The position numbers and the translations under genes were made by a program. From Amylibacter sp. SFDW26 (GTDB lineage: Bacteria > Pseudomonadota > Alphaproteobacteria > Rhodobacterales > Rhodobacteraceae), in the NCBI RefSeq assembly GCF_009184395.1, contig NZ_WEIC01000002.1, forward strand, positions 124,001 to 188,000: a stretch of 64,000 bases of DNA, read 5' to 3'. Each line of letters opens with the position of its first letter. Position 1 is the first letter of the stretch. This document shows, piece after piece, positions 1 through 64,000 of the stretch. Under the pieces are notes generated by a model. It worked only from the letters and a program-made list of their open reading frames with translations, had not been told where the DNA came from and did not search any database.

Positions 1-2
1 CA

Positions 3-137
3 GATTATACAGCCGTTCCATTTTTAGCAGCGGCAGCAGCATTTCCATCTGAAACCCCGATCACAACAGTCGTTCAATCGCGTCCAAATCTGATGGCCTA
101 TATCGCACGTGGTAAGGATACGTTTTACCCGAAATGA
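3..137 (+). CDS. C-terminal fragment of a glutathione S-transferase-like protein
   Basis: An open frame runs in from the left edge and stops at TGA 135-137. The visible 44 residues end in a tail reading NLMAYIARGKDTFYPK, which resembles the closing helix of glutathione S-transferases, where a conserved R-P-x-L-x-A-Y segment is followed by a basic stretch and a terminal Y-P. The stop overlaps the start codon of the next gene (ATGA), so the two are probably translationally coupled. Only the tail is present, so the glutathione-binding thioredoxin-like domain cannot be checked. The family assignment rests on this short tail and is moderate at best. Confidence 0.45.
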   Translation, partial: DYTAVPFLAAAAAFPSETPITTVVQSRPNLMAYIARGKDTFYPK

Positions 138-529
138 TACCGCCAATCACTAACCCAATGGTGCAAGCTGCATATGATAAATTGCCCGCAGCATCCCAAA
201 AGGGTGCCCTGATGTTACGTGATCTGATTTATCAAACAGCACATGAGTTGCCCGAAACCCCACCGTTGACAGAATGCCTGCGGTGGGGACAGCCATCATA
301 TATTACCCCTAAAGGCTCTACATTGCGTATAGGGGTTCCTAAATCTGGTGCCTTTGCACTTTATGCTCATTGCCAAAGCACAATAATTTCGCAGTTCGCA
401 CTGACTTTTGGGAATGAATATAAATTTGATGGCAATCGCGCCGTCATTTTTGACGGCATTGACGAAATAGATGCAAAGCAACTTAAATTACTCATCAAAC
501 ACGCACTTACATATAAAATGAAACCTTAG
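134..529 (+). CDS. DUF1801 (YdhG-like) domain protein
   Basis: This 131-residue soluble protein matches the general pattern of the DUF1801/YdhG family. It has an N-terminal helix with a basic-acidic stretch (LRDLIYQTA), then the hallmark LRWGQPSY segment around residues 48-55, then beta strands that end in a short helical tail. No signal peptide or membrane segment is seen. The biochemical role of the family is not established. The start overlaps the stop of the preceding GST-like gene by four bases, and its 3' end overlaps that of convergent rnr by four bases. Confidence 0.7.
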   Translation: MIPPITNPMVQAAYDKLPAASQKGALMLRDLIYQTAHELPETPPLTECLRWGQPSYITPKGSTLRIGVPKSGAFALYAHCQSTIISQFALTFGNEYKFDGNRAVIFDGIDEIDAKQLKLLIKHALTYKMKP

Positions 530-2763
530 CGTCTGCGTTTTAACACTCGTTTACGGCTTTTACCTTTGGCCGCTGGTTTACGGCTGCGCGAAAACTTCTT
601 ACCGCCCGTACCCTTGGGCATCGGTTTTCCGTCAAGTTCCAGCATTTCTAATGTCAGCCCACCTGTTACAGCCGTGGCATCCACGAGTGATACCTTACAA
701 GGCATACCAACCGCAATGATCCGATTGCTTTCATCGCCCTTCAGCGTGCCATCACGCTCGTTATATCGCCAATATTCACGCCCCAAATGTGCCAGAGGAA
801 TAATCCCATCTGCACCTGTTTCCAGCAGTTTCACGAACAGGCCAAATTTGGCGATGCCAGATACACGTCCTTCGAATTCATTACCAACGCGTTCAGACAG
901 GAACGCTGCCAAATATCGATCTGTCGTATCACGTTCTGCCAACATAGAGCGACGTTCTGTTTCAGAAATCCATTCGCCTGTTTGTGCCAATTCTTCGACA
1001 TCATCAGCCGTTAAACCATCATCGCCCCAACCATGCGCGGTGATCAATGCACGGTGCACGATCAAATCCGCATAGCGGCGGATGGGGGATGTGAAATGGG
1101 CATAACGGCGCAGATTCAAACCAAAGTGACCCAAATTATCAGGCGCATAATACGCCTGCTTCATCGATCGCAGAACGGTCATGTTGATGACCTCTGCATC
1201 CTCTGAACCAGCTGCACCATCCAGCAATTTGTTCAAATGTTGCGTCTTAACACCCTGCCCTTTAGCAAGCTGTAATCCAGCGGAATCCGCCACTTCGCGG
1301 AGTGTTTCCAGCTTTTCTGGCGTTGGCTCTTCGTGGACGCGGTAAATCAGCGGTTGTTTTTTCGCTTCAAGCGTTTCTGCGGCACAAACATTCGCAGTGA
1401 CCATAAACTCTTCAACCAATTTATGTGCATCAAAACGTTCTTTAAATGCCACGGACATCACTTTGCCCTCATCCGACAAAACAATCTGACGTTCTGGCAG
1501 ATCAAGGTTCAATGGTTGTCGTAAATTACGAGCCTTCGTTGCTGAAGCATAGGCCGCAAACAAATCGTCAATCGCCTTTGCCAGCAGTTTAGTTGCTTCA
1601 TCATAATCACCCTGTGAAGCTGCTTGCGCTTGTTCATAGGACAAGGATGCAGGTGACCGCATCAAACCACGGAAAAATTCATGCCCCAGCTTTTGCCCTT
1701 TGGAATCCAGAACGATACGAACGGCCATACATGCGCGGTCTACACCTTCGTGCAACGAACACAAATCACCCGACAACGCATCAGGCAACATCGGCACAAC
1801 ACGGTCTGGGAAATAACTGGAATTACCACGCTTACGCGCCTCTTTATCCAACTGTGATCCACCCTGCACATAATGCGCCACATCAGCGATAGCGACCCAA
1901 ACAATATGCCCACCTGCATTCTTTGGGTCATCATCAGGGAGTGCGCAAATCGCATCATCGTGGTCACGGGCATCAGATGGATCGATTGTGAATAATGGCA
2001 AATCGCGCAGGTCTTTGCGTTGCCTCAGTTCAACAGGCTCTGCTGCTTCTGCCTCGGCAATCACCGCATCGGGAAAATCATCTGGGATGCCGTGTTGGTG
2101 GATGGCAATCAGCGACACCGCTTTTGGTGCCATCGGATCGCCCAATACATCTGTAATCCGCGCACTTGGCAATCCCATACGCGACTTTGGCCCTGTTTGT
2201 TCCGCCTCGACCAATTCACCATCTTTGGCATTGGCAGAGTTCTCTTTGCTGACAGTCCATTCGCTGGTCGATTTCTTATCCACGGGCACAATACGCCCAC
2301 CTTCAGATCCCAATCGGTAAAGGCCAATAATCTTTTGCGGCCCACCTGCAAGGCGGCGGATAAGGCGGGCATCATAATCAATGTCAGGATCAGGGGACGG
2401 AGTTAGGCGACATAAAACACGGTCACCTTCTTTCAATGCTGGGTCACCTTTTTTCGCGACAAAATAAATCTTGGGTTCTGGATCATCGCTGTTCCATTCC
2501 ATAGGAGCAGCCCATAGATCACCATCTTTGTCGGGCGATAACATCCGCAAAACCGACACAGGCGGTAATGCCCCAGCCGCGTCATAAGTCTTGCGCGTTT
2601 TGGTCAGATGACCTTCAGCAGTCAGTTCTTTTAAGATGCGTTTTAAGTCAATACGGGCAGCGCCTTTGATGCCAAAGGCCTTACCAATATCGCGTTTTGA
2701 GGTTTTGTCTGGATGATCCTGAATCCATTGCAGGATATCTTCTTTACTGGGCATTTTTTTCAT
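526..2763 (-). CDS. rnr: Ribonuclease R (3'-5' exoribonuclease)
   Basis: RNase R degrades structured RNA processively from the 3' end and takes part in mRNA turnover and RNA quality control. The 745-residue protein has the expected order: an N-terminal winged helix (about 1-60), cold-shock OB folds, the RNB catalytic domain, an S1 domain (about 630-700) and a very basic Lys/Arg tail. The RNB signature TIDPSDARDHDD at 259-270 carries the aspartates that bind the catalytic metal. Length and architecture match alphaproteobacterial RNase R. A DUF2064 gene lies 12 bases upstream on the same strand, so they may be co-transcribed. The assignment is secure. Confidence 0.96.
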   Translation of the reverse strand: MKKMPSKEDILQWIQDHPDKTSKRDIGKAFGIKGAARIDLKRILKELTAEGHLTKTRKTYDAAGALPPVSVLRMLSPDKDGDLWAAPMEWNSDDPEPKIYFVAKKGDPALKEGDRVLCRLTPSPDPDIDYDARLIRRLAGGPQKIIGLYRLGSEGGRIVPVDKKSTSEWTVSKENSANAKDGELVEAEQTGPKSRMGLPSARITDVLGDPMAPKAVSLIAIHQHGIPDDFPDAVIAEAEAAEPVELRQRKDLRDLPLFTIDPSDARDHDDAICALPDDDPKNAGGHIVWVAIADVAHYVQGGSQLDKEARKRGNSSYFPDRVVPMLPDALSGDLCSLHEGVDRACMAVRIVLDSKGQKLGHEFFRGLMRSPASLSYEQAQAASQGDYDEATKLLAKAIDDLFAAYASATKARNLRQPLNLDLPERQIVLSDEGKVMSVAFKERFDAHKLVEEFMVTANVCAAETLEAKKQPLIYRVHEEPTPEKLETLREVADSAGLQLAKGQGVKTQHLNKLLDGAAGSEDAEVINMTVLRSMKQAYYAPDNLGHFGLNLRRYAHFTSPIRRYADLIVHRALITAHGWGDDGLTADDVEELAQTGEWISETERRSMLAERDTTDRYLAAFLSERVGNEFEGRVSGIAKFGLFVKLLETGADGIIPLAHLGREYWRYNERDGTLKGDESNRIIAVGMPCKVSLVDATAVTGGLTLEMLELDGKPMPKGTGGKKFSRSRKPAAKGKSRKRVLKRRR

Positions 2764-2775
2764 GCCCCACCCATA

Positions 2776-3381
2776 TCACGATTGCTGGTTTATACCATCT
2801 AAATCGCGAATGGTGTCCACATCTTGCAAGGTATCAATCATTGCAACACGCATATCGCCAAGGGTGGCAATTGTGTCTGATAAAGCATGTTCAGTTGACC
2901 AGCGCACATTTTCAAACATCTTAGATGGCACAGCATTCACGCCGTTTTTCAACCCAATCAACCAATAACCCCCATCAGGAGCTGGACCGAAAACAGCATC
3001 ATGGTTGCCCAAGGCACGGAACGCTTTGTTGATCAGGTGTGGCGTTATATTGGGAATATCCGCGCCAACGATCACAATCGACCCTAGTGGCCCTTCACAA
3101 AATATCCGCCCCATTCGGTCACCCAAATCGCCCTGACCTTGTGCCCAGCGTGGTAAATCAGCAGGCCATATACGACTTTTCAATCCTTCAATATCTGGCG
3201 AAACCGCCAGTACCGTTTGCCACCTTGGATCATAACCCACTGCACGGATCAATTTACGCGTTTGATGGCGAAACCACCATGCGGCTGATGTCAGACCCAG
3301 ATCACGCCCAAGCCGTGTTTTCACGCGGCCCGGATGGGGTTCCTTGACCATGATAAAAAGCGTTGGTTTTATAAAGGGCAT
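2776..3381 (-). CDS. DUF2064 / TIGR04282-type glycosyltransferase-like protein
   Basis: The 201-residue protein has a nucleotide-sugar-transferase-like fold signature. Near the N-terminus is KEPHPGRVKTRL, the P-x-x-G-x-V-K-T-R-L motif of DUF2064, and about residue 130 is GPAPDGGYWLIGL. The family is related to CofC/MobA-type nucleotidyltransferases and includes a member linked to arsenosugar biosynthesis, but most members have no proven substrate. No arsenic genes are nearby, so that role should not be assumed. Its start overlaps the end of the upstream GNAT gene by 13 bases. Confidence 0.75.
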   Translation of the reverse strand: MPFIKPTLFIMVKEPHPGRVKTRLGRDLGLTSAAWWFRHQTRKLIRAVGYDPRWQTVLAVSPDIEGLKSRIWPADLPRWAQGQGDLGDRMGRIFCEGPLGSIVIVGADIPNITPHLINKAFRALGNHDAVFGPAPDGGYWLIGLKNGVNAVPSKMFENVRWSTEHALSDTIATLGDMRVAMIDTLQDVDTIRDLDGINQQS

Positions 3382-3791
3382 GTCATGTCTTTATGTGGAA
3401 TACCCGCATCATCATATTCAGCGCCATAAGCGGTGAACCCTAATCGTTCATAGAATCCAATAGCATGAGTTTGTGAACCAAGTTTTGCGGTTTTTATATT
3501 GGGTTGTTCACGCAAAACGTCTAGGCATTTTTGAATCAACTTCGCGCCCAGACCTGTACCGCGTTGGTCTTTTAAAACGCAAACGCGACCTATCTTTCCG
3601 ACCGTATCAACCAATATGATCCGCGCGCTACCAACAGGCCGTTTATCCACAGTTGCAAGAATATGGATAGCTTCACTATCCAAATCATCTAGTTCTTCGT
3701 CCTCAGAAACATTTTGTTCCTCGATAAAGACCCTACGACGCAAGGCGCGACATGCTGCGATATCATCCGTTACGAAAACCTCAAGCGTCAT
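3369..3791 (-). CDS. GNAT family N-acetyltransferase
   Basis: This 140-residue single-domain acetyltransferase has the GNAT acetyl-CoA pyrophosphate-binding motif in the segment [17 protein letters not shown] (Q/R-x-x-G-x-G/A) and the C-terminal FYERLGF element. The N-terminal half, with [11 protein letters not shown] and an acidic stretch, resembles the ElaA-like branch of the superfamily. The acceptor is unknown. It overlaps the start of dapE by four bases (ATGA-type coupling), so it belongs to the same transcript as dapE and the DUF2064 gene, although this does not show a link to lysine biosynthesis. Confidence 0.8.
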
Positions 3792-4930
3792 GCAAAATAG
3801 TCCTGCAAGATTTTTGTATATATGGATTTCAGCTGTTCAATTTGAACAACCTCAACACGCTCATCCACCTGGTGCATTGTTTTTCCCACAAGGCCAAATT
3901 CAACAACAGGACAGTGACTTTTCACAAAGCGTGCATCAGATGTGCCGCCTGATGTGGACGCTTCTGGTGTAATGCCTGTTTCCGCTTTCACAGCTTTCGC
4001 GATCAAAGCAGATAGCTCACCGGGTGGTGTGACGAAACTCTCGCCAGACACCTGAACACGCATATCAATTTCTATACCTGTGCTTGCCGCAACCTTATCC
4101 GCTTCGGCACGCAACCATTCAGTAATTTTATCAGAGGTATGCACATCATTGAAACGGATGTTCACCGTAGATTTCGTTTCTGCAGGGATCACATTATTCG
4201 CAGGATTGCCTGTATCAATTGTTGTCACCGCTAAAGTGGAGGCATCAAAATGATCTGTGCCCTGATCCAACTCATGCGCGGCTAATCTCGCCATCAGTTG
4301 CGCCATTGCAGGGATCGGGTTTTTAGCGCGGTGCGGATAGGCCGAATGCCCCTGCACACCTTTGCATGTGAAATAAGCTGTCATCGATCCACGACGCCCG
4401 ATTTTCATCATCTCGCCCATATTGTTAGGACATGTTGGTTCACCCACCAAACAATGATCGATACGTTCGTTATTGGCATCCATCCAATCGAGCAACGCAA
4501 CCGTTCCGTCGGTTGCAACACCTTCTTCATCGCCCGTGATTGCCATGACGACTGAACCATCGGGCGGTGTATCTGTCACAAAATCAATCGCAGCTGCCGC
4601 AAATGCTGCAACACCAGATTTCATATCCGTGGCACCGCGCCCATACATGAAACCATCTTTGATCTCAGCCCCAAACGGATCAACCGTCCAAGCAGCGCGG
4701 TCACCCAAAGGCACCACATCCGTGTGACCGTTAAAGCCAAATGTACGCCCATTCGCCCCTGCACCCCAGCGGGCAAACAGGTTGGAAATACCGTTGCGAT
4801 CCACGCGTGTGCAGGTAAAGCCAGCCTCTGATAAAAGTTTTTCAAGCAGCACCAATGCACCACCCTCTTCGGGTGTTACAGAAGGGCAGCGGATAAGGTC
4901 GGCTGTTAATGCGACGGGATCACTAGTCAT
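3788..4930 (-). CDS. dapE: Succinyl-diaminopimelate desuccinylase
   Basis: DapE hydrolyses N-succinyl-LL-2,6-diaminopimelate to succinate and LL-diaminopimelate in lysine and peptidoglycan precursor synthesis. The 380-residue protein has the M20 dinuclear zinc peptidase layout. The motif GHTDVVP supplies H69, D102 lies in GATDMKSG as the bridging ligand, and ITGDEEG gives the catalytic base E135 and zinc ligand E136. The dimerisation domain sits in the middle, and [11 protein letters not shown] with a C-terminal His in MHQVDERV closes the active site. These features distinguish DapE from ArgE. It probably heads a short unit with the two genes downstream. Confidence 0.94.
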
Positions 4931-4983
4931 GGTTTTTCCTTTGCTTATCCCCAGATAACTTTTTCAAAGGTATGCGGCAAGAC

Positions 4984-5646
4984 TTAGAATGGGCAAGGTG
5001 CTGTGATGGTAAGCCATTCACCACCATCAGGATGACGCAGGCTTAGATCATAAGCATGAAGTTGTAAGCGTTCCGCTTTTGCGATCACGGCATCGGTTCC
5101 GTAAAACCTGTCACCCAAAATCGTATGACCAATCTTCAGCATGTGCACACGCAATTGATGGCTGCGCCCCGTTTCAGGCTTCAACTCTATGCGTGTTGCA
5201 TCTGTTTCACGTTCTAGCACTGTCCAGTGCGTAATGGATGGTTTTCCCGTCTCATTGCAAACCTTTTGCAACGGACGATTTGGCCAATCAACAATCAGTG
5301 GCAGGTCAACAGTTCCCGTATCCTCGGCAATCACACCATCCACACGAGCGATATAAGTCTTTTTCAAATACCGCTTCGCGAATTGACCGCCAATGTGCTT
5401 TTGAGCATGAGGTGTGCGCCCAAAGATCATCACACCAGAGGTGTCCATATCCAAACGATGCACCAAAAGCGCATCGGGATAGGCCGCTTTCACACGCGTT
5501 TCCAAACAATCGCGGTGTTCTAAAGCTTTGCCAGGGACAGAGAGTAAACCAGAGGGTTTGTTGACCGCTAGGATTTGATCATCGATGTGCAAAACATCCA
5601 GATCATCCAAAGGTGGGTCGTATATAAAGGGCGGGTTTGCAGTCAT
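4984..5646 (-). CDS. RluA-family RNA pseudouridine synthase
   Basis: The 220-residue protein isomerises uridine to pseudouridine in rRNA and/or tRNA. The RluA-family active-site motif HRLDMDTSGV is at 63-72 with the catalytic aspartate D66. The conserved NKPSGLLSVPG lies near residue 29, and KPETGRSHQLRVHM lies in the C-terminal half. The lack of an S4 domain and the short length resemble RluA (23S U746/tRNA U32) more than RluC or RluD, but the target cannot be set from sequence alone. The start codon sits in the loop of a 12-base inverted repeat (5624-5657), which may affect its translation. Confidence 0.88.
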   Translation of the reverse strand: MTANPPFIYDPPLDDLDVLHIDDQILAVNKPSGLLSVPGKALEHRDCLETRVKAAYPDALLVHRLDMDTSGVMIFGRTPHAQKHIGGQFAKRYLKKTYIARVDGVIAEDTGTVDLPLIVDWPNRPLQKVCNETGKPSITHWTVLERETDATRIELKPETGRSHQLRVHMLKIGHTILGDRFYGTDAVIAKAERLQLHAYDLSLRHPDGGEWLTITAPCPF

Positions 5647-5657
5647 ACCCGCCCTTT
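5624..5657 (-). promoter_or_regulatory. Stem-loop presenting the start codon of the pseudouridine synthase gene
   Basis: Two arms, TAAAGGGCGGGT (5624-5635) and ACCCGCCCTTTA (5646-5657), are perfect 12-base inverted repeats around a 10-base spacer. In the minus-strand transcript the arm before the start codon contains the G-rich ribosome-binding region, and the loop begins with the ATG at 5646. The structure starts about ten bases after the stop codon of the upstream demethylase gene. It could end that transcript or limit translation of the next gene. There is no T-run after it, so a classical terminator is less likely. Confidence 0.6.
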
Positions 5658-5667
5658 ACACGATTAA

Positions 5668-8115
5668 TTAAACTTTAACACGCTCAGATGTTGGATCGTA
5701 CATTGGTTTCATGGAAACTTCTGCTTTGACCTTTGTACCAGCAACGTCGATTTCATAAGTGGATGCCAAAACATCCGCCAATTTTTCGCCTTCGCTTGGA
5801 ACATAACCCAAACCAACAGCACCGCCCAATGTGTGACCATAGTTACCTGATGTCAGATAGCTGACAACTTCGCCATCACGCAAGATTGGCTCAGCGTGGT
5901 ACAATAGTGGCTCTGGGTCAGTCAGTTTGAACTGAAGCATACGGTTGTGTGGGCCGCTTTCTTTGCGTGCGATCACAGCTTCACGACCGATAAAGTCTGG
6001 CTTGTCCACTTTCACAGCAAAGCCGATACCTGCGTCAATCACGTGATCTTCACATGTGATGTCGTGACCAAAGTGACGGTAGCCTTTTTCGATACGCAGG
6101 CTGTCCATCATGTGCATACCGCATAATTTCAGATCAAGCTCTTTACCTGCATTATGCAATGTGTCGAACACATGACCCGCCATGTCAGAAGAGGCATAAA
6201 CCTCCCAGCCAAGCTCACCTACGTATGTCACGCGGTGCACACGTGCCAGACCCATGCCAAGCTCAACTTCTTGGGCTGTACCGAATGGATTGTTCTCGTT
6301 TGAAAAATCACCAGATGAAACCATTTCCAACAACTTACGAGAGTTTGGACCCATAACAGCCAAAACAGCTTCGCCGTTTGTAACGTCTGTGATCATCACG
6401 TTGAAATCGCCTTTGTGACGTTCCATCCAAACTTGATCCGCTTGGCGTGTCGCTGCTGGTGTCACCACCAAGTAAGCTGTTTCAGTGATACGTGTGATTG
6501 TTACATCAGCCTCGATTCCACCACGAGAGTTTAGGAATTGAGAGTAAACGATTTTACCGACTGGTACGTCGTACTGACCACCTGCAACGTAATTCAAGAA
6601 CTCAGTTGCTTGTGGACCTTCAACACGGATTTTACCGAATGAAGACATGTCATACATGCCAACGTTTTCGCGAACCGCTTTGTGTTCTGCGGCAACGTTG
6701 TCAAAGAAGTTTTGACGCTTCCATGAATATTCGTATTCCGCTTTTTGACCTTCATTAGCAATCCAGTTTGCACGTTCCCAACCTGCAAATTCACCCATAA
6801 CCGCGCCATTGGCGATCATTTCGTGGTGAACTGGTGAGCGGCGAATGCCACGCGCAGTTTCTTTTTGCTTAAATGGGAAGTGATCTTTGTAAAGCAGACC
6901 CAGAGTTTCTGTTGAACGCTCTGCAAGATACTGTTTGTTGCTTTGGAACGGTTGCATACGTGCGATGTCAACATCACCCAAATCGAATGGCTTTTCACCA
7001 GTGTCCATCCATTCAGCCAATGCACTACCAGCGCCGCCCGCAGATTGGATGCCGATTGAGTTAAAGCCTGCTGCCACCCAGAAGTTGTCTAACTCTGGCG
7101 CAAGACCAAGGTGGTATGCGTCATCAGGTGTAAAGCTTTCAGGGCCGTTAAAGAATGTGTGAATGCCAGCTTCTGCCAACAATGGAACACGGTCACATGC
7201 CATCTCAAGAATAGGTTCGAAGTGGTCGAAATCTTCTGGCAACTGATCAAATTCAAAGTTGTCCGGAATGCCGTCAACCGCCCAAGGTTTTGCAACTGGT
7301 TCAAATGCACCCAGCAAAATCTTACCAGCGTCTTCTTTGTAGTATGCGTATTCATCAGGCACACGTAGAACAGGAAGCTGTTCCATGCCATCGATGTTTT
7401 CTGTCACGATATAGAAGTGTTCACATGCTTGAAGTGGTACACTTACGTCAGCCATTTTGCCAACTTCACGGCCCCACATACCGCCACAGTTTACGACCAT
7501 GTCGCATTCGATGTGGCCTGTTGAACCGTCTTCTGCTGTCCAATCAACACCTGTTACTGTTTTACCGTCTTTAACGATGCCATCCACTTTGATGCGTTCT
7601 TTGATCAATGCACCGCGCTGACGTGCGCCTTTGGCCAATGCCAATGCGATGTTTGCTGGGTCGCCTTGGCCATCCAATGGCAGGTAAACGGCAGCTTTTA
7701 CGCCTTCTAGGTTGATGTGTGGATACAGCTCTTGCACACGTTCGTTTGAAATCTCTTCGACTTCAACACCGAATGCACGTGCCATAGCAGCCTGACGGTA
7801 AATCTCTTCTTTACGCTCGTCTGTCAGCGCAACAGTGATCGAACCACAACGTTTAAAGCCAGTTGCAACGCCTGTTTCTTCTTCCAAAGTACCATAAAGT
7901 TCTTGGCTATATTTCGCCAACTTCGTCATGTTTTTTGTCGCGCGCAATTGCGCGATCAAACCAGCAGCATGCCATGTTGTACCAGAGGTCAACTGTTTAC
8001 GCTCTAACAACACCACATCTTCCCAACCAAGCTTGGTCAGGTGATAAGCAACGGAACAGCCGATAACGCCACCACCAATGATGACAACGCGGGCTTTTTT
8101 AGGAAGATCTGACAT
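5668..8115 (-). CDS. FAD-dependent oxidoreductase/GcvT fusion, dimethylglycine or sarcosine dehydrogenase-like
   Basis: The enzyme oxidatively removes N-methyl groups. An N-terminal DAO-type FAD domain (IGGGVIG at 13-19) carries TSGTTWHAAG, whose H49 corresponds to the histidine that binds FAD covalently in mammalian dimethylglycine and sarcosine dehydrogenases. The C-terminal half is a GcvT/aminomethyltransferase-like domain that transfers the C1 unit to tetrahydrofolate. I chose ATG 8115 (815 residues) rather than an upstream ATG because MSDLPKKARVV matches the paralogue at 10080 and an AAGGA lies about ten bases upstream. The substrate (dimethylglycine, sarcosine or another methylamine) cannot be read from sequence. 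Four spaced half-sites cover its promoter region. Confidence 0.85.
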   Translation of the reverse strand: MSDLPKKARVVIIGGGVIGCSVAYHLTKLGWEDVVLLERKQLTSGTTWHAAGLIAQLRATKNMTKLAKYSQELYGTLEEETGVATGFKRCGSITVALTDERKEEIYRQAAMARAFGVEVEEISNERVQELYPHINLEGVKAAVYLPLDGQGDPANIALALAKGARQRGALIKERIKVDGIVKDGKTVTGVDWTAEDGSTGHIECDMVVNCGGMWGREVGKMADVSVPLQACEHFYIVTENIDGMEQLPVLRVPDEYAYYKEDAGKILLGAFEPVAKPWAVDGIPDNFEFDQLPEDFDHFEPILEMACDRVPLLAEAGIHTFFNGPESFTPDDAYHLGLAPELDNFWVAAGFNSIGIQSAGGAGSALAEWMDTGEKPFDLGDVDIARMQPFQSNKQYLAERSTETLGLLYKDHFPFKQKETARGIRRSPVHHEMIANGAVMGEFAGWERANWIANEGQKAEYEYSWKRQNFFDNVAAEHKAVRENVGMYDMSSFGKIRVEGPQATEFLNYVAGGQYDVPVGKIVYSQFLNSRGGIEADVTITRITETAYLVVTPAATRQADQVWMERHKGDFNVMITDVTNGEAVLAVMGPNSRKLLEMVSSGDFSNENNPFGTAQEVELGMGLARVHRVTYVGELGWEVYASSDMAGHVFDTLHNAGKELDLKLCGMHMMDSLRIEKGYRHFGHDITCEDHVIDAGIGFAVKVDKPDFIGREAVIARKESGPHNRMLQFKLTDPEPLLYHAEPILRDGEVVSYLTSGNYGHTLGGAVGLGYVPSEGEKLADVLASTYEIDVAGTKVKAEVSMKPMYDPTSERVKV

Positions 8116-8156
8116 CTTTGCGAATCCTTCGGAAATTTTACAGTTTATTCTACTTT

Positions 8157-8202
8157 GACAGGCGTAATTCCTGTCGTGAAAATGCGACAAATCGCTGTCG
8201 CA
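8157..8202. promoter_or_regulatory. Array of four alternating half-sites upstream of the demethylase gene
   Basis: Between the GlxA-type regulator and the demethylase gene are four related half-sites with centres about 13 bases apart. They are GACAGG (8157-8162), CCTGTC (8170-8175), TGCGACA (8183-8189) and TGTCGCA (8196-8202). The last pair is a perfect inverted repeat with a 6-base spacer, and the first pair is a perfect 6-base inverted repeat with a 7-base spacer. They lie 42-87 bases upstream of ATG 8115, where a promoter is expected. A GCGAC-N8-GTCGC pair with the same spacing recurs at 13635-13652. The binding protein is unknown; the GlxA-type or XRE-cupin regulators are the nearest candidates. 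Confidence 0.55.
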
Positions 8203-8220
8203 TCTTAACTTTTTAAGGAG

Positions 8221-9201
8221 TTACATCTTGTCAATCTGGGCACGGCGCACTTGGTGCGGCGTTTGGCCAAACGATTGACGGTAAGCAACAGAAAACCCTG
8301 ATTGGTAGCCACAAGCCAGAGCGACCTCTTGGATGCTCATATTCGTATTCAGCAACAGGTTATGCGCATGGCTTAAACGCAGTTCGCGATAATAACGACC
8401 AGGGCTGCAACCTGTTAGTGACTTGAAGTTACGCTCCAACCAACGCGGTGTGCGACCGATGCTTTTGGCAAGGTCAGTCATCGTGACAGGTTCTTCAATA
8501 TTTTCCTGCATGATTTTGACAGCTTTATTCAAAATACGTGCGTCTGTGTTTAACGTGGCAAGAATTTCTGGCTGTAGCGTGTCAAACGCGCGAATGCGGT
8601 CGTGCAAGATAATCTTGGAAACGATCATCAGTTTGGCACTGGAAACATAACGCCCCAAAAGTGCCAAAGCGATGTCAGCTGTGGCACCCATACCCGCACT
8701 TGTAATAACCTGATCTTGGGTCACAGCAAGCGATGAACGGATGCCGTAAATACCTTGCTCTTCTTCCAACAGCGCACGGTTTTCCCAGTGGGTTGTGTGC
8801 AAAATTGCATTGTCTTGATTTGACGAAATATAACGGCTGGCAGCCTCTGCCAATAGGATCACAAGCGCACCGCCGTGGCGGTAACGTGCGGCGAATTTTT
8901 CCACATCCAAAGACATGTAAAACGGATCAGCACTGCCGATAAACACCACATGATCTGGGCGAGGATTCTCAGCAATAACCTCTGTTTCCACATAGGCGCC
9001 GATGCTGGACGTCACACGTCCACCATCCTCTGAACAGAACTTCCATTTGAACTTTTCAAAGCTCAACACACGGTTCGCAATACGCAGAACATCCACGATT
9101 CCAGACAACTCCATCATCACGAAGTTCTCTGATAAAACGACATCAAAAGTTACAACATCTTTTGCAGTATCCAAAGTCGTATTCGCTTGTTTTTCCATCA
9201 C
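8221..9201 (-). CDS. GlxA family transcriptional regulator (DJ-1/PfpI-like domain plus AraC HTH)
   Basis: The 326-residue protein has an amidotransferase-like DJ-1/PfpI domain (about 18-185) followed by a double helix-turn-helix AraC domain (about 228-320, with ACGYQSGFSVAYRQSFGQTP near the end). This is the architecture of GlxA, GbdR, CdhR and SouR, several of which sense glycine betaine, dimethylglycine, carnitine or sarcosine and activate their catabolic genes. Here it lies between a homocysteine S-methyltransferase gene (9 bases upstream) and an FAD-GcvT demethylase, which fits control of methyl-group catabolism. The ligand is inferred from context only. Confidence 0.88.
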   Translation of the reverse strand: MMEKQANTTLDTAKDVVTFDVVLSENFVMMELSGIVDVLRIANRVLSFEKFKWKFCSEDGGRVTSSIGAYVETEVIAENPRPDHVVFIGSADPFYMSLDVEKFAARYRHGGALVILLAEAASRYISSNQDNAILHTTHWENRALLEEEQGIYGIRSSLAVTQDQVITSAGMGATADIALALLGRYVSSAKLMIVSKIILHDRIRAFDTLQPEILATLNTDARILNKAVKIMQENIEEPVTMTDLAKSIGRTPRWLERNFKSLTGCSPGRYYRELRLSHAHNLLLNTNMSIQEVALACGYQSGFSVAYRQSFGQTPHQVRRAQIDKM

Positions 9202-9210
9202 TTAATCTCT

Positions 9211-10083
9211 CTATGACGCAAAATTCTTGGCTAACAACGCAATATGCGCTGGCCCAACTTCACAACAACCACCCACAATCGCGGCACCTTCATTAACCCA
9301 GTCTTGGGCAAACTTTAAATAGGCTTCTGGGCCTAAATCCGTTCGTGTCTCCAACACATCTACCGTTGCACCGATGCGATCAAACGCATCAGATATGTTC
9401 ACAAAACCATTCGCATATGCACCAACTGGCAAATCGTTCCCAACCAGAATTGGAACTGCATTTGACACTGCTTCTGGTGCGGAACAATTCACCAAAACAG
9501 CAGCTGGGCCGTATTCTTTTAACAGCGGCAAAACATCACTTACTGCTTCACCTGACCGTAATTTAGCACCATCTTTGTCATCAACAGATATGGCCACCCA
9601 AACAGGTATATCATATTCCATTGATGCCATCAAAGCACCGTGCACCTGATCCACAGATGCCATCGTTTCACATATAAACATATCCACGAATTTCGCCTGT
9701 GTATCACAGACCCGTCGATAAGCTTGTGCTGCTTCTTTCGCTGGTGGACATTTGTCAGGTTGGTATGAAAACCCCTGTGGTCCAAGTGATCCAGCAACCA
9801 ATCCCGCGCCATGTGCATCACGTGATTGAACAGCTTGTTGGCAGGCAACTTCGGTTAACTCTTGTAGACGATCGCCTAACCCATGATGGATCAGGCGATC
9901 TGGTAGAACCGAATACGTATTGGTCGTTGCAATATGCGCCCCAGCGGCAAAATACTCGTCGTGTACTTCGCGCACCATTTCTGGGTTATCCAGTAAGGCT
10001 TGCACTGACCAAAGCGATGTCGCTTTGCCGGCACGGGCCACCAATTCTTGGCCCATGCCTCCATCTAGTATGGCTATGCTCAA
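9211..10083 (-). CDS. Homocysteine S-methyltransferase family protein (BHMT/MmuM-like)
   Basis: The 290-residue TIM-barrel enzyme moves a methyl group from a donor such as glycine betaine or S-methylmethionine to homocysteine to give methionine. The three zinc cysteines are visible: C200 in VLVNCSAPEA and C273/C274 in VGGCCEVGP. The N-terminal DGGMGQEL segment is typical of the family. The gene overlaps the demethylase gene at 10080 by four bases, so the two are translated from one mRNA. A betaine donor with dimethylglycine as product would explain this pairing, but the donor is an inference. Confidence 0.85.
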   Translation of the reverse strand: MSIAILDGGMGQELVARAGKATSLWSVQALLDNPEMVREVHDEYFAAGAHIATTNTYSVLPDRLIHHGLGDRLQELTEVACQQAVQSRDAHGAGLVAGSLGPQGFSYQPDKCPPAKEAAQAYRRVCDTQAKFVDMFICETMASVDQVHGALMASMEYDIPVWVAISVDDKDGAKLRSGEAVSDVLPLLKEYGPAAVLVNCSAPEAVSNAVPILVGNDLPVGAYANGFVNISDAFDRIGATVDVLETRTDLGPEAYLKFAQDWVNEGAAIVGGCCEVGPAHIALLAKNFAS

Positions 10084-12533
10084 GCCATGATTCTTTCGTT
10101 AGAAGGATCCCAAAGTGGTTGGTCTTCTTGAACAACTGCTTTGAAACGATTGCCATAGATTTCCAATTCCAGCTCTGTACCAGGTGCTGCTGCATCTGCG
10201 CGGACAACGCCCAATGCGATACTTGCGTTCACACGGTAGCCGTAGTTGCCAGATGTTGTTTCACCAACACGTTCGCCGTCTTTCCAAACGATTGACATGT
10301 ATGGCGCATCGATTTCTGGTGTATCCACGATCAACGTTACGAAGGCTTTCTTTGATCCTGCTTGCTTCTCAGCTTGCAAGACTGCTTTACCTGGGAAGTC
10401 TTGTTCTTTGTTCAAACGTGTAAAGCGCTCAAGACCGCCTTCAAGCAATGTGTAATCTGTTGAAAGATCACCTTTCCAAGAACGGTAGCCTTTTTCGATA
10501 CGCATTGAATCTAGGGCAAACATACCGAATGGTGTAGCGCCTGCTTCACGAATAGCTTCGTAAGCATTTGCTGCATCTTCCGTTTTTGTATGAACTTCCC
10601 AGCCCAATTCACCACCGAAACAGATACGCATCAATTTCGCAGGCTTACCTGCAAATGTTGCGTCTTGGTGTGTCAACCAACCTGTAGACAAATCAGCGTC
10701 TGTCAGACCAGCCAACAACTCGCGTGACTTTGGACCACAAACAAGGTGTGTGCTGTATTCTGTCGTGGTGTCGACAAGTTCGAATGATGCATTCGCAGGA
10801 ACAGCAGCTTGCAAAAACTCAAGATCGTGCCATTGCGCAACAGCCGCTGTCATCAACATGAAGTCATCTTCGCCAAAGCGGATGATTGTCACCTCTGTTA
10901 CGATACGACCGCGTGTATCTGCAAAGTAACCCAATGTCATACGACCTGCTTTTGGAAGTGCACCAGCAACCTGAGTGCGAAGCCATTCAGCAGCGCCTTC
11001 ACCTTTTAGCGTGTAACGAGAGAAACCTGGCATATCCAAAACAGCAACATTGTCACGACATGCTTCAACTTCTTCTTTAACACGCACAGCCCATGGACCA
11101 TTGCGCTCCCAAGTTTCTGTCGCCGCTTCTGAAGTGTCATCACCGTCTTTTGCAAACCAGTTCGCACGTTCCCAACCGTTATATGCGCCCATTTGACCGC
11201 CATCAGCCAACAAACGATCGTGGTTCTGTGACAATTTCTTATCACGACCAGCAGGCCATTCGTGGTGTGGGAAATGCATCGCATATTCGTTGCCATATGT
11301 TTCCATAGCTTTTTGGTAACAGAAATCTTCGTCAGCGTGGTCTGTATAACGACGTGGATCGATTGCCCACATATCCCACTCTGTTTCGCCGTGCATGATC
11401 CATTCAGAAAGGACCTTACCAGCGCCACCACCTTGTGTGATACCGAATGTGAATGAATGTGCCTCGAATGCATTTTTAACACCTGGCATTGGGCCAACCA
11501 TTGGCAAACCATCTGGTGCGTATGGAATTGGACCGTTGATGTTACGGCTCACACCACCTGTACCTAACAATGGTACACGCTCACATGCATCCATGATGTA
11601 CCACTCAAGACGATCCAAATCATCTGGGTAAAGTTGGAAGCTAAAGTCGTCTGGCATTTTATCTTCTGGAGTTACCCAATGTGCCTTACAGTTACGCTCA
11701 TATGGACCTAGGTTCAGACCATAGTTATCTTGGCGCAGGTAATATGAGCTGTCTACGTCACGCAACATAGGAATGTGACCACCGCCATTACCAACTGTCC
11801 ATTCTTTCAACTCAGGAATTTCTTCTGTTAGGAAGTACTGGTGAGACATTGTGATCATTGGAACAGTACGGCCACCGTATGGTTTGAACCATTCGCCAAC
11901 GCGTTGCGCATAGTAACCACCAGCATTTACAACGAACTCACAACGAATGTCGCCTTTATCTGTGTGTACAACCCATTCATCACCATCACGTGTTACATTT
12001 GTTGCTGGTGTGAAACGGTGGATTGAACCGCCTGCGTCACGAGCACCTTTAGCCAAAGCCTGTGTCAGCTGCGCTGGATCGATGTCACCATCCAATGGGT
12101 CCCAAAGACCACCAGCCAAATCATGTGTTTCCATGAATGGGAAGTGTTTTTGCAGTTCTTCTGGGGAACACATGTCCATTTCAAGACCTTGGTAACGTGC
12201 CATGGATGCCACGTGTTCAAATTCTTGCATACGTTCTTTGGTGTGCGCCAAACGAACGGCACCTGTTACGTGATAGTTGATTGGATAATCAACCATATCA
12301 GCCAAGTCACGGTACATAGCCAATGAATAACGCTGCATGTTCATCACAGCCCAGTTCGCTGCGAAGTTAGGAGTGTTACCAGCTGCGTGCCATGTAGACC
12401 CCGCAGTCAATTCGTTCTTTTCCAAAAGAACACAATCTTTCCAACCAGCTTTCGCTAGGTGGTATAACGTAGAAACACCGACGACGCCGCCGCCGATAAT
12501 GACAACTCGCGCTGTCGTTGGAAAATCAGACAT
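10080..12533 (-). CDS. FAD-dependent oxidoreductase/GcvT fusion, second dimethylglycine or sarcosine dehydrogenase-like protein
   Basis: This 817-residue paralogue of the protein at 5668 has the same order: FAD-binding domain (IGGGVVG at 13-19), the flavin-attachment motif TAGSTWHAAG with H49, a FAO-type central domain and a C-terminal GcvT domain. N-methyl oxidation yields a C1 unit that the GcvT domain can load on tetrahydrofolate. The two proteins are clearly diverged in the central and C-terminal parts, so they may act on successive substrates, for example dimethylglycine and then sarcosine. The gene is coupled to the homocysteine methyltransferase gene by a 4-base overlap. Confidence 0.85.
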   Translation of the reverse strand: MSDFPTTARVVIIGGGVVGVSTLYHLAKAGWKDCVLLEKNELTAGSTWHAAGNTPNFAANWAVMNMQRYSLAMYRDLADMVDYPINYHVTGAVRLAHTKERMQEFEHVASMARYQGLEMDMCSPEELQKHFPFMETHDLAGGLWDPLDGDIDPAQLTQALAKGARDAGGSIHRFTPATNVTRDGDEWVVHTDKGDIRCEFVVNAGGYYAQRVGEWFKPYGGRTVPMITMSHQYFLTEEIPELKEWTVGNGGGHIPMLRDVDSSYYLRQDNYGLNLGPYERNCKAHWVTPEDKMPDDFSFQLYPDDLDRLEWYIMDACERVPLLGTGGVSRNINGPIPYAPDGLPMVGPMPGVKNAFEAHSFTFGITQGGGAGKVLSEWIMHGETEWDMWAIDPRRYTDHADEDFCYQKAMETYGNEYAMHFPHHEWPAGRDKKLSQNHDRLLADGGQMGAYNGWERANWFAKDGDDTSEAATETWERNGPWAVRVKEEVEACRDNVAVLDMPGFSRYTLKGEGAAEWLRTQVAGALPKAGRMTLGYFADTRGRIVTEVTIIRFGEDDFMLMTAAVAQWHDLEFLQAAVPANASFELVDTTTEYSTHLVCGPKSRELLAGLTDADLSTGWLTHQDATFAGKPAKLMRICFGGELGWEVHTKTEDAANAYEAIREAGATPFGMFALDSMRIEKGYRSWKGDLSTDYTLLEGGLERFTRLNKEQDFPGKAVLQAEKQAGSKKAFVTLIVDTPEIDAPYMSIVWKDGERVGETTSGNYGYRVNASIALGVVRADAAAPGTELELEIYGNRFKAVVQEDQPLWDPSNERIMA

Positions 12534-12599
12534 AGTTTTCTCCCTTAGTCCATTCCTTGCTTTGCAGCTGCACTACAAAACATTTACCTAAAAATTCTC

Positions 12600-12998
12600 T
12601 CAGTACTGGTCCAATTGTCTTGGGCCAGTCTCAATCTCGTAATAGTCACCTTTGTCCGCCACAAAGATATGGCGGTCTGTAGTCAAACCTGTTTCACCAT
12701 CCAAAGTGCCTGTCGCAACAGATGTCGCATCTTCACCATCTAGCTGCCAAAACATGCTGGAACCGCAGTCTTTGCAAAACGCGCGGCGTGCCGTGTCAGA
12801 TGAACGGAACCATTTCAATCCAGCGTCTTTGGTCACAACAAAGTCCTTGCTAGGGGTTTGGGTTGCCGACCAATAATGTCCACTGGTTTTACGGCACTGC
12901 GTACAATGACACGCAACAGATGGGCGCAAAGCGCCACGTAATTCATATTGCACCGCACCGCAGCAGCAGGATCCTTTATGTACTTCAGTCATACTCAA
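12600..12998 (-). CDS. GFA family zinc protein (glutathione-dependent formaldehyde-activating/CENP-V type)
   Basis: The 132-residue protein carries the zinc-binding cysteine pattern of the GFA/CENP-V fold: CCCGAVQYELRG near residue 10, CHCTQCRKTSG around 30 and CKDCGSSMFW around 76. The founder member Gfa was proposed to speed the condensation of formaldehyde with glutathione, although that activity has been questioned and many members have other roles. Its place among oxidative demethylases, which can release formaldehyde, makes a C1-related role attractive. It starts six bases after the XRE-cupin gene ends, which suggests one transcript. Confidence 0.8.
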   Translation of the reverse strand: MSMTEVHKGSCCCGAVQYELRGALRPSVACHCTQCRKTSGHYWSATQTPSKDFVVTKDAGLKWFRSSDTARRAFCKDCGSSMFWQLDGEDATSVATGTLDGETGLTTDRHIFVADKGDYYEIETGPRQLDQY

Positions 12999-13004
12999 TC
13001 CTCC

Positions 13005-13574
13005 TCAATACACTGGCGGTGCAATAACCCACACAGCAACCGCTTCAACGGCATGTGGGTTTGACCATTTAAAAGGTTCACCTTTGATGCGAAAACTATC
13101 ACCAGGTGACAGATCGAATTTCTTATCACCTATCCAAAGTGTCATATTTCCAGACAGCATATATCCAACTTCTTGCGTTGGACGTGTCACATAATCTGGC
13201 AAAGCGGCACCTGGTTCAAAGATGGAGTGAATCATCTCAAAATCATCTGTCAGATCAGGGGATAATAACTCCTCGACCAACCCAACGGCGCCGCCGCCGA
13301 TTTTGCGACGTGTATCTTTTCGAACGACATATCCAATTTCATCTGAATGCGCTTCGGCCTGACCAAAGAAGATAGAAACAGGGACAGTCAAAACCTTGGC
13401 AATAGAGCGCAGTTCTTCGATCGAGGGCTCAGAGATATCTCGTTCAACTTGGCTCATCCAGCCTACAGATCTGTCTAATGTTTCTGACATCTCAATCAGC
13501 GTTATGCCGCGCGATTTACGTATGCTGCGGACATCTGCGCCTAAAGATCCAGATTTTTGTGTAATATATGTCAT
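13005..13574 (-). CDS. XRE family transcriptional regulator with C-terminal cupin domain
   Basis: The 189-residue protein has an N-terminal lambda-repressor-type helix-turn-helix (about 13-70, ending SIEELRSIAKVLTVPVS) and a C-terminal small-molecule-binding cupin barrel (about 110-185, with PGDSFRIKGEPFKWSNP). PuuR and SutR share this layout and control amine or sulfur metabolism. It is first in a minus-strand run with the GFA and demethylase genes and faces a Crp-type gene across a 169-base intergenic region containing a GCGAC-N8-GTCGC inverted repeat. It is a reasonable local regulator of the methyl-group cluster. Confidence 0.87.
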   Translation of the reverse strand: MTYITQKSGSLGADVRSIRKSRGITLIEMSETLDRSVGWMSQVERDISEPSIEELRSIAKVLTVPVSIFFGQAEAHSDEIGYVVRKDTRRKIGGGAVGLVEELLSPDLTDDFEMIHSIFEPGAALPDYVTRPTQEVGYMLSGNMTLWIGDKKFDLSPGDSFRIKGEPFKWSNPHAVEAVAVWVIAPPVY

Positions 13575-13634
13575 AATCGTCCGTGAAATTTATCGTTAAA
13601 ATTTCATGAAGACAAGCGAATTTCGCGTCGGATT

Positions 13635-13652
13635 GCGACCAAAACCTGTCGC
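13635..13652. promoter_or_regulatory. GCGAC-N8-GTCGC inverted repeat upstream of the XRE-cupin gene
   Basis: GCGAC at 13635-13639 and GTCGC at 13648-13652 face each other with an 8-base spacer, the same bases and spacing as the pair at 8184-8201 upstream of the demethylase gene. It lies 61-78 bases upstream of the XRE-cupin start, a normal operator or activator distance. This recurrence in the same gene cluster is the main support; the cognate protein is unknown. Confidence 0.5.
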
Positions 13653-13698
13653 TCATGAAGCTATTTTTAAAAAAATGAGAGAAAGCTTTGTCAAAAAG

Positions 13699-13714
13699 TG
13701 TGACTTATGTCACT
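13699..13714. promoter_or_regulatory. Crp/Fnr-type palindrome upstream of the Crp-like gene
   Basis: TGTGA (13699-13703), six bases, then TCACT (13710-13714) nearly matches the CRP consensus TGTGA-N6-TCACA. It lies 30 bases upstream of the Crp-type gene start at 13744, a position where binding would block transcription. Auto-repression by the encoded protein is the simplest reading; control by another Crp/Fnr member is possible. Confidence 0.6.
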
Positions 13715-13743
13715 GTTTGGTAAATTCGAATCTTTGGTGACAT

Positions 13744-14433
13744 ATGCTACGCAACAAACACACGTTCAAACCAAACTCATTTCTTGGAAGCATCAGCCAA
13801 GAAAGTTGGGATGTATTGTCCGCACATTGGACAACACATACGTATCAATCTGGTCAGTTCTTAATATCTGCGGATGATGAACATACCGATATATTTTTTA
13901 TCCTATCAGGTGCAGCAAAAGTTACAATCTATACGCCAGCTGGTCGCGAAGTTTCTTTTGCAGCCATCACCGCTGGTGACAGCTTTGGCGAATATGCTGC
14001 AATTGATAACGCGCCGAGATCCAGCAGTGTGGTCGCTTCTGGTGATTGTATAGCCGCATCGCTAGGCTCTGATCAATTCCGCAACCTATTGCTTTCAAAC
14101 TCAGATATATCATTTGCGCTGCACAAAGTTATGGTCGCGCAACTGCGTAAGCTTTCAAAGCGCGTGATCGATTTTAATGCAAAATCTGCAGATATGCGGT
14201 TACAAGAAACGCTTTTAGAATTGGCCAATACACAGGCCCATGAACAAGACGCTGTTTTAATCGAACGCCCGCCAACACAAAGCGAGCTGGCTGCTTATAT
14301 TTTCTCATCCCGTGAAGGTGTTGCACGTGAAATGGGACGTTTGCGCAAAGCGGGAATTATAGAACGCCAAAAACGCAGCCTATACATACCGTCCGTGAAA
14401 AAATTGCAAAATTTGATTGATGAAAATAGTTAA
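13744..14433 (+). CDS. Crp/Fnr family transcriptional regulator
   Basis: The 229-residue protein has an N-terminal cyclic-nucleotide-binding-like beta roll (about 15-135, with GDSFGEYAAIDNAPRSSSV resembling the phosphate-binding cassette) and a C-terminal Crp-type helix-turn-helix (about 150-220, PTQSELAAYIFSSREGVARE). No cysteine cluster of the Fnr kind is present, so an oxygen-sensing iron-sulfur centre is unlikely. The PBC has an acidic Glu and Arg (GE...PRSS), so cyclic AMP binding is possible but unproven. A CRP-like palindrome lies just upstream. The 3' end overlaps that of convergent yaaA by four bases. Confidence 0.9.
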   Translation: MLRNKHTFKPNSFLGSISQESWDVLSAHWTTHTYQSGQFLISADDEHTDIFFILSGAAKVTIYTPAGREVSFAAITAGDSFGEYAAIDNAPRSSSVVASGDCIAASLGSDQFRNLLLSNSDISFALHKVMVAQLRKLSKRVIDFNAKSADMRLQETLLELANTQAHEQDAVLIERPPTQSELAAYIFSSREGVAREMGRLRKAGIIERQKRSLYIPSVKKLQNLIDENS

Positions 14434-15194
14434 ACTTGCGCTTGCTTTCGCGTGAACACCCAATCATTTTCACCTGATAGTTTTGGCTGGAATTTATACC
14501 CATCGATGTCAAAATCCTTCAACCCATCTGGCCGATCAATACGATTTTGCACCATATAGCGCGCCATAGAACCGCGTGCTTTCTTTGCAAAGAAGCCAAT
14601 CATCTTTAATCCATCTTCTCGTTCTTCTTTAAACGCTGGAACGATGACACGAGATGACATGTTTTTACCTGTGGCTTTGAAATATTCATTCGATGCACAG
14701 TTCACGACCACGCCGTTTGATACTTCATCTAAAGCAATCCCAACTTTATCGCCCCAATAGGCGTAAAGATTGGTACCCGCAGAATTTTTCAAACGGCTGC
14801 CCATTTCCAAACGGTAGGGTTGAATGCGGTCCAGCGGACGCAACACACCATAAAGGCCAGATAAAATACGCAAATGCTCTTGGGCGTATTCCACATCACC
14901 TGAATCCAAACTGTCGGCTTGCAATCCAGTGTATGTATCACCCGCAAACGCATAGGCCGCTTGTTTGGAATTACGTTCATCAGACTTTGCAGCAAACGCT
15001 GCAAATCGGTCTTTGTTCAAGCTTGCCAAATCTTCACTGATTTTCATGAGATTACGCAGATCAGAAACAGATAGCTTACGTGCCACTTCAGCCAATTCAT
15101 TCGCATTGTCCTGAAAGTCAGGCATAGTTTGCCCAAAGCCATCTTTAAGCGGATCAAAATTCAGTTTCTTAGCAGGTGATAAAACAGCAAGCAT
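14430..15194 (-). CDS. yaaA: Peroxide stress protein YaaA (DUF328/UPF0246)
   Basis: In E. coli YaaA lowers intracellular free iron during hydrogen peroxide stress and so limits Fenton damage; its fold binds DNA in vitro. The 254-residue protein opens with MLAVLSPAKKLNF and contains the conserved LSGLYGVLRPLDRIQPYRLEMG run near residue 105, which together define the family. I set the start at ATG 15194 because the longer frame from 15230 adds a 12-residue hydrophobic extension absent from the family pattern. It is followed upstream by recQ with a 61-base gap. Confidence 0.9.
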   Translation of the reverse strand: MLAVLSPAKKLNFDPLKDGFGQTMPDFQDNANELAEVARKLSVSDLRNLMKISEDLASLNKDRFAAFAAKSDERNSKQAAYAFAGDTYTGLQADSLDSGDVEYAQEHLRILSGLYGVLRPLDRIQPYRLEMGSRLKNSAGTNLYAYWGDKVGIALDEVSNGVVVNCASNEYFKATGKNMSSRVIVPAFKEEREDGLKMIGFFAKKARGSMARYMVQNRIDRPDGLKDFDIDGYKFQPKLSGENDWVFTRKQAQV

Positions 15195-15255
15195 TGCACA
15201 GCCCCAAAATTCAAAGTTGAAATAGAACATAGCACTCTTGGCGACCGCGCCAAGG

Positions 15256-17301
15256 TCATTCTGTTGTCAGAACGTTCAAAAAAGCTTGCCCAAAGCGTTC
15301 AGCTTTTTTCGCCCCCATACCTTGAATATTTTCCAACTCTGATAGATTGCGCGGACGGCGTTGTGCGATCTGAGAAAGTGTGGAGCTTGTACAGTTCAAA
15401 TAGGTGTCGAACCCGCTTTCACCTTTTGCCAAACGCACTTGCACCTCTTGCAACTGATCAAAGACTTCTCCTGCATCGCGCCCCACTAAACGACGGCGCT
15501 GTGGATGCACCTCGTCAACATTGCCAGAGATCACCTCCAAAAATGCTTTACCATATCGCTCTAGTTTTTTTGCACCCACACCTGGCAACTGTAAAAACCC
15601 ATCCAAATCCATCGGTTTCATAGTGGCCATGGCAATCAAAGTACTATCTGGAAACACCACATAAGCCGGTGCTTGAATAGCTTCGGCCAATTCACGGCGC
15701 TTGGCTTTTAGTGCTGACATCAACGCTTCATCTTCTTCTGCCACCAATGCTTTTACGCGTGGCCCGCGGCGTGATTGTTTCACGATCGTATCAAGGCGCA
15801 ACTCAATCTTTTCCTCATCCCGCAAAATCGGGCGCGCCGCTTCGGTCATCCTCATTGCACCATAGCGTTCCATATCAGGACGGATCAGATCATATCCCAT
15901 CATTTGCCTGAAAATAGCTTGCCACTGCGCACGATCATAATCTTTACCCACACCATAGGTCGGTAAATCCTGATGACCTTTGGCTTTGACTTTATCCGTT
16001 TCTTTACCCAACAAGATATCAATCAGATGTCCCGCACCAAACCATTCTCCTGTACGTAAAATAGCGGATAATGCCATACGCACAGCTGTGGTTCCATCGA
16101 ACAATTCTGGTGGACTGTCACACAGATCACAGTTGCCACAGCTTTCCATGTCATCACCGAAATATCGCAACAACACGCGGCGACGGCAACGGCGCGCCTC
16201 TGCCAATCCCAACAGTGCATTCAAACGTCCATGATCCGCTTGTTTGCGTTCTGCGGGTGCCAAACCCTCATCAATCTGACTTCTACGCAACCGCACATCA
16301 TCGGCACCGTATAATGTCAGCGTTTCCGCTGGTGCTCCATCGCGGCCAGCGCGACCAATTTCTTGGTAATAGGACTCCATCGATTTTGGCAAATCCGCAT
16401 GTGCGACCCAACGGATATCAGGCTTATCTATACCCATGCCAAACGCCACAGTTGCACAGACAATCAGCCCATCCTCACGTTGAAATCGTGTTTCGGCCAA
16501 ACGGCGATCATCTGGATCCATACCCGCATGATAATGCAAGGCAACATGTCCCTCAGCACGCAAAGCTTGCGCTAGCGTTTCAGTTTTGGCACGCGAGCCA
16601 CAATAAATAATCCCAGATTGATCTTTGCGCGCAGATACAAAATCCAACAACTGTTTACGAGGACTGTTCTTTGGCGCAAAGGCCAGATGGATGTTCGGGC
16701 GATCAAACCCTTTCAGGAAAACCTGCGCATCACGCCCTTTAAACAGGCGCTCGCCAATCTCATCACGCGTCTCTTGATCTGCTGTCGCCGTGAACGCGGC
16801 CAGCGGCACATTTAGCATATCACGCAACTCACCAATACGCAGATAATCGGGTCGAAAATCATGTCCCCATTGGCTGACACAATGCGCTTCGTCCACCGCT
16901 ATCATCGACACGTTTGCCTTACGCAGCAATATCGATGTACCTGGATTTGCCAACCGTTCAGGTGCGATATAAAGCAGTTTAAGACGCCCCTCTTCAATTG
17001 CTTGGAACACCAGTTCGGTTTCTTCTTCGGTATTGCCAGAGGTCAATGCGCCTGCTTCCACCCCAATCGCTTGCAATGCATTCACCTGATCTCGCATCAA
17101 TGCAATCAGCGGCGAAATCACAACCGTCACACCATCACGCACCAATGCAGGTAGTTGGAAACATAATGATTTACCACCACCTGTTGGCATAATCGCTAGA
17201 ACGTCTTTGCCCTTAGATACAGCCGCAACAATTTCTTCCTGTCCCTCGCGGAACTGGTCAAAACCAAAAACGTCTTTCAAAAAAGAGGTGTGTGCGTTCA
17301 T
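15256..17301 (-). CDS. recQ: ATP-dependent DNA helicase RecQ with two HRDC domains
   Basis: RecQ unwinds DNA 3'-5' in recombination and fork repair. The 681-residue protein has Walker A PTGGGKS (about 39-45), the DEAH box in VDEAHCVSQWGHDFRPDY, helicase motif VI in QEIGRAGRDG and the RQC zinc cysteines in CRRRVLLRYFGDDMESCGNC. After the winged helix come two HRDC-like domains: one near 515-590 ending LPGVGAKKLERYGKAF and a second near 610-681 ending IQGMGAKKAERFGQAF. E. coli RecQ has one HRDC, so the C-terminus is duplicated here. Confidence 0.95.
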   Translation of the reverse strand: MNAHTSFLKDVFGFDQFREGQEEIVAAVSKGKDVLAIMPTGGGKSLCFQLPALVRDGVTVVISPLIALMRDQVNALQAIGVEAGALTSGNTEEETELVFQAIEEGRLKLLYIAPERLANPGTSILLRKANVSMIAVDEAHCVSQWGHDFRPDYLRIGELRDMLNVPLAAFTATADQETRDEIGERLFKGRDAQVFLKGFDRPNIHLAFAPKNSPRKQLLDFVSARKDQSGIIYCGSRAKTETLAQALRAEGHVALHYHAGMDPDDRRLAETRFQREDGLIVCATVAFGMGIDKPDIRWVAHADLPKSMESYYQEIGRAGRDGAPAETLTLYGADDVRLRRSQIDEGLAPAERKQADHGRLNALLGLAEARRCRRRVLLRYFGDDMESCGNCDLCDSPPELFDGTTAVRMALSAILRTGEWFGAGHLIDILLGKETDKVKAKGHQDLPTYGVGKDYDRAQWQAIFRQMMGYDLIRPDMERYGAMRMTEAARPILRDEEKIELRLDTIVKQSRRGPRVKALVAEEDEALMSALKAKRRELAEAIQAPAYVVFPDSTLIAMATMKPMDLDGFLQLPGVGAKKLERYGKAFLEVISGNVDEVHPQRRRLVGRDAGEVFDQLQEVQVRLAKGESGFDTYLNCTSSTLSQIAQRRPRNLSELENIQGMGAKKAERFGQAFLNVLTTE

Positions 17302-17371
17302 CTATCTATTATTATTTGGCTGCTTGTTAACCATAAGACTCGCATATTGAGAATCTATGAACAAGCGCCAA

Positions 17372-17932
17372 CTAGATGTGTTGTAAAATATGTACCCATG
17401 TATCGCCGTATTTGCGTGCATCTAACATCTCAAACCCGTCTATCGCAATCTGTTCACTGCCTTCTTCCCAAACCACCAACGCATTTTGGGCCAACCACCC
17501 ACCTTCTGCTGCGGCAGCCAAAGCTTTACCACCAAGATTTTTGCCATAAGGGGGATCCAAAAAAATCAGATTAAACGGTTCATAATTCGAAGGGCCCATT
17601 TTTGTAGCGTCACGGCGAAACAGCTTGGTTACACCAATCACACGTAAAATATCAATATTCTGGCGGATCAACGCACGCGCCTTTACACCATCATCCACAA
17701 ACAATGCGAATGACGCTCCACGTGACAGCGCCTCAAACCCCAATGCACCCGTACCTGCAAACAGATCCAATACACGCGCATCGGCAATAGGATCGCCGTA
17801 GCCACCATTCACCAGTAAATTGAAAATACTTTCGCGCACACGGTCCGTTGTTGGGCGTAGATGTGCTCCACTGTCACCTTTGCCGACAGACGCTAGTGCT
17901 GTGCTTTTATATTTGCCCGCAACAATCCGCAT
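17372..17932 (-). CDS. rsmD: 16S rRNA (guanine(966)-N(2))-methyltransferase
   Basis: RsmD methylates N2 of G966 in 16S rRNA on the 30S subunit using S-adenosylmethionine. The 186-residue protein begins MRIVAGKYKS and has RPTTDRVRESIFNLL (26-40), typical of RsmD. The SAM-binding LDLFAGTGALGFEALSRG lies at 55-72 and the catalytic DPPYG at 126-130. Its start codon overlaps the stop codon of the oxidoreductase gene upstream (one shared base), giving tight translational coupling. Confidence 0.93.
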   Translation of the reverse strand: MRIVAGKYKSTALASVGKGDSGAHLRPTTDRVRESIFNLLVNGGYGDPIADARVLDLFAGTGALGFEALSRGASFALFVDDGVKARALIRQNIDILRVIGVTKLFRRDATKMGPSNYEPFNLIFLDPPYGKNLGGKALAAAAEGGWLAQNALVVWEEGSEQIAIDGFEMLDARKYGDTWVHILQHI

Positions 17933-19140
17933 TACATGAAAGACTTCAGGTCAGCATCTGGATCAGCGACAGCTGCTTTATCAATCGTCTTACCAGCTTC
18001 GATAACACGCTTGCCGATCATATACCCACGCGGGTCATTCATCGCATCAACAGCCAGCAATTGATCGCCCTTGTAGTACCAGAATGACACCGTACTGTCC
18101 TTGTCGCCCTGACGCGTGACAACATCATCGTAGCCCGTGTTCAAGCCAGCGATTTGCAACTTCACATCATACTGATCTGACCAAAACCACGGCTTTGCCA
18201 CATAAGGTTTCTTCGCACCCATGATATTTTCGGCAACAATCTCTGCCTGATCAATCGCGTTTGGAACCGATTCCAAACGAATGCGTTCGCCTTTATATGG
18301 GAAAGACGCGCAATCGCCTGCCGCCCATATATTTGAAAAGGATGTGCAGCCGTAAGCGTCCGTTGCGATACCATTATCAATCTCAACACCCGCATCCTCA
18401 GCTACATCGATATTAGGCAGAATGCCCACGCCAACGATTGCAAAATCGATATCCATTTCGGTGCCGTCTGAAAGTTTGGCCCCCACCACACGGCCATCAT
18501 CGCCGATCAAGTGATCCAATCCAACGCCTTCGATGATATTCACACCTTTTGATCTGTGCAAAGCACGGAAATAATAAGACGTTTGTGAACAGGCCACACG
18601 TTGTAAAATACGATCAGCCATTTCCACCAAGGTCACTTTCAAGCCCTTAGCGGATGCTACGGCGGCTGCTTCCAACCCAATGTAACCGCCACCGATAACC
18701 AACACATGCTTGCCTTCGGCAAACTCTGGCTCCATCGCATCCACATCCGTCAAACCACGCACGCCGTAAACACCATCCAAATCACCGCCGATTGAGGCAG
18801 GTAAATAGCGCAGTTTCGATCCGGTCGTGAAGACAAGGTGATCATATTTCAGCTCTTCACCAGAAACCGTAATCGTGCCCTTATATACGTCCAAAGCTGA
18901 AACCGTTTCACCTGTGCGCAAATTGATTTCATTCTCTGCGTAAAATGATTCTGGTTTTAGGTACAAACGTTCCAAATCCATCTCACCCAAAAGGTATTTT
19001 TTTGACAAAGGCGGGCGTTGATAAGGTGGTGCTTTTTCTTCGCCGATCAAAGTGATTTGTCCATCAAACCCTTGATTTCTAAGCTTAACCACCAAAGAAC
19101 TGCCAGCTTGACCAGCGCCAATTACAACGACATGTGACAT
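17932..19140 (-). CDS. NAD(P)H:ferredoxin/rubredoxin reductase-like FAD protein
   Basis: The 402-residue flavoprotein has an N-terminal FAD Rossmann motif (VVIGAGQAGSS, about 4-14), PPYQRPPLSKKYL near 40, a second Rossmann motif for NAD(P)H (VIGGGYIGLEAAA near 148) and a late FAD motif (IWAAGDCASF near 270). This layout matches the putidaredoxin/rhodocoxin reductase group, which passes electrons from NADH to a 2Fe-2S ferredoxin for P450s or dioxygenases. No ferredoxin or oxygenase partner is adjacent, so its electron acceptor is unknown. It is transcribed with rsmD and diverges from the peroxiredoxin gene. Confidence 0.87.
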   Translation of the reverse strand: MSHVVVIGAGQAGSSLVVKLRNQGFDGQITLIGEEKAPPYQRPPLSKKYLLGEMDLERLYLKPESFYAENEINLRTGETVSALDVYKGTITVSGEELKYDHLVFTTGSKLRYLPASIGGDLDGVYGVRGLTDVDAMEPEFAEGKHVLVIGGGYIGLEAAAVASAKGLKVTLVEMADRILQRVACSQTSYYFRALHRSKGVNIIEGVGLDHLIGDDGRVVGAKLSDGTEMDIDFAIVGVGILPNIDVAEDAGVEIDNGIATDAYGCTSFSNIWAAGDCASFPYKGERIRLESVPNAIDQAEIVAENIMGAKKPYVAKPWFWSDQYDVKLQIAGLNTGYDDVVTRQGDKDSTVSFWYYKGDQLLAVDAMNDPRGYMIGKRVIEAGKTIDKAAVADPDADLKSFM

Positions 19141-19231
19141 TTAGTTAGTACCCTAATTAATTTACTGGTCTAAAACCATTCAACGATCTATATATATTCA
19201 TAATGCAAACTCAACTTAGAAAGTGAACCCT

Positions 19232-19720
19232 ATGTCATTATCTGCTGGCGATACATTACCAGACGCAACTTTGATGCATCTTGGCGCTGAAGGCCCTGAA
19301 GAAATTAACCTAAATGAATTGGTAGCTGGCAAGAAAGTTGTCATCTTTGCCGTACCGGGCGCATATACTCCAACATGTTCATCCGCTCACATGCCAAGCT
19401 TTGTGAAAAATGCTGATGCATTGAAAGCAAAAGGTGTGGACGAAATTATATGTGTGTCCGTAAACGATGTTTTCGTGATGAACTCATGGGGCAAAGATAT
19501 GGGTGCGGATGCTGCTGGCATTCACTGTTTCGCAGATGGCGATAGCAGCTTTACAAAAGCAATCGGCATGGATTTTTCTGCCCCACCTGTTGGCCTGATC
19601 GACCGTTCAAAGCGTTACGCAATGGTTGTGAACGACGGCACAGTCACAGCATTCCAAGCCGAAGAAAGCCCAGGCGTATGTGACGTATCAGGTGCTGAAC
19701 ACATCATGGATGCTCTGTAA
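19232..19720 (+). CDS. Peroxiredoxin, Prx5 (AhpE/hybrid glutaredoxin-type) family
   Basis: This thiol peroxidase reduces hydrogen peroxide and alkyl hydroperoxides. The peroxidatic cysteine C49 lies in VPGAYTPTCSSAHMPSF, the signature of Prx5-type enzymes. A further cysteine occurs in SPGVCDVSGAEHI near the C-terminus. I chose ATG 19232 (162 residues) over a GTG nine bases upstream because MSLSAGDTLPDATL matches the usual start of the family. The electron donor (glutaredoxin or thioredoxin) is not encoded nearby. It is convergent with the pterin dehydratase gene, with a two-base gap. Confidence 0.92.
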   Translation: MSLSAGDTLPDATLMHLGAEGPEEINLNELVAGKKVVIFAVPGAYTPTCSSAHMPSFVKNADALKAKGVDEIICVSVNDVFVMNSWGKDMGADAAGIHCFADGDSSFTKAIGMDFSAPPVGLIDRSKRYAMVVNDGTVTAFQAEESPGVCDVSGAEHIMDAL

Positions 19721-19722
19721 AA

Positions 19723-20019
19723 TTATTGGGCCAATTTGTTCATCATCTTGGCCAACTTAATATCCAACTCTGACAACCCATCCACATCATGGGTTGTCAG
19801 TATAACCTCAACTCGGTTGTAAACATTCGACCACTCAGGATGATGGTTCCATTTTTCCGCATACATCGCAACACGGGTCATCCAACCAAAAGCCTGGTTG
19901 AAAGTTTTGAATTTAAAGCTTTGGGAAATCGCATCGCGATCATCCACCATCGCCCAACCTTCATTCAGAAGTTCTGCCAAAACCGTTTCGCGTTCTTGTG
20001 ACGTTAATAGTTCAGCCAT
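19723..20019 (-). CDS. phhB: Pterin-4a-carbinolamine dehydratase (PCD/DCoH)
   Basis: The 98-residue protein dehydrates 4a-hydroxytetrahydropterin to quinonoid dihydropterin, normally to recycle the cofactor of phenylalanine hydroxylase. The active-site segment [15 protein letters not shown] with its histidine pair is visible, followed by the family ending [20 protein letters not shown] use ATG 20019 ([10 protein letters not shown]) rather than one nine bases upstream. No aromatic hydroxylase gene is in the window, so the physiological partner is unknown. It overlaps the start region of the DUF482 gene by eight bases. Confidence 0.93.
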
Positions 20020-21193
20020 CTTGTTCACCTTCCACTTTTTTAAACGGGCCGTAATCCGTTAGAATTTCGATTTCTTCATCTATAGCCTCACGTTCCGCCT
20101 GTAGATACTTTCCAACAGCGTCCCGAAACCCTGGATCAGCAAACCAGTGCAGCGAATACGTTGGCTTGGGCAAATACCCACGTGCCAGTTTATGTTCACC
20201 TTGCGCGCCCGCCTCTACCCGTTTCAACCCATGTCGGATCGCATAATCAATCGCCACATAGTAACACACTTCAAAATGCAAACAGGAATGATGTTCTGTA
20301 CAGCCCCAATAACGACCATACAAACAATCCTCTCCAATAAAATTCAAAGCCCCCGCGACCCAGCGCCCTTCGCGTTCGCAAAGCACTAACAGCACATCAT
20401 CGCGCATCTGTTCCTGCACAATATCAAAGAACTCCCGTGTTAAATATGGCGATCCCCATTTCCGCATTCCAGTGTCTTGGTAAAACATCCAAAACGCATC
20501 CCAATGTTCAGGCTGAATATCATCGCCTGTCAGCTCGACAATACGTCCGCCAAACGCTTGTGCTTGTTTGCGCTCTTTGCGGATGTTTTTGCGTTTACGG
20601 GATGAAAGGGCATTCAAAAAATCGTCGAAAGTTTCATAGTTATCATTCAACCAATGAAACTGCTGTCCTGTTCTTTGCAACAATCCAATCTGTTCACCAA
20701 TCTCAAACTCTTCTTGCGTACAAAAGGTCATATGAAAAGACGACAGTTGATTGTTCGCCGCAACTTGAACAGCGCCTTGGGCAAGTGCAGATTGCCCAAC
20801 CACTTCATACCCCTCGCGGCACAAAAAGCGTGAGCCAGTCACAGGTGTGAATGGAATAGCTGCTTGTAGTTTTGGATAATACCGCCCACCTGCATTTTCA
20901 TAGGCATGAGCCCAATTGTGATCAAAGATGTATTCGCCCTGTGAGTGCGATTTAGCATAAAGCGGCATCACGGCAATAATGTCATCACCTTGGCGTGCAA
21001 CCAAATGATGCGCTTGCCAACCTGTACCTGCGCCAACAGAACCGCTGTCTTCGAGTGCTTTTAAAAACCGATGTGTTGTGAACGGATCATGTGCGCGCCC
21101 ATCCGTATGCCGCACACATGCATCCCAATCCTTGGCTGAAATGTCTGACAAGCCATTCAATACATCTATGGTAATTTTTTCTGGGTCAGACAT
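20012..21193 (-). CDS. DUF482 (FemAB-like/GNAT fold) protein
   Basis: The 393-residue protein belongs to the PF04339/COG3146 group, which has a tandem acyltransferase fold related to FemAB peptidyltransferases and GNAT enzymes. Visible family features are [23 protein letters not shown]-like sequence in the first half, [14 protein letters not shown] near 200 and [15 protein letters not shown] near 340. No substrate has been proven for the family in bacteria. It sits at the end of a unit with the GDPD and RidA genes and overlaps the pterin dehydratase gene by eight bases. Confidence 0.82.
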
Positions 21194-21201
21194 AGGGTCG
21201 C

Positions 21202-21951
21202 TTAAGCTAGGTACCTTTCAAAGGTAACATTCTGTGCCACTTGTCGAGCAATTTTTTCCTGCTCCGCAGATTTGACAGTCCAACATAAAATATCCGCACC
21301 CATAGCTTTAACTCGCGCAACAGGCGCATCCGTCAGATAGTTTACATTATGTGAAATGAAACAGGCACCCACCCGCTCATAATCAGGGATTTCCGCCAAT
21401 TCTTTGCGTCTTGCCTCTGGGATCAACGGCCAATTTTCTTTCAAATACGGATCTGTTACGATACCCCGCGCGATGTCTGGCGCCCACTTTGCACATTTCG
21501 CAACCGTATGCGGGTTAAAGGACATCAATGCCTTGTCCCCTTTATACGCGTTCATCAACGCACAGGTTGCTTTGGCCAATTTGCCAACCTTTGGCCCCAA
21601 AGCCCCGTCTTGATCTTTGATTTCCACCAACAATGGAACCTGCCCATTCACCTCTGCCAAAAACGCTTCAAGCGTGGGAATACCTTCATCCCCACCCTTT
21701 AGGGCAACACTACTCAATTCCGCTGCATTACACTGCGCCACAACACCATTTGCATATGTTAGACGTTCCAATGAATAGTCATGAAACACCATTGGAACAC
21801 CATCTTTGGACAGTTGTAGATCAATCTCTATGCCATATCCGCGTTCAATAGCGGCACGCGCGCCTGCAATAGAGTTTTCAGGCCGCCCATCTGTCACATC
21901 ATGCAAAGTACGATGTGTAATAGGCGCCTGAAAAAATGATTTTGCTAACAT
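21202..21951 (-). CDS. Glycerophosphodiester phosphodiesterase
   Basis: The 249-residue cytoplasmic-looking TIM-barrel enzyme hydrolyses glycerophosphodiesters to glycerol 3-phosphate and an alcohol. The GDPD signature is intact: THRTLHD with the first active-site His-Arg (17-19), PENSIAGARAA, GIEIDLQLSKDGVPMVFHD with the acidic metal ligands and second His, and the C-terminal ADILCWTVKSAEQ. No signal peptide is seen, so the UgpQ-like cytosolic type is more likely than the periplasmic GlpQ. The start overlaps the RidA gene's stop by one base. Confidence 0.9.
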   Translation of the reverse strand: MLAKSFFQAPITHRTLHDVTDGRPENSIAGARAAIERGYGIEIDLQLSKDGVPMVFHDYSLERLTYANGVVAQCNAAELSSVALKGGDEGIPTLEAFLAEVNGQVPLLVEIKDQDGALGPKVGKLAKATCALMNAYKGDKALMSFNPHTVAKCAKWAPDIARGIVTDPYLKENWPLIPEARRKELAEIPDYERVGACFISHNVNYLTDAPVARVKAMGADILCWTVKSAEQEKIARQVAQNVTFERYLA

Positions 21952-22418
21952 TATGCAGAAATCTGGAAGATGCCTTCCACTTCGACAGACACATTGAACG
22001 GTAACGATCCACAGCCAACAGCCGCACGCGCATGAGCGCCAAGATCACCAAAAACCTCACCCATCAGGTCAGATGCGCCGTTCACAACAGCAGGGTGATT
22101 CTCAAAATCAGGGGTCGCATTCACGAATCCACCCAATTTTACGACTTTTTTCACGCGATCTAGATCACCACCACAAGCTTCACGCAGTTGAGCGATAAGA
22201 TTTAAGCCACAAACACGTGCTGCAGCCGCACCATCCTCTACAGATGCGCTATCACCCAGCTTTCCAGTGATTAAACCCGTTGAATCTTTAGATACTTGGC
22301 CTGAAATATAGACCATATCGCCAACAATTACGTATGGAACGTAGTTTGCAGCAGGTGCGGGCGCTTCTGGCAACTCTATACCTAATTCTACCAAGCGTGT
22401 TTCGATTTTACCGGCCAT
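21951..22418 (-). CDS. RidA/YjgF family protein, long (UK114-like_1) subgroup
   Basis: The 155-residue protein belongs to the Rid superfamily, whose best known members hydrolyse reactive enamines and imines formed by PLP enzymes. The start region GIELPEAPAPAANYVPYV and VYISGQVS place it in the longer subgroup of about 150 residues rather than the canonical 130-residue RidA. I chose ATG 22418 because a strong AGGAG lies seven bases upstream and the longer frame from 22472 adds a sequence unlike the family. Whether it has the RidA deaminase activity is not certain for this subgroup. Confidence 0.85.
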   Translation of the reverse strand: MAGKIETRLVELGIELPEAPAPAANYVPYVIVGDMVYISGQVSKDSTGLITGKLGDSASVEDGAAAARVCGLNLIAQLREACGGDLDRVKKVVKLGGFVNATPDFENHPAVVNGASDLMGEVFGDLGAHARAAVGCGSLPFNVSVEVEGIFQISA

Positions 22419-22488
22419 TTGGCTCTCCTTTAACAAATCGTCTTTGTGCATTGATGCAACAGAATTAATCAAGCGTCATCAATAATCG

Positions 22489-22500
22489 TGACATTTGTCA
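22489..22500. promoter_or_regulatory. Palindrome in the ridA-mlaA divergent promoter region
   Basis: TGACATTTGTCA is a perfect inverted repeat (TGACA/TGTCA, 2-base spacer) in the 151-base region between the divergent RidA and mlaA genes. It could be an operator for a dimeric regulator, but no cognate protein is evident. Confidence 0.3.
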
Positions 22501-22569
22501 TATGCTGGATGGACAGTCTCGTCCAAAAGGCTATTATTAAGTCTGATTTAAACAATAAGAAGTAGTTCC

Positions 22570-23310
22570 GTGTTTTTTAATAAGTCTCCCCTAATTAGAT
22601 ACACAGCTAAAGCCACAGCAATGGCATCGGCAGCGATTGCGCTGTCTGCATGCACCCCACCTGTGTCGAAATCTGCGTTCAACGACCCGTACGAACCACA
22701 AAACCGCAAGGTTCATAAGTTCAACAAAGGCCTTGATAGAGCATTGGTTGGCCCAACTGCTAAAGGCTATGGCTTCATCACGCCACCTGTATTGATCAAC
22801 GCTGTTGACAATGCCGCAGCTTATTTAGGCCTACCAGGTCAAGCGATCAATAATATTTTGCAAGGTGATGCTAAAGGGTTTGGACAAACGGTTTTAACCT
22901 TTACGCTTAACACACTTACTTTTGGCATTGGTGATTTGGCAGGTAATGCTGGCGTTACTGATAATAATGCTGACTTTGGGCAAACACTTGATGTTTGGGG
23001 GTTCCGCGAAGGTATCTATCACGAAGTACCTGTCTTGGGTCCAAGCACAGAGCGCGATACAATTGGCTTTGTTGTCGATACAGCCCTAAATCCAACAAAT
23101 TTCTTCTTGGGTGATGGCATTGGCCTTACATTTGGCATTCTGGATCGCTTAGGCGATAGAAACGAATTTTCTGATGTTATTGAGGACACTCTTTATAAAT
23201 CAGAGGACAGTTATGCGGCTGCACGATCACTTTACTTGCAAAACCGTAATTTCAAATTAAATAATGGCGTTAACGAAGACAGTCTGGAGGATCCCTTTGC
23301 TGATTTCTAA
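22570..23310 (+). CDS. mlaA: MlaA (VacJ) outer-membrane lipoprotein of the Mla lipid-transport system
   Basis: MlaA sits in the outer membrane and extracts mislocalised phospholipids from its outer leaflet for return by MlaC and MlaFEDB. The 246-residue protein starts at a GTG and has a lipoprotein signal peptide with lipobox LSAC (25-28). DPYEPQNRKVHKFNKGLD near 35 and the DPYE-x-x-N-R motif are the family signature. A second conserved element, FGQTLDVWGFREGIYHEVPVLGPS, lies near 135-160. It overlaps mlaC by 14 bases, so the two are coupled. The inner-membrane ABC genes are not in the window. Confidence 0.92.
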   Translation: MFFNKSPLIRYTAKATAMASAAIALSACTPPVSKSAFNDPYEPQNRKVHKFNKGLDRALVGPTAKGYGFITPPVLINAVDNAAAYLGLPGQAINNILQGDAKGFGQTVLTFTLNTLTFGIGDLAGNAGVTDNNADFGQTLDVWGFREGIYHEVPVLGPSTERDTIGFVVDTALNPTNFFLGDGIGLTFGILDRLGDRNEFSDVIEDTLYKSEDSYAAARSLYLQNRNFKLNNGVNEDSLEDPFADF

Positions 23311-23908
23311 CACATCAACCCGTAGATCATTTCTTTTATGCGCAGCCGCAACTGCTGGTGTAGCAGCTGTGCCTACAGCAAGCTTTGCCTTAACAACAGC
23401 TGGTGCTGAAAAACTTATCAACCGTCTGACTGATGACATTTTCACGGTTATCAATTCAGGTAAAACAGGTGCTCCGCTTTATCGTGAGTTTAACCGCATC
23501 TTTAACCGCTATGCTGCGGTAAGTGCGATTGCGCGTACAACACTAGGTCCACCTTGGCGTTCTGCATCACCAGCACAGCAAAAAGCCTATGTGAATGCAT
23601 TTGGTGGTTACTTGTCTCGCAAATACGGCAAGCGTTTCCGCGAATTCATCGGTGCCGAGATTCAAGTGGTCAGCGCTAAATCCGTGAAGCGCGGTGTTTT
23701 GGTTAAAAGCAACGTAAAGCTTAAAGGCAAATCACCATTCACTGTTGAATGGCAGGTTTTTGACCGCGGAAACAATCCACAAATGTTCGATCTTTATATC
23801 GAAGGCATCAGCATGATCAAATCAGAGCGCGAAGAAATCGGCACTCTGTTTGACCGCAGCGGCGGCAAGATGGATAAATTCATCGAACGCTTGAAAGCAG
23901 CTGGTTAA
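23297..23908 (+). CDS. mlaC: MlaC-like periplasmic phospholipid-binding protein
   Basis: MlaC carries phospholipid across the periplasm between MlaA and the inner-membrane MlaFEDB complex. The mature part has the family layout of helical bundle plus NTF2-like sheet, with the segment NRYAAVSAIARTTLGPPWRSASPAQQKAYV and the late GNNPQMFDLYIEGISMI recognisable in pieces. The signal peptide has STRRSFLLCAAATAGVAA, a twin-arginine-like motif. I chose TTG 23297 (203 residues) because a GGAGG lies six bases upstream and the upstream ATG at 23264 would put an odd extension before the signal. Confidence 0.88.
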   Translation: MLISNTSTRRSFLLCAAATAGVAAVPTASFALTTAGAEKLINRLTDDIFTVINSGKTGAPLYREFNRIFNRYAAVSAIARTTLGPPWRSASPAQQKAYVNAFGGYLSRKYGKRFREFIGAEIQVVSAKSVKRGVLVKSNVKLKGKSPFTVEWQVFDRGNNPQMFDLYIEGISMIKSEREEIGTLFDRSGGKMDKFIERLKAAG

Positions 23909-26046
23909 TTCTTACGTCCAAAAATGTTGCCGAGCACTTTCTTTAGGATTGTCTCGGCATCATCTTCCAAACGTTTCAACTCTTCATCAATTTTCTGACC
24001 TAAATTCCCACCACCAATTGTCGTGGTTGGTCGTCCTTCTGCTGTTTCAGGAACCAGGTCATCCACAACAGGCAATGGGCGGATCATTGGTAAGGTTTTA
24101 GAGGGAACTCCCTCATGAACCCGCACCATCGTTTCGCGCCAAATGTCAGCAGGCAGTCCACCGCCTGTAACCCCAGTTAACTTAGAGTTATCGTCGTACC
24201 CCATCCAAACACCAGCAACATAATCTGCTGTAAATCCAATAAACCATGCATCACGTGCACCTTGTGTTGTGCCAGTCTTACCAGCGGCCTCACGCCCTTC
24301 TAGGCGCGCGCGGCGGCCCGTTCCGTTTTCCACAACTTGGTTCATCATATAAATCAATTCAGCCGCTGAACGGTCGTTGATAACACGTTGCCCGTTCCCT
24401 GCCGATTTACCCATCAACGGCGTATCATCCCCCTGGATAGTCAATTCCATTACACCATATGGTTTCGCATTGACACCTGAGTTCAAAATACCCGCATACG
24501 CACCAGTCATTTCTAGTAATGTTGACTCAGATGCACCTAATGCCAAGGCAGGGCCATCCGCCAATTTATTAGCAATCCCAAAATCCTGCGCCAATACTTT
24601 GACTTTTTCACGCCCGACATTCTCCGATACTCTCACAGCCGCTGTATTCACAGACTCAGATAGGGCTTCTGTAAACGTTATGGGGCCTAGGAATTTTTTC
24701 GTATAATTTTTGGGGCTCCATTTCCCTGAGCCAGGAATGTTCAACGTTAGCGGCTCATCAATCACAACAGAATCGTAACTCATCCCGTTTTCCAAAGCCG
24801 CTGCATAAACAAACGGCTTAAAAGATGACCCTGTTTGGCGTAACGCTTGTGTGGCGCGGTTAAATCCACCTGCAATCCCAAGGTTGCGACCACCAACAAT
24901 GGCGCGCACAGCCCCATCACGAGACATCACAACAATCGCCGCTTGTGCCTTCGACCCTTCGCGCACTTTTTCAGCAAAGATATAATCAAGTGCGCTTTCT
25001 GCAGCACGTTGAACGCGCTCATCAAACGTTGTCTTAATCACGATATCTTCTGTCGTGTCTTTCAAAATAAAGTCAGGACCAGATTCCATAATCCAATCTG
25101 CAAAATATCCACCTGCACGTTTTTCAGCCACCGCAGATAATTTGGCAGGATTATTCCGCGCAGTGATCGCTTCGCCCTTTGACAGGTACCCCTGATCTTC
25201 CATTAACCCGACAATCAGATTGGCACGCCCTTGTGCCCTGCCAATATCACGTGTTGGCGCAAAGCGACTTGGGGCTTTCAACAAACCCGCCAACATCGCG
25301 GCTTCGGACGCATTCACAACACGCGCAGACTTTGCAAAATATCTTTGGCTTGCCGCTTCAAACCCATAAGACCCAGCGCCCAAATAAGCACGGTTCAAAT
25401 AGATCGTTAGGATTTCTTCTTTCGTGTATTTCAATTCCATCGCGATGGACATTGGCACTTCTTTTAACTTCCGCTCCTTGGATGGAAGATCGGAAAAGAA
25501 CACACGCTTTGCCACCTGTTGCGTAATCGTGGAACCGCCATTACCAGATAACGGCGAACGACCTGCACGCATGTTAATACGTATCGCACTGGCGATACCG
25601 CGCGGGGAAATCCCGAAATGTCTGTAAAATCTCTTATCCTCTGTCGCAACGACAGCATCCTTCAAATAAGGCGATACAGTTTCCGAAGAAACCAAACCAC
25701 CGAATTGATCGCCCCGCCATGCAAACACTTCACCCTGATGATCCCTCATAGTCACAGAGCCGCGCTTACGATCATCCATCAACGCAACAGCATCAGGCAG
25801 ATCTTTATAATAATAAGCAGTGCCTGCGCCGATGAGCAAAGCCAACAGAACGGCAACCGTTAAACCGATTTTCCAGAAAACCCGCAAAATGGAAAAAAGA
25901 ATCCTTTTAAAGAATCCAATAACCCCGCCTTGCCGCTTTTTTGGCGGCTTTGTAGGTTTCCTCTTTTTGGGTGCCTTTTTCGGCGGCTCGTCGAAATGTT
26001 TCATCGGCGCCACCAATGGGGGCTTGTTGATACCTTTGTTTGCCAT
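23905..26046 (-). CDS. Class A penicillin-binding protein (PBP1A-like)
   Basis: The bifunctional enzyme polymerises and cross-links peptidoglycan at the inner membrane. A very basic Lys/Pro-rich cytoplasmic tail is followed by one membrane helix (LTVAVLLALLIGAGTAYYY), the GT51 glycosyltransferase domain (EDKRFYRHFG, then GGSTITQQVAK) and the transpeptidase domain with SxxK in GSSFKPF, SxN in SVNTAAV and KTG in KTGTTQGA. From ATG 26046 it is 713 residues. The longer frame from 26097 adds 17 residues without a better ribosome-binding site, so I prefer the shorter form. It converges on mlaC with a 4-base overlap. Confidence 0.93.
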   Translation of the reverse strand: MANKGINKPPLVAPMKHFDEPPKKAPKKRKPTKPPKKRQGGVIGFFKRILFSILRVFWKIGLTVAVLLALLIGAGTAYYYKDLPDAVALMDDRKRGSVTMRDHQGEVFAWRGDQFGGLVSSETVSPYLKDAVVATEDKRFYRHFGISPRGIASAIRINMRAGRSPLSGNGGSTITQQVAKRVFFSDLPSKERKLKEVPMSIAMELKYTKEEILTIYLNRAYLGAGSYGFEAASQRYFAKSARVVNASEAAMLAGLLKAPSRFAPTRDIGRAQGRANLIVGLMEDQGYLSKGEAITARNNPAKLSAVAEKRAGGYFADWIMESGPDFILKDTTEDIVIKTTFDERVQRAAESALDYIFAEKVREGSKAQAAIVVMSRDGAVRAIVGGRNLGIAGGFNRATQALRQTGSSFKPFVYAAALENGMSYDSVVIDEPLTLNIPGSGKWSPKNYTKKFLGPITFTEALSESVNTAAVRVSENVGREKVKVLAQDFGIANKLADGPALALGASESTLLEMTGAYAGILNSGVNAKPYGVMELTIQGDDTPLMGKSAGNGQRVINDRSAAELIYMMNQVVENGTGRRARLEGREAAGKTGTTQGARDAWFIGFTADYVAGVWMGYDDNSKLTGVTGGGLPADIWRETMVRVHEGVPSKTLPMIRPLPVVDDLVPETAEGRPTTTIGGGNLGQKIDEELKRLEDDAETILKKVLGNIFGRKN

Positions 26047-26134
26047 AGCGGTTCTTTGCTGCTCTTTTTTACCCGAATCTATGCGTTCTGAACGCATTTG
26101 TGGAGTACCTAAGATGGGATTTCCACAATACTTT

Positions 26135-26162
26135 TTGCATATTTTTTATACAATTTTATATC
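26135..26162 (+). promoter_or_regulatory. Possible sigma-70-type promoter of glnK-amtB
   Basis: TTGCAT at 26135-26140 and TATATC at 26157-26162, separated by 16 bases, fit a vegetative promoter in the very AT-rich region before glnK. A convincing sigma-54 element (TGGCAC-N5-TTGC) was not found. A transcript starting near 26170 would include the structured leader at 26245-26300. The match is only partial. Confidence 0.35.
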
Positions 26163-26244
26163 TGTGTCTATTTTTTAGGCATAAATGTTAATTTTTTCAC
26201 AAACTGCTCCCAGATTCATTGAAGCTGGTACTCAGTGCCTATCT

Positions 26245-26298
26245 TTTGACCCTCATTGAAAGCGCACCACGTTGGTGTGCCCATGAAAGAGGGTCAAA
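26245..26298 (+). promoter_or_regulatory. Structured glnK leader that covers the ribosome-binding site and start codon
   Basis: Arms TTTGACCCTC (26245-26254) and GAGGGTCAAA (26289-26298) are perfect 10-base inverted repeats. Inside them is a second hairpin, GCGCACCA (26262-26269)/TGGTGTGC (26273-26280) with one G-T wobble and a CGT triloop. The right arm contains the GAGGG ribosome-binding site and the first base of the ATG at 26298. If the outer stem forms, glnK translation should be low, so the leader may be a translational switch for the glnK-amtB operon. No known riboswitch class was recognised. Confidence 0.65.
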
Positions 26299-26636
26299 TG
26301 AAACTTATCATTGCAACCATAAAGCCGTTCAAATTGGAAGAAGTACGCGAAGCACTCACCAAAGCGGGCGCAACAGGTATGATGGTATCCGAAATTAAAG
26401 GATACGGCGCACAGTCTGGTCATACAGAAATTTATCGCGGTGCGGAGTATGCTGTAAACTTCGTTCCAAAAATCCGCATCGAAGTGGTCGTTGCTGACGA
26501 TCTAACCGATACAATTATTTCCACCATCGAAGACACTGCCAAAACAGGCAAAATCGGTGATGGCAAAATCTTTGTCCTAAACGTGGAAGAAGCCGTACGC
26601 GTACGTACTGGCGAAAAAGGCGCAGACGCCGTCTAA
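26298..26636 (+). CDS. glnK: P-II nitrogen regulatory protein GlnK
   Basis: P-II proteins sense 2-oxoglutarate, ATP/ADP and glutamine status; GlnK blocks AmtB when nitrogen is plentiful. The 112-residue form from ATG 26298 begins MKLIIATIKPFKLEEVREAL, the family start. The T-loop contains Tyr51, the usual uridylylation site, in GHTEIYRGAEYAV. The C-terminal TGEKGADAV is also typical. In-frame upstream codons (26256, 26283) exist but the GAGGG just ahead of 26298 and family length favour this one. It is followed after 21 bases by amtB, the classic pairing. Confidence 0.95.
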   Translation: MKLIIATIKPFKLEEVREALTKAGATGMMVSEIKGYGAQSGHTEIYRGAEYAVNFVPKIRIEVVVADDLTDTIISTIEDTAKTGKIGDGKIFVLNVEEAVRVRTGEKGADAV

Positions 26637-26657
26637 AACTTATCCAAGGAAATGAAC

Positions 26658-27992
26658 ATGTACTCTTTAACAAAAACTCTTGGTCTTGGATTGGCCGCAA
26701 CTGCACTGCCAGTTGCAGCTCTTGCACAAGACGCCCCTACAGCTGTGCCAACAGAAGTGGGTTACATCCTTACAACGCTACTATTTCTAATTGGTGGCTT
26801 CTTAGTTTTCTTCATGGCAGCTGGTTTTGCTATGTTGGAAGCAGGCCTTGTTCGTTCTAAAAACGTAACAATGCAGCTGACAAAAAACATGGGGTTGTTC
26901 GGCCTTGCATGTATCTTTTACTACCTGATCGGCTTTAAGCTAATGTATCCAGGTAAGGATTGGACAACATTTGGGGGTAAACTTCCAGAAGGTATTCTTG
27001 GTACGTTTGAACGAACAATCTTAGAACCAGTTGGCTTAGCAGCAGCAGATGCTGACTTAGCTTATGCATCTGTTGGTTCAGATTTCTTCTTTCAGTTGAT
27101 GTTCTGTGCAGCAACAGCGTCTATCGTTTCTGGCGCTTTGGCTGAGCGTATCAAACTATGGCCATTCCTGATCTTCACAATCGTTTTGACAGCAGTGATC
27201 TACCCAATCCAGGCTTCTTGGAAATGGGGCGGTGGCTTCTTGGACGCTATGGGTTTCCTAGACTTCGCTGGTTCAACAGTTGTTCACTCTGTAGGTGGCT
27301 GGGCTGCTTTGGCTGGTGCGCTAATTCTTGGTGCACGTATCGGTAAATACAAAGACGGTAAAACTGTTCCAATGATCGCGTCAAACCTTCCAATGGCAAC
27401 ATTGGGCACATTCATCCTTTGGTTGGGTTGGTTTGGCTTTAACGGTGGCTCACAATTGGCTATGGGCACAGTTGGCGATATTGCGGATATCTCTCGTATC
27501 TTTGTAAACACAAACGCAGCAGCTGCCGCAGGTGCCGTGGCCGCTTTGATCCTTACACAACTGCTTTACAAAAAGCCTGATCTTACAATGATCCTAAACG
27601 GAGCACTAGCAGGCCTAGTCTCTATCACTGCAGAACCACTAACACCAAGCATTGGCGCAGCATCTTTGATCGGTGCCGCTGGTGGTATCATCGTAGTGTT
27701 CGGTGTTCCATTCTTGGACAAACTGAAAATCGACGATGTTGTTGGTGCAATCCCAGTTCACCTGTTCTGCGGTATCTGGGGTACAATCGCTGTTGTATTC
27801 ACTAACGGTGACGCTTCACTGGGCACGCAATTGTACTCAATCGCAGTTGTCGGCGTGTTCACATTCGTAGCGTCAGCCATCCTTTGGTTCATCCTAAAAG
27901 CAGTCATGGGCATCCGTGTCAGCGAAGAAGAGGAAGTGATGGGCTTAGATAAATCTGAGCTGGGTATGGAAGCATACAACATCGAAGGTTAA
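26658..27992 (+). CDS. amtB: Ammonium transporter AmtB
   Basis: AmtB moves ammonium across the inner membrane as a trimer and is gated by GlnK. The 444-residue protein has a cleavable signal peptide (MYSLTKTLGLGLAATALPVAALAQ) and then eleven membrane helices. FDFAGSTVVHSVGGWAALAGA contains the first of the twin pore histidines, and the phenylalanine gate region and the late HLFCGIWGT (second pore His) are also seen. I prefer ATG 26658 because AAGGA is seven bases upstream, whereas the ATG at 26652 is only one base from it. A terminator follows at 28020. Confidence 0.95.
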   Translation: MYSLTKTLGLGLAATALPVAALAQDAPTAVPTEVGYILTTLLFLIGGFLVFFMAAGFAMLEAGLVRSKNVTMQLTKNMGLFGLACIFYYLIGFKLMYPGKDWTTFGGKLPEGILGTFERTILEPVGLAAADADLAYASVGSDFFFQLMFCAATASIVSGALAERIKLWPFLIFTIVLTAVIYPIQASWKWGGGFLDAMGFLDFAGSTVVHSVGGWAALAGALILGARIGKYKDGKTVPMIASNLPMATLGTFILWLGWFGFNGGSQLAMGTVGDIADISRIFVNTNAAAAAGAVAALILTQLLYKKPDLTMILNGALAGLVSITAEPLTPSIGAASLIGAAGGIIVVFGVPFLDKLKIDDVVGAIPVHLFCGIWGTIAVVFTNGDASLGTQLYSIAVVGVFTFVASAILWFILKAVMGIRVSEEEEVMGLDKSELGMEAYNIEG

Positions 27993-28019
27993 TCCCTGAC
28001 CTTCATATCCTCCCAATCG

Positions 28020-28045
28020 AACCAGCCCTTCGGGGCTGGTTTTTT
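28020..28045 (+). terminator. Intrinsic terminator after amtB
   Basis: AACCAGCCC, TTCG loop, GGGCTGGTT and a run of five T residues form a strong rho-independent terminator 28 bases after the amtB stop. It also ends at the stop codon of the convergent histidine kinase gene. The identical hairpin occurs at 30691-30715. Confidence 0.9.
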
Positions 28046-29354
28046 AGTTTAACGGCAGTGCTAAACGCACCTTTAAACCACCAAGCTTTTCACTACGTTC
28101 AAAGCCAATCTGCCCATCATATAAACCGACCATAGCCTGAACGATACTTAACCCAAGACCTGCGCCATCTGGATTAACAGGGGCGTTTTGTATTGTTTCC
28201 GCTCTGTAAAACTCGTGCGTTACTTGTTGGATTTGGCTATCGGTCAGCCCTGCGCCATTATCTTCAATCGATAGAAAAACCTGTTCCTGATCACGTACGC
28301 ATGAAATCAAAATACTCTGTTGTTTCTCCGCCTTAGGTTTGCCGTACCACTTTGCATTGTCCAACAGATTGCGCACAATCACCTCTATGGCAAACATATC
28401 GGCAGAAATTACAATCGATGCATCCCCCACCATCTGCAAGTCTATTTCAGGGTGTGCACCAACGACTTCGGCAGCGGTTTGCCGGATCACTTCGCACAGA
28501 TCGAACCGATCTTCTGATCCTTTCAATGCCGCCGTATTCTTTGATTTCGCAAGCGCTAAAAACTGATTAGCAACACGCACAGTTCTGTCGGCACACGATC
28601 TGACATTATCCAATTTCGCTTGTGTCTCTGCATCGATATTTTCCAAACTTTGCATTTGTGAAATCAACCCTGCAATTGGCGTGCGAATTTCATGTGCGTA
28701 GGTGTTCAAGAACCCACGTTCTTTTTCAAGCTGTGTTTTCAGGTTTTCGATCAAAGTGTTGATCGCAGCAACCAATGGTTTCAATTCTTCGTCCACATTT
28801 TGCGCAGGCAATTTTTCCAACTTATCCAAATCCGCATCCCCAACCTGACCCGCCAGAATATTCAGGGGTTTTAACGCAGAGCGCACAGCCGCAATCGCTG
28901 CAACCAACCCAATGAGGAATATAAAGAATAAAGGGATATAAATTGACACCAACAGCCATCTTACGGCAAATTTCCGGTCTGTATCGCGTGTGCCTACAAT
29001 CAAGCAAATCTCTTGTGCACATCTGGACGAAAACACCCAATTGTCACCATTGATTTTTTGGATAAAATCCGCATTTTCATGGGGTTTTCCCAGAACCATT
29101 TGCCCTTTGGAAAATATAAGCTCTTCATGCACCCAGGCCGCCAAAATTTCATTTTCACGCCCCGCCAGATGTGTTGGCTCCAGAGCCACACCTTTAACAA
29201 CTGTCATCCAGCTGTCTGCAACCGTTTTTGTTTGTTCCACCAAAAATTCGCGTGATTTTTTAAAGGCCGCTTTTTTGGTAAAAACAGCGCCCCCTATCCA
29301 TGTGACAGACAGGATTAAGGTAATAGGCAAAATCAGCCGCGTCTGTATTTTCAT
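28044..29354 (-). CDS. Sensor histidine kinase (QseC/PmrB-like)
   Basis: The 436-residue kinase has a periplasmic sensor between two membrane helices (about 7-27 and 133-155), a HAMP region, the phosphoacceptor H221 in NTYAHEIRTPIAGL, and an ATPase domain with DNGAGL (G1) and GAGLGLSIV (G2). The sensor region is about 100 residues and holds two cysteines (SRCAQEICLIVG), possibly a disulfide. It pairs with the response regulator gene, overlapping its stop by four bases. The signal is unknown; the adjacent divergent secreted cupin gene may be a target. Confidence 0.9.
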   Translation of the reverse strand: MKIQTRLILPITLILSVTWIGGAVFTKKAAFKKSREFLVEQTKTVADSWMTVVKGVALEPTHLAGRENEILAAWVHEELIFSKGQMVLGKPHENADFIQKINGDNWVFSSRCAQEICLIVGTRDTDRKFAVRWLLVSIYIPLFFIFLIGLVAAIAAVRSALKPLNILAGQVGDADLDKLEKLPAQNVDEELKPLVAAINTLIENLKTQLEKERGFLNTYAHEIRTPIAGLISQMQSLENIDAETQAKLDNVRSCADRTVRVANQFLALAKSKNTAALKGSEDRFDLCEVIRQTAAEVVGAHPEIDLQMVGDASIVISADMFAIEVIVRNLLDNAKWYGKPKAEKQQSILISCVRDQEQVFLSIEDNGAGLTDSQIQQVTHEFYRAETIQNAPVNPDGAGLGLSIVQAMVGLYDGQIGFERSEKLGGLKVRLALPLN

Positions 29355-30043
29355 GATTTCACGCTAGGGGCGGAATACCCAATACCGCGAATTGTTTTAA
29401 TCACATCAGGCCAAAGTAATTTACGCAGTTGCGATACATAAACTTCAATCGTGTTTTCTGCGACTGAATCATCCCATGAATAAAGCGTTTCAATAATCTG
29501 TTGTTTTGTCTTCACACGCCCTTCAGCCTCGATCAAATACTGTAACAACCTCAGCTGGCTGATTGGAATGCTAACAGGCGCACCCGCAAGCCGCGCTTCC
29601 ATTTTTTGGGGTTCTAGGACCAAATCGCCATAGCATATTTCTGGCATCGTACGCCCCGAACGACGGCGCATTAATGCACGAATGCGGGCAACCAATTCAT
29701 CCATGTCAAAAGGCTTTGCTAAGTAGTCATCGGCCCCAAGATCCAAGCCTTCGACACGTTCACGCGGCTTATCTCGGGCTGTTAAAATAAGCACAGGAAT
29801 TTCTTTACCATATGCACGTAGCTTTCTTAGAAACGACAGCCCATCCCCATCTGGCAAATTCAAATCCAGGATGATCAATTCAAACTCATAAGTATCAATT
29901 GCGTGTTGTGCATCTGTAAGCGAATGCACCGCATCAATAGCCAGTTCTGTCTTTCGAATAGATCTCAAAATTGCATCTGAAATCATCAAATCATCTTCGA
30001 TAAGTAAAAGTTTCAATGAACGCGCCCTTATATTTGATCTCAC
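29351..30043 (-). CDS. OmpR family response regulator
   Basis: The 230-residue protein has a receiver domain with acidic pocket EDD (16-18), phosphoacceptor D60 in LIILDLNLPDGDG and the conserved Lys in YLAKPFD, followed by an OmpR/PhoB winged helix ending IKTIRGIGYSAP. The start at 30043 is a GTG; a TTG nine codons downstream is an alternative. It is transcribed ahead of the histidine kinase with a 4-base overlap. Direct TTCAAA repeats in the divergent promoter region at 30125-30153 are a plausible binding site. Confidence 0.9.
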   Translation of the reverse strand: MRSNIRARSLKLLLIEDDLMISDAILRSIRKTELAIDAVHSLTDAQHAIDTYEFELIILDLNLPDGDGLSFLRKLRAYGKEIPVLILTARDKPRERVEGLDLGADDYLAKPFDMDELVARIRALMRRRSGRTMPEICYGDLVLEPQKMEARLAGAPVSIPISQLRLLQYLIEAEGRVKTKQQIIETLYSWDDSVAENTIEVYVSQLRKLLWPDVIKTIRGIGYSAPSVKS

Positions 30044-30124
30044 ACTCTTAAACCGAAAGACTATAAAGCCTGAACCTGATTCTTAGCTGAAAATTCTCAT
30101 GTAATGTTTCACGATAGCTTTATA

Positions 30125-30153
30125 TTCAAATCAGTTTCAAATCAGCTTTCAAA
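30125..30153 (+). promoter_or_regulatory. Three TTCAAA direct repeats upstream of the secreted cupin gene
   Basis: TTCAAA occurs at 30125-30130, 30136-30141 and 30148-30153, that is, 11 and 12 bases apart. The first two lie in the larger repeat TTCAAATCAG. OmpR-family regulators bind direct repeats with about 11-base spacing, so this is a candidate site for the adjacent response regulator, about 57 bases upstream of the cupin start. Autoregulation of the kinase genes could use the same site. Confidence 0.5.
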
Positions 30154-30209
30154 CTTATCTTCTCGGCATGGATATTTTGTCCAGTTTCGCATTACCATGA
30201 GGATTTACC

Positions 30210-30614
30210 ATGTACTTGAAAACACTAACCACGATCGTTGCTTTAGCTGCATCTCCTGTGCTTGCTGACGACCTGCACAACATTACAGAGCCTACAGAAA
30301 GCAAAGGTATCACAATCGAACCCTTGCAAAAAAGTGACCTTGTTGAACAGTTACCACAATTCAAAGGTTTCGATTTTCGCGCACGCCGCCTTACCTTTGC
30401 TGCAGGTGCATCATTTCCAAAACATAACCATGCTGTTCGCCCTGGATTTGTTTATGTGGAAAGTGGTGAAATCATCGAAAGCCGCAATGGTGTGACACGC
30501 AAGTTCAAAGCTGGCGACACATGGATTGAAACAGCAGATACAGAGCATTGGATCCGCAACATTTCAGACAAAGACACTGTAATTATTGCAGTTGATTTAC
30601 CAAAACAAAAGTAA
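30210..30614 (+). CDS. Secreted cupin-domain protein
   Basis: The 134-residue protein has a signal peptide (MYLKTLTTIVALAASPVLAD, cleavage after VLA) and a single cupin barrel. The first cupin motif, with PKHNHAVRPGFVYVESGE, and the second, with GDTWIETADTEHWIRN, supply His and Glu residues that could bind a metal. The acidic and His residues suggest a small periplasmic metal- or ligand-binding protein; no catalytic function can be named. It lies divergent from the two-component genes, separated by a region with repeats that could bind the regulator, and is followed by a terminator. Confidence 0.82.
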   Translation: MYLKTLTTIVALAASPVLADDLHNITEPTESKGITIEPLQKSDLVEQLPQFKGFDFRARRLTFAAGASFPKHNHAVRPGFVYVESGEIIESRNGVTRKFKAGDTWIETADTEHWIRNISDKDTVIIAVDLPKQK

Positions 30615-30690
30615 ACCTATTTAGCAGAAATTTTTTCCCCAAACTGGGCATAAAAGGGTCATCCCCATCTTCTTTGCAACAGCCCAGCTC

Positions 30691-30715
30691 AACCAGCCCT
30701 TCGGGGCTGGTTTTT
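30691..30715 (+). terminator. Intrinsic terminator after the cupin gene, identical to that after amtB
   Basis: AACCAGCCC, TTCG, GGGCTGGTT, then TTT (with two more T residues in the paired end) forms a strong hairpin 77 bases after the cupin stop. The 25 bases are the same as those at 28020-28044, flanking the two-component-cupin module on its other side. Confidence 0.88.
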
Positions 30716-31101
30716 ATTTGACCGTACGCATAGATAAGAAACCTGAAACCATTTCCAGCGTATAAAGTTTCCGTTGCAACAAACGTGGACTATGGGTTTT
30801 CAAAGGGCGGGTAACAGCGTCAAATGCGAAAACCACCGAAATGACAGGTCAAACTAGGTACAAGGGTTATCACCCCTTGGCAGGCTATATCCCACAACGG
30901 TGGCGCCACCTTTTATAACCTTAGATACGATAGATATGCGGAACCATTCGAATATGTCGCGTGGCAGCATTTTCGCACGCCTACTTTTTCTTTTTCCCTA
31001 AATATCCCCGCGCGAAGCGCATATAAACCGACATATCCATGTCGGTATTCTGGTAGGCAATACATATGATTTCGGCTTTGCTGTGTATGAGGAGATACAT
31101 C
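30716..31101. other. Gene-free region with several palindromes
   Basis: No protein gene of normal length, tRNA or recognised RNA family was seen in this region. It holds several possible structures: CAAGGG-N6-CCCTTG at 30861-30879, GGTGGCGCCACC at 30899-30910 (followed by TTTT), GCGC-GAA-GCGC near 31010-31020 and the 18-base CCGACAT-N4-ATGTCGG at 31028-31045. A 25-codon frame from ATG 30841 to TAA 30918 is present but has no ribosome-binding site. The region may include a small RNA or leader for the aldolase gene. Confidence 0.4.
31028..31045. promoter_or_regulatory. Inverted repeat upstream of the class II aldolase gene
   Basis: CCGACAT (31028-31034) and ATGTCGG (31039-31045) are perfect 7-base inverted repeats with a 4-base spacer, 57 bases upstream of the aldolase start. 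It could be an operator or a transcript hairpin; nothing in the window identifies its partner. Confidence 0.4.
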
Positions 31102-31860
31102 ATGCCAGAAAACATCGCCCGCCTACCCAACCTACCCCACAAACAAGAGCGTATAGATATGGCTGCGGCCTTTCGTTGGACAGAACGCTATAATCTGCAC
31201 GAAAGCGTTGCCAATCATTTCAGCCTTGCTGTGAATGACGATGGCACGCAATTCCTGATGAACCCCAATCAAATGCATTTCAGCCGCATCAAAGCCAGTG
31301 ACCTGTTATTGCTCGATGCAAATGATCCTGACACGCTCAATAAACCTGACGCCCCTGATATCACCGCATGGGGACTTCACGGGGCGATCCACCGACATTG
31401 CCCCCACGCGCGTTGTGCGATGCATGTCCATTCAATCCACGCAACAGTGCTTGCATGCCTTGCAGACAGCAACATGCCAGCCATTGATCAGAATACAGCG
31501 ATGTTTTTCAACCGCTACGTGATTGACGAAAACTTTGGTGGTATTGGCACTGACGAAGAAGGGGAACGTTGCGCACAGCTGTTTCAAAACCCAGCGCATA
31601 AAGTGATGATCATGGGCAATCACGGCATCATGGTGATTGGCAATAGTGTGGCAGATACCTTCAACCGTATGTATTATTTTGAACGTGCTGCTGAAACATA
31701 TATCCGCGCTCTTCAAACAGGTCAGACATTGCGTATCTTATCTGATGAGATTGCTGAAAAAACAGCTCAAGAACTAGATGATTATCCAGATCAAGCCGAA
31801 AAGCATTTAAGCGAATTAAAAGCGATCTTAGATCATGAAGGTGCAGATTACGCTGCATAA
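31102..31860 (+). CDS. Class II aldolase/adducin family protein
   Basis: The 252-residue protein has the zinc-dependent class II aldolase fold. Three histidines of the metal site are visible: H108 and H110 in MHVHSIHAT and H174 in MGNHGIMVIG. Relatives include fuculose and ribulose phosphate aldolases, methylthioribulose dehydratases and non-enzymatic adducins, and the substrate cannot be set. I chose ATG 31102 because GGAG lies seven bases upstream and the longer frame from 31066 adds an unlikely N-terminus. It is convergent with the DUF533 gene and has no adjacent pathway genes. Confidence 0.85.
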   Translation: MPENIARLPNLPHKQERIDMAAAFRWTERYNLHESVANHFSLAVNDDGTQFLMNPNQMHFSRIKASDLLLLDANDPDTLNKPDAPDITAWGLHGAIHRHCPHARCAMHVHSIHATVLACLADSNMPAIDQNTAMFFNRYVIDENFGGIGTDEEGERCAQLFQNPAHKVMIMGNHGIMVIGNSVADTFNRMYYFERAAETYIRALQTGQTLRILSDEIAEKTAQELDDYPDQAEKHLSELKAILDHEGADYAA

Positions 31861-31861
31861 G

Positions 31862-31890
31862 AAAAAGGCTGATAACGTATTACCAGCCTT
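31862..31890 (-). terminator. Intrinsic terminator of the DUF533 gene
   Basis: On the minus strand AAGGCTG, a 12-base loop and CAGCCTT are followed by T residues. The hairpin begins 18 bases after the DUF533 stop, with the T-run at 31862-31866 on the complementary strand. It also lies just after the convergent aldolase stop, but lacks a T-run for that direction. Confidence 0.75.
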
Positions 31891-31907
31891 CAAATATATT
31901 CGATAAC

Positions 31908-32765
31908 TTAACCGTAAAGTGGCGGTTCACCCATTTGCGCGTGAATTTGGTTCACAGTATTTTCCTGCAATCCCAACGCCACAGCAAAGCTGTTCAAGTA
32001 CCGCGCTTCTGCATCGCTGTCCAAATCACAAGCAATCAGTGACATCGCATATGTTTGCGCTTCTGCCCCTTGTGGAACTTCGCGTGCCAATGCTTTGGCA
32101 TCCACTGGGGATTCCATAACCTGATTTACAAATGCCATATCCTCTGGACCTGCATCGCCTAGGTTCTCCATCAGCGCCTTTTGTTCAGCCGCATCAATAC
32201 GACCATCTGATTTTGCGGCCTGCAACATTGCTTTCAGCATCACACCAGCCGTTGCATCTTGTTCCGTGGATGGGGCGGCCTGTGGCTCTCCAAAACGCTC
32301 AAAAGATTGGTTCAGCATATCACCGATACCACCTGACCCTGTACCGCCGGCTGCACCTTTGCCTGCAAGACTGTCTAGCATGCCACCAAGACCACCAACG
32401 CCACCAGAAGAAGATGGTGCATTCCCAAAAACGCCACCCATCATATTTTCAAGACCTAAGCCACCGTCATTATCAGCACTCTGACCTCTAGCTTGGCCAC
32501 CAGAAAGTTGTCCAAGTAGGTCACCAAGACCGCCACCGCCAGATTGTGTTCGACCAGCGCCGCCCAATTGACCCAATAGATCGCCAAGACCGCCGCCAGA
32601 AGATTGTCGACCGCGGCTTGCGGAGCCGCCACCAAGCTGACCTAAAAGATCGCCTAAACCACCGCCACCACCAGAAGACGCGCGCCCACCGCTTGTCATG
32701 CTTTTCACACCTTTAGCAACAGCCATGCCGATTGCCACTTTGGCAAGTGTACCCATTAAACTCAT
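31908..32765 (-). CDS. DUF533 (YebE/TerB-like) protein with glycine-rich repeats
   Basis: The 285-residue protein has two parts. The C-terminal region (about 160-280) matches the DUF533/TerB-like helical fold, with KSDGRIDAAEQKALMENLGD resembling the TerB acidic motif. The N-terminal part (about 25-155) is rich in Gly/Ser and holds three near copies of GGGLGDLLGQLGG (about residues 34-46, 57-69 and 77-90) with a further LGGMLDSLAG. E. coli YebE belongs to this family and has no known role. The low-complexity part may mediate self-association. A terminator follows. Confidence 0.78.
   Translation of the reverse strand: MSLMGTLAKVAIGMAVAKGVKSMTSGGRASSGGGGGLGDLLGQLGGGSASRGRQSSGGGLGDLLGQLGGAGRTQSGGGGLGDLLGQLSGGQARGQSADNDGGLGLENMMGGVFGNAPSSSGGVGGLGGMLDSLAGKGAAGGTGSGGIGDMLNQSFERFGEPQAAPSTEQDATAGVMLKAMLQAAKSDGRIDAAEQKALMENLGDAGPEDMAFVNQVMESPVDAKALAREVPQGAEAQTYAMSLIACDLDSDAEARYLNSFAVALGLQENTVNQIHAQMGEPPLYG
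32496..32672 (-). repeat. Three near-identical coding repeats for GLGDLLGQL
   Basis: Within the DUF533 gene, three repeats encode GGLGDLLGQL with Gly/Ser/Arg linkers of about ten residues. The copies are close in protein sequence and moderately so in DNA, suggesting expansion by duplication. Copy number may differ between strains. Confidence 0.6.
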
Positions 32766-32845
32766 TGAATTATCTCCCTATCACTTCTGATAAATGATTT
32801 TAAACACGTCAAAATTGTACGTGATTTCCTGTTCCTTAGATATGA

Positions 32846-35800
32846 TCAAACTTTACTTTTTCCATAGCGGAAGAACAAATAATATGCACTTGGGACGAAA
32901 AACAATGACATCACAGATGATAATAATAGCCCACCAATCATAAGTGTCGCCATTGGTTCAAACAATGCCCCCCCTGATATTGCCATTGGGACAAGCCCCA
33001 ATACCGTGGTTAAAGACGTCAGAATAATCGGGGTAACGCGTTTTCCAGCCGCTTCAACAATCGCATCATACAAGTCCATTGTCTTACGCTCGATATCGAT
33101 CTGGTCGATCAACACAATCGCATTGTTGATGATAATCCCCATAAGCGAAATCAAACCTAAAATGGCAAAGAACGACATTGGCTGCCCCGTGATATACAAC
33201 GCCAATGGTGCGCCCGTAATGATCAATGGAATTGTCATGAATGTCAGAATAACGCGGCGTGCAGAATTGAATTGGAACATCAAAGCCAACAACATGATGG
33301 TCAAACCTAATGGCAAGCCAGCGCCCAATTTTTCATTCGTCTCCGCACTGGATTCTGTTTCACCACCAATTTCCAATTCATGACCGCCAGACAGATCCAA
33401 ACCGTCCAACGTAGGTTGAATAAGTGCTACAACACTTGCAGCATCCAAAGTTTCGCTTTTGCCAGAAATAATAATTTGCCGTTCTTGGTTTTCACGACGG
33501 AATTGTGAGTATTCCAACTGTGGGCGGAAAGTTGCAACCTGATCCAATGAGATCAATTGCCCACCCGCAGGAATAGAAAGGTTTGCCAAATCCTCTAGAC
33601 TATCACGGAAGTTTTCACTGGCACGTAATACAATCGGGATAGATTCTGATCCATCGCGGAAAGTCGAGTAGGATGTACCCGAGAAATAAGTATCCATTAC
33701 ATCAGAAATTTCTTCAGACGTTACACCTAATTCACGTGCCTTATTTTGAGCGATATCAATCACCATTTTTAGTGACTTATTACCCCAGTTATTTTCGTTT
33801 TGGCCAATACCAGGGACTGTACTAAACGCACCTTCAACTTCTTTGGCAAGCGCCAACAACTTATCCAATTCTGGCCCTTTAATCTTGATCTCTACGATAC
33901 CAGATTCAGCACCACCCATGGAAAGGCGTTTCACTTTGAAACGCGCCGAAGGATGGTTTTCCAACAGATATTTTTTGGCACGGTTACCAGCTACAACAGC
34001 CCCCGCTGCATCTTTTGTATTTACCAAAATAAAAGCTGATGATGGGTTTGTATCTGCTGGGCTAAGTGCCAGATAAAACCGTGGACCACCGTCACCAACG
34101 TAAACCGTTGTATTCACAACTTCAGAATTTGCATCTTTATCCAACAGCCATTGTTCTACAGCCAAAGCTTCTTCTTCGGTCCGTTCAATGGCTGTGCCTT
34201 TTGGCATATCCAGATAAATCATATATTCCGCACGCTCACTAAGCGGGAACATTTCTGATCGCAGCCAGCCAAAGACGTTTGTAGATAGGAAAACCGTGAA
34301 ATACGCCAATAGAATTATGGGTATACCAAACGGTAATATCTTTGAAATCACACTGCGATATATCACGACAAGTTTGCTATCACCCTTGGGCTCTGCATCC
34401 TTGTTTTCTTTTAACAGCGACACACACAAAAAAGGCAAAATGTAGTGTGCCGTAACCCATGATCCAAATAACATCAGACCAACAACAGCACCCAGAGAAA
34501 AGGCAAACTCCCCTTCGGTACCATTTAGAATGAACATTGGTGTAAATGCTGAAATTGTTGTAATAGATGCTACAGCCAGTGGCGCAAAGAACTGACCCCC
34601 AGCGCCAACTGCAGCTTCTTCTGCGGGCACACCTTTTGCAATACGACTTTGTATTTCTTCTACAACCACCAAGCCATTATCCACCAACAAACCCAGCGAA
34701 ATAATTACAGCAGCAATTGAAATTTGGTGCAGATCAATGCCCATTTGTGACATGCCCATCAGAGCAAACATCAATGTAAATGGAACGATACACGCGATGA
34801 CGAATGCAACGCGTAAGCCAAGGAAAACCATCATGACCAAAATAACTACGGCAAAGGTCTGTAGAACATTTATCAAAGCCGCGTTTATCGACTCTGTGAC
34901 TGCCGTTTCTTGGAATGTCGAAAATGTATAGGAAATTCCAATTGGTTGTGTTTGTTCGTAAGCTTTTACTCGGTCTTTCAATTCAACGCCAATTTTCTGA
35001 ACATCTTGGCTATCTGACATTTCAACCGCCAACATCACTGCTGGCTGACCATTAAAAAAGACGGGTTTATCATGGGGCTCTTGATATCCGCGACGCACTG
35101 TCATCAAATCACGCAATCGCACAAATCCTGAAAGCCCTTGGACTTTTGTCAGCACCTCACCGACGGCTTCAACGGAATCCAAATCACCATTTGCTTCTAG
35201 AATAAGTGTCGTGCCATTCGAGTTCAGCTCACCTGCTGGTAAGATCACATTTTGCGCGCGCAAATCATCAAGCACTTGATTGACCTGAACGCCGACAGAC
35301 GCCAGTTTACGAGAGTCTAATTCAAGCCAAATACGTTCTTCTTGCTCACCGAAAATCGTGACCTTGGAAATGCCATCTAATTTGTATAAATCTTCACGCA
35401 AATCATCACCTGAATCTTTCAATTCACGATACGAAAACCCATCTCCTGTCACAGCAATCGTTGCGATAGACACATCGCCAAAGTTGGTGTTCACATCTGG
35501 GCCGATTGTGCCTTCTGGCAAATCACCAGCCACGTCTGACATTTTATTTCTGATATCTTGAAAAACCTGATCAATTTCAGCTTTTGGAACATCATCATAA
35601 ACGATCAATTCAAGCTTTGCGAAACCAGTGGAAATAAGAGTTTGTATATCTTCAACTTCACCGATTTCACGTACAGCACGTTCTAATGGCGTGACAATTA
35701 AGTCTTCCATACGTTCTGGCGACATGCCAGGGAACTGTGCAGTAACAATAGCTGAGCGGATGGTGATCGCAGGATTTTCACGTTTCGGCAAACCACCATA

Positions 35801-35887
35801 AGTGATCAATCCTTGTAACAACAAACCCACCATAACCAGTATCGTGAGACGGCTTTTATTCAATCCAAATCGGGTTAGAAAATCCAT
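32846..35887 (-). CDS. RND efflux transporter permease (AcrB/MexB superfamily)
   Basis: The 1013-residue inner-membrane proton/drug antiporter has the AcrB layout of two sets of six transmembrane helices and two large periplasmic loops. The membrane element LGLLVDNGLVVVEEIQ in the first half carries the proton-relay aspartate, and the related GIIINNAIVLIDQID occurs in the second half. With MDFLTRFGLNKSRLT at the start, it resembles the short-adaptor RND group rather than heavy-metal CusA. The substrate is unknown and no outer-membrane TolC-like gene is nearby. The gene starts eight bases after the adaptor gene ends. Confidence 0.92.
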   Translation of the reverse strand: MDFLTRFGLNKSRLTILVMVGLLLQGLITYGGLPKRENPAITIRSAIVTAQFPGMSPERMEDLIVTPLERAVREIGEVEDIQTLISTGFAKLELIVYDDVPKAEIDQVFQDIRNKMSDVAGDLPEGTIGPDVNTNFGDVSIATIAVTGDGFSYRELKDSGDDLREDLYKLDGISKVTIFGEQEERIWLELDSRKLASVGVQVNQVLDDLRAQNVILPAGELNSNGTTLILEANGDLDSVEAVGEVLTKVQGLSGFVRLRDLMTVRRGYQEPHDKPVFFNGQPAVMLAVEMSDSQDVQKIGVELKDRVKAYEQTQPIGISYTFSTFQETAVTESINAALINVLQTFAVVILVMMVFLGLRVAFVIACIVPFTLMFALMGMSQMGIDLHQISIAAVIISLGLLVDNGLVVVEEIQSRIAKGVPAEEAAVGAGGQFFAPLAVASITTISAFTPMFILNGTEGEFAFSLGAVVGLMLFGSWVTAHYILPFLCVSLLKENKDAEPKGDSKLVVIYRSVISKILPFGIPIILLAYFTVFLSTNVFGWLRSEMFPLSERAEYMIYLDMPKGTAIERTEEEALAVEQWLLDKDANSEVVNTTVYVGDGGPRFYLALSPADTNPSSAFILVNTKDAAGAVVAGNRAKKYLLENHPSARFKVKRLSMGGAESGIVEIKIKGPELDKLLALAKEVEGAFSTVPGIGQNENNWGNKSLKMVIDIAQNKARELGVTSEEISDVMDTYFSGTSYSTFRDGSESIPIVLRASENFRDSLEDLANLSIPAGGQLISLDQVATFRPQLEYSQFRRENQERQIIISGKSETLDAASVVALIQPTLDGLDLSGGHELEIGGETESSAETNEKLGAGLPLGLTIMLLALMFQFNSARRVILTFMTIPLIITGAPLALYITGQPMSFFAILGLISLMGIIINNAIVLIDQIDIERKTMDLYDAIVEAAGKRVTPIILTSLTTVLGLVPMAISGGALFEPMATLMIGGLLLSSVMSLFFVPSAYYLFFRYGKSKV

Positions 35888-35895
35888 GGTGCGTC

Positions 35896-37011
35896 CTACT
35901 CAGTGTCTGGCAGTAATTTGACTTTCAAACCATCGCGCAGGAACGATACCCCTGCCGAAGCAATCCTATCACCCGCTTTAAGCCCCTCGACCACAAGCAA
36001 TGAATTTTCACGTACACCTGCAACCATCACCTCATGTGCTTTCACGGTGCTTGTTTCAGGGTCATACACATAAACACCCATAGGCGCTGGATCAGTTATG
36101 CGCTCTTTGGGTTCAATTTGACCTTCTTTGATCGCAGCGCTTAATGGTACGGTAAAGCCCGCACCCGCAGGAACGACGAACTCTATCGACACCTCAACAG
36201 CCATGCCCGCTTTGATAGATGGCTCAGTATCTGTCAACGTAACCACAACTGGGAATGATGAAACGGTATCGGCACGTGACCCCAATTCACTGACAACTGC
36301 GTCTAAGACAACAGATGGGTTATCAGCCAATCTTACCGTGGCGCGCTTGCCTACAGTCAACATGCTGACGACTTCGTAATTGACAGAAAATGAAACCTCG
36401 AAAGCATCCGTTGCATAAATTGTAGCAATCGGTGAACCCGCGCTTACCGTGGCAAAAGAATCTACATCCATTGTGTTTATGATCCCATTGAATGGTGCTT
36501 TAAGGTCTGCTTTTAAAAGATCTTCTTTTGCTGTTTCCAACTGTTTTTCAGCTTGGGTCAACTGCGCAGCAGCACGTGCCGCTTCTGTACGTGCATCATC
36601 GCGTGCAACTTTCGTAACGGATCCATTTGCCAGTAGTTTTTCCTGCCGTACCAAATCATCCGCAGCGTTTTCTGCGGTTGCTTTGGCCACATCTACAGCA
36701 GCCTGCATATTTTCCACATTCAGTTCCAAAGATGTTGGATCAAGTTCAGCAATTACATCGCCTTGTTTAACCTGTTCGCCAACCTTTAAGGACACTTCCT
36801 TTAACTTCCCCGAAACTTCAAACGATAAGGCCGAAACAGACGCTGGCTGTAGGACGGATGGAAAATGCCGCACAGTAGAGCGTTCAACATCCTCGATTAA
36901 AATCGTCTTTAACCCCCTGACAGGCGCATCTTCATTCTTAGCGCTTTGCTCTTCGTCTTTACATGCAGCAAGCGCAATGATCGTGGTTAGGAAAAGGATG
37001 AACTTGTTCAT
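35896..37011 (-). CDS. RND efflux periplasmic adaptor lipoprotein
   Basis: The 371-residue membrane-fusion protein bridges the RND pump and an outer-membrane channel. From ATG 37011 it has a lipoprotein signal with lipobox LAAC (14-17). The lipoyl-type half-motifs KVGEQVKQGDVIAELDP (about 78-95) and LKAPFNGII..TVSAGSPIATI are separated by a coiled-coil helical hairpin rich in Ala and Glu (about 100-160). The C-terminal beta-barrel ends VVEGLKAGDRIASAGVSFLRDG. It is the first gene of a two-gene operon with the pump and diverges from the potassium channel gene. Confidence 0.9.
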   Translation of the reverse strand: MNKFILFLTTIIALAACKDEEQSAKNEDAPVRGLKTILIEDVERSTVRHFPSVLQPASVSALSFEVSGKLKEVSLKVGEQVKQGDVIAELDPTSLELNVENMQAAVDVAKATAENAADDLVRQEKLLANGSVTKVARDDARTEAARAAAQLTQAEKQLETAKEDLLKADLKAPFNGIINTMDVDSFATVSAGSPIATIYATDAFEVSFSVNYEVVSMLTVGKRATVRLADNPSVVLDAVVSELGSRADTVSSFPVVVTLTDTEPSIKAGMAVEVSIEFVVPAGAGFTVPLSAAIKEGQIEPKERITDPAPMGVYVYDPETSTVKAHEVMVAGVRENSLLVVEGLKAGDRIASAGVSFLRDGLKVKLLPDTE

Positions 37012-37138
37012 GGAAGACCCCAATATATTTGGCAGCTAAAAAAACAAGCTTAGCACCAGCTTGACGATGAAGAAAACAACAATTTCAAATACGACAGTAT
37101 TAGTGCATATTCCAATTCAATAGCTATAGGGGCTAAAT

Positions 37139-37561
37139 ATGACAGTTTTATCTCAGATATTACTTGGCACAGTCATTCTTGTACTTTGCTCTCTTATTCA
37201 CAGTGTCATATTGGTTTGGTCTATAAACACGCTCAAAAGTGTTGCGAGCAAATTAGAAAGCGGAAATACAAGTTTACGTATTGTGATATTCACAACAATT
37301 GCCCTCACATTTGTCGTCTTAGCGCATACAATCCAAGTTTGGGTATGGGCGATTTCATTCATATCCTTTGGCGCATTAGAGACACTGAGCGATTCCATCT
37401 ATTTTGCGTTAATCACCTATACCACGCTTGGGTATGGCGACATTGTATTAGGCGAAGCATATAGAATTTACGGCGCTATGGCTGCTGTAACAGGATTATT
37501 GAACTTCGGGCTAAGCACCGCGTTCCTTGTTGGATTAGCATCGCGGTTTTTACCCAAATGA
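37139..37561 (+). CDS. Small potassium channel (Ion_trans_2 type)
   Basis: The 140-residue membrane protein has a selectivity-filter sequence TLGYGD at 96-101 in the pore region (ITYTTLGYGDIVLGE), which is the hallmark of K+ channels. Predicted helices lie near 5-28, 48-72 and 108-133, with the pore helix before the filter. It has no RCK, TrkA or cyclic-nucleotide domain, so any gating information must come from the membrane part. It diverges from the RND adaptor gene and is convergent with the aldehyde dehydrogenase gene, with no visible functional link. Confidence 0.85.
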   Translation: MTVLSQILLGTVILVLCSLIHSVILVWSINTLKSVASKLESGNTSLRIVIFTTIALTFVVLAHTIQVWVWAISFISFGALETLSDSIYFALITYTTLGYGDIVLGEAYRIYGAMAAVTGLLNFGLSTAFLVGLASRFLPK

Positions 37562-37624
37562 TTTCAACTCAAAAGCCGCGCCAGCTATTTTAAACATGAC
37601 AAAACTCTACGTCTTGCATGCATG

Positions 37625-39091
37625 TCACCGCATTACGAAAGGGTCTGGAATCGGGTCATCGCTTGTACGCAACCACACAGCTTTCACCTTTGTATAATCC
37701 AGTGCAGCTTGCAAACCACCTTCACGACCATGACCACTAAGGCCGTGTCCGCCAAAAGGTGCTATAGGACTAACTGCACGATAAGTATTCACCCAAACAA
37801 TGCCTGCACGGATACCGCGGATCATACGATGCGCACGCGTTAAGTCTTTGGTGAATACACCAGACGCCAATCCAAATGTAGTGTCATTTGCGATTTTTAA
37901 TGCCTCTTCTTCAGTATCAAAACCGACAACAGACAGCACTGGTCCAAAAAACTCATTCCTTAAACATGGTGCATCAGGTATATTTGAACAATCGATAATC
38001 GTTGGCGGGAAATAGATGCCTTCGCAATCAATTGCTGTTCCGCCAGTGATGACTTTTGCACCTAACTCAACAGAGTCTTCTATCAATTTAAGCGCATTCT
38101 TACGTTGGCCTTCTGTACATAATGGACCCACTTCAGTAGCCATATCATCGGGCGCACCAATAACAACAGCTTCGGCTTTTTGTTTTAATTGGCTCAGAAA
38201 TTCGTCCTTTATATTATTTGAAATAACCAGCCTAGAACCTGCCACACAGCTTTGGCCGGTTGCTGCAAAAATACCAGATATCTGAGCATTAACAGCACTT
38301 TCAATATCGGCATCGTCAAAAACGATAAAAGGTGATTTACCACCTAGCTCCAAGGATGTAGACGCAAGGTTTTCTGCCGAGTTACGCACAATATGTCGTG
38401 CCGTATCTGGCCCTCCTGTAAACGCGACATGCGCAACTTTTGGATGGCTTGTTAAAACGGAACCACATTCTGCACCAAACCCAGTAATAACATTCAATAC
38501 CCCTGTAGGAAATCCAGCTTGATCAAATATACGTGCGAATTCCAACATAGGTGAAGGTGCTTCTTCTGATGCTTTTAACACAACAGTACATCCAGCAGCC
38601 AAAGCTGGGCCAATTTTCACCGCAGATAAAAATAGTTGCGAGTTCCAAGGCACAACCGCCGCTACAACACCAACTGGTTCGCGGCGCAGCCAGACTTCCA
38701 TATCTGGTTTATCAATTGGTAAATATGCACCTTCGATCTTATCAGCCAAGCCTGCATAGTATCTGTAAAACTCTGCTACGTATGCAATTTGCGCAGACGT
38801 TTCGCGGATAATTTTACCCGTGTCACGCGTTTCTAATTCTGCAAGGCGCGGTGCATTCTCACTTATTAAATCAGCAAGACGGTATAGTAACTTACCGCGC
38901 TGCGTTGCTGTCATCGATGACCATTCAGGCGAAAAGAAAGCATGATCAGCCGCATCAACAGCCGCATTCACATCATCAACCCGCGCTTCTGGCATCATAG
39001 CCCAAGTTTGTCCTGTTGCAGGATCAATACTCGCAAACTGTGCAGCACCATCTGAAAAGGTGCCATTGATATATTGTTGGAATTTTTGCAT
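37625..39091 (-). CDS. NAD(P)-dependent aldehyde dehydrogenase
   Basis: The 488-residue enzyme oxidises an aldehyde to a carboxylate. The catalytic cysteine C282 lies in TGQSCVAGSRL, the general base E248 in SLELGGKSPF, the oxyanion-hole N150 in VVPWN, and the cofactor-binding Lys in VLKASEEAP. It belongs to the same broad group as betaine-aldehyde and semialdehyde dehydrogenases. It is the last gene of a five-gene unit behind the luciferase-like monooxygenase (9-base gap), so it probably oxidises an aldehyde or semialdehyde formed by that oxygenase system. Confidence 0.9.
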   Translation of the reverse strand: MQKFQQYINGTFSDGAAQFASIDPATGQTWAMMPEARVDDVNAAVDAADHAFFSPEWSSMTATQRGKLLYRLADLISENAPRLAELETRDTGKIIRETSAQIAYVAEFYRYYAGLADKIEGAYLPIDKPDMEVWLRREPVGVVAAVVPWNSQLFLSAVKIGPALAAGCTVVLKASEEAPSPMLEFARIFDQAGFPTGVLNVITGFGAECGSVLTSHPKVAHVAFTGGPDTARHIVRNSAENLASTSLELGGKSPFIVFDDADIESAVNAQISGIFAATGQSCVAGSRLVISNNIKDEFLSQLKQKAEAVVIGAPDDMATEVGPLCTEGQRKNALKLIEDSVELGAKVITGGTAIDCEGIYFPPTIIDCSNIPDAPCLRNEFFGPVLSVVGFDTEEEALKIANDTTFGLASGVFTKDLTRAHRMIRGIRAGIVWVNTYRAVSPIAPFGGHGLSGHGREGGLQAALDYTKVKAVWLRTSDDPIPDPFVMR

Positions 39092-39100
39092 CGTATTTCC

Positions 39101-40138
39101 CTATTCAAAGGCTGGCATAACATCACGAATAAAACGTTCGAGCGAAGCTTTTTTGCGTTCAAAACTCATTCCGCTATCGATCCAGAATGAGTACTCATCA
39201 TAGCCTAATGCCTCGTATGATTTTAGACGTTTGATTGCAGCATCAGGTGTAGCGATAACATTATCGCGCATCATTGCTTCTGGTGTATAGAATGGGTGTC
39301 CTGCAATTTCTTCATCACTCAAAGGTTTGATTAAACCCTGCGAAATAGGACGTTCATTTTTGAACCAAGCCCCAAAATAACAATAGAAGCGGTTAATTTC
39401 TTCTGATGCTAAATGGGCATCTTCGTCATCAGATGCGATATAAGTATGATTTAGCAGCATGATTTTTGGACGCGCAATATCAGGATGCTTTTCACACGCA
39501 TCATTGAACGTTTGCATCAAGCTTTCGATTTCTTCATCACCTTGCCATAACGGGGTAACCTGCACATTGCAGCCAGTAGAAACTGCAAATTCATGACTAT
39601 TAGGATCGCGCGCAGCAACCCATATAGGCGGACCATTTTTTTGTATTGGCTTCGGGGATGATGATGTTTTGGGAAAAGAGTGAAATTCACCGTCTTGTGC
39701 GTAATCACCTTTCCAAAGCGCTTTTACTGCTGGAATCAATTCACGCATGCGTTGTCCGGCTTCCCAAGCATCCATGCCTGGCTGCATTCGTTCATATTCA
39801 AAATTGTAAGCACCGCGCGCAATGCCCAAATCAAGACGCCCTTCTGTTATAATATCTGCCATCGCTGCTTCGCCAGCCATGCGTATTGGGTGCCAGAATG
39901 GAGCAATCATCGTGCCCGTTCCCAAGCGCACATTTTCAGTATGCCGAGCCACATCAATAAGATTTAAAAGCGGGTTGGGAGCAATGGTGAAATTCATACC
40001 ATGATGTTCACCTGTCCAAACCGCATGCATCCCGCCCTTATCAGCGATTTTGCAAAGCTCGATAAACTCATCATATAATTGCTTCTGATCTTGGTCAGGG
40101 GAAACTCGTTCCATATGTGCAAACAAAGAAAACTTCAT
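39101..40138 (-). CDS. LLM class flavin-dependent monooxygenase
   Basis: The 345-residue protein has the bacterial luciferase-like TIM barrel, with RLDLGIARGAYNFEYERM and PPIWVAARDPNSHEFA as the flavin-binding strands. Such enzymes use reduced FMN from a partner reductase and oxygen to insert oxygen or open a ring. The reductase is encoded three bases upstream, and a hydrolase and aldehyde dehydrogenase are in the same operon. Comparable sets are TgnAB with TgnC and TgnD in trigonelline breakdown and RutAF with RutD in pyrimidine breakdown. The substrate is inferred to be an N-heterocycle or similar nitrogen compound. Confidence 0.87.
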   Translation of the reverse strand: MKFSLFAHMERVSPDQDQKQLYDEFIELCKIADKGGMHAVWTGEHHGMNFTIAPNPLLNLIDVARHTENVRLGTGTMIAPFWHPIRMAGEAAMADIITEGRLDLGIARGAYNFEYERMQPGMDAWEAGQRMRELIPAVKALWKGDYAQDGEFHSFPKTSSSPKPIQKNGPPIWVAARDPNSHEFAVSTGCNVQVTPLWQGDEEIESLMQTFNDACEKHPDIARPKIMLLNHTYIASDDEDAHLASEEINRFYCYFGAWFKNERPISQGLIKPLSDEEIAGHPFYTPEAMMRDNVIATPDAAIKRLKSYEALGYDEYSFWIDSGMSFERKKASLERFIRDVMPAFE

Positions 40139-40141
40139 CTT

Positions 40142-41059
40142 TTAACCCTTTGAATTTACTGCGCGGACTTTCCCGCTTGTTTCATTTCCCACATAAACAC
40201 CATAGTTCCCTATGCTGTTTTCATTAGCAAAACGTTCTAACATAGACGCCACTGCTGGGTCGCTTATCTGTGAAAGTACTTGTTCTGTAAGCTTTTCAAA
40301 ACTGCCCAAATTAGGCAGTCCATCTCCTGCTTTACATAAAAAGGAAATGTTCTGCCTTTCACGTTCGGCGTCTTCAAAGATTGAATATACAAAACCAGGT
40401 TGTGCACCCAAACCAGTAGATGCGATCAAATTATTTAATGCAATAGTAGCGCCACTTTTATCAGCAGTGATTTCTGGCAAAGCTAATCCACCTTGGCCAT
40501 CATCGATTAAAAGCACTTCGTCAGCACGCTCTATAATTGCGGATACCACCAAGTTTGTAGTTTTATTTAGCGCTTCAGCAGTTGCAGATGGTGTCACGTA
40601 AGCACCGTTTGCATATCCTAAACCAGGAGCTGTAGATGCATCATAAACTTCGACTTTACCAATTAAAATAATATGGTCTCCCGCCTCTACAATCTTATGC
40701 ATGGAACAATCGAACCATGCCGAAACGCCACTTAGAATAGGTGAACCATGTGGGCCTTTTTTCCATGAAACTGCCGCAAATCGATCATCAACTTTACGCG
40801 CAAACGTATTCGAAACATCTTTTTGATCTTCAGCTAAAATATTAACAGCAAACCCTTCGGCTTGAGTTAAGGCCTCATAATTACTTGAGCTATTCGCCAA
40901 GCAAACGAGTAGCAGCGGAGGCTCTAAAGAAACGGATGTAAACGAATTGGCCGTAAACCCTAACGGATTTCCGTTTTTATCATGTGAGGTTACAACTGTA
41001 ACGCCCGTCATAAATGTACCAAATGCATCACGCAGGCCGCGTGGGTCCATATAATCCAT
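40142..41059 (-). CDS. Flavin reductase with C-terminal Nudix-like extension
   Basis: The first 165 residues form a flavin-reductase-like split barrel (GTFMTGVTVVTSHDKNG, TANSFTSVSLEPPLLLVCLA), which supplies reduced flavin to a partner oxygenase, probably the luciferase-like enzyme encoded three bases downstream. The remaining 140 residues are not usual for stand-alone reductases. They include VVSAIIERADEVLLIDDG and GGLALPEI followed by ALNNLIASTGL, which resembles a Nudix fold with the box residues REXXEE replaced (NN and AS), so hydrolase activity is unlikely. It could bind a nucleotide or the partner enzyme. The Nudix-like reading is tentative. Confidence 0.82.
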   Translation of the reverse strand: MDYMDPRGLRDAFGTFMTGVTVVTSHDKNGNPLGFTANSFTSVSLEPPLLLVCLANSSSNYEALTQAEGFAVNILAEDQKDVSNTFARKVDDRFAAVSWKKGPHGSPILSGVSAWFDCSMHKIVEAGDHIILIGKVEVYDASTAPGLGYANGAYVTPSATAEALNKTTNLVVSAIIERADEVLLIDDGQGGLALPEITADKSGATIALNNLIASTGLGAQPGFVYSIFEDAERERQNISFLCKAGDGLPNLGSFEKLTEQVLSQISDPAVASMLERFANENSIGNYGVYVGNETSGKVRAVNSKG

Positions 41060-41862
41060 TATACGTCCTTTCTCACTTCAGGTTGTTTTAACCATTCTAA
41101 CAGTATGTGGTTAACTTCGTCAGGCGCAGTCAAATTCACCATATGTCGCTGCCCTGGCAATACTCTATAATTCCCATTTTGCACGGCAGATGCCATATCA
41201 ATAGCCATTTGGGGTGTGGAATTTGGATCATCGTCACCCGTAAGAGCGAGCATAGGGCAAGCAATATCTGACAATTGGTCAACATATGCCATATCTCCAG
41301 ACGCGAACGCGCCGTATGCCGTTGCATAACCAAACAAATCCACATCACTTAACCAAACTGCAACTTTTTCACGTACAATTTCATCATCGCAAGAAAACCA
41401 ACGTTTAAGTGGCGTTTCTAAGTCGATATTGCCTTGCTTAATCTCTGCAGCGCGCGCCTTTACAGCAGCGCGAGCCTCTGTTGTGCGTCTATAAACACCG
41501 TTTAATAAAGCAACACGTCGCACAAAGTTTGGATAAGTTACAGCATAGCCACCAGCAATCATAGCGCCCATGGAATGACCCGCTAAGTTGATCCGATCAA
41601 CATTCAACCCAAGCGTAAAAGAATGAAACCAAAAAACATAGTCTTCAATACCAGCGCCTTCTGGCAAAGGATCACTTTTACCATGACCTGGCATGTCTAC
41701 GGCTATCACTCGATACGACTTAGACAGCTCCTTTATCTGCGGCTCCCATGCGCAAGATTGCATACCCACACCGTGAATTAAGATCAAAGGTTCCCCATGG
41801 CCAATATCCTGATAGGATACCTTAAGTGGGCTATTTGACAGCTGCAGGGTTTTCAACGTCAT
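41059..41862 (-). CDS. Alpha/beta fold hydrolase
   Basis: The 267-residue enzyme has the alpha/beta hydrolase triad: nucleophile S97 in LAGHSMGAM, an aspartate in ALTGDDDPNST near 205 and the histidine in LPGQRHMVNL near 240. The oxyanion-hole HGVG is at 30-33. The placement resembles RutD in pyrimidine use or TgnC in trigonelline use, where a hydrolase splits the ring-opened amide or enamine product. It overlaps the flavin reductase gene by one base and the DUF1185 gene by 32 bases. Confidence 0.87.
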   Translation of the reverse strand: MTLKTLQLSNSPLKVSYQDIGHGEPLILIHGVGMQSCAWEPQIKELSKSYRVIAVDMPGHGKSDPLPEGAGIEDYVFWFHSFTLGLNVDRINLAGHSMGAMIAGGYAVTYPNFVRRVALLNGVYRRTTEARAAVKARAAEIKQGNIDLETPLKRWFSCDDEIVREKVAVWLSDVDLFGYATAYGAFASGDMAYVDQLSDIACPMLALTGDDDPNSTPQMAIDMASAVQNGNYRVLPGQRHMVNLTAPDEVNHILLEWLKQPEVRKDV

Positions 41863-42436
41863 GTCCTAATTCTTTTAAATCTTGATATCTATCACCAATG
41901 CGGTGATGTGGACGACCACCAATAGAAGCGCCAAGCGCAATGACGATTTCATCAGCCGCAGGAGCATCGCAAATTGATGTTTGGATTGTTAAATAGTGCG
42001 AGCGGCGCCCACCATCATTTTTATCCATCAAGGGAATGAGGAGTGGTGCATTTGCTGGGCCGCGCGTGTTGCAAAATGACAGGTATGATTTAGCACCAAC
42101 AGCTTCTCGGTAATGATTACCAAAACGCAAAGTATGGATCAGCGCCGAAGCATGTTCCACCTCACCATCCAAGCCTACGATTGCAGATTTTCCATAGCCC
42201 TCAACCTTATCACCCCCACCAGCAGCATCCAAAATCATCTTGGTCAGCAATTCGCCCAAACCAGGTGCACAGTCGTTAATTGCGGGGCGTAGATCTTCGA
42301 CAAAACCCTGACCTGCCCATGGGTTTTTTATAATCGCAATTGCTGCAATCATTTTTAGCGGCGTCTCAGCAATCTTACCGCCCTCAATTAGGGTATCTTC
42401 GACATGCAATAGTGTTTTGCGAATTTCGGCTGGCAT
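41831..42436 (-). CDS. DUF1185 (AA_synth, PF06684) protein
   Basis: The 201-residue protein matches DUF1185, with RKTLLHVEDTLIEGG at the start, KNPWAGQGFVEDL, and the VGAKSYLSFCNTRGPANAP and SIGGRPHHRIGDRYQD segments. Structures of this family, one from Ruegeria pomeroyi, show a chorismate-mutase/YjgF-like trimer fold and suggest a role in amino-acid metabolism; no activity is proven. It is the first gene of the oxygenase operon, where a Rid-like enzyme (RutC) would be in the Rut operon. A perfect palindrome (42474-42485) precedes it. Confidence 0.85.
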   Translation of the reverse strand: MPAEIRKTLLHVEDTLIEGGKIAETPLKMIAAIAIIKNPWAGQGFVEDLRPAINDCAPGLGELLTKMILDAAGGGDKVEGYGKSAIVGLDGEVEHASALIHTLRFGNHYREAVGAKSYLSFCNTRGPANAPLLIPLMDKNDGGRRSHYLTIQTSICDAPAADEIVIALGASIGGRPHHRIGDRYQDLKELGHDVENPAAVK

Positions 42437-42473
42437 TTTGGGTAGCTTTCCATTTAAATTAATCTATTGTATG

Positions 42474-42485
42474 ATGGTATACCAT
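42474..42485. promoter_or_regulatory. GntR/FCD-type operator in the divergent oxygenase-operon promoter
   Basis: ATGGTATACCAT is a perfect 12-base palindrome in the 102-base region between the DUF1185 gene (minus) and the GntR gene (plus). It contains TGGT-N2-ACCA, close to the operators of FCD-type GntR regulators such as PdhR. It is 38 bases from the DUF1185 start and 54 bases from the GntR start, so a single protein could control both directions. The GntR protein at 42539 is the likely binder. Confidence 0.65.
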
Positions 42486-42538
42486 AATATTAGAGTCAAT
42501 ACCTGAATATACCTTGCTGGGCTCCAAAGCGGCTGATA

Positions 42539-43243
42539 ATGAAATTACCTATGACACCAGAACGTTCCAACCTTTCTAAGATCGAGCAACACCCCATAAC
42601 ACTTAGGGATAAGGTTCAAGAACGTATGCGCGAAGCTATAATTCAAGGTCACTTTCAACCTGGAGAACGTCTTGTCGAAAGACCCTTGTGTGAACAATTG
42701 GGTGTGAGCAGAACAGTCATCAGAGAAACTATTCGCTATTTAGAAGCTGAAGGTCTTGTCGAAATCCTTCCCAATCGTGGACCCATTGTAGCTAAAATGA
42801 ACTGGGATGACGCCAAGCAAATTTATGAAATCCGCAAACAACTCGAAACTTCTGCAGCTGTTGCTTGTGCGAAAAACCATTCGAATGAAACACAAGACAA
42901 ATTAAAATCATCATTAAACGCATTGGAGCTCGCTTTCAAAGATGGCGGCACGGCCACACTTTTCCAAGCTACAGCCCAATTCTACCAAGTGATATTTGAA
43001 GAAGCTGGGCACCATATTGCTTTAGAGATTGTTCAAAGGTTGAACGGCCGGATCAGTAGGTTGCGTGTTATGACATTGTCAACAAACGACCGTTTTCAAT
43101 CAGGGTTCGCCCATATGACAGCTATCTGTGAGGCGATTCTATCACGTGATCCAAAAGCTGCAAAACGCGCTGTTGAGACTCATATTCATGATGCCGCACA
43201 GATCGCAAAACGCTTGCTAGCAGACGAAGATATGGGTGTTTAA
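42539..43243 (+). CDS. GntR family regulator, FCD subgroup
   Basis: The 234-residue protein has an N-terminal winged helix (about 22-90, with RVQERMREAIIQGHFQPGERLVERP-like order and LGVSRTVIRETIRYLEAEGLV) and a C-terminal all-helical FCD domain (about 97-220) that binds small organic acids, often with a metal through acidic and His residues. FCD regulators normally repress catabolic genes until the substrate or an intermediate binds. It diverges from the oxygenase operon across a palindrome, making that operon its expected target. The gene for a DUF1330 protein follows after one base. Confidence 0.9.
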   Translation: MKLPMTPERSNLSKIEQHPITLRDKVQERMREAIIQGHFQPGERLVERPLCEQLGVSRTVIRETIRYLEAEGLVEILPNRGPIVAKMNWDDAKQIYEIRKQLETSAAVACAKNHSNETQDKLKSSLNALELAFKDGGTATLFQATAQFYQVIFEEAGHHIALEIVQRLNGRISRLRVMTLSTNDRFQSGFAHMTAICEAILSRDPKAAKRAVETHIHDAAQIAKRLLADEDMGV

Positions 43244-43244
43244 A

Positions 43245-43535
43245 ATGCCAAAAGGATATTGGATTGCTCACGTTACAATAACTGATGCAGGTCAGTATAA
43301 AACTTACCAAGAAATAGCGCCAAAAGCTTTCCAAAAATACGACGCAAAATTTCTTGCACGGGGCAGCGATGCGCAAACGCTAGAAGGTGATCAATGGCAG
43401 CGTCATGTTGTTATCGAATTTGATAGCATGGAGCAGGCATTAGAATGTTATAACAGCACGGAATACAAAAACGCTCGTGCCCTTCGAGACGGCACATGCA
43501 AGGCAAGTATTACGATCATAAACGGTATGGAATAG
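43245..43535 (+). CDS. DUF1330 family protein
   Basis: The 96-residue protein belongs to the DUF1330 group of the dimeric alpha-beta barrel (ferredoxin-like) superfamily, shown by PKGYWIAHVTITDAGQYKTYQ and QWQRHVVIEFDSMEQA and YNSTEYKNARALRD. Such small proteins often sit in catabolic operons, where they may be isomerases or monooxygenase-like, but no activity is proven. I use ATG 43245 because MPKGYWIAHV fits the family; a GTG nine bases upstream is possible. It begins one base after the GntR stop, so it is transcribed with that regulator. Confidence 0.8.
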   Translation: MPKGYWIAHVTITDAGQYKTYQEIAPKAFQKYDAKFLARGSDAQTLEGDQWQRHVVIEFDSMEQALECYNSTEYKNARALRDGTCKASITIINGME

Positions 43536-43560
43536 TAAGCCCATTTCAATCTAAAGGTTT

Positions 43561-44553
43561 TCATTCACTCAGGTGGGCCGTTGGTGATTTCATTAAAATT
43601 TCAGAAAATTTCTTCCCAATATACTCAGGGCATAATGTGTTTTTATCTCCTATCGCAACAATCTGAGATGACATCTTTTGCAACTGCAACGGCTTTTCCG
43701 CAGCCTCTATAGTCGCTCTATACCCTACTAAATCGAATAAATATGGTGTTTCGGGCGCATCAGAAAACCGCAAGATACCCTTCGCGCGATAGCAATATTT
43801 TGGAAGCATTCTCGCAAAGCTTGCAAACTGTTCGCGATCAATCAAAACGCCAGTTTCTGCACTCCATCTTTTATAGTGTTCAGTGTGATTTACAGCTTTC
43901 AAAGAGTTGAATTTTTTCTTCTTAGTTTCACGCACTGCAATATCAATTTCCCGACTAATCAATATAGACACATCAATCGAACAGTAGGACGTTGATACAA
44001 CATTCGTAAATGGTGCTGCGTCTTTCAGAGTATGAGTTAATGCTGTTTGCCTATCTTTTGGCGTAATATCAACTTTGTTTAAAAGAACCAAATCGCTGAC
44101 TGCAGCGCAGTCTAAAATATATTCTGAATCTTCAAAGTTTAAATTGCAGAATTCATATGCATCAAGAACATAAAGCTTTGTGTCCAATCGCGTAAGGCCC
44201 GCTGCCTCAAGCATATCTAAAGATGCATCAAGAGCACGTGGATCTGAAACACCACTCGCTTCAATTATAATAGCATCTGGCAGGATTTCTTGGCGGGCAA
44301 AGTCTGCAATCCCAGCAACTAGATCATCATTTAATGAGCAACACACACATCCATTTTTTAAAGAGATGCGATTTTCCTCTACTGTTTCTATCTTTTCGAA
44401 ATCAATATTGATCGCACCAAAATCATTTACAAAAACAACATATCTTTTGCCATTTGCCTGAGACAAAATACGGTTCACAAGTGTCGTTTTACCTGATCCA
44501 AGAAACCCCCCAATTGTAATGATAGGGAGCCTATTTTTTGCTTTAGAGACCAT
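43561..44553 (-). CDS. CobW/COG0523 family metal-chaperone GTPase
   Basis: The 330-residue protein is a G3E GTPase of the COG0523 type. It has Walker A in GGFLGSGKTTLVN (15-27), the metal-binding CxCC motif C69-C72 in NGCVCCSLND, the base-recognition LLNKVD and a C-terminal CobW_C domain. Members supply zinc, cobalt or iron to client enzymes. Its start overlaps the amidohydrolase gene by 11 bases, so delivery of metal to that probable metal-dependent hydrolase is a likely role. I chose ATG 44553 because the longer frame adds residues not typical of the family. Confidence 0.88.
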   Translation of the reverse strand: MVSKAKNRLPIITIGGFLGSGKTTLVNRILSQANGKRYVVFVNDFGAINIDFEKIETVEENRISLKNGCVCCSLNDDLVAGIADFARQEILPDAIIIEASGVSDPRALDASLDMLEAAGLTRLDTKLYVLDAYEFCNLNFEDSEYILDCAAVSDLVLLNKVDITPKDRQTALTHTLKDAAPFTNVVSTSYCSIDVSILISREIDIAVRETKKKKFNSLKAVNHTEHYKRWSAETGVLIDREQFASFARMLPKYCYRAKGILRFSDAPETPYLFDLVGYRATIEAAEKPLQLQKMSSQIVAIGDKNTLCPEYIGKKFSEILMKSPTAHLSE

Positions 44554-46165
44554 TATGCCAAACCAATTCACCAGCAAGATATGTGGCGTGTATATTTATC
44601 TTTGAGAGCTCGTTTGGATCGCACTGGAAAACATCTTGATCCAGAATAACAAAATCTGCGTGTTTACCAGATGTGATTGATCCTAGCTTATCTTCCATTC
44701 CAATTTGATACGCAGCATCAATTGTAACGGACTTCAGTGCAGTCATAACATCAAGACACTCGTCCTGCCCAAGACAACGACCATCGCCCGCTTTTCGCGT
44801 AATTGCAGCCTGCATCAATTCCAAACCTGATGGGTCAGTCATCGGAGTATCCGCATGAAGACTAATTTTCATACCATATTTCACGGCAGTTCCTGCAGGC
44901 ATGTAATGTGCAGCTCGCTCTGGGCCAAACAACGCATCTTCGATAGGCGCTCCCCAGTGAGTAATGTGGTTGATGAAAAAACTACATAGAACACCAAGCT
45001 CTTGCGCACGTATTATTTGATCTTCGCGCATAAGTGCGCAGTGTTCTAATCTAAACCTATGATCATCTCTTGGCGTCTCAGACAAGATTGTTTCCACAAG
45101 ATCAAGAACCATATCAATGGTTCTGTCCCCTTGTGTGTGTATTGTCATTTGCCATCCTTGCGCAAAATATGTGCGCACCATTTTTTCAAAGAACTCCTGC
45201 GGGTAATTCACAGAACCAGTATGACCTGGCTTAAGATTCATACGCTCCAAAGTTGTTTCAGTTTCAAGATATGGTTGTGATAACCAGATGTTTCCAATCA
45301 GCGGTGATCCATCTGCATGTATCTTCACACCTGCCATCCATAAACGATCATCGCCCATGGAAAGATTTTCAACTTGCATATCAGCAGTTGTAGCTTGTTG
45401 GTATGCCGCAACCCGTGGCAACGATAATCCTTGGTTTAAGGCGCTTTGATAATAAGCTTTATAAAATGGCATATAAAGATGCTCGGTTACCGTTGTAATA
45501 CCGTTTTGAATAAATTCACAAATAGACGCTTTAAACTGATCGTTAAGACGTTGATCCCCCCATGCTGTATAAAATGTTTCTAAAGCTGACCAAGTAATAG
45601 CTTCCGCAATCTTACCGCTCGGACGGCCTGCGCTATCTCTTTCAATAATACTACCAGTAGGTGTTGGCGTATTTTCATCAATACCACACACCTCAAACCC
45701 CTTAGAATTCATATAAAGTGCGTGACAATTTGAAGTTTGAATCCCGATCGGATTATGAGGGGCAATTTCGTCCAATAACGCACGCGTTGGCGATTCCATA
45801 TCTGGATGTAATTGCGCATCTAAACCGAAAAATATTAAATGCTCATTTGGCTCTGCAACAGCTACACGCCGTTTGATTTTACTTAAGACTGCTTGGTATG
45901 TTGGAACGGTTTCAGCACGGACATCTACAACAGGCGCACCACGTGTTTTTGCAGCCCACAGTGGGTGTGAGTGGGCATCAATAAGCCCAGGTAAAAGGTA
46001 CTTTCCCTTTAGATCAACCGTCTGATGGCCGTCCGAGAGGAGTGATTGGGTCTCACCTAAAGACCCAACCCCAATTATTTTACCATTTCTTACGGCAACA
46101 GCTTCAGGAAAACGATTGTCACTATCAACGGTAATAATCGTTCCACCAACGAAAAGTATTTCCAT
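44543..46165 (-). CDS. YtcJ-like amidohydrolase (N-substituted formamide deformylase-like family)
   Basis: The 540-residue protein belongs to the amidohydrolase_3/YtcJ family of metal-dependent hydrolases. The metal HxH is H65 and H67 in LIDAHSHPLW, with later ligands expected in HADGSPL, HTQGDRTID, RLEHCALM and SLHADTPMTDPSG. The family includes N-substituted formamide deformylase (about 548 residues), which is of interest because ring opening of N-methylpyridinium compounds can give N-formyl-N-methyl products. The substrate is not established. It lies between the GYD and CobW genes in the transporter operon. Confidence 0.83.
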   Translation of the reverse strand: MEILFVGGTIITVDSDNRFPEAVAVRNGKIIGVGSLGETQSLLSDGHQTVDLKGKYLLPGLIDAHSHPLWAAKTRGAPVVDVRAETVPTYQAVLSKIKRRVAVAEPNEHLIFFGLDAQLHPDMESPTRALLDEIAPHNPIGIQTSNCHALYMNSKGFEVCGIDENTPTPTGSIIERDSAGRPSGKIAEAITWSALETFYTAWGDQRLNDQFKASICEFIQNGITTVTEHLYMPFYKAYYQSALNQGLSLPRVAAYQQATTADMQVENLSMGDDRLWMAGVKIHADGSPLIGNIWLSQPYLETETTLERMNLKPGHTGSVNYPQEFFEKMVRTYFAQGWQMTIHTQGDRTIDMVLDLVETILSETPRDDHRFRLEHCALMREDQIIRAQELGVLCSFFINHITHWGAPIEDALFGPERAAHYMPAGTAVKYGMKISLHADTPMTDPSGLELMQAAITRKAGDGRCLGQDECLDVMTALKSVTIDAAYQIGMEDKLGSITSGKHADFVILDQDVFQCDPNELSKINIHATYLAGELVWHNGL

Positions 46166-46503
46166 TAGTCACCTTTCACGGCTGTATAACTATCACGTAA
46201 TTCGCCCGCTTTGCTCTGGCTCGCAACGAAATCATCATTGCTTATAAGCGGAATAATCTTGTGATATTTAGACATCCCAGTTGCATCGGCAAGATGCATA
46301 TTCGCTGCTACAGACGCCATATCAGGCATATTGTATACAAACATCATGTCGTATTCACCAAAGGTGCCATAGGCGTTTATAAGATTACCTCCCATAGCCC
46401 CTATTGCCTTGCGGCACACTTCGGCCCGATCACTTGGATGCGTTAGCATTTCTTCTTTTTTATCGTTTTCATATTTAATGAATAAAGCGACGGTTACTGT
46501 CAT
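46165..46503 (-). CDS. GYD-domain protein
   Basis: The 112-residue protein has the GYD-type dimeric alpha-beta barrel pattern, with TVTVALFIKY, then AIGAMGGNLINAYGTFGEYDMMFVY near the middle, the G-x-Y-D segment that names the family. The function of the family is not established. The gene begins three bases after the ABC permease gene ends and overlaps the amidohydrolase start by one base. Together with the DUF1330 protein it is the second small ferredoxin-fold protein of this region. Confidence 0.8.
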   Translation of the reverse strand: MTVTVALFIKYENDKKEEMLTHPSDRAEVCRKAIGAMGGNLINAYGTFGEYDMMFVYNMPDMASVAANMHLADATGMSKYHKIIPLISNDDFVASQSKAGELRDSYTAVKGD

Positions 46504-46506
46504 GGC

Positions 46507-48015
46507 TTATCTCCTTTTGCCTTGAATAATTCGGTCGAGGATCATCGCGCAGAATAAGATCGCTAAACCTGCTAAAATGCCTTGTCCTTCAGATGCGTAT
46601 TGCAGTGCTTCCAGAACGTCTTCACCTAAGCCTTTGGCACCAATCAAAGATGCAATCACAACCATAGCCAAGCTCAATAGAATTGTTTGATTGATACCTG
46701 CCATTATGGATGGAGCAGCAAGTGGAATATCGACTTTCCAAAGAAGATATCTTTTGCTTGCACCATATGCCATTGCAGCTTCGCGGACAGACGATGGAAC
46801 GCCCTTTAGGCCAAGCACTGTTAAACGCACCACAGGAGAACCACCAAAGATCATCGTTGCAATAATGGCTGCAGGTTTTCCTGTTCCAAAGAATGCAATT
46901 ACTGGGATCAGGTATACAAATGCAGGCATTGTTTGCATAAAATCCAATATCGGACGCACGACTGCATATAATTTTGGTTTGCGCGCGCATGCGATACCCA
47001 ATGGAATACCCAAAGCAATGCTGATACATGCGGCAGTTCCCAGCAAAGCCATCGTTTTCATACTTTTATCCCAGAACCCAAGATAACCAAGATATGCAAG
47101 TGCTGCTGCAGTAAAGATTGACGCGCGCCAACCCGCAGATAGTCCAGTCAGTAAAAGGATGAACCCACCCATAACAGGCCATGGTGTTTCTACAAAAATC
47201 GTTTCCAATGCATCAAGTACACTTCTGATGCCAAACGTGAGGCCATCAAAAAACCATTCTGAGCTGAGCGATGCTGATGTCATCCAAGCTTTAATAGCGT
47301 CCGCAGCAGTCGTTTGTATGCTTGGGTCGGCAGGAAAGCTTTGCAAGGCAGCCACTTGAGACGGAAACCCAAATTTCAAAGCACAGGTCACATAAGTCAT
47401 AATAGCAAGAAGTGTTGCCAACGAAATTTGTGGTACGCCAAAACCAGAGCTAAGAGTACGGTCAGAGCGCCATTTTGTATAACGACGTTGCAAGGCTGTA
47501 TTTGCTAAAATTGCTTGAACAATTTTCACACCAATCAAAACGGCAATACCAAGCAGAACCAATTGAGTTGCAGTATTTTGCGCAGCTACCGCATCGAGTT
47601 TAATACCTTCAATTGCGCGTTCTAGAGACGCAATTGTTTTTTCAAAAGCAGCGACTTTATCAGGCGTATTTTCTTGCGCATCCAACAATTGCTCACGCCT
47701 TGTTGCTAACGTTTGCTCAATGCCCCCTAGGCGTTGAAGGAATGGTGCGCCAAGATCCCCCCATACACCGCGTGCGATTTGAACGACTGCCATTGTTTCA
47801 ATGGCCACGAATGGTAGAAAATACGCCCAAAGGTTTCGCATCCCAAACCATATTGACCCAAGTAAAAACGCTGCAATATTAAATGTGAATTCAAAGCCGC
47901 GTTTATCCCCGATTTTCTTAAACTGTTCATCATAGTATTCGGCGTTTACGTCTACAAAATCTTGTACGCTTTGTTCTGTTTCTAATACGCCAGTATTATC
48001 TAATGTATTATCCAT
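46507..48015 (-). CDS. Betaine-type ABC transporter permease with long N-terminal extension
   Basis: The 502-residue protein has a ProW/OpuAB-type permease domain in its C-terminal part (about 270-500), with the EAA coupling motif in EAAMAYGASKRYLLWKV (412-428). ProW-type permeases are usually 270-360 residues. Here about 230 extra residues precede it: a membrane pair near 45-85, a probable coiled coil (about 97-145) and another membrane segment (about 150-170). The transport domain suggests uptake of a quaternary amine or related osmolyte-like substrate. The extension is unusual and has no assigned role. It overlaps the ATPase gene by one base. Confidence 0.88.
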   Translation of the reverse strand: MDNTLDNTGVLETEQSVQDFVDVNAEYYDEQFKKIGDKRGFEFTFNIAAFLLGSIWFGMRNLWAYFLPFVAIETMAVVQIARGVWGDLGAPFLQRLGGIEQTLATRREQLLDAQENTPDKVAAFEKTIASLERAIEGIKLDAVAAQNTATQLVLLGIAVLIGVKIVQAILANTALQRRYTKWRSDRTLSSGFGVPQISLATLLAIMTYVTCALKFGFPSQVAALQSFPADPSIQTTAADAIKAWMTSASLSSEWFFDGLTFGIRSVLDALETIFVETPWPVMGGFILLLTGLSAGWRASIFTAAALAYLGYLGFWDKSMKTMALLGTAACISIALGIPLGIACARKPKLYAVVRPILDFMQTMPAFVYLIPVIAFFGTGKPAAIIATMIFGGSPVVRLTVLGLKGVPSSVREAAMAYGASKRYLLWKVDIPLAAPSIMAGINQTILLSLAMVVIASLIGAKGLGEDVLEALQYASEGQGILAGLAILFCAMILDRIIQGKRR

Positions 48016-49094
48016 TAGGCTTCCGTCCCTTTAACCACACCGTTAAGCAGGTCATTTTTTGTAACGACCCCGATTTTTTCTCCTGCATTGTTCTCAATCA
48101 CAATCGGAGCATCCAAATCTACAGAGGCTGCAATAAGTTCTTTTAATGTTGCATTGTCAGACATCGACACCGCATTTTTTGGTATCTTTCCGCCAGATTT
48201 TTTGTACTCGTCGAGCGGTGTTAACAAGCTATGCGCACGGATCAAATTAATCCGTGAAATTCCAGCTACAAAATCAGATACGTATTTGTCACCTGGGTTC
48301 ATAATTATTTCTTCAGGCGTTCCTGTTTGCACAATGATACCGTCACGCATGATTGCAATACGGTCACCAATGCGGACCGCTTCATCAAGGTCATGCGTGA
48401 TAAAGACAGTTGTCTTATTCATTTTAGACGCAAGGTGCATAAATTCATCTTGCAACTGGCGGCGGATCAATGGGTCAAGCGCACTGAATGGCTCATCCAT
48501 CAAAAGAACATCTGCGTCCGCCGCAATAGCACGCGCCAAACCTACACGTTGTTGCATACCGCCAGAAAGTTCATGGGCAAATTTATCCCCCCAATCGCCT
48601 AATTCAACCATTGCAAGCGCGCTTTCAGCAGCAGCCCAGCGTTCGTTTTGCGAAAAACCTCTGATCTCTAAAGCCATCGCAACATTGTCGCGAACAGACC
48701 TGTGTGGCATCAAACCAAAATCCTGAAAAACCATCGCAATCTTTTCATTGCGCACTTTTAAAAGCTCATCATCATCCAAAGCCATTATATCTTGCCCAGC
48801 TACAAGTACTTTACCAGCAGTTGGCGTTAACAATCGGTTGATGTGGCGAACAAGTGTAGATTTACCACTGCCAGACAAACCCATCACACAAAAAATCTCA
48901 CCACGCTTAACTTTGAAACTTGCATCAGCTACGCCGACAACACAGTTAAAGCGTTCTAAAACTTCTGGCTTTGTTAGGCCTTCATTTTTTATGGCCTTAA
49001 AAGCTTCATCGTGCTTTTCGCCAAAAATTTTCCACACACCATCAATTTCGATCACAGGTTGACCATCAGATGGATTCTCATTCTCTATCGACAC
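48015..49094 (-). CDS. Betaine-type ABC transporter ATP-binding protein with CBS domain
   Basis: The 359-residue ATPase has Walker A in GLSGSGKSTLVRH, the signature LSGGMQQRVGLARA, Walker B in LLMDEPFSALDP, and the C-terminal CBS region (about 290-355), the order of ProV and OpuAA. In those proteins the CBS part senses ionic strength, but here only one CBS-like motif is clear. It energises uptake together with the permease and binding protein. The next gene upstream is the substrate-binding protein gene, 98 bases away with a hairpin in the gap. Confidence 0.92.
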   Translation of the reverse strand: MSIENENPSDGQPVIEIDGVWKIFGEKHDEAFKAIKNEGLTKPEVLERFNCVVGVADASFKVKRGEIFCVMGLSGSGKSTLVRHINRLLTPTAGKVLVAGQDIMALDDDELLKVRNEKIAMVFQDFGLMPHRSVRDNVAMALEIRGFSQNERWAAAESALAMVELGDWGDKFAHELSGGMQQRVGLARAIAADADVLLMDEPFSALDPLIRRQLQDEFMHLASKMNKTTVFITHDLDEAVRIGDRIAIMRDGIIVQTGTPEEIIMNPGDKYVSDFVAGISRINLIRAHSLLTPLDEYKKSGGKIPKNAVSMSDNATLKELIAASVDLDAPIVIENNAGEKIGVVTKNDLLNGVVKGTEA

Positions 49095-49136
49095 GGAATT
49101 TCCTCGTTACCTAAAATGGTAATTAAAGTGTTAGTC

Positions 49137-49167
49137 TACCAGCACAGCACCAAACTGCGCTGGTAGA
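49137..49167 (-). other. Intercistronic hairpin between the binding-protein and ATPase genes
   Basis: CTACCAGC (49137-49144) and GCTGGTAG (49160-49167) are perfect 8-base arms, extended inward by CAG/CTG across single mismatches. This stem-loop lies 25-56 bases past the binding-protein stop and before the ATPase gene. Such structures commonly protect the mRNA of an abundantly needed binding protein and reduce read-through. No T-run follows it. Confidence 0.6.
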
Positions 49168-49192
49168 AACATGCTAGTTTATAAGGGAGAGT

Positions 49193-50158
49193 TCACAAAC
49201 CTAGCCATTTATCAACGCGCTCAGAATTCGCCGCGATCCATTCACGGGCTACATCTTGGCTATCGCGTTTTTTGACAATGATTTCATGCGTCCAGTTGTT
49301 CACTGTTTCAGTATCAAGAGCGATATTTGATAACATTGCAGCCACATCTGGTACGCGAGATTCTAATGATTTTGAATAACCAACATGGATGCTCTTAGCC
49401 TTGTCCCCCGTTTCAACTTTGGAGTTTTCAAACCACTTAGGATCTTCTGCTGGTTGCTTCATATCGTACTTTGAAGCGTCAAATGCTGGTTCTTCCAACT
49501 GCACCATGTCAAACACAAACCAGTTGTAATGTGGTGCGTAACAATAGAAGGCATATCCTTCACTCTTGTTAATTGAATCTTTGATAGATGCTGTTGCTAT
49601 CTCTTCTTCTGCCTGAATTGGGCTAAAGAAATTACCGATGCCATAATCCCGCACCTTAACCATGTTGATCTTTGTTGAAGCCCAGCCTGGTGCTCCAACC
49701 CATATATCACCTTTACCATCACCATCACGATCCATTAATTTCGCAATTTCTGGTGTTGCTAGGTCGTACACTGTTTTCACGTTATGTTTTTCGCTAAATT
49801 CACGTGATACACAAAACCCAGAAAAGCCTTCATAATTACTTTGGCTCAACGCAACAGTGTTCTTTTCACCGACATATTCATCTGTGAAATTTGACTGGTT
49901 TGGCAACCAAACGTCTGGGTGCACATCAATTTCACCTTTACCACGATCCATCGCCTTAAAGACAACAGCATTAGTTCCCGGAACAAGCTCTGCGCTACCG
50001 CCAAGCTTGTCTTCAATAATGACCTTCACAAGCCCTGCAACTGCACGACCACTTGCCCAGTTAGGTTCCGCAATTTTTACAACTTCTTGCGCATAGCCCG
50101 CAACGGCTGTTGTTGCGCTCAGCACAGCTGAAAGCGCAATTGTTTTCCAATTGTTCAT
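49193..50158 (-). CDS. Betaine-type ABC transporter substrate-binding protein
   Basis: The 321-residue protein has a signal peptide (MNNWKTIALSAVLSATTAVAGYA) and the OpuAC/ProX fold. The segment EPNWASGRAVAGLVKVI, aromatic residues in WVGAPGWAS and YAPHYNWFVFD, and Trp-rich regions suggest the aromatic cage that binds quaternary ammonium groups. The ATG at 50158 is preceded by GGAGG at seven bases, so I prefer it to the 50185 start. The ligand cannot be read from sequence; a quaternary N-compound is the most likely type. It is the first gene of the transporter operon. Confidence 0.91.
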   Translation of the reverse strand: MNNWKTIALSAVLSATTAVAGYAQEVVKIAEPNWASGRAVAGLVKVIIEDKLGGSAELVPGTNAVVFKAMDRGKGEIDVHPDVWLPNQSNFTDEYVGEKNTVALSQSNYEGFSGFCVSREFSEKHNVKTVYDLATPEIAKLMDRDGDGKGDIWVGAPGWASTKINMVKVRDYGIGNFFSPIQAEEEIATASIKDSINKSEGYAFYCYAPHYNWFVFDMVQLEEPAFDASKYDMKQPAEDPKWFENSKVETGDKAKSIHVGYSKSLESRVPDVAAMLSNIALDTETVNNWTHEIIVKKRDSQDVAREWIAANSERVDKWLGL

Positions 50159-50189
50159 TTTTGGCCTCCTCCCAAATGATTCCAATATC

Positions 50190-50221
50190 TGACATGTTAG
50201 TTATTATTTACTGACATGTCA
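50190..50221. promoter_or_regulatory. Two TGACATGT(C/T)A sites in the divergent transporter promoter
   Basis: TGACATGTTA (50190-50199) and the perfect palindrome TGACATGTCA (50212-50221) are 22 bases apart, two helical turns. They lie 31-63 bases upstream of the binding-protein start and 82-114 bases upstream of the GntR gene. The tandem arrangement is typical of an operator for a dimeric GntR protein, with the one at 50304 the first candidate. Confidence 0.62.
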
Positions 50222-50303
50222 ACAAAGGGTTCTGGCCAACAAAAGGGTTTAAACTATATCTTCAAAATGTTATGAGTAGGCCTAAATTTTATGGAAATGC
50301 AAA

Positions 50304-50966
50304 ATGAACAAACAGAACGTTCAACCCTCTATGTTAAAGGATGAAGCTTACACATCACTGGAAAGAATGATTGTGAATGGCGACTTGGCACCAGGGGAAT
50401 GGGTATCAGAAACTGACCTGATAGAAGCTTCAGGTTACACCCGTGCATCCGTACGTTCAGCAGTTCAACGCCTAGAAGATCAAGAGCTTATAAAAATCTT
50501 CCCACGAAGAGGAGCGCAGGTATGCCCAATTGACTACACACGACAATTTAGAGCTCTTGAATTAAGGCGTGCAGTGGAAACATTAATCGCCCGCTCTGCA
50601 GCTAAACGTGCTAGCGAAGAACAAAAAAATAAGTTTTTAAAGCTTTCAAAAAGCTTTATTGAAGTTTCTCAATCTGGCAATCAACTATCAATGACTGAAG
50701 TAGATTCAGAAAATTACGCTCTCTTATTAGAAACAGCTGACAATCCGTTTGCGGCAAAAGCAATGACATCCGTAAAAGGTTTATCGAGAAGATTCTGGGT
50801 CATGTATTCCGAGGAATATGGTGACATTGAAAAAATGGCCGATGCTCATTCTGATATCGCATTAGCCGTATCTAATGCAGATGAAGATGCCGCTGAAAAG
50901 GCAGTGGAGAACTTAATCAGTTATGTAGAACAATTCACATTAGAAGTGGTTGGTTATGGCTCCTAG
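50304..50966 (+). CDS. GntR family regulator, FCD subgroup (transporter side)
   Basis: The 220-residue protein has a GntR winged helix (about 12-75, with ERMIVNGDLAPGEWVSETDLIEASGYTRASVR in order) and a helical FCD domain (about 83-210). It is only distantly similar to the GntR protein at 42539, so the two are not a recent duplication. It diverges from the transporter-amidohydrolase operon across two palindromes, which makes that operon its expected target. Two FCD regulators bracketing one catabolic region suggests separate sensing of the imported substrate and of an intermediate. Confidence 0.88.
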   Translation: MNKQNVQPSMLKDEAYTSLERMIVNGDLAPGEWVSETDLIEASGYTRASVRSAVQRLEDQELIKIFPRRGAQVCPIDYTRQFRALELRRAVETLIARSAAKRASEEQKNKFLKLSKSFIEVSQSGNQLSMTEVDSENYALLLETADNPFAAKAMTSVKGLSRRFWVMYSEEYGDIEKMADAHSDIALAVSNADEDAAEKAVENLISYVEQFTLEVVGYGS

Positions 50967-51060
50967 TCTCTGTCGTTGGAAATATTAAAGAAATCACACT
51001 CGTAAAATAACTACATAAAATAATGGAATATCTATTTCGTTTTATGTGACGCCGACAATC

Positions 51061-51444
51061 TTATTCTCTGAATGACCAGAGCTTGTTGAGACCAAAAGTG
51101 ACGATGATCAATACACACGTCGTCAGGACTTGTGCCCAGAAATATGGTAGTCGCAGCCAGATCGTAAATGTGGCCATTAGCACCGTGTTAAAGACAATCG
51201 CTAAGATAGCAACGATAAAGAACTTTGGCGCCGTTCTTGCATGGCTTATTTTGGAAACAAATGTGTAATTTCTGTTCAGATAGTAGCTGATAACGGCTCC
51301 AGTTACTGCGCCAATCATAGATGCGGTAACTGGTAGTACATGCCCAATTTCGACCAAGAACAATAACACCGAATAATGGCCTGACGTGGCAATCACACCT
51401 GCCCCGAGAAATGTAATGAATTGGCGCATAAGATCAGGTTTCAT
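51061..51444 (-). CDS. GtrA-like membrane protein
   Basis: The 127-residue protein has four membrane helices and the GtrA pattern, including VIATSGHYSVLLFL and SYYLNRNYTFVSK, followed by FGLNKLWSF at the C-terminus. GtrA proteins are thought to flip undecaprenyl-phosphate-linked sugars across the inner membrane. It ends a minus-strand unit with a large membrane protein (three-base gap) and a GtrB-like transferase, suggesting one glycosylation module. Confidence 0.85.
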   Translation of the reverse strand: MKPDLMRQFITFLGAGVIATSGHYSVLLFLVEIGHVLPVTASMIGAVTGAVISYYLNRNYTFVSKISHARTAPKFFIVAILAIVFNTVLMATFTIWLRLPYFWAQVLTTCVLIIVTFGLNKLWSFRE

Positions 51445-51447
51445 AAA

Positions 51448-53670
51448 TTAATTTACCAACACTTTGATTGCACTCCAAATATTGGCCAAAGTTAAAGGTT
51501 CGAAGCGGAAAATGATATGACTTTCTTGCGTTGAAAGTGGTATTGATCTGAACAAACCCTCATGTTTTGAGATTTTCACTGGCTTTCCATTCACGGTTGC
51601 CTGCCACCCTGGGTAATAGAATTCCCGAAGAACAAACATTCCTGCATCGCCAGCGCCAACTATGATCTCAATTTCTGCATTTCTATATTTGACACTTGAA
51701 ATCTCTCTGTCGATTTTCTGCCCTTCCTCAGCCTGTACAACAGCACGCGGAAGGGCCTTAGTATTCTCATAAAAATAAGCAGTGCGCCACTTGTGCTTGG
51801 CTGTTCCAAGAAGAGTAAGATGATCACCACCTAAACTGGTGTCAATTTCATTTAGCGGAGCACCGCTAATGATGTACCTCAGGCCAAGTTGATTTGCCAT
51901 GTCACTATTATAGCTGGTCATCTTGTCGCCAAATCTGCGCTTCGTACTGGCATTGTTTTGCATGTTGGGTGCGATATGTTGCTCAAAACCTGACAGGCGC
52001 AATGGGTTATACCCTAGCAAGCCTTGCGATTGAATCACCTGTGGCAGGTTTTGAACGACGGGCCCTAGGCCAATGATTTCCGTACGCCAGTTAACTCCAA
52101 GCGCGTCTGTCCTAGGCAACAATGTCAGCATTTTGGAAAAGATTGGATGATCCTGAGGGTCTTGCAGCACCTGATACGCCCCAGCGGATCGGGCATTTAT
52201 TCTGGTGTTGGAGGAATGATAGATAAGGTCAGCAGCCACGACCCCAGCAAGAACCATCATCATCGCATGCCTCGACCTTCCTGAACGCTGTGCAATATAA
52301 ATTGTCAAAAGACTTGTTGCTATGATGACAAGCGGCACAATCAAACTGTTTACAAAATCTGGCAACCGTTCATAGCTATTGGCCAGCCAAAACATCCCTA
52401 CAAACAAGATCGTCAGACCAACAGCTGTTAGAATGTGTAGTACACGTGACGGAATATCGCGCTGTAAAAACAGGCCTTGTTGAATTAATGCACCTGACAG
52501 CAAACTTAGTGAAAACCCGAAGATAAATAACGCATCCGCTGGTCGGCGAAACAAATCTATTCCGGGAATGAATTTGTAAAACACATAGAATACTGGCGTG
52601 TATCGACCCAAAGCATAGATAACGCAAATGATGCAGGCAATTGCGAAAAAACGGGCCTCTTTTATGAACAGTTGACGTTTGATGATGCCAAACCACACGA
52701 TTAGCAGCAACGGCACTGCACCAGAATACATATGCAACATGCCACGATGAATCTGTAACCCCTTTTCCCCCCAAATGTTGCTTGGTGGGCCCCAATGTTG
52801 ACCACCACCTAGACGAAGGGATCCAAAGTATTCGGGTAAGATGAAGGAAAACAAAGCCACTGGATGCAAGGATTGCCAGCTGGCCTCTAGATACGAAAAT
52901 TCAGGGCGGTTGCTGTCATTCGCAAGTTGCAGCAATAAAATTACAGGCACGGCGATGACGATCAGCGCAAACACACCCCCGATTGCAACAGGGATATGGC
53001 TTCGTCTAACCACATCAGATTTACGTTGTGAAACATCACGCACAACGGCGGCGATCCAATAGATAAATAGAAACCAAGTCCCCATATAAGCCACATGGTT
53101 CCGATCGATCAAAACAAGTGCCAACGCGATACCAAAGGTAAGCCCTCGCCATATGCCACCATATTCCATTACGGCCTTCAATCGCCATAAGGTAATAGCA
53201 AGCCACATATAACTGACAGTCATCAGCATGTGTTCTAATCGCAGGCTGGATGGACCTGCCATCATATAGATCAAGGCCGCGACTACAGATGCCTCCCACC
53301 GCCATCCACTAATGCGGCCAAAGCCAAAAATGGCAAAAGCCCCAAACAACAAATGTATAAGATGTACGAAATCGACCAATTGCATGCTGGGGTTGGGACT
53401 GATCAGGGATGGTATCCAGAACGTCGGCGTCCATATCGCCGACTGTGGATCTGCGATCATGGGAAAGCCACCGTAATGATGCGGGCTCCAGGTAAAGCTT
53501 TCCCCTGAATGCCAAGCATCAGCCACAAATCTGATCATTGGATAGAAATGATTTTTGGCGTCATAGGGAATGATTTTGCCACCCCAAAACCATGGCCAAC
53601 AGAACAAAACCCAAGCTATTGTAATAGCCAAAAGGCAAAAAATCGTAGTGCGTCTGTCGTTAAAAGTCAT
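51448..53670 (-). CDS. YfhO-like large membrane protein (possible GT-C glycosyltransferase)
   Basis: The 740-residue protein has about ten to twelve membrane helices in the first 500 residues and a soluble C-terminal part of about 200. The first loop, IPYDAKNHFYPMIRFVADAWHSGE, is typical of YfhO-type and GT-C membrane proteins, with an acidic residue in the loop after the first helix. The C-terminal REFYYPGWQATVNGKPVKI resembles the conserved end of the YfhO family. It lies between GtrB-like and GtrA-like genes, the place of the type-specific GtrC transferase, so a role in decorating a surface glycan is likely. Confidence 0.75.
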   Translation of the reverse strand: MTFNDRRTTIFCLLAITIAWVLFCWPWFWGGKIIPYDAKNHFYPMIRFVADAWHSGESFTWSPHHYGGFPMIADPQSAIWTPTFWIPSLISPNPSMQLVDFVHLIHLLFGAFAIFGFGRISGWRWEASVVAALIYMMAGPSSLRLEHMLMTVSYMWLAITLWRLKAVMEYGGIWRGLTFGIALALVLIDRNHVAYMGTWFLFIYWIAAVVRDVSQRKSDVVRRSHIPVAIGGVFALIVIAVPVILLLQLANDSNRPEFSYLEASWQSLHPVALFSFILPEYFGSLRLGGGQHWGPPSNIWGEKGLQIHRGMLHMYSGAVPLLLIVWFGIIKRQLFIKEARFFAIACIICVIYALGRYTPVFYVFYKFIPGIDLFRRPADALFIFGFSLSLLSGALIQQGLFLQRDIPSRVLHILTAVGLTILFVGMFWLANSYERLPDFVNSLIVPLVIIATSLLTIYIAQRSGRSRHAMMMVLAGVVAADLIYHSSNTRINARSAGAYQVLQDPQDHPIFSKMLTLLPRTDALGVNWRTEIIGLGPVVQNLPQVIQSQGLLGYNPLRLSGFEQHIAPNMQNNASTKRRFGDKMTSYNSDMANQLGLRYIISGAPLNEIDTSLGGDHLTLLGTAKHKWRTAYFYENTKALPRAVVQAEEGQKIDREISSVKYRNAEIEIIVGAGDAGMFVLREFYYPGWQATVNGKPVKISKHEGLFRSIPLSTQESHIIFRFEPLTLANIWSAIKVLVN

Positions 53671-53684
53671 ACGTCACACTTGGG

Positions 53685-54713
53685 TCAGCAAGGGAGTTTC
53701 TTGATTTTAGCTGTCTCGCTACGCATAGTCTTAGCCTGATCAAATCCATATTTAGCACTGATGAGGTACAAAGGCCTTTGTTTGACCTCTTTCAGAACCC
53801 GCCCAAGATAGTCCCCGATAATCCCTAAGCCCAACAATTGAATGCCTGAGAAGAAACAAACAGCAACCATCAAAGATGCATAGCCTGGCACATCAATACC
53901 AAGGATCATCGTTTTGATCATAATATACCCCCCATAGGCAAAAGACGGAATGGCAAGGAAGAGTCCAACATACGTCCAAATTTTAAGAGGGATCGTGGAA
54001 AATGAGGTAATGGCCCCAAGTGCAAATAGATAAAGCCTTAGAATACTCCAAGCAGATTGGCCATGCTCTCTGGGGGCAACGTCGAATGGGACAGCAACGC
54101 GTTTAAATCCGACCCAAGCGTATAGCCCTTTTGTAAAACGCTCGCGTTCTGGTAACGACAATAATGCGTCTACGACCTTTCGGTCCATCAGAAGGAAATC
54201 ACCCAGACCGTTCATCAATTTCACATCAGAAACAGTTGCGAAAATCTTGTAAAAGCTACGGGTCAGAAAACCGCGAAGAGCACTGTCGTCATCGCGGGAT
54301 GTCCGTTGGCCGTAAACAATTTCGGCACCGCTTTTCCATTCTTGATAAAATGTACGGATTACCTCTGGTGGATGCTGTAAATCGGCATCTATTTGAATAA
54401 TAGCCTGACCCGAAGCATAGGATAGACCTGCATTAAGGGCTGCTTCTTTCCCGAAGTTTCGGCTAAAAGCGAGGAACTTGAGCTTTGCATTCACTTCACA
54501 ATATTCGATAACTTTCTCAGCTGTATTATCTCGACTACCATCATCGACTAAAATGATTTCGTAATTTGGTTCGATATCTTCGACAACGGGGATAACATGT
54601 TCCAGCAATCTATCAACGTTCTGTTCCTCATTGTACATTGGCACAATGATCGACAATATGGGGTTTTTAATCTGGGATCCGAGCGGGGATATATCTGGGT
54701 TATATGTCATCAA
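53685..54713 (-). CDS. Polyisoprenyl-phosphate glycosyltransferase (GtrB/DPM1-like, GT2)
   Basis: The 342-residue enzyme has a GT2 domain (about 15-220), with SIIVPMYNEEQNVDRLL, EIILVDDGSRDNT and the DxD motif in AIIQIDADLQHPPE. It is followed by two membrane helices (about 240-300). This is the GtrB/ArnC/DPM1 type, which transfers sugar from a nucleotide donor to undecaprenyl phosphate. The start at 54713 is the first ATG. The downstream membrane genes follow after 14 and 3 bases, and a ChbG/HpnK deacetylase gene diverges from it. Donor and acceptor sugars are unknown. Confidence 0.9.
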   Translation of the reverse strand: MMTYNPDISPLGSQIKNPILSIIVPMYNEEQNVDRLLEHVIPVVEDIEPNYEIILVDDGSRDNTAEKVIEYCEVNAKLKFLAFSRNFGKEAALNAGLSYASGQAIIQIDADLQHPPEVIRTFYQEWKSGAEIVYGQRTSRDDDSALRGFLTRSFYKIFATVSDVKLMNGLGDFLLMDRKVVDALLSLPERERFTKGLYAWVGFKRVAVPFDVAPREHGQSAWSILRLYLFALGAITSFSTIPLKIWTYVGLFLAIPSFAYGGYIMIKTMILGIDVPGYASLMVAVCFFSGIQLLGLGIIGDYLGRVLKEVKQRPLYLISAKYGFDQAKTMRSETAKIKKLPC

Positions 54714-54870
54714 AATCCCTGCTTTGGATTGAATTATTTGTGATCGGGTTTAACCTTGGTGAACGCACGATTTGCGTATAAATGGTTAGATGATTGACCA
54801 TAGAGAGTCGAGCGCCGTAGCCACACGCATTCTCAAGATCATGTGATAATTGAGCGGGAATTCTGTAACA

Positions 54871-55719
54871 ATGACCCAATACACCCTTTGTGCTGATGAT
54901 TTCGGTCTACATCAATCCGTTGATGATGGGATCATCTCTCTAGTCAAAGCAGGGCGCCTCAATGCGGTTAGTTGCATGAGTATCGGGAAGACATTAAGCA
55001 AAAATGCCCAAGCCCTTTTAGAGGCATCAAAAGAGTCAAGTATCCCAGTGCAAATCGGGTTGCATTTGACCTTTACCGAATATGCACCCGTTGGGGACAT
55101 GCCTATCCTTGCACCAGATGGGGGGTTTCCAACGATTGAAGCCCTTATCCAATATGCACATTTGGGGCGTTTGAACCAACATGAGATTTCAACACAAATC
55201 AACCGACAACTTGACGTTTTCAAAGATACTTTTGGAACTTTACCTGACTTTATAGATGGGCATCAACATGCGCATATCTTGCCCACCATTCGAGAAGCAC
55301 TTGTATCAACAGCCAAATCCAACATGTCACCGGACGGGTGGATACGATCCTGTGATCTCCCGTTTTCAGAGATTATAAAGACAAAAATATCAGTAAAGCG
55401 CGCTTTGATCATTTCGGTATTATCGCGACGCCTGAAAACTATGCTTTTTAAAAACGCAATCAAAACGAATGGTGTTTTCTATGGGGTGAATGACTTCACC
55501 TCGCAACAAGACTTTGCGCAAATGATGCAGGTTTGGCTGCACTCCGCTGGAAAGTCGGATAAAAGTGCCCTGATCATGTGTCATCCTGGACAATTGAAAT
55601 ATCCCAACGATAAATCCATTTCTGACCCCATTGCGGATCGAAGACCTGATGAACTTTCTTACCTAGCATCCGAACAATTCTTGCAAGATATGCGCAACTA
55701 TAAAGTAGAGCTCGGATAG
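54871..55719 (+). CDS. ChbG/HpnK family deacetylase (YdjC-like)
   Basis: The 282-residue protein belongs to the YdjC family of metal-dependent carbohydrate deacetylases. The first residues TQYTLCADDFGLHQSVDDGI contain the DDFG motif (9-12), LHLTFTEYAPVG follows near 67 and DGHQHAHI holds further metal histidines near 130. ChbG deacetylates chitobiose, whereas HpnK acts in hopanoid synthesis. The adjacent glycosyltransferase and GtrA-like genes favour a sugar or lipid-linked sugar substrate. I use ATG 54871, as MTQYTLCADDFG matches the usual start; a TTG 21 bases upstream is possible. Confidence 0.85.
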   Translation: MTQYTLCADDFGLHQSVDDGIISLVKAGRLNAVSCMSIGKTLSKNAQALLEASKESSIPVQIGLHLTFTEYAPVGDMPILAPDGGFPTIEALIQYAHLGRLNQHEISTQINRQLDVFKDTFGTLPDFIDGHQHAHILPTIREALVSTAKSNMSPDGWIRSCDLPFSEIIKTKISVKRALIISVLSRRLKTMLFKNAIKTNGVFYGVNDFTSQQDFAQMMQVWLHSAGKSDKSALIMCHPGQLKYPNDKSISDPIADRRPDELSYLASEQFLQDMRNYKVELG

Positions 55720-55763
55720 AGACCCATTTTCACTGTTGATCATGCGAAGGAATAATTTTGAAC

Positions 55764-57074
55764 TTAAAGTGCGTGACGCTGGAAAAACGCCAACCCGATC
55801 TCAGGGTGCGCTGTAGCAAGCCCAAGCATCCAAGTTGAAAAATCGATCGCCTCAAGGCGTCTGACACGCAGAGAAGTATCTTTTGGAGAACAGCGCCATA
55901 AAAAACCCAAACCCTGATGTTGATATCGACACGATCCGTTGTCCCATAATGCCTTCAACTCGTTAAGAGTCTCCAGCTTCCCATCCGCAAAATCGACAGG
56001 TAAAAAACCAGCCATGATGGCAGGAGAAGCAGTACCATTAGGGTTCTTACCCAAACGCGAAACGCCATAACGATACTTTAAAACCTCTCCATTTTCGTCA
56101 AAAACAACCTCAGATCCAGCTCCAAGCCCCCAAAGGCCAGGCTGCGCTCCGTCCTTCACAAACCAACGGCGGTCAGCTTCTCGTAGCTCTCTTAGCTCCT
56201 CAAGAAAGGCTGGGTCCCGTGCGTAGGCACCACAAAGATAAAAAGCGAACTGGTGCGTGAAATGCGACGGCACATTGCCAGTCGGTTTACCCAATAAAGT
56301 CAGGTCATCGTAGTCAGACATTGGAAGGTCATCGACCATGTCAAAGTGCTTACGCCAAGCTTTGGTGGCAACTCCTTCGCGACCATTGGCGGCCTCATAG
56401 CCAGCCGCCATACATGGCAAAAGCGCGTATTCATCAAAGGGTATGGTCGCAGTCTTTTTGGTTGGGCGTTCATCGGTTCCAAAAAACACCAGATGAATTG
56501 ACCCGCGTTTCGGATCGCGGATCGCTGTTGTCCAGTTAATCGACATGACCAGCTCTTGGGCAAGCTGAGCTGCCCTTGGTATAGGTGTGTTGCTTTTGGC
56601 AGCTTTGTCTCGAAAATAGCTCGCAAGGATTTCCGCACCCGCACCCAAAATCGCGGTGTCTATAGTTGAAAATTTGTCTTTGTTACCTTTTGGTGCCGTT
56701 CCAGTGTTTATGTTGAACCAATGACGATACCAGCCGCTTGCCGAGCGTTCGACATGAAAGCCCGTATTTTGATCGACACCTAATAGATGTGTAAGCGTAA
56801 CCTCCGCCTTCGTTTCTGCGTCAGGAATTATGCCAAGCGCATCGCCGATCGCAAGACTTATAAGGCCCATTCCAGTCGCCGCAATCGAAGAAGTCCGCGA
56901 TCCAGCCCTGTCGTCTAAGCGAATAGAATCAAGATACTGGCCAGTTTCTACGTTGCGAAGAGCCTGATCGTAAACAAAGACAGCGTCTCGAAGGCGGCTG
57001 GTGACGAAATTGTCAAGCGTGTCCGCTCTTACCGAAGTAGCTGAGAGTAGCAAAAGGAGGAAAATGCGAAGCAT
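55764..57074 (-). CDS. Secreted glycoamylase-like protein (PF10091-type)
   Basis: The 436-residue protein has a signal peptide (MLRIFLLLLLSATSVRA) and an alpha/alpha-barrel-like sequence. FSTIDTAILGAGAEI near 145 matches the S-T-V/I-D-T-A motif of the glycoamylase-like domain PF10091, and FDEYALLPCMAAGYEA and FTHQFAFYLCGAYA follow in the order of that domain. The family includes GH144-type endo-beta-1,2-glucanases, so a beta-glucan-active enzyme is possible. The usual catalytic acids could not be confirmed by eye. It is convergent with the deacetylase gene and could act on the same surface glycan. Confidence 0.65.
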   Translation of the reverse strand: MLRIFLLLLLSATSVRADTLDNFVTSRLRDAVFVYDQALRNVETGQYLDSIRLDDRAGSRTSSIAATGMGLISLAIGDALGIIPDAETKAEVTLTHLLGVDQNTGFHVERSASGWYRHWFNINTGTAPKGNKDKFSTIDTAILGAGAEILASYFRDKAAKSNTPIPRAAQLAQELVMSINWTTAIRDPKRGSIHLVFFGTDERPTKKTATIPFDEYALLPCMAAGYEAANGREGVATKAWRKHFDMVDDLPMSDYDDLTLLGKPTGNVPSHFTHQFAFYLCGAYARDPAFLEELRELREADRRWFVKDGAQPGLWGLGAGSEVVFDENGEVLKYRYGVSRLGKNPNGTASPAIMAGFLPVDFADGKLETLNELKALWDNGSCRYQHQGLGFLWRCSPKDTSLRVRRLEAIDFSTWMLGLATAHPEIGLAFFQRHAL

Positions 57075-57229
57075 GAACGGCTCTTTTTATGAATCAATGA
57101 TCAGGCCAGCTACCACGTCGAAACTCATTTAGCATTACACAAATAGTTGTACCATTGAAATCAATCAACCTGCTCCTGCGGCGTACATAAAAGGCAAACT
57201 GTGAAAATTATGGGGATCTCTACAAATAT

Positions 57230-59665
<2,436 letters not shown>

Positions 59666-59736
59666 TTAACGCCAAATATAGCGTTATGTCACAGGAATGT
59701 CACGCCCGAACCACAAGATTTTGTGCCAGACATGAA

Positions 59737-60165
59737 CTAGGCTTCCCCTACAATAAAGCCATCATCATCTAGGGTCCAAAACGGGTTATGGGCCAGCTCC
59801 CACATATGCCCATCAGGGTCAGCAAAGTTACCCGAATATCCACCCCAAAATATCTCTGCGGGCGTGCTGATTTCCACAGCACCCGCAGTCATGGCATCTT
59901 TGAAAGCTTTATCGACCTCTTCACGGCTGTTGTAATTCGTGGCCATCGTTACATTGCCCGTACTACGTTCGTGTATTGGCATTCCGATATCTTTGGTCAG
60001 TGCTGCTTTGGAATACAAAGCAAAGAACTGCCCACCTGCTTTATAAAAGGCAATCATATCATTGCCCCCAGATGCTTCTTCCCAACCTATATCAGAATAA
60101 AATTTACGAGATCGTTCCAGATCAGAAACCGCTAAGGTAACCATTGTAATGCGTTGCGATTTCAT
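59737..60165 (-). CDS. VOC (glyoxalase/bleomycin resistance) family protein
   Basis: The 142-residue protein has the VOC fold of two beta-alpha-beta-beta-beta repeats, with TMVTLAVSDLERSRKFYSDIGW at the start and NFADPDGHMWELAHNP near the end. Some members are glyoxalases or dioxygenases, others bind antibiotics; substrate is unknown here. It lies between recF (9-base gap) and gyrB (89-base gap), an unusual insertion into an otherwise conserved replication-gene block. Confidence 0.87.
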   Translation of the reverse strand: MKSQRITMVTLAVSDLERSRKFYSDIGWEEASGGNDMIAFYKAGGQFFALYSKAALTKDIGMPIHERSTGNVTMATNYNSREEVDKAFKDAMTAGAVEISTPAEIFWGGYSGNFADPDGHMWELAHNPFWTLDDDGFIVGEA

Positions 60166-60174
60166 TCCCTACTC

Positions 60175-61281
60175 CTAATGCGGCCTGACGCTTGAAATCC
60201 CCCCGTCGTCAGACACCTCTAAATATAATGCACGCTCGCCCATGGCTTCAAACAATTCAGCCCCCGTGCCTGTCATCCAGGCCTGCGCCCCTAATGCACA
60301 AATCTCATCATACAGTGCTGCGCGGCGGTCAGCATCCAAATGCGCCGCCACTTCATCCAATAAATAAATCGGCGGTGCTCCAAAATCTTGCGCGACTGCG
60401 CGTCCATTTGCAAGGATAAGTGACACAAGCAATGCTTTCTGCTCTCCCGTCGAGCATTGCTTGGCCTGCGTTCCCTTGGCAGCATAAATAGCGTTCAGGT
60501 CGTCACGATGTGGCCCGACCAATGTACGGCCTGCCATCATATCGCGCGGGCGACTTTCAGAAAAAGCTGTCAGCAAGTCATCCTTATCTGTGATGACTTC
60601 ACTTGCATCTGCACCTATCAAGGATAACTCAGCCGATGGGAAAGCCGTGTCAGCCCCTTTCTGCGCTTCTTGCAGCCGTTGTACAGTCAACAAACGGTTT
60701 ACTTCGATCAAAGCACCAGCTTCGGCCATTTGCTGTTCTACAGCGCTGTACCATGATGGATCACGTACACCGTCCTTTAGCATGCGATTGCGTTCACGCA
60801 TGGTTTTTTCATAAGTCACGGAATATTCTGCGTGTTTCGGCTCTAAGCTCATTGTCAGGCGATCCAGAAATCTGCGCCGCCCTTCTGCGCCTTCGACCCA
60901 CAAACGATCCATGACGGGGATCAACCAAACAATACGCGCTAAACGACCCAGCGCCAATTGGGGTGCAGGCTTCTCATCAATCAATACGGATCGTGATCCT
61001 TCGCCTTTATAGCTGGTTTCTACTTCGTGAATTCGCCCAAGGCTTTCCAGAACCCCTGAAACCTTCCAACCAACATTTTCAGGCGCACGCGCCATTTCAT
61101 CCACCGTTGCACGGCGCATACCACGCCCTGGTGACAATAAAGAAATCGCCTCAAGGATATTGGTCTTACCAGCACCGTTCGATCCATAAATCGCAATCGG
61201 GCGCCCATCTGTTTCCAGTTGGACGCGTTTGTGCGATCTGAAATGTGAAAGTGTTAAGCTTTGAAGTGCAAGGCGGCCCAA
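60175..61281 (-). CDS. recF: DNA replication and repair protein RecF
   Basis: RecF helps load RecA at single-strand gaps. The 368-residue SMC-like ATPase has Walker A in GSNGAGKTNILEAI (about 34-47), the ABC-type signature in STGEQKALLVSLILANG and Walker B in APPIYLLDEVAAHLD. It follows dnaN with a four-base gap, the usual order, so both are transcribed together. A VOC gene intervenes between it and gyrB. Confidence 0.94.
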   Translation of the reverse strand: MGRLALQSLTLSHFRSHKRVQLETDGRPIAIYGSNGAGKTNILEAISLLSPGRGMRRATVDEMARAPENVGWKVSGVLESLGRIHEVETSYKGEGSRSVLIDEKPAPQLALGRLARIVWLIPVMDRLWVEGAEGRRRFLDRLTMSLEPKHAEYSVTYEKTMRERNRMLKDGVRDPSWYSAVEQQMAEAGALIEVNRLLTVQRLQEAQKGADTAFPSAELSLIGADASEVITDKDDLLTAFSESRPRDMMAGRTLVGPHRDDLNAIYAAKGTQAKQCSTGEQKALLVSLILANGRAVAQDFGAPPIYLLDEVAAHLDADRRAALYDEICALGAQAWMTGTGAELFEAMGERALYLEVSDDGGISSVRPH

Positions 61282-61285
61282 GCAG

Positions 61286-62404
61286 TTACACCCGCATTGG
61301 CATCACAACGTAAACAGCGCTTTCATCGTTGCCTTCACGCATTAGGGTTGGATCCCCAGATGAATTGAACAAGAACACTGCGTTTTCACGATCCACCTGA
61401 CCTGCGATTTCCAATAAGTACTTCGCATTGAAACCAATTTCCAATGGTTCATCACCATAAGCCACAGCAAGTTCTTCCTCTGCAGCACCGCTATCAGGCG
61501 CATTCACAGCCAGCACCAAACGATCTTCGTCCAATGTCAGCTTAACAGCACGCGAACGCTCGGATGAAACTGTAGACACACGATCAACGGCTTGTGCAAA
61601 TTCTGCGGCATCCACTTCCAAACGGCGTGTATTACCTACTGGAATAACGCGTGTGTAATCTGGGAATGATCCATCGATCACTTTCGATGTCAGTGTAATT
61701 TCTGGTGTTGCGAAACGAATTTTTGTTTCAGATACGGATACAGCGATTTGCATATCATCATCTTCAACCAATTTACGCAGCTCATTCACTGTCTTACGCG
61801 GCACAATCACACCTGGCAATTCTTCGGCACCTGCTGGCAGTTCTGCATCAATACGCGCCAAGCGGTGACCGTCAGTTGCAACACAGCGCAATACCTTGCC
61901 GTCAGCACCATCAGATGCATGCATATAAACACCGTTCAAATAATAACGTGTTTCTTCTGTAGAAATCGCGAACTTGGATTTATCAAACAAGCGGCGCAAA
62001 ACAGGTGCCGCTGCTGAAAAGTTACAAGCGTATTCAGACGACGCCATAACTGGAAAGTCTTCTTTTGGAAGCGTCGCCAAGGAAAAGCTGGAACGCCCTG
62101 CTTTTACATCCAGACGACCAGATGATCCGTCATCTGCCAATTCAACCATCGCACCATCAGGTAATTTACGGACAATCTCGTGTAACGTATGCGCGCCAAC
62201 TGTTGTGGCACCTGCACGTTCGACCATAGCAGGTGCTTTATCGATCACTTCGATGTCCAGATCAGTTGCGCGAAAGCTGATATCATTGCCTTCTGCTTCA
62301 ATCAAAACGTTCGCTAGTATTGGAATTGTATTCCGACGCTCTACAACGGATTGTGCCTGTGACATGGCCTTTAGCAATGCGCTACGTTCGATGCTGACTT
62401 TCAT
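61286..62404 (-). CDS. dnaN: DNA polymerase III beta sliding clamp
   Basis: The sliding clamp tethers DNA polymerase III to its template as a ring-shaped dimer. The 372-residue protein begins MKVSIERSALLKAMSQAQSVVE and shows the three repeated domains of the clamp, ending VYVVMPMRV, the typical M-P-M-R-L/V tail. The start at 62404 is preceded by a GGGGAGCGGG-like purine stretch. The upstream 140-base gap to dnaA has no clear DnaA-box cluster. Confidence 0.96.
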   Translation of the reverse strand: MKVSIERSALLKAMSQAQSVVERRNTIPILANVLIEAEGNDISFRATDLDIEVIDKAPAMVERAGATTVGAHTLHEIVRKLPDGAMVELADDGSSGRLDVKAGRSSFSLATLPKEDFPVMASSEYACNFSAAAPVLRRLFDKSKFAISTEETRYYLNGVYMHASDGADGKVLRCVATDGHRLARIDAELPAGAEELPGVIVPRKTVNELRKLVEDDDMQIAVSVSETKIRFATPEITLTSKVIDGSFPDYTRVIPVGNTRRLEVDAAEFAQAVDRVSTVSSERSRAVKLTLDEDRLVLAVNAPDSGAAEEELAVAYGDEPLEIGFNAKYLLEIAGQVDRENAVFLFNSSGDPTLMREGNDESAVYVVMPMRV

Positions 62405-62544
62405 TTTCCCGCTCCCCTGATCTAGTGGGACTGTGACCCTACCCGATCTATCGGTTTTTTCAATGTTAAAAACACAATTTACGGGATTAGGCGCAAGGTC
62501 AAGAACGACCGCACCTTTATCCCGAATAATAGTGTTTTTTTAGC

Positions 62545-63939
62545 TTATGCTTCCAGCATACGACGTAGTAATTCCACGTCTTCTGCGATTTGGTTATCGA
62601 TAGAGCGTAACTCTTCGATTTTCTTCACTGCATGGATCACTGTCGTATGATCACGGCCACCAAAGCGGCGGCCAATTTCTGGCAATGATTTTGATGTCAG
62701 TGTTTTCGCCAAGAACATCGCAACCTGGCGTGGCCGCGCAACGGAACGCGCGCGGCGTGGGCTTAAGATATCCGTCAAACGTAGGTTATAATGATCTGCA
62801 ACTTTGCGAATGATTTCATCGATCGTCACTTTACGATCTGATGCACGCAACACATCTGCAAGCGACTCTTGCACAACATCCAATGTCACCTCACGACCAA
62901 CAAGGGATGCGAATGCGAACAAGCGTGTTAGAGCACCCTCAAGCACGCGAACATTGTTGGAAATACGGTGCGCTAGGAATTCCAATACACCTTCAGCCAA
63001 TTGAACTTCTGGATAGTGTTTTAATTGTGCTTCTGCTTTGGATTGCAAAATACCCAAACGCAATTCGTAATCTGTTGGATGTAAATCAACCACCAGACCC
63101 CATTGTAGACGGGATTTAATGCGGTCTTCCAAACCGTCAATTTCACCTGGTGCACGGTCCGCAGAAATGATGATCTGTTTGTTTTGGTCTACCAACGCAT
63201 TAAATGTGTGGAAGAATTCGTCTTGTGTGCTGTCTTTGCCCGCGATGAATTGGACATCATCCACCATCAATACATCCACAGAACGGAACAGCTCTTTAAA
63301 ACTCATTGTATCTTTGAAACGTAGTGCTTGAACAAAGCGGTACATGAATTGTTCAGCAGACAGATACAGCACCTTTGCCTTTGGGTTGCGTTCTTGGATT
63401 TCCCAAGCAATCGCATGCATCAAATGCGTTTTACCTAAACCTACGCCACCATACAGGAACAATGGGTTGAACGTGACTGGCCCACCTTCGGCCACACGGC
63501 GTGCGGCAGCATGCGCCAATTCGTTTGGTTTACCCACAACAAAACTGTCAAATGTGAAACGGTTATCCAATGGCGCGCCAGGTAAATCTTCTGAGCCTGA
63601 CGTGCGGATCGGGCGTGTTGCTTTGGGGGGCATTGCTTGCTCGGACAGTGCTTCTGGTTCAGGCGCTTTTTCAGCCTTCACCAATACATCTGCTTTGAAA
63701 TCCAAACGGTCAACATCAACACCTTCGCGTGTCATCATCAATGCTATGCTGTCACCGTAATTACGGTTGACCCATGTCCCTACAAAACTTGTAGGTGCAG
63801 AAAAAGATGCAACACCGTGTTCAACGCTCAATAAATTAAGCGGCTCAATCCAGTTTTGAAAAGCATCTTGTCCAATATCACTTCGGAGTTGGTCGCACAC
63901 GCGCCCCCAGCACTCAATTACCATTATTTTCGATCTCAT
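62545..63939 (-). CDS. dnaA: Chromosomal replication initiator protein DnaA
   Basis: DnaA binds oriC and opens it for helicase loading. The 464-residue protein has domain I (about 1-85), a linker, the AAA+ core with Walker A GGVGLGKTHLMHA and Walker B LMVDDVQFI, the sensor-2 region VRVLEGALTRL and the C-terminal DNA-binding motif GGRDHTTVIHAVKKIEEL. Starts at 63939 and 63924 are both possible; neither has a strong ribosome-binding site. The origin itself was not recognised and probably lies just beyond the right edge or elsewhere. Confidence 0.95.
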   Translation of the reverse strand: MRSKIMVIECWGRVCDQLRSDIGQDAFQNWIEPLNLLSVEHGVASFSAPTSFVGTWVNRNYGDSIALMMTREGVDVDRLDFKADVLVKAEKAPEPEALSEQAMPPKATRPIRTSGSEDLPGAPLDNRFTFDSFVVGKPNELAHAAARRVAEGGPVTFNPLFLYGGVGLGKTHLMHAIAWEIQERNPKAKVLYLSAEQFMYRFVQALRFKDTMSFKELFRSVDVLMVDDVQFIAGKDSTQDEFFHTFNALVDQNKQIIISADRAPGEIDGLEDRIKSRLQWGLVVDLHPTDYELRLGILQSKAEAQLKHYPEVQLAEGVLEFLAHRISNNVRVLEGALTRLFAFASLVGREVTLDVVQESLADVLRASDRKVTIDEIIRKVADHYNLRLTDILSPRRARSVARPRQVAMFLAKTLTSKSLPEIGRRFGGRDHTTVIHAVKKIEELRSIDNQIAEDVELLRRMLEA

Positions 63940-64000
63940 ACAGTTATTAAGATTGACCCCAAGCCAACCCCCGGGATTTCCACCCGTTCGTTTCTCCCCG

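Follow-up and report, generated by a model that had tools for sequence, protein, structure and literature searches.

Two operons and their divergent regulators

The stretch of DNA analysed here (the window) comprises 64,000 nucleotides from Amylibacter sp. SFDW26 and contains two gene sets, which we refer to as operon 1 (37625-43243) and cassette 2 (43561-50966). All genes that a sequence-only reading had placed here are present as long, tightly packed open reading frames (ORFs), and these ORFs together with their Pfam families support both the gene content and the positions that it had given. Each operon is indeed faced by its own divergent regulator gene, with Pfam GntR and FCD domains in both products, and the betaine-type transporter families assigned to the second operon were recovered as well (OpuAC, ABC_tran, and BPD_transp_1, the ATPase scoring above the TIGR01186 cut-off).

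The reverse strand of operon 1 encodes a TgnC-type aldehyde dehydrogenase (37625..39091, 488 aa; Pfam Aldedh), a TgnB-type luciferase-like oxygenase (39101..40138, 345 aa; Bac_luciferase), a TgnA-type flavin reductase (40142..41059, 305 aa; Flavin_Reduct), a TgnD-type alpha/beta hydrolase (41059..41862, 267 aa; Abhydrolase_1), and a TgnF-type PF06684 protein, formerly DUF1185 (41831..42436, 201 aa; AA_synth). The dehydrogenase contains the motifs LELGG and GQSC and the hydrolase a GHSMG nucleophile motif; the TgnB-type oxygenase is encoded by a single copy in the genome (E ≤ 0.001). The regulator gene lies on the forward strand (42539..43243), and an exact match to the putative operator TGGTATACCA is located at 42475..42484, between the regulator and the operon. 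No transporter gene belongs to operon 1.

In cassette 2, the GntR gene (50304..50966, forward strand) is divergent from a gene row encoding, in this order, a substrate-binding protein (SBP), an ATPase, a permease, a GYD protein, YtcJ, and CobW, all on the reverse strand. The OpuAC-type SBP (49193..50185; Pfam OpuAC) has residues W43, W93, and Y220 conserved in 20/20 sequences; in Borrelia ProX (3tmg) their aligned counterparts are two W residues and the W of PHW. The ATPase (48015..49094; ABC_tran) belongs to the betaine/proline/choline subfamily, with 343.7 bits against the TIGR01186 cut-off of 326.6 bits, and falls below the choline equivalog cut-off of TIGR03415 (375.2 vs 483.75 bits). The permease (46507..48015; BPD_transp_1) is of the choline/betaine kind, and its best NCBIfam model, TIGR03416, yields 262.9 bits against a cut-off of 363 bits. 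With respect to the choline transporter ChoXWV, ATPase and permease both remain below the NCBIfam equivalog cut-offs. For the GYD-domain protein (46165..46503; Pfam GYD), a PDB search returned no relative at E ≤ 1.

The YtcJ-like metal-dependent amidohydrolase (44543..46165; Pfam Amidohydro_3, 274.2 bits vs 29.7) has orthologues of 64-88% identity in 22 loci. Residues H65, H67, E228, H343, H375, and D439 are invariant in 22/22 aligned sequences; H65-S-H67 forms the HxH motif, and we infer which residues beyond it bind metal. The CobW-type GTPase (43561..44577; Pfam cobW and CobW_C) displays Walker A and CVCC motifs, and its gene adjoins that of YtcJ in all 22 loci. Judging from an alignment, the true starts of the SBP and CobW genes probably lie a few codons downstream of those given by the ORFs. 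The gap between the regulator and SBP genes contains two putative operators matching the motif TRACATGTYA (50190-50199 and 50212-50221).

Likeness of operon 1 to trigonelline clusters

The tgn operon for trigonelline has reportedly been described in Acinetobacter baylyi ADP1. As reference we used the annotated tgn cluster of Acinetobacter sp. PK01 (NZ_CP094644.1). The proposed resemblance of the oxygenase operon to the Tgn system held in the alignments against this copy: TgnB matches annotated tgnB over its full length (74.1% identity; 74% across 344 aa), TgnC shares 70% with annotated tgnC, TgnA 47% across 299 aa with annotated tgnA, the hydrolase 54% with its counterpart at the equivalent place, the PF06684 protein 72%, and the regulator 56%. 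The gene order GntR/PF06684-hydrolase-tgnA-tgnB-tgnC is that of PK01. The hydrolase carries the name TgnD here, its PK01 counterpart being annotated simply as an alpha/beta hydrolase. As judged from these genes, operon 1 is the trigonelline (tgn) operon itself.

The enzyme order is common to all seven annotated TgnB-bearing clusters that we opened. In 5/7 of them the GntR gene diverges directly from the enzyme genes; in Burkholderia it is divergent with a DUF1330 gene in between, and in Ensifer it is co-directional. A PF06684-type gene, annotated as 'amino acid synthesis family protein', comes first in 7/7, and excerpts of PMC7913881 describe TgnF of the known tgn operon as a DUF1185 homologue, so that the suggested novelty of the DUF1185 partner does not stand. 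Literature searches for DUF1185 together with luciferase found nothing, and excerpts of PMC11354265 and PMC9151330 on TgnB/trigonelline added nothing about these genes. Directly behind the enzymes, the seven clusters have a cytosine permease, a BCCT carrier, another ABC type, or no transporter.

The TgnC-type dehydrogenase is 80-83% identical to the Leisingera, Ruegeria, and Thioclava copies, and the PF06684 protein 88-92% identical to those of Leisingera, Ruegeria, Thioclava, and Nitratireductor. TgnB relatives of at least 69% identity occur in 34 of the 345 genomes sampled from the window's family, a count that includes the window's own genome. In the TgnB tree, PK01 TgnB branches off at a fork that is not resolved and lies outside the supported clade containing the window. 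We discarded the 69% cut as a clade label because L102, a locus with a TgnR hit, falls below it and the base of the tree is unresolved; the label does not correspond to one branch side (3 changes; 0/200 bootstrap trees with 1).

The operon 1 regulator shares 53-63% identity with the GntR proteins of six tgn-type loci. TGGTATACCA was detected in the regulator-operon gap of 9/12 tgn-type loci, including PK01 and the window, and the exact palindrome is absent from the other three; its 12-base form has one site in the whole genome, and none of the 18 cassette-2 gaps contains the tgn palindrome.

Trigonelline, or N-methylnicotinate, is a compound of plants and plankton. In the route proposed for it here, gene identity, gene order, the conservation of regulator and palindrome, and the dehydrogenase candidates are taken from the data, and every chemical step is taken over from the published pathway or inferred. 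The GntR-type regulator would act at a TATGGTATACCATA-like palindrome. The flavin reductase TgnA would supply reduced flavin to the luciferase-like TgnB, which would open the N-methylpyridinium ring; TgnC would then oxidise the N-methylformamido semialdehyde, and TgnD would split the product into succinate semialdehyde, methylamine, formate, and CO2, with TgnF (PF06684) as a presumed accessory protein. A succinate-semialdehyde dehydrogenase encoded elsewhere in the genome would complete the route, and two candidate genes there share 62% and 58% identity with the enzyme of the Phyllobacterium tgn cluster.

A search of the window's genome for an N-methylglutamate synthase subunit found none, with the control record positive, and 3/8 other TgnB-bearing genomes of the family were positive. 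This enzyme represents a methylamine route and adjoins tgn in Phyllobacterium, and the negative result counts against the trigonelline reading.

Cassette 2 and its relation to operon 1

Transporter, YtcJ, and CobW genes are kept together in 19/22 cassette-2 loci, and nucleotide similarity to an Amylibacter locus ends at the edges of cassette 2, which is a sharply bounded cassette. Outside it, an antisense shadow ORF over the SBP gene appears in 4/22 loci; no other family recurs there in at least 4/22 loci (35% identity, 60% length), and three Kiloniellaceae loci have neighbours in common. The cassette-2 GntR protein is 57-78% identical to 17 neighbours of other cassette-2 copies and only 21-26% to the tgn-side GntR proteins. 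TRACATGTYA is present in 18/18 regulator-SBP gaps (the window and those 17 of the 22 loci that have a regulator hit), a count that is no blind test since the motif was defined once the gaps had been inspected. At least two copies occur in 16/18 of these gaps and none in the 12 tgn gaps. After mononucleotide shuffling, 0.02 sequences on average had a site; two sites in the window alone are mildly unusual (7/100 shuffles).

From these genes we propose that cassette 2 would import a small, probably cationic solute, that the metal-dependent YtcJ may hydrolyse a C-N bond in it, and that CobW probably supplies the metal to YtcJ. We see even chances that cassette 2 represents a dedicated pathway, so far undescribed, by which marine alpha- and gammaproteobacteria import and hydrolyse one cationic solute, the hydrolase having its own metal chaperone. 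The flanking genes of the 22 loci gave no substrate clue, and the nearest plasmid transporter relatives (50%, 42%, and 40%) have varied catabolic neighbours with no common substrate. The SBP model (mean pLDDT 53.6) was too poor for use; that of YtcJ reached 77.5, with uncharacterised or diverse hydrolases as fold matches. For YtcJ we found no characterised close relative and no NCBIfam hit near cut-off, and literature on GYD with amidohydrolase or betaine did not seem relevant among the matches listed.

The tgn genes were not found in any of the 22 cassette-2 loci (stretches of 4.6-21.6 kb). A TgnB relative of at least 60% identity occurs in 3/21 cassette-2 genomes (E ≤ 1e-60), not all of them from the window's family, which is no commoner than the 58/345 in that family (E ≤ 1e-120). 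We consider it highly probable that these are two adjacent but unrelated catabolic modules, operon 1 serving trigonelline degradation and operon 2 being a self-contained import/hydrolysis cassette, most likely outside trigonelline use. The second gene set looks like a separate, conserved import-and-hydrolysis kit that adjoins operon 1 by chance.

As operon 1 lacks a transporter, the neighbouring betaine-type importer might serve it here; cassette 2 would then be its own system whose importer also takes up trigonelline, and the adjacency would be useful though recent. The tgn palindrome is found nowhere else in the genome, so that no other importer carries it, which counts for such sharing. However, the cassette-2 promoters carry the TRACATGTYA palindrome only and the cassette generally occurs without tgn, and we regard a shared importer as rather unlikely.

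It appears quite improbable that operon 1 is a tgn-like operon shifted to another N-methylpyridinium, e.g., homarine. A shift is conceivable because conservation is lower in TgnA (47%) and the hydrolase (54%), and the set does diversify: in related operons TgnB stands at 54-68% and the hydrolase at 29-41%, and most of them give no TgnR hit. The window, however, groups with the close copies that have TgnR and the common palindrome. Homarine, one of the substrates suggested by the sequence-only reading, is disfavoured by the match to annotated tgn genes and by excerpts of PMC8269262, in which TgnA/TgnB are judged on steric grounds unlikely to act on it and Ruegeria pomeroyi is described as growing better on trigonelline than on homarine. 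A literature search for a characterised homarine operon gave none among the matches listed, although one may already have been published.

The earlier proposal of a single pathway, in which a quaternary N-heterocycle enters through the operon 2 importer, has its ring opened by operon 1, and yields a product that YtcJ deformylates, draws on the adjacency of the operons on one strand, on the missing importer of operon 1, and on a betaine-type importer whose conserved aromatic residues suit a cationic solute, but can be set aside as very improbable because regulators, palindromes, and distributions differ, the border is sharp, and none of the seven tgn clusters has an annotated betaine-type transporter. 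A need for YtcJ as deformylase is likewise not supported: operon 1 itself encodes a TgnD-type hydrolase, and this enzyme reportedly releases formate unaided in the published tgn pathway.

With two separate modules as the preferred reading, operon 1 would be an additional marine carrier among trigonelline degraders, with a modest bearing on dissolved organic nitrogen cycling. Cassette 2 would be the better discovery target, its borders, regulator, and putative operators being well defined.

Comparison with known systems

Operon 1 shares with the PK01 tgn operon five genes, their order, the divergent GntR gene, the palindrome, and 47-74% identity. The PK01 genes are flanked by a permease, a succinate-semialdehyde dehydrogenase, and a sarcosine-oxidase-like set with folate genes, whereas the window operon is without these. 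The plasmid clusters of Leisingera, Ruegeria, and Thioclava, not annotated as tgn, have the order and regulator of the window and TgnB and TgnC proteins 78-83% identical to it; their flanking genes differ, with a BCCT carrier behind tgnC in Thioclava.

YtcJ has its Pfam family in common with the YtcJ/Amidohydro_3 hydrolases, to which N-substituted formamide deformylase presumably belongs, and its best fold matches are the uncharacterised Pyrococcus hydrolases 3igh and 3icj. Compared with the betaine/choline importers ProU, ChoXWV, and OpuA, the cassette-2 transporter stays below the choline equivalog cut-offs and its SBP shows only weak similarity to binding proteins of known structure (best E 1e-8), whereas the likeness consists in an ATPase above TIGR01186 and an SBP whose PDB matches are glycine-betaine binding proteins.

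The tgn operon

All open reading frames named in the sequence-only reading are present, tightly packed and of the families stated. Using tblastn against plasmid records, the luciferase-like protein of operon 1 (37625-43243) matched 1090 records, the top ones from Rhodobacterales at ~80% identity. The tblastn match to the Acinetobacter sp. PK01 (NZ_CP094644.1) gene annotated as tgnB, the oxygenase component of flavin-dependent trigonelline monooxygenase, was full length at 74.1%. In PK01 a divergent GntR gene faces genes for, in turn, an amino acid synthesis family protein, an alpha/beta hydrolase, TgnA, TgnB and TgnC, and this order is identical in operon 1. Blastp identities between window and PK01 were 70% for TgnC, 74% for TgnB, 47% for TgnA, 54% for the hydrolase, 72% for the PF06684 protein and 56% for GntR; TgnB and TgnC are 78-83% identical to the Leisingera, Ruegeria and Thioclava copies. 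The five-gene order was kept in all seven annotated TgnB-bearing clusters that we opened, with GntR directly divergent in five of them, whereas a DUF1330 gene stands between regulator and operon in a Burkholderia tgn-type cluster and GntR is co-directional with the operon in an Ensifer one. Among the opened clusters, only PK01 carries a tgn annotation. Gene order and identities thus bear out the analogy to Tgn drawn earlier: operon 1 is the tgn operon, and an unremarkable example of this known system.

PMC8269262 describes ring opening of trigonelline by TgnA/TgnB, regards homarine as an unlikely substrate of these enzymes for steric reasons, and reports that Ruegeria pomeroyi grew less effectively on homarine than on trigonelline. 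Homarine, which the sequence-only reading had put forward beside trigonelline, is therefore unsupported as a substrate. According to PMC7913881, the former DUF1185 family protein HcdD is a homologue of A. baylyi TgnF; TgnF stimulates succinate semialdehyde oxidation by TgnE, an effect that could not be demonstrated for HcdD. Given this homology, a PF06684 (former DUF1185) protein is to be expected in the operon, and the suggestion that this partner is novel is not supported.

An ammonium transporter gene lies at 26652-27992, ~10 kb from the tgn operon. The PK01 cluster likewise has one nearby, which is probably a coincidence.

Relatives, regulation and product fate

At E<=1e-120, TgnB relatives were found in 58 of 345 genomes of the window's family; 34 of these genomes, with the window's own among them, reach at least 69%, and the other 24 lie at 62-68%. 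In a sample of 24 further genomes from the window's genus, no TgnB match exceeded 64%, and eight had TgnB relatives of 58-64%. In a TgnB tree of 68 rows, 29 Rhodobacterales rows, the window among them, form a supported set; PK01 TgnB sits near this set at a fork that the tree does not resolve, and the tree alone is no proof of orthology with PK01.

We fetched 20 loci, picked from TgnB-bearing family genomes and others, and compared their operon genes. In the five with a match to the regulator TgnR (L101, L102, L103, L107, and L108), identities run at 69-82% for TgnB, 53-60% for the hydrolase and 70-83% for the dehydrogenase. In 13 of the 15 lacking such a match, TgnB identity is 54-68% and hydrolase identity 29-41%; 12 of these 13 also have a dehydrogenase, at 51-57%. 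L094 has TgnB at 37%, and L099 has, apart from a 62% TgnB, a partial set of closer genes that lacks the oxygenase. These closer genes (L099 2-2727) are adjoining PF06684 (87%), hydrolase (57%) and ALDH (78%) genes of the close Tgn type, without reductase or oxygenase; a separate reductase and the 62% gene lie ~5 kb away. Both annotated TgnR-less loci, L095 and L096, carry a LysR-type regulator. L002-L009, L095-L098, L100, and L104 form a sister operon group with a TgnB-like gene at 57-68%; the flanks, in those loci where they were compared, hold PF06684, hydrolase and mostly ALDH genes and no TgnR match. This group is a candidate for another N-methylpyridinium.

The palindrome TGGTATACCA occurs in the regulator-operon gap of nine of 12 tgn-type loci, including those of Acinetobacter, Leisingera, Ruegeria, Phyllobacterium and the window; its exact form is absent from the gaps of L024, L103, and L026. 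The 12-base form ATGGTATACCAT has a single place in the window's genome (3.1 Mb in 12 contigs), the operon 1 gap, so the operon 1 regulator probably controls operon 1 alone. L026, from a Nitratireductor sp. OM-1 plasmid, has from the tgn set only genes for a TgnR-like regulator, PF06684 (92%) and a TgnD-like hydrolase (57%) at 11208-14944, and no tgnABC; its gap holds the near-palindrome TACGGTATACCATA, and a succinate-semialdehyde dehydrogenase gene adjoins.

Small genes accompany several tgn-type clusters, DUF1330 in L021, L024, and L126 and NIPSNAP in L025 and L125; cassette 2 likewise has a small protein, GYD. We take all three to share one dimeric fold, and a common accessory role is our guess.

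The chemistry of the trigonelline route was reportedly set out in a 2018 paper on trigonelline. The Phyllobacterium cluster includes a succinate-semialdehyde dehydrogenase that has two counterparts elsewhere in the window's genome, 62% and 58% identical to it. It also includes a GXGXG-domain gene, presumably for a subunit of N-methylglutamate synthase; this gene was not found in the window's genome, with a positive control record, and is present in three of eight other TgnB-bearing family genomes.

Cassette 2 as a distinct module

Cassette 2 (operon 2, 43561-50966) is real and conserved. A YtcJ scan yielded 22 loci in alpha- and gammaproteobacteria, the closest named one from an uncultured Amylibacter (YtcJ 88%), which makes it likely that the host is one of the marine Rhodobacterales. 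The window's seven-gene order is complete in 15, and transporter, YtcJ and CobW occur together in 19; of the remaining three, L038 and L052 are cut short where their contigs stop, and in Pelagibius L051 a YtcJ-CobW pair comes with a more distant transporter set ~5 kb off. At E<=1e-140, with at most 4 to 6 candidates scored per genome, YtcJ appeared in one of 345 family and one of 241 class genomes, each time the window's own.

The sequence-only reading had joined both operons in one pathway. No tgn genes were found at E<=1e-8 in any of the 22 cassette-2 stretches (4.6-21.6 kb), and no gene family outside the cassette is common to four or more loci. TRACATGTYA is present in all 18 regulator-SBP gaps examined, at least twice in 16, always with a start-to-start distance of 21-22 bases; it is absent from 12 tgn gaps, as is the tgn palindrome from the 18 cassette-2 gaps. 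Blastn of the whole window against Amylibacter L031 gave a single collinear block (43606-50966, 78%) that stops at the cassette edges, the sole further match being a second permease. Among 21 cassette-2 genomes, three have a TgnB relative of at least 60% (78, 67, and 65%), only the 78% one within the window's supported clade, and four more have one at 36-39%. The absence of tgn genes, the different palindromes and the block borders leave the two-operon pathway unsupported: operon 2 is a module distinct from operon 1, and chance or a recent insertion is the best explanation for their lying side by side.

The second permease gene of L031 (9-638), of betaine type, shows 70% nucleotide identity over 596 columns and lies ~4.6 kb from the cassette-2 regulator gene. 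Near the cassette, window and L031 both have an efflux-pump pair, only distantly similar (23-27% protein identity) and on opposite sides; it is probably unrelated.

Literature searches on GYD with amidohydrolase or betaine, and on formamide deformylase, found no described function for cassette 2. The HxH motif of YtcJ and its other candidate metal ligands are conserved across all 22 loci, and CobW carries the motifs Walker A and CxCC. Since CobW adjoins YtcJ even with a different importer, in Pelagibius L051, our best guess from sequence is that CobW would deliver metal to YtcJ. In Cupriavidus, a gene annotated as GTP-binding protein follows a 47% YtcJ relative, perhaps another such pairing. 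The transporter belongs to the betaine/choline type, and W43, W93, and Y220 are conserved in all 20 aligned cassette-2 binding proteins. In Borrelia ProX, two tryptophans and the W of PHW align with these residues, positions which we take to form the ligand cage in known binding proteins.
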